Of a stretch of DNA of 64,000 nucleotides, positions 1 through 64,000 are shown piece by piece (positions within the stretch are counted from its first letter, which is position 1; the number at the start of each line of letters is the position of its first letter). Position numbers and translations under genes: made by a program. Under the pieces are notes generated by a model that did not search any database, was not told the origin of the DNA, and saw only the letters and a program-made list of their open reading frames with translations. Source of the DNA: Pteria penguin (taxonomy: Eukaryota > Mollusca > Bivalvia > Pterioida > Pteriidae); the NCBI GenBank assembly GCA_035048485.1, contig CM068590.1, positions 12,012,494-12,076,493 on the forward strand, in the 5' to 3' direction.

Positions 1-90
1 ATCAAATCATGAGGCAGAGATGTATAAAGTGTAGAAAAATCAAATGTAGAAATTTGAGTCGCTTTGAAATTTAGCGAAAGAAGTTTGTCT
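1..90 (-). mobile_element. Penelope-like family 1 (PLE1) 5' fragment
   Basis: This stretch is almost identical to 16028-16092 of PLE1 copy A. On the other strand it also matches 35515-35600 of copy C, including a short sequence upstream of the RT motif that copy A lacks. It encodes only the start of the RT core (the FDFSTLYTSLPH region) read leftwards and is cut by the window edge, so the rest of this copy may lie outside. Positions 90-190 show nothing recognisable. Confidence 0.8.
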
Positions 91-189
91 ATAACTTCAT
101 GAGAATTTTTAATCGACCAAAAGTAATTGATGTTACTATTATGAAATGCCACATCACAATATTTGATAATATGATATTTTATAGCAGTT

Positions 190-900
190 AGAGCAGATAC
201 AATCAGCCTCTTTTTAACCAAAGAGAAAGTGACACTTAAACAACTTCAGTCTCTGGTTGGGTTACTTAACTTCGCATGCAACGTTATCATACCTGGTAGA
301 ACATTTTTAAGAAGGTTGATTAACTTGACTATAGGGTTGACAAAACCTTACTACAGAATTAAATTAACAAAAGAGGTCAAGTATGACCTTCATGTTTGGT
401 TAGAGTTTTTAAATAATTTTAATTGCAAATACATGTTCCTACCAGAGCAATTCATCAGTTCTAGTAATCTTAGGCTATATACGGATGCTTCTGGAACCAT
501 TGGTTACGCAGCCATATTCGATAGCGAATGGTTTTATGGAGAATGGGACGAACAATGGAGTAACCAAAACATTGCCAAACAAGAACAATTGTTTTAGCAG
601 TAGAAATATGGTCAAAATATCTACAAAATAAATGTGTTTTATTCAACACCGACAACATGGCATTGGTTCATGTTATAAACAAACAAACATCAAAAGACCA
701 CTGCATTATGTACTTGATAAGGCGTTTGGTCCTTACATACCTTAAATTCAATATTTTATTTAAGGCAAATCATTTAACATCTAAGGAAAATTTTCTATGC
801 GATTGTCTTTCTCGTTGCAAGGTACACCTATTCCAACAATTGGCTCCTTGGGCAGTCGACAGGCCAGTAGCGGTTCCATCCCTACCACCTTTTCCGCATT
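190..900 (+). pseudogene. DIRS-like element: RT end and RNase H, broken
   Basis: The reading frame from about 205 to 597 carries the RT C-terminal signature of DIRS/Ngaro-type elements (LQSLVGLLNFAC, then PGRTFLRRLI). It then enters RNase H at LYTDASGTIGYAA, where the first catalytic Asp is visible. A frameshift near 590 breaks the ORF. Translation resumes with LAVEIWSKYLQ and the second RNase H Asp in NTDNMALVHVIN, and runs to the terminal NFLCDCLSR motif near 835. The order RT, RNase H, then tyrosine recombinase (next entry) on one strand is diagnostic for the DIRS order. The N-terminal RT core and any gag are absent. It is non-functional: 5'-truncated and frameshifted. Confidence 0.85.
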
Positions 901-1800
901 AACCAAAGTTCTGGATAACTTATTAGGAGCATCTTTAAACAAGTCATCAGCGAAAAGCTACTCGCGGGCATGGACTCTTTTCAGCAACTTTGCAGCAATT
1001 CATGGCTTATCACCAGTGCTTCCCATTAAGACTCAAGTTGCTTCCCATTAAGACTCAAGTTCTCGCACTATTTATCTCATATCTCTATTCCAAAGGATAT
1101 GCAGCCTCAACTAATACTTCATACATGTCTGCAGTCAGCTATATACATAAGATAAACAATTTACCCGATTTTAGCGGTTCATTTTTAATACAGAAATTAT
1201 TACATTCATGTCGCAAACTTAAACCTGCTCAAGACTTTAGATAGCCCATTACTAAACATATTGTACACAGTATCTGTAATGCAGTATACCATGCAATTTC
1301 TAATGCATATGAGAGGATCATGTATAAAGCCATGTTTTTGCTGGCCTTCAATGGATTTTTAAGAATAGGGGAAATAACGTCAGGGTCCAGTAACCAAAAT
1401 ACATTGCAAGTCGATCAGATTCAAACCTACAGGGATAGCCTTGTCATAACTTTCACCAATTTCAAGCACCATTCAGGTAACCCCATTCATCTATTAAGGC
1501 AGCTTCAGATGTGTCCTATTGCCCTGTACAGTGCTTAAAAATTACCTACAGCTTAGGGGCAATATGCCTTGCCCACTCTTCTCAATCGGCCCTTTTTTAC
1601 CTGTAAACAAGTTTCAGTTTGCGACAGTCTTAAGGAGATGTCTGTCATTCACCACATTCGATTCAACCCATATTAAAGGTCATTCTTTCCGATTAGGCAT
1701 GTCCTCACATTGTGCAAATTTTGGAATGAGTGATAGTCAAATTCGTTTGTTAGGTCGTTGGAAGTCAGATGCATTTAAATCCTATATAAGGAGTACATGA
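880..1800 (+). pseudogene. DIRS-like tyrosine recombinase, frameshifted
   Basis: Tyrosine recombinases replace the DDE integrase in DIRS elements and integrate circular DNA. The N-terminal SAM-like part is readable from about 900 (SSAKSYSRAWTLFSNFA). The catalytic part shows the first Arg in GFLRIGEI (about 1355-1375), the HxxR box in GHSFRLG (about 1679-1699), and the LLGRWKS..F..YI box with the candidate nucleophile Tyr near 1785. The ORF is broken by an exact 22-bp tandem duplication (1018-1039 and 1040-1061), a TAG at 1242-1244, and a further shift near 1510-1525. It follows the RNase H end directly, as in DIRS elements. The family call is firm; the Ngaro versus DIRS1 versus PAT subgroup is not decided. 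Confidence 0.85.
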
Positions 1801-1830
1801 TATTATATTAGGTTTTTGCCAAATAACAGG

Positions 1831-2080
1831 CCGTTTGCCAACGCTTGTTATATTATTATAGATTTTGACAAGCTGTTTGACAATGCTTGTACATGCAGTA
1901 GTATCTTTGTTAACCTGATGCTTCAGATGAGTTGCAAGCTATTTGACAATGCTTGTGTAACAATATGAACCATATATTTCACTCCAACTTTACAAGCCAT
2001 TTGACAATGCTTGTACATCCATTTCAGTTCATTTTGTACAGTGTATATATCGGCAGGACATGCAAGCCATTTGACAATGC
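1831..2080. repeat. Cluster of five short palindromic repeats after the DIRS recombinase
   Basis: A motif close to CAAGCCATTTGACAATGCTTG occurs around 1831-1848 (degenerate), 1869-1890, 1935-1955, 1993-2012 and 2063-2080 (half). Spacing is irregular, about 43-70 bases. CAAGC and GCTTG at the ends are reverse complements, so each copy can form a hairpin. Their position, just past the recombinase stop, suggests they belong to the element's terminal region; a role as recombinase or host-factor sites is inference. Confidence 0.7.
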
Positions 2081-3004
2081 CGGAATGTTTTTTGTTTTGG
2101 TTTTTTTGTTTTTTTGTTTTGTTTTGTTTTTTTTTTTTTGACAGCGTTTTAGCTAATTCTAGTTGGTTTTCAGTTTTTGAAATACTTTTCATTTGTAAAG
2201 CATAGTTTTAACCAGTCAAGTGCATTGCCCCTGAATGTATGTTTTGGTTTTTTTTACTGCTTTGGGTCTGAACTTGCCTTATGTAGAACAGTACATAACG
2301 CAAGCACTTGGCGGTTTCAGACCACAAAGATAATTATATTAATATAGCAGTCAATTTTATAGGGGTTATTTCCCCTTTTTATTCTTATATGTTTTGATAA
2401 GTCATTGCTTTATATTACTATCTATTACATAAATTTATGTAATGTTTAATAATCAGAGAATCATAACAGTAGATTTTGATCTGCTGTACTTAGTTAATAA
2501 ACAGTCACTTCAGTGGCAATGCACAACAACTTATGTAGTCAGTAGTTTTCAATTGGATAAAACACCTACGAATCCTCAGTTACATGTATGCAGGAATTGA
2601 AGGAAAGACAGTTTTGTGGTAATTGATTCAAACCTTTTAAGGTGTGTGCAAAGATCACTGGTATAGATATTTGGCGCTAGAGATCTGAACCCGGACTATT
2701 TGGAAGAGCAATTAAAAAGAATACATAGGGAGTCATAGATTCGAACCTAGAACGTTGTACAGATGAAAGCTATTGATCGGAAAACAAGGTATTTGGTGGT
2801 ATAGCAATCGAACCAACTGCTTACCGATATGTGGAACTATATAGACCACCATGTTGGGTATATATCTATATATAAAATCTATTAACGCCTCTTGGATTGA
2901 TAAACTGTCTAACTGCAAGAGTAGTTTAAGACAATTCATTAATTTCTTGTGAAAACAATGTAAACAAAGTGGCATAGATTTTACTTACCTTGCATATACA
3001 AATG
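2081..3004. other. Non-coding; T-rich tract and tRNA-like remnants
   Basis: A T-rich run lies at 2094-2140. Between about 2640 and 2860 there are two minus-strand T-arm-like sequences (GATTCGAACC at about 2742-2751 and AATCGAACC near 2806-2814), as expected of very old tRNA-derived SINEs. No credible ORF is seen elsewhere. Confidence 0.4.
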
Positions 3005-3960
3005 AAACAAAACTTCTTCATTACGATGTTGTTAAGAAATTACCATTGTTTGTCCAACAGATTTTTGTATCATTAAATGAATGTAAATCTCACATTTAAT
3101 AATATTAAATCAACAGAAGATTTCCTTGGTCAGCCCTTGTGGAATAACAAATTCATTTCTTACAGGGGTAAGTATATCTGTTTTATGAACTGGATAAAAA
3201 GCGGGTTTAAATTGATCAAGGACATTGTTGATGAAAATGGTTTAAAACCTCTATAATAATTCTATTCACATTTAGTGAAAAAACACAATTGGATATGTGA
3301 ATACAGTATAATGAAGCAAATCATAAGCAAGCTATGTCTGAAATTTGATATGTATAAAATAAAATATATCACAAAAAAAATTTATTTTAGAATAGCGTTC
3401 TATGAATATCATTTCGTTGATTCTAAAGCATACAGTTGCAAATTTTTATGACATATTACGCAATAAGAAGTTTGCTACACCAAACGCAATTTTATGATTC
3501 AAAGAAAAGCACCATGGCCCTTAGTATATAAACAAAAACTAAGTAATATTTATGACAAAAAAGTTGCAGAATTTAATTTCAAATTGTTGAATAATTTGTT
3601 GTCCAATAGATATTTGATAAGTAAATGGAAAATTGGAATTGACAAAAACTGTCTATATTGTCAAAATACCATAGAAAATAATGAACATTTGATATTTTCA
3701 TGCACAAATATGTCTGAAATATGGGAAAATATTGGCAAGTATCTTAAATTTGATATATCTTGGAAATGTATAGTAATTGGATTCTATAATGAAGTAAATG
3801 AAAAACCCATTTTATTAAATAATATTATCTTTCATGGCTTGTAGAATATACAAATATAAAATGATATGCAGAATTAAAAACAAAGAAGAGAACATTTTTA
3901 ACATAAAAGATCATATAAAATACTCGTTAAAAATCAGTATTATGCTCTATTAAAAACTTC
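3005..3960 (+). pseudogene. LINE ORF2 C-terminal fragment with CCHC knuckle
   Basis: Frames from about 3030 to 3258 read PLFVQQIFVSLNECK, then PLWNNKFISYRGK and MNWIKSGFKLIKDI before a TAA. This is the region downstream of the RT in CR1/L2-like LINE proteins. After a gap, 3494-3844 (116 codons) reads AEFNFKLLNNLLSNRYLI.KWK and a zinc knuckle CLYC..EHLIFSC (C-x2-C-x8-H-x4-C) followed by an IWENIG segment. That matches the zf-RVT type C-terminal domain of non-LTR retrotransposons. The RT and endonuclease domains are missing, so this is a 5'-truncated, interrupted copy, as target-primed reverse transcription usually leaves. The exact clade is not decided. Confidence 0.75.
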
Positions 3961-4060
3961 ATGATCATTTAAGCAGAATATATGTATATTCAACAAAATA
4001 TGTGAACTATTATAAATTTAAAGTATGATATTTGACTCAAACTGATTCCTGTTATATGTA

Positions 4061-4645
4061 TTAAAGCTGTATACCCTATGTTCGCTAGTACAGTGCATAT
4101 TATAGGTTGATATATATTCCAAATTGTTTTGATTATATATATAAGCCTAAAACATATTAAAAAGAACTCTTGTAAATGTTTCGATCAAATTCGCCGTTTT
4201 AAGTGAGATATGACTGTCTAAAACGTGATGTTTGTAAACAAATGTTTACAACCAACTTATCACGTGATCTAATTCGGAAGCCGCTGCATTATGGACACTA
4301 ATGGAGGGCGAGGTAAATAAACTTGACGAGTAACTTTAAAAATCTGCACTCAAGTCTGCTAAAGTTAGTATTTACTGAAATCATTTTCTTTTGGAGTCTC
4401 CCTTCATCGTATATATTTTGATAAAACTGCGCATGCGCGAAGTCAGGTTATGGTTGTATTTATGGAATACCCACTTTATTTACGAAATATTTTCTTTTTT
4501 TTTTTTATATCTCCGAGGTTTTGAAGCAACAACAAATGTTATTAACGCAACGTTAGTAACTTCAGCCATACGAGAAAAATACAGCTTTTGTTTTACTTGC
4601 CCTAATTTTTGAAATTATACCGAATTGTAGATTATACAATTTTAA
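4061..4645. mobile_element. MITE family 1, copy 1
   Basis: One of three related 0.55-0.58 kb elements without coding capacity. The left end is TTAA-AGCTGTATACCCTA; the right end, reverse-complemented, is TTAA-AATTGTATAATC, giving imperfect terminal inverted repeats. TTAA stands at both edges, which fits a piggyBac-type target site but could also be part of the repeat itself. The interior includes a GCGCATGCGC palindrome and a TTATTAACG segment shared by all copies. Confidence 0.75.
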
Positions 4646-4656
4646 GTGTAAATATA

Positions 4657-4706
4657 TGTATGTATGTATGTATGTGTATATATGGGTATTTATGTACATG
4701 TGTATC

Positions 4707-4788
<82 letters not shown>
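4657..4788. repeat. TATG/TA microsatellite
   Basis: Simple tandem TATG units pass into a long uninterrupted TA run (about 4712-4787). The Tyr-Ile repeat ORF over it is an artefact. Confidence 0.95.
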
Positions 4789-4789
<1 letters not shown>

Positions 4790-5688
4790 TTGTATTATTT
4801 TGTTGTTTAGTCTATTTTAATGCCATACTTACGCGCGTAATAATGACGTTATGACGTCAACGTTTATAGGAATTTAGAAGCTTGTTTATATTAGACATGT
4901 AAAGATGGATGTTACATAGTTCTTCTGTACTTTTCTAACAATTGCTTGATAAAGGCCAGGAGGCCGAAAATTTGCGGCAAAGAGTATTTGTGTTGTTTCT
5001 TTTAGTGACTTTATTTTATTCATATTAATTATTGATATAAATTTAAACATAACTCATTAAGAAAATATTGAAACAGCAGGAATTTACTCTGATCCAAGTG
5101 TTGGAAATAACAATGCATTGTGCTGTGTTTCAAGTATTTCTTGGATTTTATTAATAAAATATTGGGAAATTCTGTTTTTGATCATTTGGTAAACTATATA
5201 AATGAATTATCATTTAAAATATAAAGAAATAGAAATGCTTAGTGTTAGAAAAATAAAATGGAGTTATTCTTCTTTGCTCATTAATTGACAGAAATCTCTA
5301 GTTAAGTCAATGTAAGGGGCATTTTGATATTTTTGGGCATCTCGCTAAATAGGGGGGTATTTCGGTAATCCGTAATATCGGGAAACCCTCCACCCCTTGA
5401 ACGATAAACGATACAAACAGAAAGTACGATTTTGACATGTCAGAGACGTCAGATCAGGGGTGGATGCAAGATTTGAATTGTGGAGAGATGAGACATAAAA
5501 GATAGTTAGGCGTTTGCTTTAAATTAGGCCATAACAGGGCCCAGGCTGAAGCCGTGTTTGGAGCCCTGGCCCTTTACTAAAAAGCGAACGAAGGTATTTG
5601 TCAGAAATACAATCAAAGATCAACTGAAAACTTTTATTTCTTGAAAAAATTTTATCCCTCCGAGAAAACGTGCTTTACTAACTTCATA
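4790..5688. other. Non-coding; hammerhead-like fold near 4945-4985
   Basis: No supported ORF. At about 4948-4977 a TTGATAA segment is followed by a GGCC/GGCC stem and GAAA, which resembles the core of the hammerhead ribozymes reported in Penelope-like elements, but with core mismatches. Confidence 0.35.
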
Positions 5689-5907
5689 TCACATTTCAAT
5701 GATTTTCTTTAGATCGCTACGCTCTGTAATTGACTTGTAAATTACGCCAGGTAGCGTGATGGCACAAAATTTACCGTTCTTATAGCGATCTTCGTAATAC
5801 TGGCGTTGCGTTGGTTTGAAAGTGACTCTTGGGAAAACATTCAAAAAATTGACATGAATTTTAACATAGACATTGAGCCTTAACAGTTTGATCCGAAATA
5901 AAGTCAA
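5689..5907 (-). CDS. Unassigned ORF, possible terminal exon
   Basis: A 72-codon ORF ends at a TGA at the low-coordinate end. The last 45 residues or so look protein-like (FKPTQRQYYEDRYKNGKF, then CAITLPGVIYKS), and a pyrimidine-containing acceptor-like sequence ending TTTTCCCAAG precedes them near 5845. It could therefore be the last exon of a minus-strand gene running in from higher coordinates. I do not recognise a family, and no partner exon is proven. It may be chance. Confidence 0.25.
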   Translation of the reverse strand: MTLFRIKLLRLNVYVKIHVNFLNVFPRVTFKPTQRQYYEDRYKNGKFCAITLPGVIYKSITERSDLKKIIEM

Positions 5908-7411
5908 CTTAACACAGTAGAAACTGATGACAGGTCTGAAGAATCTGCCGGCAATGTCGGAAAGTCTAATAATCTTCCTACAGACATGAATTCACTGAAT
6001 AATTGCTGTATCCTTTTGTAATATTTCGAGCTTGATATCAGTAGGATACTTTGAAATACTGTATTTTACTGACAACTGGGTAATTATATGAATCTATGAT
6101 AGAGAGAAATTTTCTATACGGCTTAAACTCTGAATTTCATCTGCTTTGAATCTTACGTCTGTACGTTTGTTTTTACGTCACGTGGCCTCGGACAAAAGTA
6201 AACTACATCACAGAACACCTTGGCATAGAAGGCAATTGTCTAAACAAATGGGTTTTAGAGGCCTCTTACTATGACTTTTTACAAGATAATGGACCCCTAG
6301 ATGATGGTCAACTTTGCATGAGTAAGTAATATGGAAAAACGAATATCATGCTATTGTACTTAGCTGGAGAAATAATGTGGTCAGACTGACCTTAGAATCA
6401 AACTCATAACCTTGTGCTATCAAGTTTGACGCTAATACCATTGAACAATTGGGATTGATACCCATCCATTACACTCCTCCTCTGGCAGAGGATTCAAAAT
6501 CTGGAAACAATCCAAAGATCCTAATTCTCACAGTGCACAAACAAATATGCCTTGATGTAGGCTGACCACGACACTAATTATAACAAGCAGAGGAAAAAGA
6601 TGTGGTGAGTCCTGGGAATCGAACCCAGAACTTTCCGTCAGGAAGACAGATGAATGTCTTGACCACTAAGTCAAATTTTCATTTTTTTTTTCTCAAATGA
6701 GATCTTGCCTTGTTGTTCTTTAACTGCACTGTACGAATGACTTATTACTTCTTCCAGTAACTCAGTAACATAGTCTGAAAAAGATAAAACATTTTTACGA
6801 TCAACATTTTTGTAACATCAAGATGATATGCATGACTTAATGGTATTGAATTTCGAATGCTGTTTGTATAACAAAAGACAACATAAATTCATGATGTAAA
6901 TGTATTGATAATCATTTCATATACATGTTTATGGTGAAAGCATCTGTCTGATGCATTGCATAGAAAGTTTATTCTTTGTGGATCAACCTGAAGCAATTCT
7001 CATTTTGAGACATGAAGATAAAGTAAACAAATATTTAAAGTTAATATAGAAATGTTCTTTGCAAAACGTCTGCTTAATTTTTACTTCTTTCGGAACACAA
7101 CTTCAGATAAGATTCAACAAACATCTTCTACCCTGCACGGTTGGTGGCCTGTTGCTGTTCTCAATAAAGGCTGCTATGTATAACATACTAAAAGAAATTC
7201 CTTTTCATATACACATTTCATATATACGTTTCGGTAAAACAGGCAATATTTGTGTGCTGTAGTAAATTCATGGACTGCATAATGCTACCACCAGAAATCA
7301 GAATGGCACCAATGAGAATAAAGTTTCCTAAAGCGAGGGATCCCCACTGAAATACTACGACGCATGTACTTTGCCTCACAACATTGTATGTTCCAGACAC
7401 TTGCTTGTCTA
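5908..7411. other. Non-coding with tRNA-like pseudogene
   Basis: Apart from the tRNA-like sequence at 6600-6680, and a more degenerate one around 6390-6450 on the same strand, nothing is recognisable here. Short ORFs lack family features. Confidence 0.4.
6603..6680 (-). tRNA. tRNA-like sequence (SINE head or pseudo-tRNA)
   Basis: Read on the minus strand it has a box-A-like TGACTTAGTGG, an anticodon stem TCTGT/ACGGA around a 7-base loop holding TCC (a Gly-type anticodon), and a perfect T arm CTGGG-TTCGATT-CCCAG. The 5' acceptor strand does not pair with the 3' strand GACTCAC. It is therefore more likely a tRNA-derived repeat than a working tRNA gene. Confidence 0.5.
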
Positions 7412-8231
7412 CATGCAAAATACGAAAGTAACTGGTGTCACATGACTATGGCACTAACAACAATGTACCACAGTGGACATTCACGGACCCCTGAAATTCA
7501 GAGGTGAGACCAGGTGCCCGGGAGGAGTGAGCATCCCCTGTTTGGCTAGCCACACCCGCCGCGAATGTCCTTACACACAGACGAAACAATAATAATTCAA
7601 CACTGTATATATAAATGAATGTGAACAAACACTGTATAGAAAGCGTCAAAGCCACATAACATCAGGAAAAAGGTATAATAACACTTAAGTCAAACCCCCC
7701 GCGGGGAACTTTTTCACGAGCTCCACACTGCAAAGGGAATAAGTGTGACATTCATGCAAAATACGAAAGTAACTGGTGTCACATGACTATGGCACTAACA
7801 ACAATGTACCACAGTGGACATTCACGGACCCCTGAAATTCAGAGGCGAGACCAGGTGCCCGGGAGGAGTGAGCATCCCCTGTTTGGCTAGCCACACCCGC
7901 CGCGAATGTCCTTACACACAGACGAAACAATAATAATTCAACACTGTATATATAAATGAATGTGAACAAACACTGTATAGAAAGTGTCAAAGCCACATAA
8001 CATCAGGAAAAAGGTATAATAACACTTAAGTCAAACCCCCCGCGGGGAACTTTTTCACGAGCTCCACACTGCAAAGGGAATAAGTGTGACATTCATGCAA
8101 AATACGAAAGTAACTGGTGTCACATGACTATGGCACTAACAACAATGTACCACAGTGGACATTCACGGACCCCTGAAATTCAGAGGTGAGACCAGGTGCC
8201 CGGGAGGATTGAGCATCCCCTGTTTGGCTAG
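7412..8231. repeat. 341-bp tandem repeat, 2.4 units, containing PLE 3' UTR block
   Basis: Units begin at 7412, 7753 and 8094 (exact 341-base spacing). They are nearly identical, and the third breaks off at 8231 into unique sequence. Each unit carries, on the minus strand, the CACCTGGTCTCACCTC-type core typical of the PLE 3' ends in this window (7501, 7842, 8183). The near-identical 69-codon minus ORFs in units 1 and 2 follow from the repeat and are not treated as genes. Confidence 0.9.
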
Positions 8232-8491
8232 ATGACAAAACCGATACAAATGTTACATGTCGACAAAGGTTTATCGAGGCACTTTTCAAAAACGATGAAT
8301 GTCCTATCACAATGGTCATCACTGTCCATTGAACCAAATTCTGACAAGTGGCCATCCTCAGTTGGTGTAAGAACATCTGGAGGAAGTCATTCTAAGGGAA
8401 CACCTTTTTTCCAGGCTAGTGTCACTACTGTGGCTGAAAAAACTAGTATCCAATGGGGATTCTAAGGTTGGAATTCCACAGCAACATACAC

Positions 8492-8572
8492 CCTGTATTT
8501 GCTTCGCAGTCTGTGTTGCAGATGTAGTGGTTGCAGTCTTTACTACAGTTTGTATCCAGCATGTCTTCGTCT
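8492..8572 (-). CDS. Possible EGF-like (MEGF/SREC-type) exon
   Basis: On the minus strand an acceptor-like ATTATTCCAG is followed by 81 bases (a multiple of three) and a donor-like GG|GTGTAT. One frame reads DTNCSKDCNHYICNTDC then EANTG. The cysteine spacing and NTG ending resemble the short EGF-like repeats of multiple-EGF-domain receptors. Other frames are also open, no neighbouring exon of the same kind was found, and the splice sites are only fair, so this is a lead rather than a gene call. Confidence 0.25.
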
Positions 8573-8639
8573 CTGGAATAATTACACATAAATATACTTG
8601 AAGACAAATAACTGTACCATTCAAAACCACAAGTCATGT

Positions 8640-9242
8640 TTCTTACCTTTTGCTTTGGAATTGACCTCTACATTCTTCCCATTGGAAATGAATTTCAGTA
8701 CAATAAAGGATAATATGTGACACATATTATGACATGACCTATGACCTTGATCTTCATTTCATGTGTGTGCCTTATCTCATTATGATGATATATATCCCCA
8801 TACAGTGTTCTGACTATGTGGGTGTTGATTACAGAATTATGGCAATTTAAGTCATTTTGAGTACAACTAGTCAGGCAGTGGCTACAACAGATAGGTAGAT
8901 GCTAGACGGAGACTCTTATGAGTCCATGATGACACAATATACACATGTTTTTAATTTTAATAAAACAAACTTATAAAGTTGATATATTATATATCTGACA
9001 ACATTTTTTTTTCCGTGACACAAATGTGATGACTGAAAACATACTTGTTACAATTTGTCATTGTATATATAAAGAACATATAGCTACAATCATTATCATT
9101 AGTATACATATAACTTATAACCCCTTCACTGATGTCCACTCACCATTATGTAGCATGCACATTACCATTAAGGTAAAATCGTCACTCTTTACAATAAGGA
9201 ATGCGATTGACAGGAAGAATCAGAATCAGAGTATGTACTTAC
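8640..9242. other. Non-coding stretch
   Basis: AT-rich, with no supported ORF, RNA or repeat recognised. Confidence 0.4.
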
Positions 9243-9455
9243 AATCAGAGAGTATGACTTTGGGTTCCAACTCCAAATGTTATGGTGTCCATGGATGTTG
9301 ATGTTCCTTTCTTTGTCTCACTCTCAGGGAGCTCAACATCAGGGCAGGGCTATCAAACTCTCGACCACCATTCTCATTAAGTGGTAGCAGTTCTGCTACT
9401 TGAGGAGTGCATGGTGGCATTGTCACAACAAATACATTTTCTTTTGACTGGAGTA
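9243..9455 (-). CDS. Possible exon of an unidentified minus-strand gene
   Basis: A consensus donor (CTGATT|GTAAGTACA) lies at 9242 on the minus strand and an acceptor-like ACTCCAG near 9456. One frame through the interval reads KENVFVVTMPPCTPQVAELL, then PLNENGGREF, but stops at a TAA before the donor. Another frame stays open near the donor. The sequence is less AT-rich than its surroundings. The frame and function are not settled; it could be a 5' UTR-containing or repeat-derived exon. Confidence 0.25.
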
Positions 9456-10150
9456 CTTTAAAAGCGAAGAAGTAAATTCAGTTATACTGCCCCATGAAAA
9501 TTATTTACACTTCATTTTCAAAATGGATTCAATAGTAATCTGAAAACAAACTCTTTTCTATAGCCTATAGGGGACAGTAATATCCGTGTTTTTGTATTCT
9601 TAAAACAACTCTAAGTAGTCCTCCGAAGGGAAGTCCGGTACATTAAAAGTAAAAGAACACAAACACGCTATAGTACAAACACTATACTTTGGTTTACAGT
9701 ATAAAGTGTCAGTGTCCATGTATTACAATTTACATGTATACACATATACAGTATAATGTGATATAGATGATGGAAATTCAATTCAATAAATTATACAAAT
9801 GTAATTTTACGCACATATTGGCATTTCATTAATGCACAGCAATGTATATCGATATGAGTGTATAGGACTTCAACAGAATAAAACACCCCTAATCCCACCT
9901 TTTTTTACACACACTTTTGAGTCTTCTTCAAAAACACATAAACACTATTGTGTCTACAACACATGCACACAGATATATTACCATAAGAAGTGGCCCTATA
10001 AGAATGATAGGGCCACAATTCTTTTCTTTGCGTAAACTTCCAATTTTTATAAATGGAATGACTGGCACGATTCTACGCATTTCGGCATCAAATAGAGCAA
10101 ATATTTAACATATATAAACATTTAGAAAACGATCGGCAAAAATAACTTAC
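9456..10150. other. Non-coding stretch
   Basis: AT-rich; possible intron if the flanking putative exons are real. Nothing else recognised. Confidence 0.35.
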
Positions 10151-10460
10151 TCCCGATCTGTCGTCTGAAGGCTCCAAACACTTTTTCTCGGCATCTCGGT
10201 AGCAGAATCAATCATGTCCAGACATATTTATTCTCCCACTATTACCAAACCTACCTCAGTACCTGCCATCTATCCTCAAATTTCGAGCAGAATTTCTCCT
10301 TTTAATATTAATATGTCATTTTGCTCACATTCAAAGCATAACACTAGCAAATGTTGTGTAGTCTTATACTCGCGCACATCTTTACTACAGACAATAGTAC
10401 AGTACTGTACAGTGGGCTGTGACATCATCTGTGCGCGCTAGATGACGTCAAATACGGAGT
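10151..10460 (-). promoter_or_regulatory. Putative first exon and CRE-like promoter (minus strand)
   Basis: On the minus strand a GTAAGT donor lies at 10150. Upstream of it a short open frame begins near 10213 (MIDSATEMPRKSVW). Further upstream is a locally GC-richer patch with CGCGC, a TGACGTCA (CRE) site at 10443-10450 and a near-mirror TGACATCATCT at 10420-10430. Together these form an inverted repeat TGACRTCATCT with a 9-base spacer, the kind of site CREB/ATF dimers bind. A palindrome GTACAGTACTGTAC lies at 10398-10411. Promoter activity is inferred from these motifs. Confidence 0.3.
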
Positions 10461-10496
10461 TGGAAAAGACAGGACATTTAGAATCAAATATATTGT

Positions 10497-11877
10497 GTGA
10501 AAAAGAAAAAAGAGGAGTTACTGGCTCAGTTATGTGGCAGAAGTCACCATAGAGCTATACAATACATGAATATAAATAATATACTAGAATATATATCACA
10601 TTACAAAAATATTTGATTGCATTGCAATTACGATACCGACTTAGGACGGTCATTTAATTTGACAAAAGCCAAACAAATGGTGTGGTTAACCGGTTTACGG
10701 GCCCACCTTCCCACTCACCGTAACAGCAGAACAATCAAAGGACGTACATTTAAAAATTTATAAATAATCCTCCATGTAAAGAACAAGGGTCAACAGGCAC
10801 CGCACACCGAGAGGCCACAAAAACACAAACACGTAAGGTACTGCAAAACACACAATGGTACCAAAATATATGCGACATCAACATGATGAACCGTGCCCTG
10901 CCAGTCCGAAAGCGAGCCAAGACCCTAGATCTGTAGGAGTCCCGACTAACAGCCAGAGGGGACGAGGTTCAGGACCATGTCTCCTCTGAAAGAGGTCTGG
11001 ACAAGGCCCGTCATATAGCCCCCCCCCCCCCACCGCCCTGTTAGCCAGCGTGCAACGTTCAAACAAAAGGCTGCAGAGGGGCCAAACACAAGACCCATAG
11101 TCCCCCTGATGATCTCAACACCATATTGTCTACCCAGAAGACCTTTGACCACTCCACCACACGACAAAACAACGTCATCGGAGCCTTCCACTCTTCCCAG
11201 TCCACACACGAGACCACCGCAAAAACAAGGACGGGAAACCCCACCGGACACACACCGCCGAAAAGAAATATCTCCAAACCCAGACAGAAGTTCCGAACAA
11301 GATCCGAAGAACCCGCCGAATGCCCCTCCTAGCCCGCCACACCCGCAACCCTGAGCCAAAAGTTCCGCAGCAACCCGCAAATTTCGTCTACGAAAGTCCA
11401 AAACCTCGGCGCAGCCCCCGACAAATCGAACCAATTGAGACACACAGACACCACACGATGTGAGTCGAGGGACATCGCCATCCAAGCAAGGGAAATTCAC
11501 AATAGGAAATCCAAAATCCCCACATTTATCATAAATATTAGTATATATTGGGTGATTGATAATTTTGATGTTTAAATCTAAGAAAGGTGTAGATTAATCT
11601 CAAGTATTAGCTTTATTCAATGTGAGCTCTGGTGGATAAATTTCTGATATAAATTGTTGGAATTCAGGGTTGTCGATAACCAAAATGTCATCCAGATATC
11701 TGCAAGTATTATTGAATTTGTCAATGAGGTCAAAACGTTTTGATTTTTGAAGAGAAACTATAAAATCCCTCTCATAACAATAAAGAAATAAATCTGCTAT
11801 CAGAGGCGCGCAGTTAGAACCCATAGGAATCCCAACTATTTGTTGATATATCTTGCCATCAAATTGCACAAAAATAT
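10497..11877 (-). mobile_element. PLE1 copy B, 5'-truncated, with hypermutated tract
   Basis: Homologous to copy A (14487-16103) on the same strand. 11600-11877 encodes the RT core IFVQFDGKIYQQ, GIPMGSNCAPLIADL and the active-site box YLDDIL, ending in the TGA shared by all copies (11600-11602). 10946-11500 is the RT C-terminal part and 10497-10797 the 3' UTR. From 10798 to 11520 the plus strand shows T replaced by C throughout relative to A and C. This turns Tyr, Lys, Asn, Ile and Thr codons into Cys, Gly, Arg, Asp, Val and Ala codons. Flanks on both sides are almost unchanged. Homology stops at 11877, the 5' truncation point. Not functional. Confidence 0.9.
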
Positions 11878-12248
11878 TAAAGTTTGATTTTCGATTTATC
11901 ATATTGATTTCATTCATATAATTGTCTAATTGTTCAATATATCTTTAAAAGTTATTTCGCCTTATGGTTTATTTACAATGGCGGCAAATGGAATGTGAGG
12001 CGGTGATGGAGTGAATAAATCGGCTTCATTCATAATCACTCGATATTTTCATCCGCTACTATAAAGTTTACTACAATGACGTAAGCGTTGCAGGATTCGT
12101 AAACTAACGTGGGAGAAAAAGAATCAACCACCACTACCAGTGATGGACAGAGATATCCTAACCCGAGTGTCAAAAATCTCGGTCCTCCACAACGAGGCTT
12201 GCCATCACTGATTGTGCAGTCTGATCGATTGATTGCAATCTGGTCATT
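11878..12248. other. Non-coding stretch
   Basis: Nothing recognised between two PLE1-derived segments. Confidence 0.4.
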
Positions 12249-12311
12249 GAAAGAAAAAAGAGGAGTTACCGGCTCAGTTATGTGGCAGAAGTCACCATGG
12301 AGCTATACAAT
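12247..12311 (-). mobile_element. PLE1 3'-end scrap
   Basis: These 65 bases match the last 65 bases of the PLE1 3' end (GAAAAAAGAGGAGTTACCGG and onward) seen at 10497, 14487 and, inverted, 37105. Homology stops after GCTATACAAT. This is an extreme 5' truncation. Confidence 0.85.
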
Positions 12312-12392
12312 TGAGACCAAGAAGATATCAGGTTTGTAATTCACTAAAGTTCAGCAACTAAATGTCGTTTTTTCATTTCAGATTTAGAGTTT

Positions 12393-13720
12393 TTAGGTAG
12401 TTTTGTAGAGAAATAATAACGTTATCAATAATGTGAAGTGATTGTAAAGAAAGTTCTTGTATTCACGTTTAGAATTATGTCTGATTTTATATGAATGATT
12501 ACGAAAACGGTTTTTCAGTTGCTTTACCTTGAGAGCTAAGTCATTTCTCTGGTATAAAATATCCACCGAGATATGGAATATTGCTACACATAAAGAGAAA
12601 ATCTGTGATACAGAAATTGGAACCGTCACATCTGTCGTGGAATGAGGTTATGATGTGACCACCAATGTTGTTAGATAACATATTATGCAGCTACGAAGTA
12701 TTGTTTTCTCTCTGAGGTATCCTTAATTTTCAGATAATATAAGTAGATAGTATTAGGACAATCTGTGAATGTTGGATTATCATTTGAAAACAAGCCATTT
12801 ATGTATCTGCATATGAAGTTGAACGTTATCGCTTCTTCCCTTTAAAGAGCAAAGACTACATGAATTCAGTCTTGTATGAATAAAGAAATATGTAAGCGAA
12901 GAGCGAGGAACAGTTAGTGCTAACTGAAACCCCAACCATTTCTTGAATCGATTTTCCCTCGAAAACCATAAAACTGTTATCGATTTGAAAATTCAACCCC
13001 TTTATGAAATCAGAATTTTTAAAATCAGATTTCTCCATTACAAAAAAAAAAAAACAAAAAAAAAAGAACCTTGAACAGAAAAAGAATAAAATAAAATAAA
13101 TCGGAATTCGTGGTTGATAATTTCGGAGAGTTTTTTATGTTTCAATATCGAAAAATCAAGTGCTTTCCCTAGCGAATTTTATAAATTTGTCAACATATGG
13201 TACTTCAGATTTCGACCGGTGCCCTTTTGAATTTATATTTGATAAAGACTTATGTCTTAATTTTTTCGAGAAGAAACATCATTGAAAGCCGTTTGAAGTT
13301 CATAAACAATTAGATATAGTACATTCCCTAGAAAAGAAACGATGCAGAACTTTAAATTATTATATATCTTGTGGCACGAGTGGTTGTATCATCTGGAGAG
13401 CAAGAATTTTTCAATTTTTCCAGGTTATTTTTTTCCACATTTACCAAATATTATCTACTGTTTAAGGTGAAGACGATACAGATTTCTGATATACTTTCGA
13501 ATATAATACTTGAATGCATATCTAAATTGAGGGAATTCCAATAAAACGGTAATTTATCGCAAAAGATTCATCCGAAGGAATTATTGATCTATTTAATGAC
13601 ATGTTTGCATGCAAGTGTACATTTGTGTAGTTATTCTTCGCACCAGATTGAATATACTGTTTCATCCATTTATACATAAGATAATGAAAATGTGTAAATA
13701 ATCTAAAGGACACCATTGCT
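12393..13720 (-). pseudogene. Ancient Penelope-like RT remnant (family 3)
   Basis: Several minus-strand ORF pieces line up in order with the RT of family 2. 13522-13716 ends in IIPSDESFAINYRFIG, like the ITPADKASNNYTF box. 12856-13038 reads FMVFEGKSIQEMVG then STNCSSLFAYIFLYSYKTEF, corresponding to the GIPMGTNCALLLADIFLYS box. 12393-12629 holds NFCITDF-like residues and LALKVKQLKNRFRNHSYK, corresponding to the thumb-region RARRLSVKLLNQGY. No single frame is continuous. Divergence is much greater than in families 1 and 2, so this is an old insertion. Confidence 0.7.
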
Positions 13721-13889
13721 CTGTTAAGTTAAAAAGCTATGCAGACATTTCTTCACGTGCATTTGCGACACCGGATTTCAGTTCAACAGCAATCAATACA
13801 GAGAATAGGATAATTTGATTTAGTGTCATCTTCATATGCTCAAGTGTACAAACATATATGTATTTATGTTTTCTATTTGAAGAGCTGTT

Positions 13890-14060
13890 GCAAGACTTTG
13901 TGTTACATCAACGACGGGTGTTATATCAAGGAAGAGATGCTTACTCCTCCAGGACACCTGGTCTCACCTCAGTTTAATTGAGGTTTGCATTTGCCTAAAT
14001 ATGACTTCGCATTGTCCTTTGTGTGTATGTCCTTGGTAAATTGTGACATATTGTTTTAAG
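13890..14060 (+). mobile_element. PLE 3' UTR fragment
   Basis: Contains GACGGGTGTTATATCAAGG, then GATGCTTACTCCTCC and the core CACCTGGTCTCACCTC at 13955-13970, followed by the tail seen after family-2 PLEs. No coding part is attached; 14060-14486 shows only a poly-C run (about 14167-14178). Confidence 0.8.
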
Positions 14061-14486
14061 CTTTCGCTCTCAAGTTTTGAGAAATTTCGATAAAAATTGG
14101 CGGTAATTCTGAATTAATATAGTAAAAGATAAAGTGTAAATAAGTTATGGAAAGGATGATTATGAACATCATAACCCCCCCCCCCCCAACCCCCCTTTGC
14201 CCACTTCACAACAGGGGATAGAAAAACCAAGACCTAAATGCAGCTAGTGAATTTTTTCATCTTTTCATACAACCGTCTCCTAAAATAGCTAAAGAAGCAA
14301 TCAAATATGTTAATGCACAGTATGTTTTCAATAATTGACATATCTCAAGATTTATTATGTACAAATTACTTTTAGTGAAGGACAGGAATGCATTTTAAAT
14401 TCTTCAATATTATATTCCATTATACTTGTACCAACGCGGAGATTAACAGATCATTATGTCATGGTATTTAAAAATCATTTTTTAAA

Positions 14487-16103
14487 AGAAAAAAGAGGAG
14501 TTACCGGCTCAGTTATGTGGCAGAAGTCACCATGGAGCTATACAATACATGAATATAAATAATATAATAGAACATTTAACACATTACAAAAATATTTGAT
14601 TGTAGTGCAATTACGATACCGACTTAGGACGGTCATTTAATTTGACAAAAGCCAAACAAATGGTGTGGTTAACCGGTTTACGGGCCCACCTTCCCACTCA
14701 CCGTAACAGCAGAACAATCAAAAGACGTACATTTAAAAATTTATAAATAATTCTCCATGTAAAGAACAAGGGTCAACAGGTATCGCATATTGAGAGGTCA
14801 TAAAAATATAAACACGTAAGGTATTGTAAAAAACATAATGGTATAAAAATATATGCGACATCAACATGATAAACCGTGCTCTGCCAGTCTGAAACCGAGG
14901 TAAGACCCTAGATCTGTAGGAGTCCCGACTAACAGTCAGAGGGGACGAGGTTCAGGACCATGTCTCCTCTGAAAGAGGTTTGGACAAGGCCCGTCATATA
15001 GTCCCCACCGCCCTGTTAGTCAGCGTGCAACGTTCAAGTAAAAGTCTGCATAAGGCTGTAGAGGGGCCAAATACAAGACCTATAGTCTTTTTGATGATCT
15101 CAATATCATATTGTCTATTTAGGAAACGTTTGACTATTTTATTACATGATAAAATAACGTTATCGGAGCCTTTTACTTTCCTTAGTTTATATACGAGATC
15201 ACCGTAAAAATTAGGATGGGAAATTCCATTGGATACATACTGTTGAAAAGAAATATTTCCAAATTTAGATAGAAGTTCTGAATAAGATCTGAAGAATTTG
15301 CCGAATGTTTTTCTTAGCTTGGGATATCTGTAACCCTGAATTAAAAGTTTAGTAGTAATTTGTAAATTTCGTTTATGAAAGTCCAAAACATCGGTGCAGC
15401 CTCTGACAAATCGAACTAATTGAGATATATAGATACCATATGATGGGAGTCGAGGGACATCGCCATCCAAGTAAGGGAAATTTACAATAGGAAATCCAAA
15501 ATCCTCACGTTTATCATAAATATTAGTATATATTAGGTTGTTGATAATTTTGATGTTTAAATCTAAGAAAGGTGTAGATTTATCTCAAGTATTAGCTTTA
15601 TTCAATGTGAGCTCTGGTGGATATATTTCTGATATAAATTGTTCGAATTCAGGGTTGTCGATAACCAAAATGTCATCCAGATATCTGCAAGTATTATTAA
15701 ATTTGTCAATGAGGTCAAAACGTTTTGATTTTTGAATAGAAACCATAAAATCCCTCTCATAACAATAAAGAAATAAATCTGCTATCAGAGGCGCGCAGTT
15801 AGTACCCATAGGAATCCCAACTATTTGTTGATATATCTTGCCATCAAATTGCACAAAAATATTATTCATGAGAAAATCTAGTGCTTTACATAATTCCTTG
15901 CAAGTCCAGTATTTATATGAAGTATATTGTTTGTTGGAAAAGAACCCAGAGTTATTGGAGGTACATATGTACGTTTTAGATTCTCTGTGAAAACACCATT
16001 GTATAAGAGACAGCAACTTGCTTTTAATCAAATCATGAGGCAGAGATGTATAAAGTGTAGAAAAATCAAATGTAGAAATTTGAGTCGCTTTGAACATTTT
16101 AAA
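14487..16103 (-). mobile_element. PLE1 copy A, RT with one stop
   Basis: Retrotransposon of the Penelope-like order. The RT core ORF (15585-16106) carries FDFSTLYTSLPHDLI, GIPMGTNCAPLIADLFLY and the catalytic CRYLDDILVID box. It ends in a TGA at 15585-15587. The same frame continues past the TGA (STPFLDLNIKI, then the ORF at 14994-15470 with PSYGIYISQLVRF and LLIQGYRYPKLRKTFGKFF). 14487-14990 is the 3' UTR. No GIY-YIG endonuclease is visible at either end. The copy is 5'-truncated about where the RT begins. It keeps canonical residues at the positions changed in copy B. Confidence 0.9.
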
Positions 16104-16112
16104 CATCCTTTT

Positions 16113-16190
16113 TGAAACTCACACGATTTTGTATCCTACCTTGAACTTTGAGAATGATTAACGGTTTGGTATTTCTTCGATATTGATTTC
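16113..16190 (+). mobile_element. PLE2 3' tail
   Basis: The stretch GAGAATGATTAACGGTTTGG with its flanks also occurs at 19037-19077 and, inverted, at 32805-32835. It is the 3' tail of family-2 PLEs and abuts the truncated 5' end of PLE1 copy A head to head. Confidence 0.8.
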
Positions 16191-18125
16191 TACTATAAAG
16201 ATTTACAAAGAGTAGTTTGTTAAGTTCTGACAGACACCTGTATGGAATAGATTTAAAAGTTCTTCACGACTCTATTCAAACCTTCATTAAATACAAAAAG
16301 AAGTGATAATAAGTGGTTAAGACTTTAAAGTTACATGGTAATGATACGGGTTTCTTATTTTTACGATTTAAAGTATACAGTATTGAAACATAAAGAATTC
16401 TGGAGTATTACGAGTATATCATTGACTATTCAAAAATATTTATTACATTTCGTATTCAAATAGAACAAATACAGACAAAAGCAGACAATGATCATAATTG
16501 CCTTTTTTCGTGCAAACAAGTCAGGTATGCTGATCGCCAAACAAGCGTGGTCATGTGTGTTTACATAACAACTGGAAATAATACAAATGGCTGACTACGT
16601 AGTACATGGTCGTATTTAACGACCAATATTCATATCACTTTTTGACATGCTGTAAACATTTCTTTTTAATAATTCAAATTTTAAAAAGTCATCACTATTT
16701 TATAAAAACTTCTGCTTGTTTCTTTGTTTGATACGACATACTTTTCAGTTTAATCTGATGATTTTAGTGCTAGATAATATCCGTAAAACAGACTTAATGT
16801 GATTTGAAGGTAAGACAAATGTTATTCACCCTTGCATATGAAAGATACTTATTTCATTATAAAACAAATTAATGAGGAACTAGAAAAAGGAATGTGCAAT
16901 TAAGAGAGGAGTATCTGAGAATTTATCTATATAGTGAGAAATTTTGTAATATTGACTTTGACATGTATACATGAATGGTAATAAGACACAGCTAAAGGAA
17001 AACAGAGGTTCATTTTGATAACAGACATAACTATCCGCGATTTGTTAACAATATCTAGTTAAAAGATGTGTGAATGTATGTTTGAAATAAGTAATAAGTA
17101 ATATATATAAATAACTGCCCTTGCTTTTAATTGAAAAGTAGACAGTACACGATGTTTGTGAACATTAATTGTCTCGATGCAGTTTTGAACTAGTTTTGAA
17201 TATTTCATTGTGTCTTTGCTTTCTAAAGAAAAGAATCAATTCGCTTTGATATATCTTTATCCAGAGTGATGTGTGATATGGATTAATACTTATCCAAACC
17301 GTAACACCACTCTTTGACATTAGCTTTATTCGACAATATCTACTTGTCTAAGTAACGAGTGTTTGCTAGAAAGAATAATATGCTTATCCCCCAAACACTT
17401 GAGCTAACTCTCAAGGGAGATTGCTTGAGTCGCTATTTATTACAAATATATCCTCGGAAACCCTGCGGCGCAGCGATATATACCAAATAGTTTGAATTCT
17501 TCGGTTTACGATTGATTCGATTGATTATGTAATTTAGGCTATGAGATGTGCATTACGAAAAATCATGCCCTTTTCAATAAATATTACAAAATCATAACGG
17601 CAGTTCAGTAATCATAGCGAAACTTCACTTTGTTCATTGTTAGAATATTGAATTCGAAACAGAAAACTTATAATGACATTTAATTAGTGCATGTGCGTAC
17701 ACTTTAAAAAGACATGAGAAAAAATCAAACTAGATCATCCATTCAAATACAAACAAATACAGACAAAAGCAGACAATGACCATAATTGCCTTTTTTCGTT
17801 TAAACATGTCAGGCGTGGCCATGTGTGTTTACATAACAACTGAAAATAAACCAAATAGCTGACTACGTAGTACATGTAAGTCTTATTTGCGAACGGAAAT
17901 GGACAAAGTGTTACGATTGGGGTTTATTTATTTCCCATAATAAATGTTTTGTGTCATTTCTATTTTCTTGTCCAATTTTGCTGATTTGGTGTGCAAACAT
18001 ATTTGGATTTCTTAGTTGACTCTTTTGAACTTTCTAATTATAAAATTCAGGAAAACTAGTACACTCAGATAAAATACATTTCCAAAATGTGCATACGACT
18101 TTCTACATTGAGCCTAACCTATGTA
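16191..18125. repeat. Non-coding with a diverged direct repeat pair
   Basis: 16451-16620 and 17743-17885 are similar (shared AAATACAGACAAAAGCAGAC and GCTGACTACGTAGTACATG) in the same orientation, about 1.29 kb apart. The sequence between them is AT-rich and has no recognisable ORF. An LTR pair around a lost interior or a local duplication would both fit. Confidence 0.55.
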
Positions 18126-18129
18126 AACC

Positions 18130-18215
18130 GAGATTCCGTGTTACGGAAAACCTTGGAATGTAAAGATCTCTCACTGCTTCTGGTACATCCCTTGCATAGG
18201 AAAACCAAATATGAA
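18130..18215 (+). mobile_element. SINE body fragment
   Basis: GTAAAGATCTCTCACTGCTT and its flanks match the middle of the SINE at 22866-23152 (GTTAAAGATCCCTCACTGCTT). No tRNA head is seen. A poly-G run follows at 18231-18249. Confidence 0.6.
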
Positions 18216-18419
18216 GCAATGTACCAGGGAGAGGGGGGGGGGGGGGGGGTAACAATAACAAAATTGAATCATATGACTTGTGTTAGCATTTATGACAAGA
18301 CTACAACACAATGAATGATAGAATTTGGATCTAGATTATATCATGAAGATTTATTTTTGATTGATTATTGTTTTACGTTACGAGTATTTCAGGAATATGG
18401 TGACAGCGTCTGTCTGACT

Positions 18420-18625
18420 CACTGCATAAAAAATAAAATCATAGCAACGGACCCACCCGAAACAGTAAACATTTTTTCAAGTGCCGCGGCTATCGTGACA
18501 CCTAACCTCGGTTTTTACTGTATCATCCAAAACACAGGGCGCGATGGAAGCCGAACACTGGAACTCTCGTTCAAGGAACGAGCACCTCATCCACCGGACT
18601 ACACCAGCTTTAAAAAGACTGACGT
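18420..18625 (-). mobile_element. tRNA-derived SINE, degenerate
   Basis: Read on the minus strand it aligns with the SINE at 22866-23152: a tRNA-like head (CTGGTGTAGTCCGGTGGATG), then GGATGATACAGTAAAAACCG, then CTGTTTCGGGTGGGTCCGTTG. Box B is decayed. The plus-strand ORF over it is an artefact. Confidence 0.7.
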
Positions 18626-18714
18626 CATATTGGTTGTTATAGATTTAATGTAATCTGGGAAATGAATCAAATAATTTTAGGAGAAAGAGGTATAACTCAA
18701 AAATTTTAACGTGG

Positions 18715-19080
18715 TCTGTCTACGGTCGCTATGGGAATCATGTACGGAAATATGATGCGCCTCTTTCTAGAATGATTGATAATATTCTGGAATGCGACTA
18801 AATGATCTGTTCAGTGAACACCAAATATGACTTTGTATACCAGTTTTGTACTTTCGTATGTACAATTAGGAAACCAAAACTCTTGATTTTGACATGTTTC
18901 TTGAGAACTGCTGTGACGGGTGATGTATTCAGACAGGAGACGCTTACTCTCCCCGGGCACCTGGTCTCACCTCAGTATTTTGGGGTTCACAACAGTTCCT
19001 TTTTAACACTTACACGATTTTGTATCTGTCCTTGGACTTTGAGAATGATTAACGGTTTGGTACGTCTTCAATATTGATTA
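18715..19080 (+). mobile_element. PLE2 3' end: last RT codons and 3' UTR
   Basis: Begins with the end of the RT (YGRYGNHVRKYDAPLSRM..NILECD and a TAA, about 18720-18801). It continues through the 3' UTR almost identically to 32812-33100 on the other strand: the core CACCTGGTCTCACCTC at 18958-18973 and the tail to about 19077. A 5'-truncated family-2 insertion. Confidence 0.85.
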
Positions 19081-19324
19081 CCAACCGAAGTAAAGTATAA
19101 TTAGTTTGAAAGGATAAAAAATCACAATAAAACAAATTTTGCGGTAAAGTGCTTGATATTCAGAGAAAGTGGATCGGTGTATTAATACTTCCATTTGAAG
19201 AACCAATATGGTGAAAGATCTAATGGAATAAGAGAATCAGAAATAAATGATGTGACATGCTGTTTATTTATAAAAATATAAAACGTTTTTGTCCGGTCGG
19301 TTCGGTATTCAAATCGAGAAGTCC

Positions 19325-19455
19325 TAAGTTTTAAGCTGGCTGGCTGCTTTCCGGTGGCCTATCTTTCAGACAAGACAAAATCATCTCCTGGTAAAAGCAT
19401 TGCATTAGACAGATACCGTCAACATATAGTCTGACGTAAAGCAAAAATCAAAGAA
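19325..19455 (+). mobile_element. Degenerate SINE fragment
   Basis: Contains CTTTCAGACAAGACAAAATC and CAGATACCGTCAACATATAG..AAAATCAA, matching the body and 3' end of the SINE at 22866-23152 with an internal loss. Confidence 0.5.
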
Positions 19456-19749
19456 AACATACTTTTAAACAGAGATACAAAAGAAATACAGAAAGAGAAA
19501 TATATGTGGTATTCATCATTAACAGGGAAAATACAGATATGCCTGCAATGTTGAGTTAAAGAGATCGCAATTTTCTAGACGATGTGAGAATATTCCTTGC
19601 TAACAAATTGCATCTAACCTGAAATCGTTTTAAGGTAATGCATACAGCTTGAAATTATAGACAGATAAAATACCAACATTGTAGTTCTTACTTTTATAAT
19701 GTGTTATTTTTTATAATACAATAATAACCAAGACGACGATGACGAGGAT

Positions 19750-19753
19750 GATG

Positions 19754-19817
<64 letters not shown>
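19750..19817. repeat. ATA trinucleotide microsatellite
   Basis: About 20 uninterrupted ATA/TAA units, preceded by GATGACGA-type repeats. The flanks 19460-19749 and 19818-20029 show nothing recognisable. Confidence 0.95.
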
Positions 19818-19818
<1 letters not shown>

Positions 19819-20029
19819 GATGTAAGAGCGAAGTTACCCATTTACGGACAGCGCTATTCATGAGAGATATTCCTTAATTTTAAATAACTTAAAAACTTTA
19901 TATAAACCAATAACTAGAAGTACATATTTCGAGTTATTAGAGTGGTACTTAAAATAGGCTGAGGAACTAGCAGCAGCATCGAACCTGTAATGATAAGGAA
20001 GTTAAAGGCACCGAGGGATTAACCATATC

Positions 20030-20260
20030 TCATGGTCCATGGAATAAAAGGACATTATCGTATTTAATGTCATATTCAAACAAATGCGAACCCCAAACAA
20101 CTCGAGGTGAAACCGGGGGATTAAGAGACACCTGGTTGCATGAAACATCCGTCGAAAAAGTCCTGCAACAACTTTTCAAGTCGAGAAAGTAAATACATAA
20201 ATATACACATATGAACACATGACGGAGAGAAGAACACGAAGTCAAATTATTCTATTCACG
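20030..20260 (-). mobile_element. PLE 3' UTR fragment
   Basis: The minus strand carries the block seen at 35100-35280 and 57426-57680: CATGGACCATGAGATATGG-like end, degenerate CACCTGGTCTCACCTC core near 20104, and the GTTGCAGGACTTTTTCGACGG segment. Confidence 0.75.
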
Positions 20261-22865
20261 GTATGAAATGTTGTTTAACTGAAATTCTGGCTTCGGAAAT
20301 ATCAGATAATATATTCTGGTGCACCGTATGCTCATATCAACAACTTATAAGTCAGTGCACAGAGTATATCAATCTCAGCTCCACTTTTACGATATTCGTT
20401 TCTTTATAAAACTTTCGAGAAACAAATTGGTAGCCTGACTTGATCTCCTCGACAGCGTATCCTAGACATATACCCTGTTCTTCTATGCCATTAAAAAGTC
20501 TTTATCACGTCTTGTGATTGGTTCATCACTGAATAGCAATAGCCAAAATCTTGGCAATCTTTGGTATAAATTGTTACATTTTTACACATAATTGTCAGGT
20601 ATTTACAGAAATTAAATCTGTTGAAATGTTCATGCGTCTCTCCATATCATAAGGTTATGATCAAGTATAACAGATTCAGGCTTAGAAGCATAACAAAGAA
20701 TTTATCATCATTAATTATAGAACACATTACTTCTATTTTCAATGTGGTGGTAAATACGTAAGTTCAGCATTGATAAAATACATATTTTATGTGATATCAG
20801 ATGCACTATCTTTTTTTTAATTGTTCAATGATTACTTTTCTTCTTTCAAAAAATTCAAAATTAACTATATATGTATTTCGTCCGATGGAGGCTTTTTGTT
20901 ACTTATTTTATTAAAAAGAAATATGTGAATATATGTTAACGGTGATTGACACATGGTTCTATGTTTGGTACTTGGATAAATGAACCGCTTTACAAAGGAT
21001 ACCTAAAGTTTGATGCATACACCAACCGTTCTTCAATGTATAGGTTAAAGTGATTTTGGCTTTTCTTTATGATTAAGACTGGGGCGGAGCGTAGAAACGT
21101 CAAAATAATTTCTAACATGCTGATTAATCTTGATTGACACCCTGAGAGGAAATTTTCCTCACGTTTAAGACGATAGCTTTGACGGCCTGTAATTGATTGA
21201 TTTTTTCCTTAAATCAGCCAATGACTTCTTCAAACTGAATATTACCCAAAGACAGTTGATGCAGAGATGATTTGACTGTTTCCATGCATTTTAACAAATA
21301 GCGATAGCTTACCATTTTGTTTGAATTCCATCAAATTCCAAACACATGTACCTATATCATAATCGGGAATACAGCAAATACCCAGTATATGCTTCACATG
21401 AAACATTACGGTTAACCTTAAAAGAATCAAATTTAATGATTGTAGATAAACAACTATATCGAAATGTGTAGATTCTGGAAAAAGCTTGTTCTATAAAAAT
21501 GGTGATAAAATCTCGTCCCACATAAAGCAAAATAACACTAAAGTTTTCTAGTTTCTATTGATGCAAATCTAATTAATCTATCATCAACATCAAGACATCT
21601 CTCAATGAAGTTTATTTCTTTAACGAAATAACATAGAAATAATTCTTTATCGAAATGGTCAATTAATAGGGATGTGTGATATCACTGATATATTTGTATA
21701 CTGTAATATTTCCCATTGCGATAATATGTCGCAATATCAACACCAGATACCTAAGTCAATGAAATTCAAATTAAACTAATTATACATATCCGAAAGCTCA
21801 GGAATAAATTTGTAGACCACCACAGGATACAAACTGAGAAGACTTAAGGTACACAGCTATCGGTAAATCAATGGGTGGATTTATGTTTGGTGTTCCTTGA
21901 GTAATGACTATCTATAGGTAGCGTATCCATAGGTAGCAAAGTAACCCGCTACCTTACACGTCATGTTTGCGGGAATATATTTTATTTCCTCCCTAAATAT
22001 TAATACCGCATTTAATGGCGGTATCTCTCATTGGTAGCGTTAGCTAAGTAAAATCCATCTTACTTCATAACCGAGAAATAAAAACTTACAATAAACAAAG
22101 AATACGTCATAGCGTATACACATGTATAATATTTAGGGTGGTTCTGCGAAATAACATTCTCAATATATAGCGTTATTACATATGTCACTATAAGATGATT
22201 ACTGTAAAGCAAGATATGTGTATGTTTTTGGGGGGTTTCTTCGCTCTTCTTTTTTTCCTTTATTTTTTTTTTTTTTTTTCCTTTTCTTTATCATTTGAGA
22301 CTGTTTTATTTAAAATCGAAATCCTGAAAACATATTTCATGCACCTTATCAGAGTGATTTTTGACGTTTTCAACCACAATCCTTCATTAACAAGATGCAA
22401 TTGCAAAAAAAAATATATTGGATACACATTAATATCAATAATGTAGCTGGCCCTACACTGACTCGTTGGTGTTTTCAGTTGTCAGTAGGGCTACAACATC
22501 ATCCCATTTTACTGTTCCTGTCATTATTCCTATTCTTCAAGATTTATAGACTATAAATGACAGAAAGATTTAATATGTTTTGTTCAGGTATCGCCGAAAT
22601 AATGACGCAATAGTTGGAAATACAGAGAATTTATGCCGAGCGTTAATCGTGTTCTGAGCAGAGGTGCTGCGTTATATAAGAAGTAAATGAATAATTAACT
22701 CCGATTTAGAGAGGTGGGTTAGTTATGCACTTTCTTCTCATGTAACGTAGCGCTTGTGCTCGACACAGAAGAGATGAATGGGATTAGAATACATTATTGT
22801 AGTAAGGTACACCTAAGTGTATGCAAGTTCTGTCAACTTATGACTTATCATGACTTATGACAACG
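20261..22865. other. Long non-coding stretch
   Basis: AT-rich, with a poly-T run at 22261-22280. No ORF with family features, no RNA gene and no repeat shared with the rest of the window was recognised. Confidence 0.4.
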
Positions 22866-23152
22866 ACATGGAAGCTAGCATGGCCTAGTGGTATCGCGCT
22901 CGCCTCCTGATCGGGAGGCCGGGGTTCGAGTCCCGCTCTAATCATGCCGGTGTCCTGCCTTTCGGATGAGACAGTACAAAACCGAGGCCCCATGTCGTGA
23001 CATGCATGGCACGTTAAAGATCCCTCACTGCTTCGGGTGGGTCCGTTGCAAAGGAAAAAATTTACATGCCTCGCATCAGGCAGATGCCGTCACCATATAC
23101 GTGAAATATTCGTGGTGTGGCGTTAAACATAAATCAATCAATCAATTAACGA
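22866..23152 (+). mobile_element. tRNA-derived SINE (MetaSINE-like)
   Basis: The tRNA head has box A TGGCCTAGTGG (about 22879) and box B GGTTCGAGTCC (about 22923). The conserved body has CTTTCGGATGAGACAGTACA, GTTAAAGATCCCTCACTGC and GTGTGGCGTTAAACATAAAT, and the 3' end is a short ATCA tandem tail. The GGCGTTAAAC near the end and the ATCA tail are typical of molluscan tRNA-SINEs of the MetaSINE superfamily; that subgroup assignment is from memory of the family. Confidence 0.85.
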
Positions 23153-23639
23153 CATGGTATTTACATTTGCAGATAAACATGTATATCCCAAGTTGTATCC
23201 CATGTATAATGTAATACTAGATATGTAAGCCAATAATAATAATTTGATTCTCTGCCTTTTTCTGACACATATAGAAATGCGTATCACAATTGAGTATGTT
23301 CTCAATATATAGTTTAAATTGAATTGTAAATAAATTTTCATAGACATTCACAAATCATTGTGTGACAACCCAGTTGAAATCAGGCATGGATTTCAAATGG
23401 AACATTTCTTTATCTTTGACATTTTGTGTTTTTTACAATTTTCCACACTAATACATCAAACGGAATTATCTACAATTCGATGATCCAGAGGTATAAAGTA
23501 TTATGTATATCCCATTGTAGAGTCTGTTTATAGGGTAATGCTGGCAAATCTATTAATCCAAAAATTGTGTAGTGGGTATACTGTCCTTATATTCATCATC
23601 TATCTGTATGTATGTTTTGTTTCTGTCTTCTCTGCGAAT
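23153..23639. other. Non-coding stretch
   Basis: Nothing recognisable between the SINE and the next PLE fragment. Confidence 0.4.
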
Positions 23640-23840
23640 TCCAATAAAATCGAGGTGAGACCAGGTGCCTGGGTAAACGTCCCCTTATGTTGTATGCAAA
23701 ACCCGTCGCAAAAGTCCCGCAACAATTTTTCAAGTCGAGGAAATACATAAATATACACGTATGAACACAGAAGGCAGGAACACGAAATAAAATTTTCCCA
23801 TTCAAGGCATGAAATTTGGTTGAACTGAAAATACGGCGTC
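23640..23840 (-). mobile_element. PLE 3' UTR fragment
   Basis: The inverted core CACCTGGTCTCACCTC lies at 23652-23667, followed by GTATGCAAAACCCGTCGCAAAAG-like sequence common to the other 3' ends. No RT part is attached. 23841-24590 shows nothing recognisable. Confidence 0.8.
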
Positions 23841-24590
23841 GGAAATGTTCGTAAACAAATATCTGTATATATACGTATTATGTCAAATCAAGTATAGTAT
23901 CAAGTAAGTTAAGATGGTTAGTTTGTAAGGTCAGGTCCTAAAATAACGGTTAACATTCTTCAAAGAGGAATTTGAAATTGCTCTAGAGCATTTCCTCATT
24001 GTAACTTGATGCCTTTTCATTCCTTGGCAGATTGGTACTCATGACCAAAATATGAGACTTTTCATTACTAGATGTGTATGTAAACCCAGAATAAATATCT
24101 TAACACTTGTCACACGTCAGATACTTTCCATTTTCGAAAGACATTTAGAAATATATAAATTGATGTAAAATCACAACATTACCATATTTTGAAGTTGAAG
24201 TGAAACCAAAAGTTAACTACTCGTAAGAGATATTTTTCTAATTGATATGCATATATGCTGATGTGACACAATGTTGCGGATGGTTTATGTGAAATAGATA
24301 ATTGGACATAAAGGGCGTTCATCAGACGATGACCTTAAAAGTAGATTGTAACCGAATGTATTATGATCTTTGATTCAACTTATTACAACTTACATTGATT
24401 TCTCAACTATTAGATATCATATATAAATATTACACCTGTGTCATATTATTTACAAAAATAGTCAGATGACAGATTCACGTTAGTGTTGTGGCATTTGAGG
24501 TGAAAATGAAAAATATCAATTCTATATTGGTATAATGCATATTATTATTACGCGATAGAAAATATCAAACACTGCTTTAAAATTAGTACT

Positions 24591-26723
24591 TTGGGCCTTC
24601 ATCACATTCGTACAAAACTTTATACTATTTCACTCAGAAAATTACACGAGTTGTACGTATCGTCCAGACACCGTATATTTACTGATATAAGCTCTGCAGA
24701 GTATAGACTAGATGGCATTATTATGGACATATCGACCGCTAGACATTTTCGTCCCGTCAAGTCAGATATTTCTATGGAAAAATCTAATCGCCCTTTCATC
24801 AAAATTAAATTTGCAAATAAAGGCATTAATTATTTAAATTTTGGCCAAATTTTAAATCATAAGTCTGTTTTAGAGAAAATACCTCCATATTTCAAAAACA
24901 AAGATCCGCCATGTATTTCCTATAGCTACACGCCATCAGATGCATCCAAAATTTATAATTACAAAGGGTTTCTACAGTGTCTTGATCTTAGCAACTCTGC
25001 ATGCCATCCTCAACCGTGTGCATGTTCCTCATCTAATTTTGTATATTCTCCTTGTGGCCATGTCATTACTAGTGATCTCGATATTGTTAAAAACTCTAAA
25101 TTAAGAGAACTTTTACTTAAAGGTCCAAAATACAGAGAACCCAGATCATACACATGGAGCCAAAATTTTGAGAATATTATGAACTGCTGCGAGGAATATG
25201 CCACACGATGGGCAAAAAGAGAGGAAGTACAAGTCGACACTCTTTCGGAATGGATAAAATCTATTGCAGTACTGCTGAGATCAAAAATTAAAAAATTACA
25301 AGGTTCTGTAAACACCAGATTTGAATCTATTTTTAAAGATCCTGATGTTGTCAGAGAACTTACCTTCCTCCAAGAACATTATATCATTACACCAGCAGAT
25401 AAAGCATCTAATAATTATACATTTACTTGTAAGAAATATTACTTTGACAGCCTAGTGAAAGAATTAGGATTAAATTCAGCGCCAGGAATTCCTACTTATA
25501 CTCTCACAAACTTTTCGGTTTCGGAAGTACTCGAGAATCATAAATCTGTCCTCAATACGTTTGGTATTGACTCAAATAAATTGAATTTAGAACTTCCATA
25601 TTTGTACTGCATTCCAAAAATGCACAAAAATCCTTACAAACAACGCTTTATCGCTGGTTCCTCGAAGTGTTCCACAAAATCTGTATCGATGCTACTCACA
25701 AAAATATTATCAGAAATGAAATCTGGCCTTCATAGATATTGCGAAACAGTATATTCCAGAAGTGGAATTAGTCAAATGTGGATCCTTAAAAATTCAAAAG
25801 AGTTGTTAGAACATCTAAAATCAAAAAGTTTTACTAAAATTCACTCCATCAAGTCTTTTGACTTTTCGACTCTTTACACAACGATCCCTCATCAGAAAAT
25901 AAAAGACAGATTAGCGAAAATTATTCAAAATGCATTTACTAGTAAAAAACGGAAGCCGCAAATTCAAATATATAGTAATAGGCCACGATAAAACTTACTT
26001 TGTTAGGGAAAATTCTGATTCCAAAAATAAATACACTGAAACAGCTGTCATCCAGATGTTGAACTTTCTTATTGATAACATTTTTGTGGTGTTTGGAGGT
26101 AAGGTTTTTCAATAAATTGTCGGCATTCCAATGGGCACTAACTGTGCTCTGCTTCTGGCTGATATATTCCTTTACTCATAAGAAGCTGAATTCATCCAGT
26201 CTTTGCTTTCGCAAGGTAAAAACAATTGGCTCTTGGCTTCAATTTTACTTACAGATATATAGATGACTTGCTTTCAATAAATAATCCTTCATTCGCGGAT
26301 TACCTTAGCATCATCTATCCAAGTGAACTGGAGGTTAAAGAAACCACAGAAAACAGTAATTCTACTTCGTATTTAGATATTATGTTGTCTTTCGACATTA
26401 ATGGTCAATTGAACACCTCACTCTATGACAAACGTGACGATTTCAATTTCGCTATCACAAACTTTCCTTTCATAAGTAGTAACATTCCATCATCGCCCGC
26501 ATACGGCGTATTCATATCTCAGTTAATACGTTATTCCAGAGCATGTTCAAATTACAATGACTTTGTTCTGAGGGCTAGGCGACTTTCAGTTAAGCTGCTC
26601 AACCAGGGTTATATATGTGCTAGAATAGCAACGTCACTGAGGAAGTTCTACGGTCGTTACGAGACTCTTATTACTCCATATGATATCTCGTTATCCAGAC
26701 TTTTAAATGATATTCTGGACTGA
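24591..26723 (+). mobile_element. PLE family 2, most complete copy (RT pseudogene)
   Basis: The first ORF (24591-25991, 466 codons, no clear ATG context) has an N-terminal region. A Cys/His cluster follows near residues 138-156 (HPQPCACSSSNF..YSPCGH), then GPKYREP, the ITPADKASNNY box and the RT fingers FDFSTLYTTIPH. A one-base change in an A-run near 25945 shifts the frame. Reading continues with DKTYFVRENSD and IDNIFVVFGGKVFQ, a TAA at 26113-26115, GIPMGTNCALLLADIFLYS, a second TAA near 26180, another shift near 26220-26240, then the intact catalytic box TYRYIDDLLSINN and thumb region to the stop at 26723. No GIY-YIG endonuclease is seen. Only four lesions separate it from an open RT, so it is relatively young but dead. 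Confidence 0.9.
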
Positions 26724-26899
26724 GACCGATTCCGATCATTTTACACAGATTTATATTGCTATTCTTCATCCAAAATTCATACAGTTCATAAATATCTCGG
26801 TTCGGTACATCGGTGACCTTTTGTCGATAATGACCCTGTGTTTTAAGATCGCATAATATAACATCATATAACCAAACAAGAAAGAAGGTACAACTGAGG

Positions 26900-27095
26900 G
26901 TGCATATTTTACTTCACACCTCGATAAACTACCAATTAGTGATGATGGTTCATTATTTTCCTCTTTATGAAAATTGTGACGATTTCAATTCTATTATTAC
27001 CAACTTTCCTTTTCTGATTGGTAACATACCTTTTTTTCCTCATATAACATCTTCCTCAAATTATTTGCTCTGCCAGGACATTTTCTGAAAATTTT
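26900..27095 (+). pseudogene. PLE RT scrap
   Basis: The frame from about 26945 reads YENCDDFNSIITNFPFLIGN then IPFFPH, clearly related to YDKRDDFNFAITNFPF..NIPSSPAYG of family 2 at 26425-26500. It lies just downstream of that copy, so it may be a nested older insertion or a diverged partial duplication. Confidence 0.7.
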
Positions 27096-29794
27096 GTTCT
27101 CTGAAATCATTCCTAAAAGGCGGATAAAATGTATGAAATATATTTGCTTTAAACATTAAGTCGATGGAAGAGGTATGTGTGGAAAAAATACATGTGTAAT
27201 TCCTGGACTTGTGCCTTTGAATGACATAAATTAAATGTCCACACATTAAATACCCAAGAATAAATTTACTAGAGCATAACAATTACGCCTACTCGGCAAT
27301 CGAAGGTTCGTTGAATATATCGGAAATTTCATAGACAAAACGAGCATCCATACCGACAAAACGTAAACTTATAAAAATGATTCTCTAACGTTATTAAATA
27401 ACTAATAAAAATCCACTTATATTCTGATTTGCTTTGCTCTAACGAATATAAATCAATAATAATATAAGTCTATAATATATGCAGGAGCGAAGTGCTCTAT
27501 GGATATTCGATAGATAAAAAGGCAAAATAGTGTTTATTAACACGAATTCAAAAACCTCTTTTACTTACAGATAAAACTTCGTGAATATTTTCATGAAAAT
27601 ATCCGTCTTTCTCTTTATCATGTTTGACTTTCCATATGTTTTAAATATTCGGGAACTAACTCCAGTCGAAATAGCATCAGTCGCCACAAGGATCTTACAC
27701 TGTTATGAATATGTTAATGAATATTGATAAAATACAATATTACCGAACTTTAGACCGTGAATGTTTCCAAAAGGTTGTCTTTAGTGACAAAAAATTAACA
27801 TAGAACCTTTGATGACAATCTATGCACTAAAATTACCTTTGCTGTTTGCACCACGCAGCACATAAAAGGCCATCCACGACGTTATCAACGCCAATTTATC
27901 GCAATTATACACTTTTTATCAAATTGCTGATCAAATGTCGCTCACGCTATATTTGAATAAAATTGTTGTCATAATCGGTAAACGATTCATTATTATTCTA
28001 TTTTATCACCGATATACGGCCCCCCGACATCATTGAATCACGTGACATCTATATTTAACCCAAGTACTACGAAAGATTTATATCCATATATATATATATT
28101 TGCGCAAGGTGAAGATCCATTCAATCGAATAAAACACAATATCATAGGAAAGATCCCTAACGGGCATAACTTCATCTTATTGTCAGAAGTTTAACAAACA
28201 TGTAAGGAAACACTACATCGTGAGCTTTGCCCAGCACTTTTCTGATTGAAAAATATCACCACGAGTCAAGTTTAAAATTTTGTTTTGAATTGTTTGAGGG
28301 AATAGCTTGTGCCAATGCAATTTCTCTCTTCACCTTCCTTATCCGGACAGACAGCCATAATGGGTGAACTTTTAACTGCAATGATATGTATATACAAACT
28401 TGACAAGTGTTCCCACCAACTGATCATGAGTATCTTTTTTTACTGGATAGGCCGCCATAAGCCGCTATTGCATCTATCGTACAATCAATATTTTTGTAAT
28501 GTTACTATTTATATTTTTGTTTCATTACTATTTATCAACTTTTATTGTATATCTCCTTGATGACTTCTGCTCTACAGCTTAGTCAGATGTCTTTCCCTTC
28601 CCCTTTGATATTAATGTTGCACTAAAGAACGAACAGAGCATAAAACTGACACACAACCTCCCAATTTTTTATTTGACATTATTAAGTCATGCAATATTTG
28701 TGGCTTATCTATATACATGTCCTTCAGTTCAGTTTAAAAATGAAGCATGAGCTAACTTATGTTTAACAAGATTTTGGATGGAAAAATTGACAATTCGTTT
28801 ACACTGACACCTGACACTAACATCCCATTACAACGTGTATACAAAAGGTAATGATTTTATTATACTGTAGTGTACGTATATGGTAGAGGACATATTCAGT
28901 TAAATATCGGCTTAATCACACTAAACTAAAATTGTACTAAATATCAATTCACCGATCCACTTTCGTCGAATGTCAAACACATTAGCGCAAAATACGACTA
29001 TGATGATGTCACTATATGTTAGACAAGTGGGACATGTGATTATGACGTCATAAGCATAACACTCAAAAGTCCGTTCATCATTGCTTCCTATACTGAAAAG
29101 TGGATTCTTGTAAAAGTGTGCCGTTTCCTAATAGAAGAAGATTATATTATCAATATTTTGTTTGCATCCATTTGGCGCTTGGCATCGTGACTTATTTCGA
29201 CGAACCCCACTTCATAGCTATTCATGAGGATTTGGTCATCATTATATACCATTTTAATGAATAGCTATTCTGTACTTTGCAATCTGGTTAAAAGTAGAAA
29301 AGGTTGTAATTACAAGTACCATCGCATATCGAAAGGGAAATATGTGATTATTCTTGCTCGTAAATCAAATATATAATTTTTTTCACTATCAATTTCAATC
29401 AATCTTTCGTTAGTTTGGAATAAGAATATATATAATATGTAGATAATGTACATTATTATAATTTTCATGAGCTTTTATGTTTCTAAAATTTCTAAATATA
29501 CAATCTCTCTGTGTGTGTTTAATATGTGTGCAAGTGTGGTTGTTTTGCATGTGCTGAAATGTTTTGGAACCCCAGGTCCAATATCAGCATATCCTACACA
29601 ACAATGTATAATGAAGATTCAAACTTACTGCATTATATTACACCTAAGGCTATTCTCCCATATGCATAATTTTGTTCTTAGATATCTTCTTTGCCTTATT
29701 CATTTGATCATTTTCTGGTTCTTACGTCACATTCTGATTCCACTTATGCTTACAGAGTTTGAATATTTTTGTGTCCTCTGTATTCTTTGAGCAG
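27096..29794. other. Long non-coding stretch
   Basis: AT-rich. ORFs at 28309-28560 and 29446-29790 are hydrophobic by composition only and match nothing I recognise. No RNA gene or shared repeat was found. Confidence 0.4.
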
Positions 29795-29935
29795 TCATGG
29801 CAGGTGTAGATAACGAAACGGGAGACACTCACTCTACCCGATCACCTGGTCTCACCTCTGATTGTTAGGGGTTCTCTGTGGTACATTGTTATGAGTAACA
29901 CATGACAATAGTGATTTTTGTATTTACACAATTTG
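29795..29935 (+). mobile_element. PLE 3' UTR fragment
   Basis: GGAGACACTCACTCTACCCG is followed by the core CACCTGGTCTCACCTC at 29843-29858 and GTTAGGGGTTC, in the usual order of the PLE 3' block. Confidence 0.8.
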
Positions 29936-31547
29936 TGTAATCAGTTTTCTTTTCAAATATACTGAATTTCCCCACTTTTTATGGAAAATAAAACATTGCC
30001 ATAAGATTCAGAAAATTAATACCGGATAAGTTCCTATCATGATACATGTACTTTTTTGTATCAAAATATATTAAGGTAGAATTTTGATCAGAATTCAGTT
30101 AGAATTGTTTAAGAATTTTAAGTATTTTTTAAAAACTCATAAACATGCATCTATTGTTGGCTCAGTACTTATTGAATTATTGTTGATAAGTATATTAAGA
30201 CAAACAAGTGTTTAAGATAATTATCACCTTACTGGAAATGTATCATCACATCGATCTATATTTTCATTATCTAATAACCGTGCTTATCATGAATGTAACT
30301 GTATATGTAAATTAATTGTTTGAAAGAAGCACCATTAAAATACAATTTTTCTGTATGATCATAAATGAACAGAGATATGGATTAGCTAAAACATACTTCA
30401 TCTGATATATAGGTACTCCATATCCTTGTTGATAGTATATATATGTGTGTGTATTCAGCCTTGTTACGGTGCAAACATCTTTTATCAATTGCTACTGTAT
30501 TTGACTATTGGGAGATTCTTAAGTGAAAATTCATTACCCTTTAAATTTGATTATATTTATTTTTAGATAATTCCATTTCATCTACATCGGGTAGTTTAAG
30601 TTATACATAGCTAATACTCTAGGCTGTTGTAGTAGCGGAATGTTCTGGGCACGATTCACTAAAGAACGACAAATTGAATTTACAAACATTAATCGTTGAC
30701 ATTTGCAAAGATGATTGAACGGTTTGAGGTGTGTTTAATTATAAGACTGTAGCATTTCACTAAAACAGCATTTACTTTAGAGTTTTCCAGTAATTTTCGT
30801 TTGAGTGTCCAACTTTAAAAATTATAAGTTCTTTTGTAAACCGGGCCCCTGTGTTTGGGTATTCAAGACATTCATTCTTCTTCATAAGGAACATCTACTA
30901 TACTAGAAAAATATAGATTAAGGCTATTGGGGCACAAGGGATTGGATCATGTACCATGAAGGAGTCAGCATGCCCGACGTGTTGCTATTAGAATAATTGA
31001 TTTAATATTAATCTTGTGGTAACCGTATTATGTGGTATAGTCACAATAAGTAAAAATGTGTGATGGTGTTTTATTACAGTACAAACGCTTCGAAAGGGGG
31101 CTATTATCGAACAAGGAACTAAACATATTAGACAATGATATCGGGTAAGCATAAAAGTCTTTTTAGTGCCCATACAATTTGCAGACTGTAACGTTCAAAC
31201 GCAGTTTTTATTATACACAAATAGTGAACATGGAAATACCGATGGTGTATACTATACATTGTCAATTAAAAGTCCCACCATTTTCTTCTTTTCATCTTCA
31301 GATTTTAAAAACATCATTCTTAACAACATATGTGTCTATATTGCCCAAAACAATATATCTGCTAGAACATTATTGCTGATGGTAAGGAATCAATCCTTTA
31401 GTTAATCATGAGGGATAGAACTATGAAGAGTAGAAATGTCCTGAGTAATACATTTTATTTAGGAATAAATGATTCAGATGTATTGAAATATAAAGCTAAA
31501 AGTAGTCAAAGGCAAATAAAGTCAAATATTTTAATTATAAATTGTTG
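29936..31547. other. Non-coding stretch
   Basis: AT-rich, with no recognisable gene or repeat. Confidence 0.4.
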
Positions 31548-31853
31548 ACTTAGGACGGTCATTTAATTTGACAAAAGCCAAACAAATGGTGTGGTTAACC
31601 GTTTTACGGACCCACCTTACCACTCACCGTTACAGCAGAACAATCAAAGGACGTACAATTAAAAATCTATAAATAATCCTCCATGTAAAGAACAATTCGA
31701 CCTATTTTATCATAATCATATATGTGACATTTGAGACATTAACAATTCAAATGGACTTTTGCAAGTGGCGATTGTCACTTTAATTGACCGTCCTAAGTCG
31801 GTACCAGAACTAAATTACAATCGAATATTTTTGTGTTGCTTATATATGTGCTT
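31548..31853. repeat. PLE1 3' UTR pieces in inverted orientation
   Basis: 31548-31694 matches the PLE1 3' UTR in the orientation of copies A and B (GACTTAGGACGGTCATTTAA onward). 31773-31853 matches it in the orientation of copy C (TTAATTGACCGTCCTAAGTC onward). The overlapping part makes an inverted repeat of about 25 bases around an unrelated 78-base spacer. Confidence 0.75.
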
Positions 31854-32804
31854 AAATTTCGTGTTTCTCGGACTATCCAAAGACGACATTTAACATACCG
31901 CTGAGTTTGTTTTCCCTTTTTATTGAGACACCTATACCATATGATTGATAATTTCAACATAAAACATATAATATAAATACCTAGTATTATTGGAATTCAT
32001 TTAGTTCCTTTTTAAGATTTCTCAAAGTATATTTCGATGGCATACTTAATTTTCTGTTAATTTTTCATTGTCTGAATAACATTCTGATATTTGAAAATTC
32101 ATTGTTTAAAATTCGGAATAATGAGCGCATCATTACATTGTTTGATCTACTAGTTGTATTTTATGTATTTGTCAAATGATATAAGCGTGGTAGCTCTACC
32201 CAGTGGATAGCTCAAGGATGTCTCAATCTGCTAGGAATCTAAGTGATCGACTTCAGCAAATGAATTGTCTTTTCTATTACGAATTGGTGTTTGCTGTTTA
32301 AGAAACTGACACATGTGGTGTGTCAGACAGCTTTGTATACACAGATGATGCCACTGGTCACGTTATAATTCTCTTAAGCACTAAAACATCGACTTACGTA
32401 CATGAATTTCTTAGCAACAAAGCAAAACTGGCGGTTTTTATCCCTAGGGAAAGATATTCCCTTAGACATGTAAGGCGGTGCATTATATACGATCTTCTCT
32501 GTTCGGAGTTTCATAATGATTAGAGTTATTGATACCGGACTAATGATTATGCACTTTCTGGTTGATGTCTATCTGATGTCTATCAGTGTTCTCAATCTAC
32601 ATATGTGTTACCATTCTTTACCATGTAAAGAAATCTTTACTATGTTTGAGGAATGGCATGGTCATCAGACTGGCACCTGCCTCGTTGTGGGTATCTTGCA
32701 GTAATGCTAAATTTCTATAGATGTCGGATAGATTAATAATTTCCATATCAATGACTATGTATTGTGGGTCCTCAGAAATCGTTGTATCAATATCGAATAA
32801 GTAC
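31854..32804. other. Non-coding with unassigned short ORF
   Basis: A 67-codon ORF lies at 32320-32523 (VSDSFVYTDDATGHVIILL at its start) and has no recognised relatives. A weak tRNA-like sequence sits at about 32190-32260 (TAGCTCAAGG and GATCGACTTC). Neither is convincing. Confidence 0.3.
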
Positions 32805-34505
32805 CAAACCGTTAATCATTCTCAAAGTCCAAGGACAGATACAAAATCGTGTAAGTTTCAAAAAGAAACTGTTGTGAACCCCGAAATACTGAAAAATTCC
32901 GAGGTGAGACCAGGTGCCCTGGGAGAGTAAGCGTCTCCTGTTTGCATGCATCACCCGTCACAGCAGTTCTTAAAAAACATGTCAAAATCAAGAGTTTTGG
33001 TTTCCTAATTGTACATACGAAAGTACAAAACTGGTATACAAAGTCATATTTGCTGTTCACTGAACAGGTCATTTAGTCGCATTCCAGAATATTATCAGTC
33101 ATTCTAGAAAGAGGCACATAATATTTTCGTACAAGATCCCCATAGCGACCGTAGAACTTCCTCAGTGACGACTTCAGACGTTCTTTAACATATCCATGCA
33201 TGAGCAACTTAGTGGCCAGTCGTTTGGCCCTTGGAATAAAACCGTCGTATAGAGAACAGGCTCTTGCTTACCTTATAAGTTGAGATATAAAAACTCCATA
33301 GGCAGGTGAGGACGAGATATTGCTGCAAAGAAACGGAAAGTTAGTTATTTGGAAGTTAAAATCGTCACGTTTGTCATACAGAAAGGTGTCCAAATGACTA
33401 TTACTGTCGAAAGTTAAAAATATATCCAGATACGAAGCGGAATCATTGCTCTCGGTTGTCTCTTTTATCTCAAGTTCATGGGGATATATTTCATGTATGT
33501 AATCCTTAAAGTTAGGATTATTGATTGACAATACGTCGTTTATATATCTATACGTAAAATTAAACTGAGATGCAAGGCTTTTTCTGCCTGTGAAGAGCAT
33601 GTTTTGAATAAATTCTGCCTCATACGAATATAAGAAAATGTCAGCAAGAAGAAGGGCGCAGTTAGTGCCCATGGAAATGCCAATGATTTGCTGAAAAATG
33701 TTCCCTCCAAACACCACGAAAATATTGTCTATTAAAAATTCCAGCATTTTGATGATTTGATCTTCGGTATACTTTTGTTTTGCATCAGAGTGTTCTTTTA
33801 CAAAATATGTATCTTCCCGCCCAATGACAAGATTTATATCTACGATTTCCATTTTTATGGAAAAAAGAATTTCGAATAATTGTAGTCTGTTTTTGAGCTT
33901 TTGATGCGGAATTGTAGTGTAGAGCGTGGAGAAGTCAAAAGATTTGACTGAAAATATTATTAAATTTCGGAGATTTTAGATTCTCTAAAAGTTCTTTAGA
34001 ATTCTTGAGGATCCATATCTGATTTATTCCGCTTCTGGAGTATGCGGTATCACAGTAAATTTGAAGACCATGCTTGATGTGTGTCAATATCTTCGTTAGC
34101 GATATAGATAGAGGTTTGGTGGTTCACTTGGAAGAACTAGCAATGAAACGATGCTTGTAAGGGGTTTTGTGCATTTTTGGAATCCAATAAATATAAGGTA
34201 ATTCAAGGTCAGAGTTTGTTGTAGTAATTCCAAAAGACTCGAGGACAGATTTGTGGTTTTGAAGTATTTCAGAAATTTTGTTTGTATGTATGTTGGATTT
34301 CCTGGTTCAGAGTGTAATCCAAGTTCCTCTAACAGACAATGTAAAATCTTTTGCAAACGGAGGTATAATTGTTTGCTGCTTTGTCAGCTGGGACAATAAT
34401 AAATTGTTCGTGGAGTTCAGAGAGTTCTCTGGCTACATCTGTATCTGATGCGGTTATTGAATCAAGACTCAAATCTCTTAGATACACAACGAATTCTATT
34501 ACTGG
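32805..34505 (-). mobile_element. PLE family 2, second copy (RT pseudogene)
   Basis: Read leftwards it has the VARELSELHEQF..VPADKAANNY region (about 34370-34490), a frameshifted stretch at 34096-34356, and the main ORF 33268-33852 with FVVFGGNIFQQIIG and GTNCALLLADIFLYSYEAEF. The catalytic box is TYRYINDVLSINN: the first of the two active-site Asp residues is Asn. The thumb region follows beyond a stop after FISQLIR, then the C-terminus (RYGDLVRKYYVPLSRM) and the 3' UTR with core at 32901-32916. The missing N-terminal part and these lesions make it inactive. Confidence 0.88.
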
Positions 34506-34639
34506 AAGTTAAGAATTTATTGCAATGTGCAATGGTAATTTCCATTTGACTTTTCCGTTTTCTTACGTCAACTGCAGAAGAACAGAACACGATAGTCTCA
34601 CATTAACATCCATTTTCATATTTTTAATAGTGTTTGTTA

Positions 34640-34875
34640 TATCGATCTATCGTATAATTCCTGTGTGTACGTTTAAGACCTCTGAAATCGGGTAGCCTGT
34701 TGGTCTTTGATCTATATATCTGGAGAATAATTTATATATTTTTAAATGTATGTCTTTTATAATTTTGGTGGGGAGGTAGGCCAGTAGACCGGTTACCACA
34801 CCAACTGAATAACTACCGTTTTGAAAATGACCGTCCTGTGTGGGTGCCTTAACTGCATTCGGGACATTTGAACAA
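34640..34875 (-). repeat. Diverged PLE1-type 3' UTR copy
   Basis: The minus strand reads GGACGGTCATTTTCAAAACG, GGTGTGGTAACCGGTCTAC, GACATACATTTAAAAATATA and AAATTATTCTCCA, in the same order as 10640-10770 and 14625-14760. It produces a misleading 96-codon ORF with a signal-peptide-like start. Confidence 0.7.
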
Positions 34876-35094
34876 CAGACGAGGATTATATGAAAATACA
34901 ACAATAACGACACAAGAACAAGTAAGTATATGACCAATACGACCCGAACTAAAATTCTGTATAAGTTATCATTCTACAACAATTTACATTGAAGAAATTC
35001 CTATGATTAACCGTATAACTGGCCATGCCTTCTCGCTGTAAATCATAACGAGAAAATTCACGTCCTTAATACATTAACATGCCGTCTAATCTCA

Positions 35095-35285
35095 CCTCTG
35101 ATTTCTTTTGCGACGGATAATTCGTGCAACCAGGGGGGGGGGGGGTTACTCCTCCCCCGGCACCTGGCCTTACCTCGAATTTATTGGAGTTCCCATTTGT
35201 CTGAATATGGTCCTATATACGATAATGCCCTTTTATGCCATGGACTATGAGATATGGTTTACCCTTCGGTACTTCTAATTTTTTT
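35095..35285 (+). mobile_element. PLE 3' UTR fragment
   Basis: GCGACGGATAATTCGTGCAACC, a poly-G run, CTCCTCCCCCGG and the core CACCTGGCCTTACCTC at 35161-35176, then CCATGGACTATGAGATATGG. Same block as 20030-20260 inverted. Confidence 0.8.
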
Positions 35286-35477
35286 TTTTACTTTCAGTGT
35301 TTCATGAATGTCCAAAACGTACACTGATGTGGGTATCGCATCGTATCTATCACTCTCAAACATTTGTAGAATGACATTATTTGGAGGTATCTTAAACGTG
35401 CTGGATGATACCCAAGTGTGTTTTTCTCAGCCATTCATTTTATTAATAGATATAGAAAATATACACATTTTAATTTT

Positions 35478-35522
35478 GTGCGCCAGATGCGCATTTCGAC
35501 AACTTATGTCTCTTCAAACTTC
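35478..35522 (-). ncRNA. Hammerhead-ribozyme-like fold at PLE1 5' flank
   Basis: The minus strand reads TTTGAAGA, then stem GACA/TGTC-like with loop, GAAA, and a stem TGCGC/GCGCA around ATCTG. Hammerhead cores are CUGANGA, stem II, GAAA; here the first base is U instead of C. Hammerhead motifs are reported from Penelope-like elements. A similar piece lies at 61063-61082. Confidence 0.35.
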
Positions 35523-37107
35523 TTTCGCTAAATTTCAAAGCGACTCAAATTTCTACATTTGATTTTTCTACAGTTTATACATCTCTGCCTCATGATTTGA
35601 TTAAAAGCAAGTTGCTGTCTCTTATACAATGGTGTTTTCACAAAGAATCTAAAACGTACATATGTACTTCCAATAACTCCGGATTCTTTTCCAACGAACA
35701 ATATACTTCATATAAATACTGGACTTGCAAGGAATTATGTAAAGCAATAGATTTTCTCATGAATAATATTTTTGTTCACTTTGATGGCAAGATATATCAA
35801 CAAATAGTTGGGATTCCTATGGGTACTAACTGCGCGCCTCTGATAGCAGATTTATTTCTTTATTGTTATGAGAGGGATTTTATGGTTTCTATTCAAAAAT
35901 CAAAACGTTTTGACCTCATTGACAAATTTAATAATACTTGCAGATATCTATTATATCAGAAATATATCCACCAGAGCTCATATTGAATAAAGCTAATACT
36001 TGAGAGTAATCTACACCTTTCTTAGATTTAAACATCAAATTATCAACCACCTAATATATACTAATATTTATGATAAACGTGAGGATTTTGGATTTCCTAT
36101 TGCAAATTTCCCTTACTTGGATGGCGATGTCCCTCGACTCCCATCATGTGGTATCTATATATCTCAATTTGTTTGATTTGTCAGAGGCTGCACCGATGTT
36201 TTGGACTTTCATAAACGAAATTTACAAATTTCTACTACACTTTTAACTCAGGGTTACTGATATCACAAGCTAAGAAAAACATTCGGCAAATTCTTCAGAT
36301 CTTATTCAGAACTTATATCTAAATTTGGAAATATTTCTTTTCAACAGTATGTATCCAATGGAATTTCCCATCCTAATTTTTACGGTGATCTCGTATATAA
36401 ACTAAGGAAAGTAAAAGGCTCCGATAACGTTATTTTATCATGTAATAAAATAGTCAAACGTCTTCTAAATAGACAATATGATATTGAGATCATCAAAAAG
36501 ACTATAGGTCTTGTATTTGGCCCCTCTACAGCCTTATGCAGACTTTTACTTGAACGTTGCACGCTGACTAACAGGGCGGTGGGGACTATATGACGGGTCT
36601 TGTCCAAACCTCTTTCAGAGGAGACGTGGTCCTGAACCCCGTCCCCTCTGACTGTTAGTCGCAACTCCTACAGATCTAGGGTCTTAGCTCGCTTTCAGAC
36701 TGGCAGAGCACGGTTTATCATGTTGATGTCGCATATATTTTTATACCATTATGTGTTTTACAATACCTTACGTGTTTATATTTTTATCACCTCTCAATAT
36801 GCTATACCTTTTGACCCTTGTTCTTTACATGGAGGATTATTTATAAATCTTTTAATGTACGTCCTTTGATTGTTCTGCTGTTACGGTGAGTGGGAAGGTG
36901 GTCCCGTAAACCGGTTAACCACACCATTTGTTTGGCTTTTGTCAAATTAAATGACCGTCCTAAGTCGGTATCGTAATTGCACTACAATCAAATATTTTTG
37001 TAATGTGTTATATGTGCTAGTATATTATTTATATTCATGTATTGTACAGCTCCATGGTGACTTCTGCCACATAATTGAGCCAGTAACTCCTCTTTTTCTT
37101 TCAGTTA
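35515..37107 (+). mobile_element. PLE1 copy C, active site deleted
   Basis: Encodes the PLE1 RT core (HDLIKSKLLSLIQWCFH, GIPMGTNCAPLIADLFLY) up to NNTCRYL at about 35948. There a net loss of 40 bases compared with copy A removes the DD of the YLDD box and shifts the frame. The shared TGA is at 36001-36003, and the RT C-terminal part continues with further lesions to about 36590. The 3' UTR ends at 37107 with TAACTCCTCTTTTTCTTTCA. At the hypermutated sites of copy B this copy agrees with copy A, so it serves as an outgroup. Confidence 0.9.
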
Positions 37108-37145
37108 TGCTCGTGGCAGAATGGTTGAAATTTTCATATTATATA

Positions 37146-37300
37146 AATATTTGAAGAGCAGTATTGAAACCAAATTGACCGAAAAGGTGAACCAAAGAAT
37201 CAATATAAGGACAGAGCTACGCATGAGGGAGATACTCCTTAGTTTTAGAGTGATTTACATAATTTCATAACGGCAAATTTGAAGTATATATTTCAAGTCA
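37146..37300 (+). repeat. Dispersed repeat (pair with 44150-44290)
   Basis: AATATTTGAAGAGCAGTATT, GAAAAGGTGAACCAAAGAAT and GAGATACTCCTTAGTTTTAG recur at 44150-44290 with similar spacing. No coding sense was recognised; probably a transposon UTR piece. Confidence 0.65.
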
Positions 37301-38110
<810 letters not shown>

Positions 38111-38349
38111 TGAAATAGATATAATATATGAATATACATGTATTACATATTTAATCAGCGATAGTAAACAAGGGTTTGTGAGGGGGAATTCTTGAACATA
38201 CCCGGATTCGAGTATGTTGAAGCAACAGTGGATGATGATATTTGTGGTAAATGCAATCTAAGGAAGCCGAGAAGTATGCAGCCGAGCCTACTACCACAGC
38301 TAGTTCCAGTAATACAACACCAGTCCGCCGACCATAGGCCTACCTGGCA

Positions 38350-39510
38350 CAACATTTATAGCTAGTAGTCATGCATACTGTGTTGTATGCAAACGACCCG
38401 GCCCAAAACTGATCGTTGTATCACAGACTGTTATAATAAACACCTTTATCAAACATGATATCTTGCTTCCAGAAGGTTGCCGATGTTGTCCATCACATGT
38501 GTCAAAGAACGAATTTACACAAGACGTTTTTAAGAAATTGACAATGTGTGTGACAATGTGTTTGTTAATCGCTCTTCGATGTTACTACTGGTAGAGAAAT
38601 TGAAACAAATTGCCAAACAAAACTCCCGGTCATGTGTAGTGTTCGAAAGCGGATCTATGACGGAGGATGACTATATCTCTTTGACAGGTGTCAGTCAACA
38701 TGCATTTGATGGCATATGCAAGCATGCCTCATGTGTCGTTCGGAACACTCCTGTAAGAAGTGTTCGAAATTCTGTGGGAATGTTTCTGTTAAAATTATGG
38801 TCGGGAATGTCCAATAGACTTTTGGCTACCCTGTTTCGTATTACTCGATCAAGCCTCAGACGCGCCATCGCTTCTGTCAGGGCGGCTTTAATGAGTTCCA
38901 CAGTTCCCGAGAATCTAGGGTTACAACATATTACTCGTCAACAAGTTATAGCAAATGACACTCGCCATCTCGCGCATACTCTCTTTGGATCTGTTACATC
39001 ATCTCCTGCTGTTCTCGTTCTGGATTGGACATACATTTATATTTAAAAAGCGGCAACTTTCAATTTCAACGTAGAACCTTTAGCATACATAAAGGTAGAC
39101 CTTTAGTCAAACCCATGATCATAGTAACAACAAGCTGTTACTATTTGACCGTTCTTGGACCGTATTTTGCTGACTCGAAAAACAATGACGCATCCATTCT
39201 CAACCATATGCTTAAGATGAACATAGAAAATATTAGACAGTGGATCCCAGATAGCATAGGTACGTTGGCCCAACATTGGGCCAACAATGACACTTGCGTT
39301 GGCCCAACGTTGTCATATCTTGCTCATCGGTGCAACGTTGGTCCAACGTGTTGCATTGACCCAACAAAGATTTATCTCATCCGTTGTCTTGCTCAGGTCA
39401 AATGCAGCTGGAGAATTCCTTTTAAGTCAACAATCCAATCCATAAGGCAGCATATTGCAAACCTAAATCAGCATCAGTTCTCAATGTATGCATTACAACA
39501 TTGACCTTCG
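38350..39510 (+). pseudogene. PIF/Harbinger-type DDE transposase, degraded
   Basis: From about 38370 a frame reads YCVVCKRPGP and LPEGCRCCPSHVSKNEF, a Cys-rich N-terminus seen in animal DDE_Tnp_4 (Harbinger-like) proteins; it stops near 38590. The next frame (38546-39046) has the helical region SMTEDDYISLTGVSQHAFD and ends at LVLDWTYIYI, where the first catalytic Asp is followed by Trp rather than the usual Gly. After a shift, 39046-39250 reads FQRRTFSIHKGRPLVKPM and VLGPYFADSKNNDASIL. The second catalytic Asp region (normally TTDGY) reads TSCYY, so that Asp is lost. A palindrome-rich insertion at 39262-39372 disrupts the C-terminus. Non-functional. Confidence 0.8.
39262..39372. repeat. GTTGGCCCAAC palindrome cluster
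   Basis: CGTTGGCCCAACATTGGGCC, GCGTTGGCCCAACGTTG and CAACGTTGGTCCAACGTG occur within about 110 bases, all variants of a GTTGGnCCAAC palindrome. They sit inside the Harbinger reading frame, where no family member would be expected to have them. Confidence 0.8.
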
Positions 39511-39936
39511 CTGTTTGCAGACATACAGCACCACAGAAAATCATAAACTGACATGACAATATGTGTTGAAATCATAAACACTATCGTAATAGATGACTTG
39601 AATTGAAAAAGTTAAGTTTAATGTATGTTTTAATATTAAAATCAATTATTAAATGGCACAATCCTGATTTATAAATGTTAAAAATATATACATATTCATA
39701 GTGTTATGCTACTTTCAACAACTGGTATGTCACTTTTTATTCAATTTTATTTCCATCGTCTTCCGTTTTTTTTTTTTTCCTGATTTCCTTTTCATTATTT
39801 TTCTTTCTTTTCTCTCCCCCTCCCTCTCGATCTTCCGCATTTCTGAACGAGTCTTCAAATGGTGCATATTTCTAAATCGGAAGCTGAAGAGCACAGCCTG
39901 TTTCCTTAATGCTTCTGTTGAAGAAAAACATACTGT
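39511..39936. other. Non-coding stretch
   Basis: Pyrimidine-rich around 39755-39840; nothing else recognised. Confidence 0.4.
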
Positions 39937-40509
39937 TTAAAGCTGTATAACCTATGTTCGCTAGTAGAATGTATATTATGGGTTGAATTGTTTTGAATAT
40001 ATAAATAAGCCTAAAACATATTAAAAAGGACCCTTGCAAATGTCGGGATCAAATTCGTCGTATTAAGTTAGATATGGCTGTCTAAAACACGATGTTTGTA
40101 AATAGAATGTTTACAACCAACTTATCACGTGATCTAATTCGGAAGCCGCCACATCACGGACACTGGTGGAAGGCGAGGTAAATAAACTTGAATAGTAACT
40201 TTTAAAATCTGTATTTAAGTCTGCTAAAGTTAGTGTTTACTGAAATCGATTTCTTTTGGAGTCTCCCTTCATCGTATTTGTTTTAATTAAACTGCGCATG
40301 TGCTAAGTCAGGTCATGGTTGTATTTATGGAATACCCACTTTATTTACGAAGTATTTTCTTTTTATTTTGATATCTCTAAGGGTTTGAAGCAACAACAAA
40401 TGTTATTAACGCAAAGTTAATAACTTTAGCCATACAAGTAAAATACAGTTTTTGTTTTACATGCGCTAATTTTTGAAATTATACTGAATTGTAGGGTATA
40501 CAACTTTAA
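39937..40509. mobile_element. MITE family 1, copy 2
   Basis: Same element as 4061-4645. Left end TTAA-AGCTGTATAACC, right end reverse-complemented TTAA-AGTTGTATACCC. TTAA at both edges. The interior is collinear with copy 1 (CAACTTATCACGTGATCTAA, GAGTCTCCCTTCATCGTAT). Confidence 0.85.
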
Positions 40510-42231
40510 TAATCCCGTAGGAATTTACATAATAACATTTGCTGGGGTTTTTTCCGAAATCGGTCTTTGAGTAAATTGACCTAAACTAACTACACAAATA
40601 ATTACAGATTTTGCTGATTGTATGCAATAGACAAGGAAATCGCGAAGGAGTGTAAAACTACAATGCATACCTAAATGCTAAAAGAAAACAGGAAAACATG
40701 TAGCAGTTGCCACTCTAACGATCATGTGACCTACGACACCGTACGATATCACATGACAATGAGTGTTTAAATATTCCGCCATGTACTATATGTATTTAAT
40801 TAAATTTCAGCCTTGAAAGAAGTCTTTTAGCGATAATTGCAAGATAAAAATAACAGAAAAATTAAAATTCCATTCTATAAAATCGATTTTGACAAAACAT
40901 ACACATATCTGACAGAAATCTACGTCCCTGATTTCAGTAATTCAGATGGAAAAAGTAGTTCTGCTTGCTATAAAAATTCGCATATAAATCTTTAAAATGG
41001 AGGAATGAATAACCATGTACGAAATACTACTTACATTTTTAAGCTGCATCAAGTTACACACTTAATTCACATCCAAAACTATCCAAAGTAGGAACTGCAC
41101 AGCAGTACATTCTATCCAACATTGTTTTAGCCTTCTTTTCCTCTGCCGAGTTCTCTGCTTGTCCTTCTATCAGTTATTCTGTAACTTAGCCCAGCAGTTG
41201 TAGCTTTTCTTTATAGTCTTTCTCTGTTCCGAATCTTCAACATGAAAAATATTTGTATGACTCGTAGGTTTTATAATTAGCTCTTAAAAGAGTTTGTTTA
41301 GAAAAGGCAATAAAGTATAATCTGTGTCGACGTAAGTAAAACAGAAATACCGAAATATGTTCGAAGTACAAGTTAATAAAATAAAGGACTGGTGAGCCCA
41401 GCAAAACACATTTTGGGTCTTCTGCTATGTTGTCTATATATAATAAGGACCAACTAGTATTGATAAGGGTTGTGTATCGCGAATGAACATCATATTACAA
41501 TATTTTGTGGTATATTGCACAATGCTATGTTATTTGTTTGTTTGATTGCTAACGTTACTGTCACAGTCAACGATATCGATATTTTAGTCATATAAATGTG
41601 ACGGCACATAAATGTACAGGTATATGGAGAAAACAGGACCTGTTTTAAATGAATGTCTAAATAAATAGCTCCTCAAGGAATCTCTTTCATCTTTCTTGAA
41701 TTGTTCCACTAGCAATAGTGTCCTCTCTCTCTAGCCCTTCCTGTATGCATGGAAATATGTTTTGTGGTACTGGCTATGTTTTTTGGCTATGACTGTCCAC
41801 TTAGACTTATCTTTAAACTTATTTTCTGTGATCACTTCTTATAGAAGATGCATATCATCTTCTGCACCGAATTTGCGTCTTTCTTTGTAACATGCTGACC
41901 TGGTATGAGAAAATTTATTCGTTAAGTAAACGTTCTTGTATGCTCCTGTATACTTATAATCAATGATAAGGTGAATGTTGTTTTTGTTTTGTCTATTGGT
42001 CTGCTGTAAACCGTAAATCTTTGGCATGCATACAATAAGTAGACCCTTTAAAGTAAATCTAGGACCAACGATATTTTGATCTTGATCTTTATGCTGAGAT
42101 AGCTGTTATTGTTGAAACCGAGTGCATACTGATTACTAAATACAAGTTGTGGTACTGAAGGACAGACGTGGCTAATTTGGGTTGGGTAGGGAAAAAGGGG
42201 CGAGTGCCGGGAAGGAAGAAATACGATATTC
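40510..42231. other. Non-coding stretch
   Basis: AT-rich; no recognised gene, RNA or repeat. Confidence 0.4.
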
Positions 42232-42784
42232 TTAAAGCGTATACCCTACGTTCGCATATTGTAGGTAAATTTATTCTAAATTGTTTTGATTATATATATA
42301 AGCCTAAAACATTTTTTAAAAATGCAAATGTTGTGATCAAATTCGTTGTATTAAGTGAGATACGGCTGTCTAAAACGCGATGTTTACAAACAGAGTGTTT
42401 ACAACCAACTTATCATGTGATCTAATTCGGAAGTTGCATCATGAAGGGCAAGGTAAATAAACTTGACGAGTAACTTTAAAAATCGGCATTCAAGTCTGCT
42501 AAAGTTAGTATTTACTGATATTGCTTTCTTCTGGAGTTTCCCTTCATCGTTTTTGGTTTGATTAAACTGTGCATGCGTGAAGTCAGTTTACTGCTGTATT
42601 TATGGAATACCCTCTTTATTTACGAAGTATTTTCTTTTTATTTTGATATCTCCGAAGGTTTGAAGCAACAAAAGATGTTATTAACGCAAAGTTAATAACT
42701 TCAGCCATACAAGAAAAATACAGTTTTTGTTTTACATGTCCTAATTTTTGAAATTATATCGAATTGTAGGGTATACAACTTTAC
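42232..42784. mobile_element. MITE family 1, copy 3
   Basis: Left end TTAA-AGCGTATACCCTA, right end reverse-complemented GTAA-AGTTGTATACCC. Same interior as copies 1 and 2 with a deletion around the CATCACGGACAC segment. It lies 1.7 kb from copy 2. Confidence 0.85.
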
Positions 42785-44149
42785 GATATATGCAAATTGC
42801 TCGTAATTTGTTTGTGCATGTATGGATTCGGGATGGAGGAGGATTCACACAACACCCTTTTCTTGGAACATTTGACTAACATAAAGAAAGACATTGAAGT
42901 GTATTTTATGGCAATATGAAACTAGAAACCCATTTTCTGACCGAAACACCAACAGTTTTGCCGGTTTTCTTTTCCTTTTTTTCGTAAGACGCTGGATACG
43001 TCGCTGAAAAAGTGCAGTCAAGGGCAAGTGCCAAGACGGAATCCCTGGTTTGAGAAACGGACAGAGAGGACCAGATAATTACGGGTAAAGCCCGAATGTG
43101 GATATTCCGAATTTCCTATCTGCGCCACATTAGTCAAACGGGGAGACGTATAACTCCCACCCACCCCTTTTCTCCATTCATTGAAACGTTTAGCGAGGGA
43201 TCTAGCGAGAGAGACTACGCTCATCCTCCCAATTCGTCGAAATAAATTATGGTAGGCCTAAGTCATGGACAAGATTATGTAACACTTTGTATCACGTCAT
43301 CACAACATGTCTATGTAACCTTGAAATTACCTCTGGTTCAGACCCATATTTGGAAATAAGCTGTATGGATAATGCTCAAATTCAATGCAAACGAATTCTT
43401 CAGTTCCTAACCTGTAAAATTATACATGGTTGCACTATAAGGAATTGAATAAAAGCGAGAATTTCGTTGAAGTAAACACTTACTAGTAAACAGCTTCCTC
43501 CATGCTCTTGATGACGTGTAGTAAGAGAAATACAAGGAAATAGGCCTTATTACGAGAACATAGGTATAATGCAGGAAAAAGTATTTGAAGATGGGCATAA
43601 TTTATTTATGCTATGTTCGGTTTGATTTCGTTTTATTGATGGATATTCCCTTTATGAAAGATTTGAAAACGGAGGGAAACAATTAATGATGAACGGTGGG
43701 GTGGTTGTATTGTCAAAAAATTTTGTGATAAAAGATGGATTCAATTCATTTGCAACTATTTTTTTTAAATCAAATCAATTACACTCATCTTTACTTCTTG
43801 GTATTTTTACCGATCTTTAACTCAATTATGCCTATTTTCAAATCCATTGTACATATCTCCACATTTCATATGTAGATAGGTACAGTTGATTTGTAAATAT
43901 ATTTCGAGATAGGTACAAATATTTGGATATATTGTAATCTGGCATTCTAGTAACTTTCAGTCAATCAATTTTCTTTCTTCCATAACTGTAGGGACTTTGA
44001 GTTCTTCCTCCTTTCTAAGTTTCATTAGATTTCCTCATGGGTTCTAGAGAAGAAGTTGAAAATGTGAACAGTTTACATACGATGGACGGACGGACGATTC
44101 ACTATAATAAATATAGAGTATACATAACTTTTAATTTTGTGCATTAATA
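42785..44149. other. Non-coding with two unassigned minus ORFs
   Basis: Minus-strand ORFs at 43018-43224 (MSVVSLARSLAKRFNEWRKG at its start) and 42845-43027 lie next to each other in a slightly less AT-rich stretch. I recognise no family and see no splice-site support. A GACGGACGGACG short repeat occurs near 44090. Confidence 0.25.
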
Positions 44150-44290
44150 TTTGAAGAGTAGTGTTGAAACCCAGTTGACAGAAAAGGTGAACCAAACAAT
44201 TAGTGTAAGAGCTAAGCATGAGAGAGATACTCCTTAGTTGTAGAGTGATTTACATAATTACATGAGTGCAAATTTTAAGTGTATATTAAA
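44150..44290 (+). repeat. Dispersed repeat (pair with 37146-37300)
   Basis: Diverged copy of the sequence at 37146-37300, same orientation, shared GAAAAGGTGAACCAAA and GAGATACTCCTTAGTT. Confidence 0.65.
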
Positions 44291-47200
44291 ATAGCGCTTT
44301 TCAGCCTTTGCATAAGATCCTGATTATAATGAATCAGGAATTATAACTCTGTCAAAAGTATTTCAAACAGAATATAACATCTTTAGTGGTTTAAACGGTA
44401 TTCATACAATAAATTTATAGATATTTAAAGATATTCATATAAACAAACGTTCTTAGAAAGGAGTAACAAGGAATAATACTTAAATTAATAATAATAATCT
44501 AGGATAACGTACATCAATTATTCAGCTGAATCTAGTAGGAATATTCCGTTAGTACATTAAACAAATTTATATAAAGCACTATATAAAACGATTTACTAAA
44601 AAAGAAGAAAGAAATGACGAATGTTTGAGAAGGAGAAAAATTTATGATAATGGTTATGAAAATCATTAATCATGAATGCGTGTCTCCTACGTGTGATTAA
44701 CTCGTTATTAATTTCCAACCCATTGTTAAAACTGAGGTTATTCAAAAAGTTTAAATCAAATAGGTGCAAATATTTCATTAACGGAAAATCAGGAAACGGC
44801 TATAAATCTGTCAAAGTACGTCAAATCGAACCAAGCTTAATTTAACTAATATTTTTTTCTTACTTCATTATAACGACTTCTTTTACACATATCTCGTAAA
44901 AACGACTTTTTTTAATTTTCTTAATTTGAATTTTACTCTCATAGGGAATTGGAATTTCCTTTCGCATACAATTGCATCATACCTCATATTTTCGAATAAT
45001 ATCTTTATTTTTAGTATATATTGGTGTTTATTCAAAATAATATTTCACTAGATCGGAGACAAAATGACAAATTTCTCCCATTCTGGGATTTTCAACTGGA
45101 TATCACTTGACACTGTCCTAACTGGAAGTGAAACATAGGTCAAAAAAAGAAGTAAACTGTAATGGCAGCCAAGTAACTTCAAAAACATTAATTTCGATGT
45201 TTTGAATATACAATATATAATTGACTTTAACGCATCTTTAAAAAATTATATTGAAAAACTGAAAGTTATAAGCACCTAAATGATATCGTTCATATCATCT
45301 GGTGTGAAAGTCCTTTGGTTCATGGTACTATATATTGACAACTTTCATTACAACCTAATAAAGTTGCCGCGACTCTGTTCTTAATTATTTTAATATCACA
45401 AAGTTTCAAGGCCGAAACACACAAATAATAAATTCAGACATGTATATCGTTTAGTAAATCAAGCATTTGATCCTACCATACCGCTGCGACTCAACGGACG
45501 ACAAACAAGATACATTTTAAAACCCAAGCTTTAGATAGTACGTTACCTTTTGCAGAGGACGTATAGATTGGGATTAACAGATTGAATAGACATGTTATCT
45601 TAAAATAGTGAGTATTTCATTTCATTTTGACGGTTAGTTAACGACACTGGACAATAGTCAGAAATATGACATTTTCTGCTGCAGAATTTTCGACAAGTGT
45701 ATCAATAATAAATCTTGATTAAAACTGCTATACAGTATAATTACGATTTAATATTGTTGTTGTTGTTGTTAAGACAGTAATTGCAGACAATTACGTGAAA
45801 AAATCTCGGAAATTCACGTTTCAAAAGCCGAAATAACGTAGCTATCCGTAACTGGTCTTAGCCGGTAACTGGTACACTACTAGTAGTGCTCTTGTCAAAA
45901 AACGTACACATACATTGTGTTTTACAATGGTCAAAGTGTTAAGTGTTAAATCTAAAAAAAAAAACCTCATAGAATCTCCAGTGCCCTGTTGGTCAGCGTA
46001 CAAGGCTCGAGGAAAATTTTTCATAATGCTGCATAAAAGCCGAATTTACGATGTATGGTTTACTCTGGATGTGGAAGACCTTTGTGTGTGTGTGTCGGGG
46101 GGAGGGGGTATTTTTTACCTGTTCATGTATAAAGGATTTCGGTTTTCACGCGGCTTTTGTAAATCCTTCGTCAACAAAAGTTCAATTGCAGGTTGAAAAG
46201 ATTTTGGTACTGCCTCGTCAATTAAGAATGCTCGGCATCGAATATCTTGATTAGCCATAACATCTTTATCAGTCAAATAAAACAAATCCTATTTCGCATT
46301 TATCGTGAGACCTTTAAATAATATAATAGACTATGGAATGCTCAATGCAGCGAAACGAGTACGAAACTGGCAGTCACTTAGAAATCTTCGTAAGCATTGC
46401 AGAGCATATATTAACCTTTTCATAGTTATATTCAGACAAGATCGACAAACAACAAGTAACATTGAATATTGACATTTCTGATTAAAGAAACGGGTAATCG
46501 TATTTTCAAACTGAAAAATTGGTTCAGTCTCTCCGTTCTAACCTTGTTGTTTTCCTATTTTTTTTTTTTTTTTTTTTTTTTTTTCTTAATTAAGGTAAAC
46601 TATCTTACTAAATTGTAAGGAATCTTGAAATCCATACCTCAGTATTTTGTGAGTGAATTTAAATTTTAGAAAACTATAGAAAGCAACAATTTTGATTCGA
46701 AACTAAACATTAGCTTCTTTACCTGCAATTAGGATTAATTTGGGGCACATGTCCACAATTTTGACATTGTTGGAGTCTGCCTCTTATCCTATATGTCTCA
46801 CTATTTATATTTTTTTTCTTTACGAAAAACGTTGAATTAAAAGACAAAATGTGTTTAAACTATCATTTTGATGGTTTATGATGTTTGCAATATGTGTATA
46901 TCTTCAGAAACAAATAATGTATAAGTAAATATTATTCTTATTAATGCTATTTAAGTGATTTTTGTTTCAAAAATCATTGTTTTTGACTCAAAATGCTGAT
47001 GTTTGCACATAGCTGATGTTTATGACATAAGATTTGGATAAAGATTATCATAAAGTTTTATATATTTATATATATCTATAAATCAAAAAATTAAATCCAT
47101 ACAAATATTTAGTCATATTGGTCCTTTTGTAATTTTCAGCAATATTTCTTTTGGTCTTTTGAATTTGCCAGAAAACTTTTTAACGCGCCAAGCGCAAAAT

Positions 47201-49857
47201 GTTTATATGGTTAAGTTTGTAGCATATTTCTAAAGCATTAAAAATGAAAACTTGTACAACCTTGCTTGGGTTTATGCCCACCAAACTGTATGAAAGGTTT
47301 TACAGATTTTAAGCAACTCTTCTTAAATCAGTCAGTTTTTTCTAAACATCGAAATAAATTGACAAAATATGTTAATATGTTTATTATTAATTAACAATTA
47401 ACAATTATTAATGTACAGCTTAAGAAACCGAAATATATCTTTTTAGAAAAAGGGGATGAATAATTGAGTTTTTCCTATTTTCAGTGATTTATGCTTAAAA
47501 TCGATATATTTTGCCCCCAAAACCCTAATGATCAATTGTTGCATTTTTGATAAACGTTAAAATATCTACTCTTTTCAGAAATACCCCTGTATGGGACAAA
47601 CAATTCTGATTCATTTTCTATTAACCGCACTGTTTAAAAATAGAGTAGTATTTCTAGTATCAGCTGATTAATCGAAGTCTAAATCCCGAAACAACTCAAT
47701 AACTAGTAATTCATTACCACACTGCATCTGGATATCCTCGATTATGTTCGAGCTTTCAAACGAATATGGTTCTAAATTAAACGCATCTTATAAATAGAAT
47801 CTCTTCTGTATAACTTTTACATTCCGTGGGAAAAAGATAATACTACATATTATATCCGAGTAAAGGTTGACTGACAAACATAAATTGGAGGGAAAATTTC
47901 GTCCATCATCTAAAACTGCCTGTAATATTGGATACTGCTTCAAAGCTGACGGATGAATTTGTATTGCACACTGTAATGGTATACTCTCTTTCCCTTACTT
48001 TGCATTTACTCAGATCGATTATTTGTAGCAAGCACAGTAGTTTACAAACACTGAATTAAAATTGAGAAATAGCTTTTTATACGTCTAATATATATAGACA
48101 CTGTGATATTATAAATACCAAACCTCAATATTGGCAGGATATAAAGCAAGCAAATCCATACCTACGTCTTCAAGATGCAGTACATGTATACATTATTTTC
48201 ATTCATTGATTCCACAAACTATTATAATGCTAACGTAATCGAATATTTGATACCAATAATCTATATTACCTTAATCGTGTTATTTATTAACATCTTACCT
48301 TGCTGATAAAATAACATCAATAATTCAAAATTAATTTTCAATATTAGTCGTTCATTTATAAAGGTAAACTAGGTCTTTACGATAACTTGAAACCAAGTTT
48401 CCAAAAGACGAATCTCTCAAACATTTACATTTGAAATACATCGTTAATCATGAATGCGTGTCTCCTACGTGTGATTACTTGTTAACTCGTTATTAATTTC
48501 CTACCCATTGTTAAAACTAAGGTTATTCAAGAATTTTAAATCAAATAGGTACAAACATTTCAAAAACGGAATATCAGGAAACGGCTATAATTAAATCTGT
48601 CAAAGTAGGTCAAATCGAACCAAGATTAATTTATTATTTATTTATTACCTCATTATAACGACTTCCTTTACGCGTAATATCTCGTAAAAACGACTTTTTA
48701 AATTTTTCTAATTTGAATTTTACTCTCCTAGGCTAAGTGTAATTGGCATTTCGTTTCGCTTAAAATTGCACCATACCTCATATTTTCGAATAATGTTTAT
48801 TTTTGGTATATATTCGTGTTTATTCAAAATAATATTTCACTAAATCGGCGACAAAATGACAGATTTTTCCCATTCTGAGATTTTCAACTGGATATCACTT
48901 CACACTGTCCTAACTGGAAGTGAAACATAGGTCAAAGAAAGAAGTAAACTGTGATGGCAGCCAAGTAACTTCAAAAACATTAATTTCGATGTTTTGAATA
49001 TCCAATATATAATCGACTTTAACGCATCATCAAAAAATTATATTGAAAAACTGAAAGTTATAGGCACCTAAATGATATCGTTCATATCATCTGGTGTAAA
49101 AGGCCTTTGGTTCATGGTAATATATATTGACAACTTTTCAAGGCCGAAACACACAAATAATAAATTCAGACATGTATATCGTTTAGTAAATCAAGCATTA
49201 GATCCTACCATACCGCTACGACTCAGTGGACGATAAACAAGATACATTTTAAAACCCAAGCTTTAGATAGTACGTTACCTTTTGCAGAGGACGTATCATT
49301 GGGATTAACAGATTGAATAAACACGTTATACTAAAATAGTGAGTATTTCATTTCATTTTGACGGTTAGTTAACGACACTGGACAATAGTCAGAAATATGA
49401 CATTTTCTGCAGCAGAATTTTCGACAAGTGTATCAATAATAAATCTTGATTAAATCTGATATACGATATAATTACGATTTCATACTGTTGTTGTTGTTCA
49501 CACAGTCATAGTAATATTTTGATCGACGAAATTTCAAACTTTGAACTGTACGTATAATAAAATTTTAACAAGGTCTACTGCCTAGTCTCTGCACAAATAC
49601 CAAGGTTTGTCTAGAATGGGTTTTTCGGCCAAAATTGTGCTATGAAAAAAAAACTTATTGGTAAACGTCATGGAAGTTTATCCTCAAAATTATTTTGTTT
49701 ACTTTAAATTTGTGGTTTTCTATTCTAATTTTAAAAGTTTATGGGTATTGTGTGATTGAATCTAAACGAGACAATGAAACTTATTGAAGTGAAGGAAAAA
49801 AGGAAATTTTCTGTTAATTCAATTGACTGTCAAAACTTATATTGTATACTGGCGAAG

Positions 49858-50062
49858 GACCAGTCCTCGGCTAAGACCAATTACCGGTTTCTACGTTATT
49901 AAGGGTATTTAAAACGTTAATTTGACGAAATTTTCTTATGTAATATTTAGTATCCTATGTATTGCAGACAATTACGTGAAAAAAATCTCGGAAATTCACG
50001 TTTCAAAAGCCGAAATAACGTAGCTATTCATAACTAGTCTTAGCCGGTAACTGGTACACTAC
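49858..50062. repeat. Inverted arms with nested hairpin in unit 2
   Basis: GGCTAAGACCAATTACCGG near 49870 and its near reverse complement at about 50018-50060 (ending AACTAGTCTTAGCCGGTAA) flank about 130 bases. That interval itself contains AATTACGTGAA..TTCACGTTT. Also present in unit 3 (about 54480-54640); unit 1 has lost the left arm. Confidence 0.6.
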
Positions 50063-50301
50063 TAGTAGTGCTCTTGCCAAAAACATACACATACATTGTG
50101 TTTTACAATGGTCAAAGTGTTAAGCGTTAAATCTGAAAAAAAACCTCATAGAATCCCCAATGCCCTCTTGGTCAGCGTACAAGGCTCGAGGAAAAGTTTT
50201 CATAATGCTGCATAAAAGTCGAATTCAGGATGTATGGTTTACTCTGGATGTGGAAGACCTTTGTGTGTGTGTGTGTCGGGGGGGGGGTGTATTTTTTACC
50301 T

Positions 50302-50757
50302 CCAGTTAGGTGCAGTCCTAACCTTACATAAAGTGCACTTCAAGTTAACTTTATGACTGCATTCCAAGTTTACTAAACGACAACAGAGTAAACTTGGAAT
50401 CAAATTTAGTAGTAAACTTGTTTCCAAGTTTAGTTCTAAACTTGATTCCAAGTTTACTCCAAGTGCACTTCAAGTTTCGTTTACTTTCTATATACATGTA
50501 TATTTACTTTATTTTTCTATTAAAACAATTTTTAAATAAAATATGCATTTGTACATAATAAGACAATTATTTCTATCGTGTTATACGAAACAGGATAATT
50601 GTAATGAACAAACGTGAAAAGTAAACTTCGTGTCACGTGATAGTAAACTTGAAGACGGAATTACTTTGAGGTAAATTTGACATCAAGTGCACTTGGCTAA
50701 ACTTTATTACTGGTTTTCAGGAAGATACACTAAACTTGAAGTGCACTTGTCAAAAAC
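50302..50757. mobile_element. MITE family 2 (AAGTGCACTT palindromes), in unit 2 only
   Basis: Absent from the equivalent places in units 1 (about 46115) and 3 (about 54895). Starts CAGTTAGGTGCAGTCCTAAC, is full of AAGTGCACTT and TTCCAAGTTTA repeats near both ends, and has no ORF. Its right half matches 63205-63480 in reverse orientation. Confidence 0.8.
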
Positions 50758-53700
50758 GTCACGGCATTTGTAAATCCTTCGTCAACAAATGTTCAATTGT
50801 AGGTTGAAAAGATTTTGGTACTGCCTCGTTAATTAAGAATGATATATATCGAGTATCTTGATTAACCATAACATCTTTATCAGTCAAATAAAACAAACCC
50901 TATTTCGCATTTATCGTGAGACCTTTAAATAATATAAATAGACTATGGAATGCTCAATGCAGCGAAACGAGTACAAAACTGGCAGTCACTTAGAAATCTT
51001 CGTAAGCATTGCAGAGCATATATTAACCGTTTCATAGTTATATTCAGACAAGATCGACAAATAACAAGTAACATTGAATATTGACATTTCTGATGACAGA
51101 AACGGGTAATCGTATTTTCAAACTGAAAAATTGGTTCAGCCTCTCCGTTCTCACCTTGTTGTTTTCCTCTTTTTTTTTTTCTTAATTAAGGTAAACCATC
51201 TTTCTAAATTGTAGAGAATCATGTAATCCATACAGAGTTTATAATAATCTTACTTTCGTGGATTACCTCAGTATTTCTGAGTGAATTTAAGTTTTAGAAA
51301 ACTATAGAAAGCAACAATTTTGATTCGAAACTAGACATTAGCTTTTTTACCTGCAATTAGGATTAATTTGGGGCACATATCCACAATTTTGACATTTGTT
51401 GGAGTCTGCCTCTTATGCTATATGTCTCACTATTTATATTTTTTTCTTTACGAAAAACGTTGAATTAAAAGTCAAAATGTGTTTAAACCATCATTTGTGA
51501 TTGTTTATGATGTTTGCAATATGTGTATATCTTCAGAAACAAATAATGTATAAGTAAATATTATTCTTCTTAATGCTATGTAAATGATTTTTGTTTCAAA
51601 CATCATTGTTTTTGACTCAAAATGCTGATGTTTGCACATAGCTGATGTTTATGACATAAGATTTGGATAAAGATTATCATAAAGTTTTATATATTTATAT
51701 TTATCTATCGATCAAAAAATTAAATCCATACAAATATTTTAGTCATATTGGTCCTTTTGTAATTTTCAGCAATGTTTGTGTTTGGTCCTTTGAATTTGCC
51801 AGAATACTTTCTAACGCTCCAAGCGTAAAATGTTTATATGGTTAAGTTTGTAGCATATATCTTAACCGTTAAAAAAAAAACTTCGAAATAAATTGACAAA
51901 ATATGTTAATATGTTTATTATTAATTAACAATTAACATTTATTAATGTACAGCTTAAGAAACCGAAATATATCTTTTTTAGAAAAAGGGGATGAATAATT
52001 GAGTTTCTCCTATTTTTCGTGATTTATGCTTAAAATCGATATATGTTGCCCCCAAACCCCTAATGATCAATTGTTGCATTTTTGATAAACGTTAAACAAT
52101 CTACTCTTTTCAGAAATTCCCCCGTATTGGACAAATAATTCTGATTCATTTTCTATTAAACGCACTGTTTAAAAATAGAGTAGTATTTCTAGTGTCAGCT
52201 GATTAATCGATGCCTAAATCCCAAAACAACTCAATAAGTATTAATTCATTACCACATTGCATCTGGATATCCTCGATTATGTTCGAGTTTTCAAACGAAT
52301 ATGGTTCTAAATTAAACGCATCTTATATATAGAATCTCTTCTGTATAACTTTTACATTCCGTGGAAAAAAGATAATACTACATATTATATCGGAGTAAAG
52401 TTTGAATGACAAACAAGAATTGGAGGGAAAGTTTCGTCCATCATCTAAAACTGCCTGTAATATTGGATTCTGCTTCAAAGCTGACGGTTGAATTTGTATT
52501 GCATTCTGTAATGGTATACTCTCTTTTCCTTATTTTGCATTTACTCGAATCGATTATTTGTAGCAAGCACAGTAATTTACAAACACTGAATTAAAATTGA
52601 GAAATAGCTTTTTATACGTCTCATATATATAGACACTGTGATATTATAAATACCAAACCTCAATATTGGCAGGATATAAAGCAAGCAAATCCATACCTAC
52701 GTCTTCAAGATGCAGTACATGTATACATTATTTTCATTCATTGATTCCGCAAACTATTATAATGCTAATGTAATCGAATATTTAATACCAATAATCTATA
52801 TTCCCTTAATCGTGTTATTTTATTAACATTTTACCTTGCTGATAAAATAACATCAATAATTCAAAATTAATTTTCAATATTAGTCGTTCATTTATAAAGG
52901 TAAACTCGGTCTTTACGATAACTTGAAACCAAGTTTCCAAAAGACGAATCTCTCAAACATTTACATTTCAAATACATCGTTAATCATGAATGCGTCTCTC
53001 CTACGTGTGATTACTTGTTAACTCGTTATTTATTTCCAACCCATTGTTAAAACTAAGGTTATTCAATAATTTTAAATCAAATAGGTACAAACATTTCAGA
53101 AACGGAATATTAGGAAACGGCTATAATTAAATCTGTCAAAGTAGGTCAAATCGAACCAAGATTAATTTAACTAATATTTATTTATTACCTCATTATAACG
53201 ACTTCCTTTGCGCATAATATCTCGTAAAAACAATTTTTTAAATTTTTCTAATTTGAATTTTACTCTCCTAGGCTAAGTGTAATTGGCATTTCGTTTCGCT
53301 TAAAATTGCACCATACCTCATATTTTCGAATAATGTTTATTTTTGGTATATATTCGTGTTTATTCAAAATAATATTTCACTAAATCGGCGACAAAATGAC
53401 AGATTTTTCCCATTTTGAGATTTTCAACTGGATATCACTTCACACTGTCCTAACTGGAAGTGAAACATAGGTCAAAGAAAGAAGTAAACTGTGATGGCAG
53501 CCAAGTAACTTCAAAAACATTAATTTCGATGTTTTGAATATCCAATATATAATCGACTTTAACGCATCATAAAAAAAATTATATTAAAAAACTGAAAGTT
53601 ATAGGCACCTAAATGATATCGTTCATATCATCTGGTGTAAAAGGCCTTTGGTTCATGGTAATATATATTGACAACTTTCATCACGACCTAATAAAGTTGC

Positions 53701-56700
53701 CGCGACTATGTTCTTAATTATTTTAATATCACAAAGTTTCAAGGCCGAAGCACACAAATAATGAATTCAGACATGTATATCGTTTAGTAAATCAAGCATT
53801 TGATCCTACCATACCGCTACGACTCAGTGGACGATAAACAAGATACATTTTAAAACCCAAGCTTTAGATAGTACGTTACCTTTTGCAGAGGACGTATCAT
53901 TGGGATTAACAGATTGAATAGACACGTTATCCTAAAATAGTGAGTATTTCATTTCATTTTGACGGTTAGTTAACAACACTGGACAATAGTCAGAAATATG
54001 ACATTTTCTGCTGCAGAATTTTCGACAAGTGTATCAATAATAAATCTTGATTAAATCTGATATACGATATAATTACGATTTAATATTATTGTTGTTGTTA
54101 AGACAGTCATAGTAATATTTTGATCGACGAAATATCAAACTTTGAACTATACATATAATAAAATTTCAAGAAAGTCTACTGCCTAGTAGTCTCTGCACAA
54201 ATACCAAGGTTTCTCTACAATGGGTATTTCGGCCAAAATTGTGCTATGAAAAAAAAACTTTATGGTAAACGTCATGGAAGTTTATCCTCAAAATTATTTT
54301 ATTCACTTTAAATTTATGGTTTTCTATTCTAATTTTAAAAGTTTATGATTATTGTCTGATTGAATCTAAACGAGACAATGAAACTTCAGCTATTATAGAA
54401 GTGAAGGAAAAAAGGAAATTTTCTGGTAATTCAATTGACTGTCAAAACTTATATTGTATACTGGCGAAGGACCAGTCCTCGGCTAAGACCAATTACCGGC
54501 TACTACGTTATTAAGGATATTTAAAACGTTAATTTGACGAAATTTTCTTATGTAATATTTTGGATTCCTATGTATTGCAGACCAATACGTGTTCAAAAGC
54601 CGAAATAACGTAGCTATCCGTAACTGGTCTTAGCCGGTAACGGGTACACTACTAGTAGTGCTCTTGCCAAAAACGTACACATACATTGTGTTTTACAATG
54701 GTCAAAGTGTTAAATGTTAAATTTGAAAAAAGAAAACCTCATGGAATCCCCAGTGCCCTGTTGGTCAGCGTACAAGGCTCGAGGACAAGTTTTCATAATG
54801 CTGCATAAAAGTCAAATTCACGATGTATGGTTTACCTTGAATGTGGAAGACCTTTGTGTGTGTGTGTCGGGGGGGGGGGGGGGGTATTTTTTAGCTGTTC
54901 ATGTATAAAGGATTTCGGTATTCTCACGGCATTTGTAAATCCTTCGTCAACAAATGTTCAATTGTAGGTTGAAAAGATTTTGGTACTGCCTCGTTAATTA
55001 AGAATGATAGATATCGAGTATCTTGATTAACCATAACATCTTTATCAGTCAAATAAAACAAACCCTATTTCGCATTTATCGTGAGACCTTTAAATAATAT
55101 AATAGACTATGGAATGCTCAATGCAGCGAAACGAGTACGAAACTGGCAGTCACTTAGAAATCTTCGTAAGCATTGCAGAGCATATATTAACCTTTTCATA
55201 GTTATATTCAGACAAGATCGACAAATAACAAGTAACATTGAATATTGACATTTCTGAGTAAAGAAACGGGTAATGGTATTTTCAACTAAAAAATTTGTTC
55301 CGTCTCTCCGTTCTCACCTTGTTGTTTTCCTCTAGTTTTAATAAATTAATGTAAACCATCTTTCTAAATTGTAGAGAATCTTGTAATCCATACAGAGTTA
55401 ATAATAATCTTACCCTCGCGGATTACCTCAGTATTTTCTATCTGAGTGAATCTAAGTTTTAGAAAACTATAGAAAGCAACAATTTTGATTCGAAACTAGA
55501 CATTAGCTTCTTTACCTGCAATTAGGATTAATTTGGGGCACATATCCACAATTTTGACTTTTGTTGGAGTCTGCCTCTTATCTTTTATGTCTCACTATTT
55601 ATATTTTTTTTCTTTACGAAAAACGTTGAATTAAAAGACAAATGTATTTAAACTATCATTTTTGATTGTTTATGATGTTTGCAATATGTGTATATCTTCA
55701 GAAACAAATAATGTATAAGTAAATATTGTTCTTCTTAATGCTATTTAAGTGATTTTTGTTTCAAAAATCATTGTTTTTGACTCAAAATGCTGATGTTTGC
55801 ACATAACTGATGTTTATGACATAAGATTTTGATAAAGATTATCATAAAGTTTTATATTTTTATATATAAATATGAATCAAAAAATTAAACCCATACAAAT
55901 ATTTTAGTCATATTGGTCCTTTTGTATTTTCAGGAATATTTGTTTTTGGTCTTTTGAATTTTCCAGAAAACTTTCTAAAGCGCCAAGCACAAAATGTTTA
56001 TATGGTTACGTTTGTAGCATATTTTTAAAGCGTTAAAAAATGAAAACTTGTGCAACCTTGCTTGGGTTTATGCCCACCAAGCTGTGTGTAAAGTTTTACA
56101 GATTTTAAGCAACTCTTGTTAAAATCAGTCAGTTTTTTCTAAACATCGAAATAAATTGACAAAATATGTTAATATGTTTATTATTAATTAACAATTAACA
56201 ATTATTAATGTACAGCTTAAATATATCTTTTTAGAAAAAGGGCATGAATAATTGAGTTTTTCCTATTTTCAGTGATTTATGCTTAAAATCGATATATTTT
56301 CCCCCAAAACCCTAATGATCAATTGTTGCATTTTTGATAAACGTTAAAAAATCTACTCTTTTCAGAAATTCCCCCGTATGAAACAAACCATTCTGATTCA
56401 TTTTCTATTAACCGCACTGTTTAAAAATAGAGTAGTATTTCTAGTATCAGCTGATTAATCGATGTCTAAATCCCGAAACAACTCAATAACTAGTATTTCA
56501 TTACCACACTGCATCTGGATATCCTCGATTATGTTCGAGCTTTCAAACGAATATGGTTCTAAATTAAACGCATTTTATAAATATAATCTCTTCTGTATAA
56601 CTTTTACATTCTGTGGAAAAAAGATAATACTACATATTATATCGGAGTAAAGTTTGAAGGACAAACAAGAATTGGAAAGAAAATTTCGTTCATCATTTAA

Positions 56701-57216
56701 AACTGCCTGTAATATTGGATACTGCTTCAAAGCTGACAGTTAAATTTGTATTGCATTCTGTAATGGTATACTCTTTTCCTTACTTTGCATTTTACTCGAA
56801 TCGATTATTTGTAGCAAGCACAGTAGTTTACAAACACTGAACTAAAATTGAGAAATAGCTTTTTATACGTCTCATATATACACACTGTGATATTATAATC
56901 GAATATTTGATACCAATAATCTACATGTATTGAATTAAGTGCATTGTGTCAGGATTAGTTACCTCTATCGCATTGTGTGTTCAATTTCAAAAGAAATCTA
57001 AAATATTCACAAAAGTGGCTTACATCATATTACCTTAATCGTGGAAACCAAGTTTCCAAAAGACGAATCTTTCAAACATTTAAATTTCACATTTAAGCTA
57101 AATTTACACAGTAACATTAAGAAGGGATATCAATCGATTATGTTAATACTAGATAATTGCAATTTTAATTTTTACGGAACACAGGTTACCCCAGTGTTTC
57201 AAAAGAAGAGTTTGAG

Positions 57217-58773
57217 ATGAGTGATGCGGAGGCCTCAGATGTCAGCAAAGACCAAACCAAGAAATCAGGTCAATAATTAATTTCATTATCCAACTAATCT
57301 TATGTACTTTTATGCTAGTAATTTTCATAATTTGAAATGCTGTTATAAAACTGCCACAAGTAATTCTCGAACAAATCTTTAAATCTGCCTGCATTCGTAA
57401 ACGTAGTGGACCTATCTTTCTAGTTTCAAAAGATATTTATTTTGTTAAATACAAACTCATCTGGTAAATAACGAAGAAGTATTAAATGGTGAACCATATC
57501 TCGTAGTCCATGGAATAAAAAGACATCGAGTATAGTGTCATATTCAGACAAAAGCGAACACCCATTAAATGGAGTGTAGACCATGTGCCCAGGAGGAGAA
57601 GGCGTCACCTGGTTGCATGCACTACCCGTCGCAAAAAGTCCTGCAATATATAGATACAATGTCAAATCAAGTAAAGTCAAAAAGTTGAATTGCTAGTTTG
57701 TATGATCAGATCCTAAAATGTCGATTAACATTCTTGAAAAATGGGATCTCAAATTGCACCACATCCCTATATCAACCATAGCTATTCCTCCATGACAATT
57801 TCAAACGTTCCTCAATATATCTTGGCAAGAAGTCTCGCTTTCAAGACGAAATTTTCGTGTATTAGCTGTGAAATGAAGAAGCCATATGCGATAGAGGAAG
57901 GTATGTTGTTACTCAGGAAAAGGTGGTTGGTAATAAGTTGAAATCGTCGCTTTTGTCATAAAGAGAGATTACTAATGAACCATTTCCTCTAATTGATAGG
58001 AGTATATCGAGGTATGAAGCAGAACATGCGCTCTCAGTTGTATCTTTTATCTCAAGATCCTTTGAATGTATGATGTTGAAGTAATCTTTAAATACAGGGT
58101 TGTTAATCAACAAAACGTCATCGATGTATCTACCGAGATGCTGATTGTTTATTGCATCTGGAGAGTAGATTATGAAGTCTGTTTCATATGAGTACAAAAT
58201 GTCGGTCAGAAGTGCAATTTGTACCCAATGAAATACAAACAATCGTTAAGGACACTTTCCCATCAAAGTTCACAAAAGTACTATCTATAAGACATTCTGC
58301 TCGAGAGCAGATTTTATACATATATTGATGTTGATGTTATAAATAAGTTAATTGACAAAAATATTGAGAAATATTTTACTATGACAATGTGTCATTCATG
58401 AAAATAAATTTAATATGTTTCTTAATCTAAAAGCATGTTTCAACAGGTTGTCAAAGTAATGACGAGAAGGATGTGTATGAGATAAATTACAAACTCCCGA
58501 CTGACAAGAGAACCAAACCATCAGGTTTGTATGTGTAGACTGATATTACTCTTTTTGAGTCTTTTCGTTAAACAAAGTTTTCCCCCTTTGGAACGGTATC
58601 TTACGTAAGACAATTATGACTTCATCCATTTCAAATGCAAACGTCATTTCCCTGAGTTTTAGATCGGTCTATGACGTCATAATTACATTACGTGAGATAC
58701 TGCCTAAAATGGGAAGTAAAACTGCAGAACGAAAAGACCGAATATGTTTTATCATTGAGGTGTGCGCGCGCGT

Positions 58774-58838
<65 letters not shown>

Positions 58839-61800
58839 TGTGGGTGTGGGTGTGTGAGTGTTTTGTTTTATTCAATTTAGATCAAACTTAGCAGAGATAA
58901 AATTAATATCATGAATTTTATTTAAGGTTTACTGTATTTCTACCAGAATTGCTCGAATATTAATCCAAGACAGGACAAAGATTAAGAAGGACAGTTCTCC
59001 CTTTTTTTAGATTGAATTAAATTAAATTAAATTAGATTAAAGAAAATGACAATAATTGTTAATATGATTAGGTAACTATTACTTGTGACAAAGTCACAAG
59101 TAATGGTCACCTTTTTTCAGAACTCCTGAAATCGTCATTGAGGAAGTTCTACGGTCGATCCAGAGATCTCATAAGAGAATATGAGATCTCGCTTTGCAGA
59201 ATGCTTCATGTCGTTCTGCAGTGCGATTGAATGACTGTTCATCAAAAAACCTGCTACGACGTCACCATTTATATACATTCCTGTATGCATTGGTACCTTC
59301 ACCGAATTGACATATTTCCATGTAACTGTTGCGGCGGGTATTGTATGCAAACAGGAGACACTCACTCTTCTTGAGCACCTGGTCGTACACCGGAATGTTG
59401 TATTTCTGGGGTTTGCAACGGGATTTTTGGGGGCCAATTTTTATAATTTAACACCCAATTTTGGACCTCGACACTGGATAGCTGATAGGTACTTCTTCGT
59501 TGATTAATTGTGATTGTGAAATTTTTGTGAAAAGACATATTTGATGGTTGATTGAATAAAGGTTAGCGTCTATTTCAACAATTTTCCAATCATATCATGA
59601 CATTGAGTCAGGCTCAACCTGCAGTTTTTTAATGTTCATGGTAACAATGAATGTATTGCTGCATAAGGTTTTCCTACATGAAATGTGCTTTAATTTACCT
59701 ATGTTTGTATGTATTCCTTTTTTTATGATCTTAAAAATGTATTGATGATTTGAAAGTCTGATTACATGGCCTTTTTAAATTATCGGTATAATGCATATAT
59801 AAACTAGTGATAATGTTGCAATACTAATTTGGATATTGTCAGAAGGGACTTTAGAATAATCCTTTTTCATTATTTGATATATAATTCTTATATTTATCAT
59901 TTCAGTTGAGAGAGATAAAAGTTTACTTGTATGTCCTGGTAAGGAAGGCAACGTATGTGGTCATGAATTGAACAAGGCAGCAAAATTTTGTTCTGGATGC
60001 GGATGGAAAATCGATTTTTCTTTCTTTTACTATAAAACAATTAAGTGTCCGAAATGTGAATATACTATTGATAGAGCGAATAAGTTTTGCAGTGGGTGTG
60101 GATTGAAAGTAGATCAGTCTTTCTTCAAGAAGAAGCTTTGTAATACAGAATCTACAGGTGAAGATTGTGAAGGTATATGAACTTGATTATTCTCAAGCAA
60201 AAGAAATATTAATAGCCCTCTGATAAAATATAACCGATTGAAAAACTTTATACTAAGCCAGATAACCACTATCACATTTATGGATTACATTTGATTTTCC
60301 CTTTTGCAATGACTTTGGACGATACATCGATAATCTAATAGATTGTCAATGTAACCAATACATTCATATCAAGAAATGTCTCTTCATACTGTCAATACTC
60401 CGCAAGGAACGGTAGCATGCCAAGTTGATTGAGTTTATGTCACATTGTTGCTAACGTAGTGAATTAGGTAGGAAATGATTGTTATGCGGTTACGCAATAA
60501 ACAAGAAAAACAGTGATAAATATCACTTGCACAATCCGTAAGGTTAGGAGTACGGCCATGATTTTCATTTAAAAGAAGATAGTAAATGCGAAATATGAAA
60601 ATATAAATATAGCCCATATCATTACAGTTAAGATGAATAATACTACACATATTGTAATGATTATAGATAAATGTGATTCTGCAGTAAAGCATCAGTTTCG
60701 TCTCATTTAATCTAACGTTGCTGTTATTGCAAAAATCATGATAAATTTTTCTTCTCTTTTCTCGTTTTTATGTACTTACATTGCTTTCGTTTATCACTTG
60801 CAATACATCATTTTATGTGTAAAGGTTGCCAATGTGTAGTGGAACCACAATCGCAAGATAAGAAGAATGACGATGCCTCCATCGATCAAGAAACGTCGGC
60901 ATTGGGTTTGTAATAATACGAGAGTTTAATGCATATTTAAAGCATTTTGTTCAAAACAAGCTCGTCTTTCAATCCTGAAAAAGAAACATGTCCTCTCTCT
61001 CTTCTCTTTCTCTCTCTATCTCTCTCTGTTTGTCTATCTATCTATATATATATATGTATATGCGCATCTGGTGCACACAATTAAAAAGTATATACGTTCT
61101 ATTTTTATTGTCAATAGTATGCTACAAATTTGTGTCAAATTGTGTTACTTTGCGGAATATCCCAGATAACCAGTAAGCGCTAATATTCATCTAATATTCA
61201 CTTTTAACGCATTTATTGTATGTAAAATATAATTAATAATATGAGTAAACTGTTAACTGTAAATCAATTGATTTAGCATAATTGAATGATGTTTTTCAGA
61301 AGAATTGCGGATAGTTTTGATAGGGAAAACTGGAGTAGGAAAAAGCAGAAGCGGCAACAACATACTAGGAAAACCTGCCTTTAAATCCGAATTTTCAGGT
61401 GATTCTGTCACAAAATTATGTCAATTAGGCACAGCAAATAGATTTGGTAAAAGGGTTTATCTAGTAGACACACCTGGAATGTTCGATGGCAAACATTCAG
61501 AGTCATCATTTAAAACGGAAATTGCAAAATGTGTCAGTCTTACAAGTCCAGGATTACATGCAATTATCTTTGTAGTTCAGGTTGGCAGATACACAATAGA
61601 AGATCAGAGCTCAGTTGACAACTTTCTGCAATACTTTGGTGAAGATTCCGTGAAGTATCTTATTATGCTTTTCACACATAAAAATGACTTAGAAATAAAT
61701 GGAACAAATTTAAAAGAATTTATAGATAAGTTAGAAAAAGATTCTAGCATTGCAAAATTGATTCAAAGATGTGAACGCAGATGTATTGCATTTGAAAACT

Positions 61801-62204
61801 TCTGCAAAGATGCAGAAAATGATGTTCAGGTTCGTGACCTCTTTATGATGATAGAAACTCTCATACACAAAAATCAAGGAATATACAGCAATGAAATGTA
61901 TGATGCTGCAGAAAAAATGTTAAAGCGTACTGAAAAAAAAATGCTTGAAGAAATGAAGGCTGCAGAAGAAAAGGAAATTCAAGAAATATGTAGAAAAGAC
62001 ATGGAAAGAAAACAACAGATGGGCATTCATTATACACCAGAACAACGTAATAACGCAATTATAGCTGTGCGGAAAAAGTATGAACGGTTAAGGAATAAAT
62101 CAATGCGTGAAAGGATTTTGGAGCAATGTACATTGGGAAATTTTACAAAATTGACCGCAGCCTTGGGCGCTTTGATTGGATTACTTGTTTTACGCCTTAG
62201 GTAA
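57217..62204 (+). CDS. GIMAP-like (AIG1) GTPase with N-terminal double zinc ribbon
   Basis: Five exons join in one frame, all introns phase 1 with AG/GT ends: 57185-57268, 58447-58524, 59906-60172, 60825-60905, 61300-62204. An ATG at 57217 (MSDAEASDVSKDQ) would give about 460 residues. The frame is also open upstream to the acceptor, so an earlier start in an unseen exon is possible. Order: acidic/basic linker, double zinc ribbon, short Cys-containing linker, AIG1 GTPase domain, charged helical segment, C-terminal hydrophobic stretch (LTAALGALIGLLVLRLR) likely to anchor it in a membrane. GIMAP proteins bind GTP and act in lymphocyte survival in vertebrates and are expanded in molluscs, where an immune role is suspected. 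PLE debris lies in introns 1 and 2. No stop or frameshift is seen. Confidence 0.85.
57426..58300 (-). mobile_element. 5'-truncated PLE copy in intron 1 of the GIMAP-like gene
   Basis: 57426-57690 is the 3' UTR block in antisense (degenerate core at 57572-57587). 57900-58300 encodes the RT core on the minus strand, with a mutated GTNC box, YSYETDFII, and an intact catalytic GRYIDDVLLINN, then the KDTTESACSASYLDILLS segment. It is most like family 2 but diverged. Confidence 0.8.
58762..58860. repeat. TG microsatellite
   Basis: About 100 bases of TG with a few interruptions, in intron 2 of the GIMAP-like gene. Confidence 0.95.
59115..59520 (+). mobile_element. 5'-truncated PLE copy in intron 2 of the GIMAP-like gene
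   Basis: 59135-59230 encodes the very end of a PLE RT (SSLRKFYGRSRDLIREYEIS then LCRML). 59330-59520 is the 3' UTR block (GCGGCGGGTATTGTATGCAA, degenerate core at 59376-59391) and the tail CACTGGATAGCTGATAGG. Orientation is the same as the gene. Confidence 0.75.
59906..60172 (+). CDS. Exon with double zinc ribbon of the GIMAP-like gene
   Basis: This 267-base exon (acceptor TTTATCATTTCAG, donor GAAG|GTATAT) encodes two zinc-ribbon halves. The first reads CP..VCGHELNKAAKFCSGCG, with an enlarged first knuckle (C-x7-C). The second is the canonical CPKCEYTIDRANKFCSGCG (C-x2-C-x10-C-x2-C). Such double zinc ribbons (DZR family) usually mediate protein or nucleic-acid contacts. Being phase 1-1 and a multiple of three, the exon can be skipped or shuffled without breaking the frame. 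Confidence 0.85.
61300..62204 (+). CDS. Exon with AIG1 GTPase domain and membrane anchor
   Basis: Single large 3' exon, as usual for GIMAPs. Visible GTPase motifs: G1 GKTGVGKS (about 61326-61349), G2 Thr in DSVTKLC, G3 DTPGMFDG, the GIMAP-specific SPGLHAIIFVVQVGRYTIED between G3 and G4, G4-like FTHKNDLE, and G5-like RCIAFEN. After the domain come Glu/Lys-rich helices (EKMLKRTEKKMLEEMKAAEE) likely to form a coiled coil, then the hydrophobic tail before the TAA at 62202. The conserved box between G3 and G4 separates this from septins and other P-loop GTPases. Confidence 0.93.
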
Positions 62205-62370
62205 TACATGCATATAATACCTGTAGATAGAGAAGACAAAAGAGGGAGAAAATGTACATACGTACGTGCCTACCAGTCTGTCTGCCTAACAAACTACCTA
62301 CCTACGAACCTACCTACGTACATACATACATACTTACATTTGTATATAAACTGATACCCAACTTAGACAG

Positions 62371-62550
62371 GGGCAGGCGTGGTGTAGTGGTTAAGCGCTT
62401 GGCTTGCGGCGCCGACGATCCGGGTTCGATTCCCGGGTTGCGCCACTATGTTTAAGAGGTTGGTAACCTCCTGCTTCCATGTCGCGATATAACTGAAATA
62501 TTGTTGAAAGCGACGTAAAACACCAATCAACCAACCAACCAACCAACCCA
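62371..62550 (+). mobile_element. tRNA-derived SINE
   Basis: The tRNA head has box A TGGTGTAGTGG and box B GGTTCGATTCC. The body has CTGAAATATTGTTGAAAGCG and GACGTAAAACACCAATCAAC, ending in AACC tandem units. It is a second SINE subfamily, different in head and body from 22866-23152 but with the same kind of terminal motif. Confidence 0.85.
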
Positions 62551-63139
62551 ACTTAGACTCTAAACTACAAAAATGTAAATCAAGCGAAATAGGATATGTA
62601 ATGAGGGATAGACAGTACCGAAGGGTAGAACTGTGATGAAATAATGATGAAATGAAATAAAGTTTAGGAACGGTTGACGACAATTAAGGCAATTATCATT
62701 ATTTTAATTATCATGTAAATATGCATTACATAATATTTATTTTTCTTATATGTTGTATATTTAGGAATGTTTTAGATATCTTTATGATCGGGTTACCTGA
62801 ATCAGCTATTACCTCAACTGCACGATTTCAAAATAAATCATGGCTTTGACTTGTTTTACAGTGATTGTGACTCTAATACTTAATAAAGTGCTTAGATTTA
62901 TATCATATCTGTATAATTTATACATATCATATGAACATCTCTCTTGTATTATAGCTCTGTTTTACTCAATAACATGTATCGATATAATAATATCATAAAT
63001 AAATGCGCCCACAGAGAATGGACATTTGTTAAAAGTTTTGTAGAAATATTATATCAATTGTGTTGTATATAAATTCACATGATGTAGAGACTTTTTACAT
63101 AGCAGAGAAGAGAAAAAATGACAACAGCAGAATATACAC
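62551..63139. other. 3' flank of the GIMAP-like gene, non-coding
   Basis: Possible polyadenylation signals AATAAA lie at 62657-62662, 62832-62837 and 62882-62887. No ORF recognised. Confidence 0.35.
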
Positions 63140-63480
63140 GGAACGACATTACAAAAATATTCGATTGTGCTGCGGTTACGATACCGTCTTAGGATGGTCA
63201 ATTCAAGTACAGTTGGGTGCAGTACTAACCTTACATCCAAGTGCACTTGACAAGTGCACATTAAAGTTTAGTTTTTCGTCCTGAAAACCAGTCATAAAGT
63301 TTAGTCAAGTGCACTTGATATCAAGTTTACTTTAAAGTAATTCTGTCTTCAAGTTTACTATCACGTTACACCAAGAATACTTTTCACGTTCATTTATTAC
63401 AATTATCCAGTTTCGTATAACACGATAGAAAGAATTGTCTTATTTTGTACAATTGCGTATTTTATATAAAAATTGTTTTA
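63140..63480. mobile_element. PLE1 3' UTR scrap joined to MITE family 2 copy
   Basis: 63140-63205 matches 14580-14645 of PLE1 (ACATTACAAAAATATT, GGTTACGATACCG, TTAGGATGGTCA). 63205-63480 begins CAGTTGGGTGCAGTACTAAC like the left end of the element at 50302 and then matches its right half inverted. The rest, 63481-64000, shows an unassigned 112-codon ORF (63435-63773) with no family features. Confidence 0.65.
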
Positions 63481-64000
63481 AGAGAAAAAATATAGTAAAT
63501 ATTTATAAACAATTTTACATTAATAATTTCATGTTGAACATTCGGACGGTATTTTATCGGAAATTTCGATATTTCTCACTGCATCTGCAATGTTCTTCTT
63601 GTTATGAATTATTATTGTTATATGTTTTGTTATACGATATCTCCTCGCTATTTTTTGCATTCTGTGGTTTCACTTCGGCAGGGTCTATAGATGTTGCCTT
63701 TTTTGGGACATTCCGTAGCGAAAACTACACTGGCTTCTGTTTTCGATTTCGTGGCAAAGAGGGTAAAACTTAAATGGCTTCAATTACTTATTTTTGTTAT
63801 TTGATTTGCTACATTACACTGCTTCGTTGTTTAACGTGGTGGCACTAACGCTAAAATCGTAGTTTTGAGCTAGTCCTATAGATATCTGTCTGGCTGAAAC
63901 TTTGTGATCATCAGACACGGATTTATCTATAAAATATAAATGTTCCTGGAATAAAAATCTCTTGCCTTCTATTTTATGTGTGTCTATAATCGAACCGGTA

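What the first reader, a model, noticed from the sequence alone, without database searches (positions are those of the whole stretch)
10798..11520. A-to-G hypermutated tract in one Penelope-like copy, suggesting ADAR-edited RNA was reverse transcribed
Copies A and B of PLE1 are nearly identical outside this tract. In the ungapped 60-base alignment of 11101-11160 (B) with 15086-15145 (A) I count 15 T-to-C changes, 0 C-to-T and 3 others, two of which are private to copy A because copy C agrees with B. The same one-way pattern runs for about 720 bases. In the element's sense direction these are A-to-G. Copy C shares A's state, and A and C keep the residues conserved in other PLE RTs, so B is derived. 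In the places I checked, sense-strand As preceded by G are mostly unchanged, the known ADAR neighbour preference. Sharp borders fit editing of a local RNA duplex, and inverted copies of this family exist here (A and B versus C). Cytidine deamination or ordinary CpG decay would go the other way. I know of no described ADAR-type footprint fixed in a Penelope-like element.
Basis: partly seen in the sequence, partly recalled or inferred. Interest (0 to 1): 0.93.

Follow-up and report, generated by a model that had tools for sequence, protein, structure and literature searches.

The report
ADAR-edited retrotransposon RNA written into DNA
One copy of a jumping element here, and seven more copies elsewhere in the same, apparently animal, genome, carry long stretches where A has become G on the element's coding strand only, most likely because a host RNA-editing enzyme (ADAR) altered the element's RNA before it was copied back into the genome.

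Summary
Confirmed. In copy B (10501-11879, minus) 107 of 117 B-private changes between 10798 and 11520 are A-to-G in the sense strand, against 1 of 71 and 0 of 124 A sites in the flanks. The window's own assembly holds at least seven more such copies, found with the B tract and again with an in-silico A-to-G query; a matched T-to-C query raised none above the unedited plateau. Over eight tracts 1084 of 1241 substitutions are A-to-G; the rate by 5' neighbour falls T, A, C, G, as for ADAR, and copies do not share edits as descendants would. One 3.5-kb copy carries 344 A-to-G changes. Six listed proteins from other, unnamed sources show the same signature. ADAR-family deaminase loci are present. 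Best explanation: double-stranded element RNA was hyper-edited by ADAR, then reverse-transcribed, repeatedly. The duplex partner and RNA-level editing are not shown. ADAR hyper-editing and A-to-G retroviruses are known; five library searches showed no retrotransposon copies fixed this way. In passing: PLE1 carries a SECIS element and fixed in-frame UGA codons, probably a selenoprotein element of a known kind.

The parts
10501..11879 (-). PLE1 copy B, 5'-truncated Penelope-like (Naiad-type) retrotransposon copy
   Evidence: self-BLAST; alignment; distinct 3' flank
10798..11520 (-). A-to-G hypermutated tract of copy B (sense strand of the element)
   Evidence: 107 of 117 B-private changes; 112 of 125 against the 21-copy majority
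14484..16099 (-). PLE1 copy A, unedited; 99-100% identical to the 40 scored genome matches
35534..37101 (+). PLE1 copy C, unedited, inverted relative to A and B, 24 kb away
14942..15005 (-). SECIS element in copy A, overlapping the terminal TGA of the RT frame
   Evidence: Rfam RF00031, 36.6 bits, cut-off 35; also in 18 of 18 genome copies searched, of 20 fetched
15585..15587 (-). in-frame TGA of copy A between RT motifs, shared by A, B and C and seen in the genome copies
10862..11040 (-). under-edited valley inside the tract of B (6 of 34 A sites, 16.2 expected)
   Evidence: the part that is element 1173-1300 is under-edited in the three other spanning copies too

Best explanation
The tract is most likely the imprint of ADAR adenosine deamination on the retrotransposon's RNA, which would then have been reverse-transcribed into the genome with inosine read as G. 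Shown: a strand-specific A-to-G change at about a quarter to a half of all A sites over hundreds to thousands of bases, in eight copies of one family at different places of one genome, with the ADAR 5' neighbour order. Inferred steps: (1) PLE1 transcripts pair with a complementary transcript, from an antisense promoter or an inverted copy, into long double-stranded RNA; (2) ADAR edits the sense strand, often to near saturation; (3) the edited RNA serves as template for target-primed reverse transcription, giving copies that are dead on arrival; (4) this happens repeatedly in the germline, since the copies do not share edits as descendants of one edited copy would, and they differ in age.
For: Strand bias: 1084 of 1241 substitutions in eight tracts are A>G, against 23 T>C, 17 G>A, 27 C>T. 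Matched control: the sense-converted query (94 changes) put 8 copies at 79-86% (371-500 bits) above an unedited plateau of 78% (at most 353 bits); the antisense-converted query (94 changes) gave 78-79% throughout (at most 358 bits); 40 candidates were scored in each. Rate: 45-56% of A sites in six copies, 22-24% in two; PMC12925331 (passages) reports nearly 50% of A sites in regions of A-to-G avian retroviruses. 5' neighbour, pooled: T 429/735, A 358/730, C 157/409, G 139/426, in line with mollusc ADAR1 (T, A, C favoured, GA weak; PMC6651903, passages) and Metazoa (G depleted upstream; PMC5625713, passages). Independence: B and L037, for example, share 75 edits with 34 and 32 single, 59.8 shared expected from 5' context. 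Recurrence elsewhere: 6 of 259 listed proteins have A>G-type runs; the other 11 mutation types together give one, A>T 9 of 12. Means: ADAR-family deaminase matches on five contigs, one locus with HAE, PCGD and SCSDK motifs. Penelope RNA is heavily hyper-edited in a lizard (PMC5625713).
Against: No duplex partner was found: B has no inverted PLE1 match of 150 bases or more within 10 kb on either side. The downstream preference for A reported for invertebrates (PMC5625713) is not seen in the pooled data (3' neighbour G 156/296, A 336/718, T 401/859, C 190/427). A cold zone in the 3' UTR (element 1173-1300; 21 edits, 61.5 expected, 116 sites) is unexplained. Some pairs share more edits than 5' context predicts (B and L040: 63 against 42.0). 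The lightest copy, L043, stands only just above the plateau in the segment searched. PF02137 also covers relatives of ADAR that edit tRNA or are inactive (recalled). No RNA data could be examined, and the G>A genome control did not complete.
Confidence: 0.9

Rival explanations
1. B belongs to a separate G-rich subfamily, or received its tract by gene conversion from one.
For: B is older than copy A: 20 non-A>G differences in its flanks against the 21-copy majority, where A has 2 differences, so it is not a copy of the present main type.
Against: A subfamily would differ in all directions. Eight tracts have different borders and different edit sets, with 1084 of 1241 changes of one kind. Neither search with edited queries showed a second copy with B's G states (40 scored each).
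Confidence: 0.02
2. [quoted passage not shown]
For: ADARs can edit DNA in RNA-DNA hybrids in model substrates (PMC12925331, passages).
Against: Editing of the first cDNA strand would give T>C in the sense strand; the matched query raised no such copy. Misincorporation would not be expected to follow the ADAR 5' neighbour order or to start and stop at borders.
Confidence: 0.05
3. An edited copy became active and multiplied, so that the eight copies reflect one or two editing events.
For: Some pairs share more edits than context predicts (B-L037 75 against 59.8, B-L040 63 against 42.0).
Against: In each of the 28 pairs both members have edits that the other lacks (fewest 3, L043 against B), tract borders differ, and the two copies with fewest other changes (L038, L043; 15 each) have different edit sets. 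The edits alter many conserved residues of the RT.
Confidence: 0.03
4. Adenine-directed random mutagenesis as in diversity-generating retroelements, or cytidine deamination of the APOBEC kind.
For: Both leave clustered changes in reverse-transcribed DNA (recalled).
Against: Changes of A are 1084 to G, 26 to T and 9 to C, not a mixture; cytidine deamination would give G>A or C>T, which are 17 and 27.
Confidence: 0.005

Closest known systems
ADAR hyper-editing of repeat-derived double-stranded RNA, including Penelope in lizard (PMC5625713, passages)
   Same: Dense A-to-G clusters in the same class of element, G depleted 5' of the edited base.
   Different: Known at the RNA level. Here the edited state is in genomic DNA as inserted copies.
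[quoted passage not shown] originals not read)
   Same: Reverse-transcribing element, one-way A-to-G, nearly half of the A sites.
   Different: Retroviruses and limited regions (U3 and an inverted repeat); here a Penelope-like retrotransposon family with tracts of up to kilobases in an assembled genome.
APOBEC DNA editing of retrotransposons (PMC2873906, passages)
   Same: A host deaminase leaves clustered one-way changes in genomic retroelement copies.
   Different: G-to-A from cytidine deamination of cDNA; that survey counted A-to-G/T-to-C clusters in elements only as the smaller comparison class (129 against 247 in human). Here A-to-G dominates and is confined to the sense strand, which points to the RNA stage.
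Naiad Penelope-like elements, some with multiple selenocysteines (Craig et al. 2021, Mol Biol Evol; recalled, not held)
   Same: RT behind an endonuclease-like N-terminal part, SECIS, in-frame UGA codons, high copy number.
   Different: I recall no description there of A-to-G hypermutated copies; not checked.

Membership tests
ADAR hyper-editing footprint | clusters of A-to-G on one strand | tested here: met
   1084 of 1241 substitutions in eight tracts; no copy above the plateau with the matched T>C query
ADAR hyper-editing footprint | 5' neighbour preference with G disfavoured | tested here: met
   T 0.58, A 0.49, C 0.38, G 0.33 pooled
ADAR hyper-editing footprint | 3' neighbour preference (A in invertebrates, per PMC5625713; none strong in molluscs, per PMC6651903) | tested here: inconclusive
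   pooled G 0.53, A 0.47, T 0.47, C 0.45: the A preference is not met; in B alone A is highest, 35 of 57
ADAR hyper-editing footprint | long double-stranded RNA substrate | tested here: inconclusive
   no inverted partner near B; inverted PLE1 pieces lie beside L014 and L037
ADAR hyper-editing footprint | ADAR enzyme in the host | tested here: met
   PF02137 over cut-off on five contigs; catalytic-type motifs in the C5 locus; whether each is ADAR proper was not tested
ADAR hyper-editing footprint | inosine in the RNA | not testable with these tools
   no RNA data
Penelope-like element | PLE-type reverse transcriptase | tested here: inconclusive
   RVT_1 below cut-off (20.6 bits, cut-off 29.6); clear membership in a large family of like proteins, full-length identity up to 75%, whose name Penelope-like is recalled, not given by a call
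Naiad (N-terminal endonuclease PLE) | GIY-YIG endonuclease before the RT | tested here: inconclusive
   motif-like sequence by eye in L028, but no Pfam match
Selenoprotein-encoding element | SECIS behind a frame interrupted only by UGA | tested here: met
   SECIS in copy A and in 18 of 18 genome copies searched; TGA at fixed places in the copies that reach them; private exceptions: L028 one TAA, L009 one more TGA, L024 and L027 out of frame further upstream
Selenoprotein-encoding element | selenocysteine in the protein | not testable with these tools
   no protein or translation data
APOBEC-type DNA editing | G-to-A or C-to-T clusters | tested here: not met
   17 and 27 of 1241 in these copies; the genome-wide G>A query did not complete

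The most novel reading that the evidence does not exclude
ADAR acts as a recurrent germline mutator of this retrotransposon family in at least two animal genomes: RNA edits are written back into chromosomes, so that the genome keeps a record of which transposon transcripts were double-stranded in germ cells, and ADAR works as a mutational defence parallel to APOBEC.
Probability: 0.6. Interest if true: 0.88.

Novelty: new variant of a known kind. Interest (0 to 1): 0.82.

Why it matters
[quoted passage not shown] The copies here carry changes of the kind ADAR makes, fixed in chromosomes several times over in one abundant young family, which makes that question testable by plain genome comparison. 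They would also act as fossils of germline double-stranded RNA: tract borders would give the extent of past duplexes, and the neighbour pattern the enzyme's preference at the time.

Tried and rejected
SECIS hairpin as a shield: in B alone editing dips around the SECIS hairpin (lowest 30-site window reached in 2 of 5000 permutations), but over the four copies that span it the hairpin itself is edited about as expected (30 against 35.0 of 76 sites; 277 of 2000 permutations as low), so I dropped that idea. The cold zone lies just 3' of it and shows no unusual fold (z -0.61). Self-pairing as a predictor of unedited sites: not significant (p 0.22). Other hypermutated repeats: a scan of the repeats of the window and of L009-L028 found the pattern only in pairs with B. 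Plasmid collection: no match. Literature: searches (listings with the start of abstracts, 20, 10, 20, 10 and 10 papers shown) showed no title or abstract on ADAR-type hypermutated retrotransposon copies in genomic DNA; only passages of five papers were read, and only open-licence papers are held, so this is weak negative evidence. Searches on selenocysteine and Penelope or Naiad elements listed nothing on the point.

Full report
Observation. The window holds three 3' parts of one Penelope-like family, PLE1: B (10501-11879, minus), A (14484-16099, minus) and C (35534-37101, plus). In the sense direction B differs from A and C by A-to-G at 107 of 117 B-private sites between 10798 and 11520. The remaining 10 are T>G 3, C>G 2 and one each of C>A, A>T, G>A, C>T and T>C; the stretch counted, 10779-11521, has 199 A sites. 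Flanks: 1 of 71 and 0 of 124 A sites. A and C have 7 and 12 private changes in the tract, without bias.

Derived state. The window's assembly is held (G000, 838 Mb, 49 contigs). A search with copy A gave 2194 first-look candidates; the 40 that were scored, A itself included, are 99-100% identical to A. Twenty of the 40 were fetched. Against the majority of A and these 20, B has 112 A>G of 125 tract differences; the 20 have 0 or 1 A>G each in the tract. Because they were chosen by likeness to A they are no fair sample for the frequency of edited copies. The 37 related proteins aligned carry A's residues, not B's, at conserved places.

More edited copies in the same genome. A search with B 11041-11460 gave B at 100% and then seven copies at 76-86%; from there on the list runs at 75-76% (40 scored of 430). 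I fetched these seven, and all seven are A-to-G hypermutated. Two further places at 76% (on C12 and C3) were not fetched; the C3 one lies on the plateau, the C12 one is not listed there. Tracts as A>G / A sites / other changes: B 112/205/13, L037 183/357/27, L038 218/395/13, L039 154/276/34, L040 134/249/23, L041 178/400/30, L042 51/231/10, L043 54/223/7. Left out of these counts: L042 before element 481 and L040 beyond about 1000, where the alignment is bad. The starts of L038, L039 and L041 are edges of the stretch fetched. With flanking stretches for four of the seven (both sides for L038 and L043, upstream only for L037 and L041), L043 shows 344 A>G in a tract of about 2.8 kb, L041 333, L038 301 and L037 185 (reference copy L028).

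Controls. A query with A>G at the TA and AA sites of element 654-1081 (94 changes) put exactly these eight copies above the plateau (79-86%, 371-500 bits, against 78%, at most 353 bits). A query with 94 mirrored T>C changes gave only 78-79% (at most 358 bits). A 5' segment (108 changes) put L043 and L041 above a plateau of 75-76% and L038 slightly (77% over part of it); no new copy stood out. The G>A query did not complete, so cytidine-type copies were not sought genome-wide. Each search scores only 40 candidates, so eight is a lower bound.

Enzyme signature. Pooled 5' neighbours: T 429/735, A 358/730, C 157/409, G 139/426. 3' neighbours: G 156/296, A 336/718, T 401/859, C 190/427. The 5' order is that of ADAR; oyster and abalone ADAR1 favour T, A, C and show no strong 3' preference (PMC6651903, passages). 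The 3' preference for A reported for invertebrates (PMC5625713, passages) is seen in B alone but not in the pool. Six copies are edited at 45-56% of A sites, near the level reported for regions of avian retroviruses (PMC12925331, passages); two at 22-24%. The genome has PF02137 deaminase matches on five contigs, 19 places in all; the C5 locus keeps the HAE, PCGD and SCSDK motifs (the motif meaning is recalled, and PF02137 also holds relatives that are not ADAR proper).

Independence. In all 28 pairs of the eight copies both members have edits that the other lacks (fewest: 3 private to L043 against B); odds ratios run from 1.1 to 3.9. Some pairs share more than 5' context predicts, which local rate differences such as the cold zone could produce. 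L038 and L043 have 15 non-A>G differences each over 1423 bases, the others more, so the events differ in age and some look recent.

Other genomes. Three protein searches found 6161, 375 and 1208 proteins and listed 120 each, 259 distinct ones with the query. Scanned for runs in which at least 9 of 12 consecutive differences fit one mutation type, 6 fit A>G (P0034 65/67, P0122 45/46, P0147 27/29, P0221 49/55, P0222 25/28, P0226 43/46); among the other 11 types only one protein did (P0258, A>T, 9 of 12). Two of the searches used edited queries, which favours edited proteins, and A>G keeps frames open, so the counts are no frequencies; T>C, which also makes no stops, is the fair comparison and gave none. 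P0034 was already in the list found with the unedited query. The sources are unnamed. No listed protein exceeds 78% identity to the C-terminal half of copy A (219 with 150 or more aligned residues), and the unedited copy A would score 218 bits against B, more than the best hit listed (201 bits); so this genome's PLE1 seems not to be in that database, and the six come from other genomes or at least other subfamilies.

Mechanism. First-strand cDNA editing would give T>C in the sense strand, so the RNA stage is the simplest place. Inosine is read as G in reverse transcription (established knowledge). What formed the duplex is unknown. Copy C is 24 kb from B and unedited. Inverted PLE1 pieces lie beside L014 and L037, where the inverted 430-base piece is 98% identical and unedited, so inverted insertions do occur in this family. 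Tracts of kilobases ask for a long complementary RNA.

Cold zone. In the four copies whose tracts span it (B, L037, L038, L041), element 1173-1300 in the 3' UTR has 21 edits against 61.5 expected at 116 sites, and the three A sites at 1308-1311 are edited in all four. The SECIS hairpin next to it (1078-1172) is edited about as expected. A bound protein, a missing stretch in the partner RNA or a tertiary structure are possible; none was tested.

Side finding. PLE1 copies have a long RT frame whose fixed interruptions are TGA codons, with SECIS_1 over the terminal TGA in copy A and in 18 of 18 genome copies searched. At one TGA three other proteins have W and one has C (P0011, P0015, P0016, P0120). 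I recall that Craig et al. 2021 described Naiad elements of clams and spiders with several selenocysteines; the paper is not held and library searches did not list it. So this is probably a known kind.

Verdict. The footprint is real, recurrent and strand-specific, and ADAR editing before reverse transcription explains it best.

Noticed in passing
14942-15005 (-), 15585-15587 (-); L009-L028: SECIS element and fixed in-frame TGA codons in PLE1: probably a selenoprotein-encoding Naiad-type element (kind recalled as known).
   Followed up: partly
element 1173-1300, in B about 10816-10943: Cold zone for A-to-G in the 3' UTR, shared by the four edited copies that span it; unexplained.
   Followed up: partly
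L037 with L049 (C1:91162000-91165110): Complex insertion: several unedited PLE1 pieces, one inverted, directly upstream of an edited copy.
   Followed up: partly
12250-12580: Another PLE1-like remnant: an endonuclease-like piece (by eye) joined to the 3' tail sequence of the family.
   Followed up: no
24510-26723 (+) and 33143-34446 (-): A second Penelope-like family: two copies, 69% alike, in inverted orientation, without in-frame TGA at the PLE1 place.
   Followed up: no
44662-56898: Large array of long repeats, 89-96% alike, in units of hundreds to thousands of bases.
   Followed up: no
61290-62204 (+): AIG1/GIMAP-type GTPase frame (Pfam AIG1, 196.5 bits).
   Followed up: no
7412-8231: Two stretches offset by 341 bases and overlapping, 99% identical: a recent tandem duplication.
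   Followed up: no
about 11020-11032: Copy B has 8 extra bases in a G run compared with A and C, inside the under-edited part.
   Followed up: no
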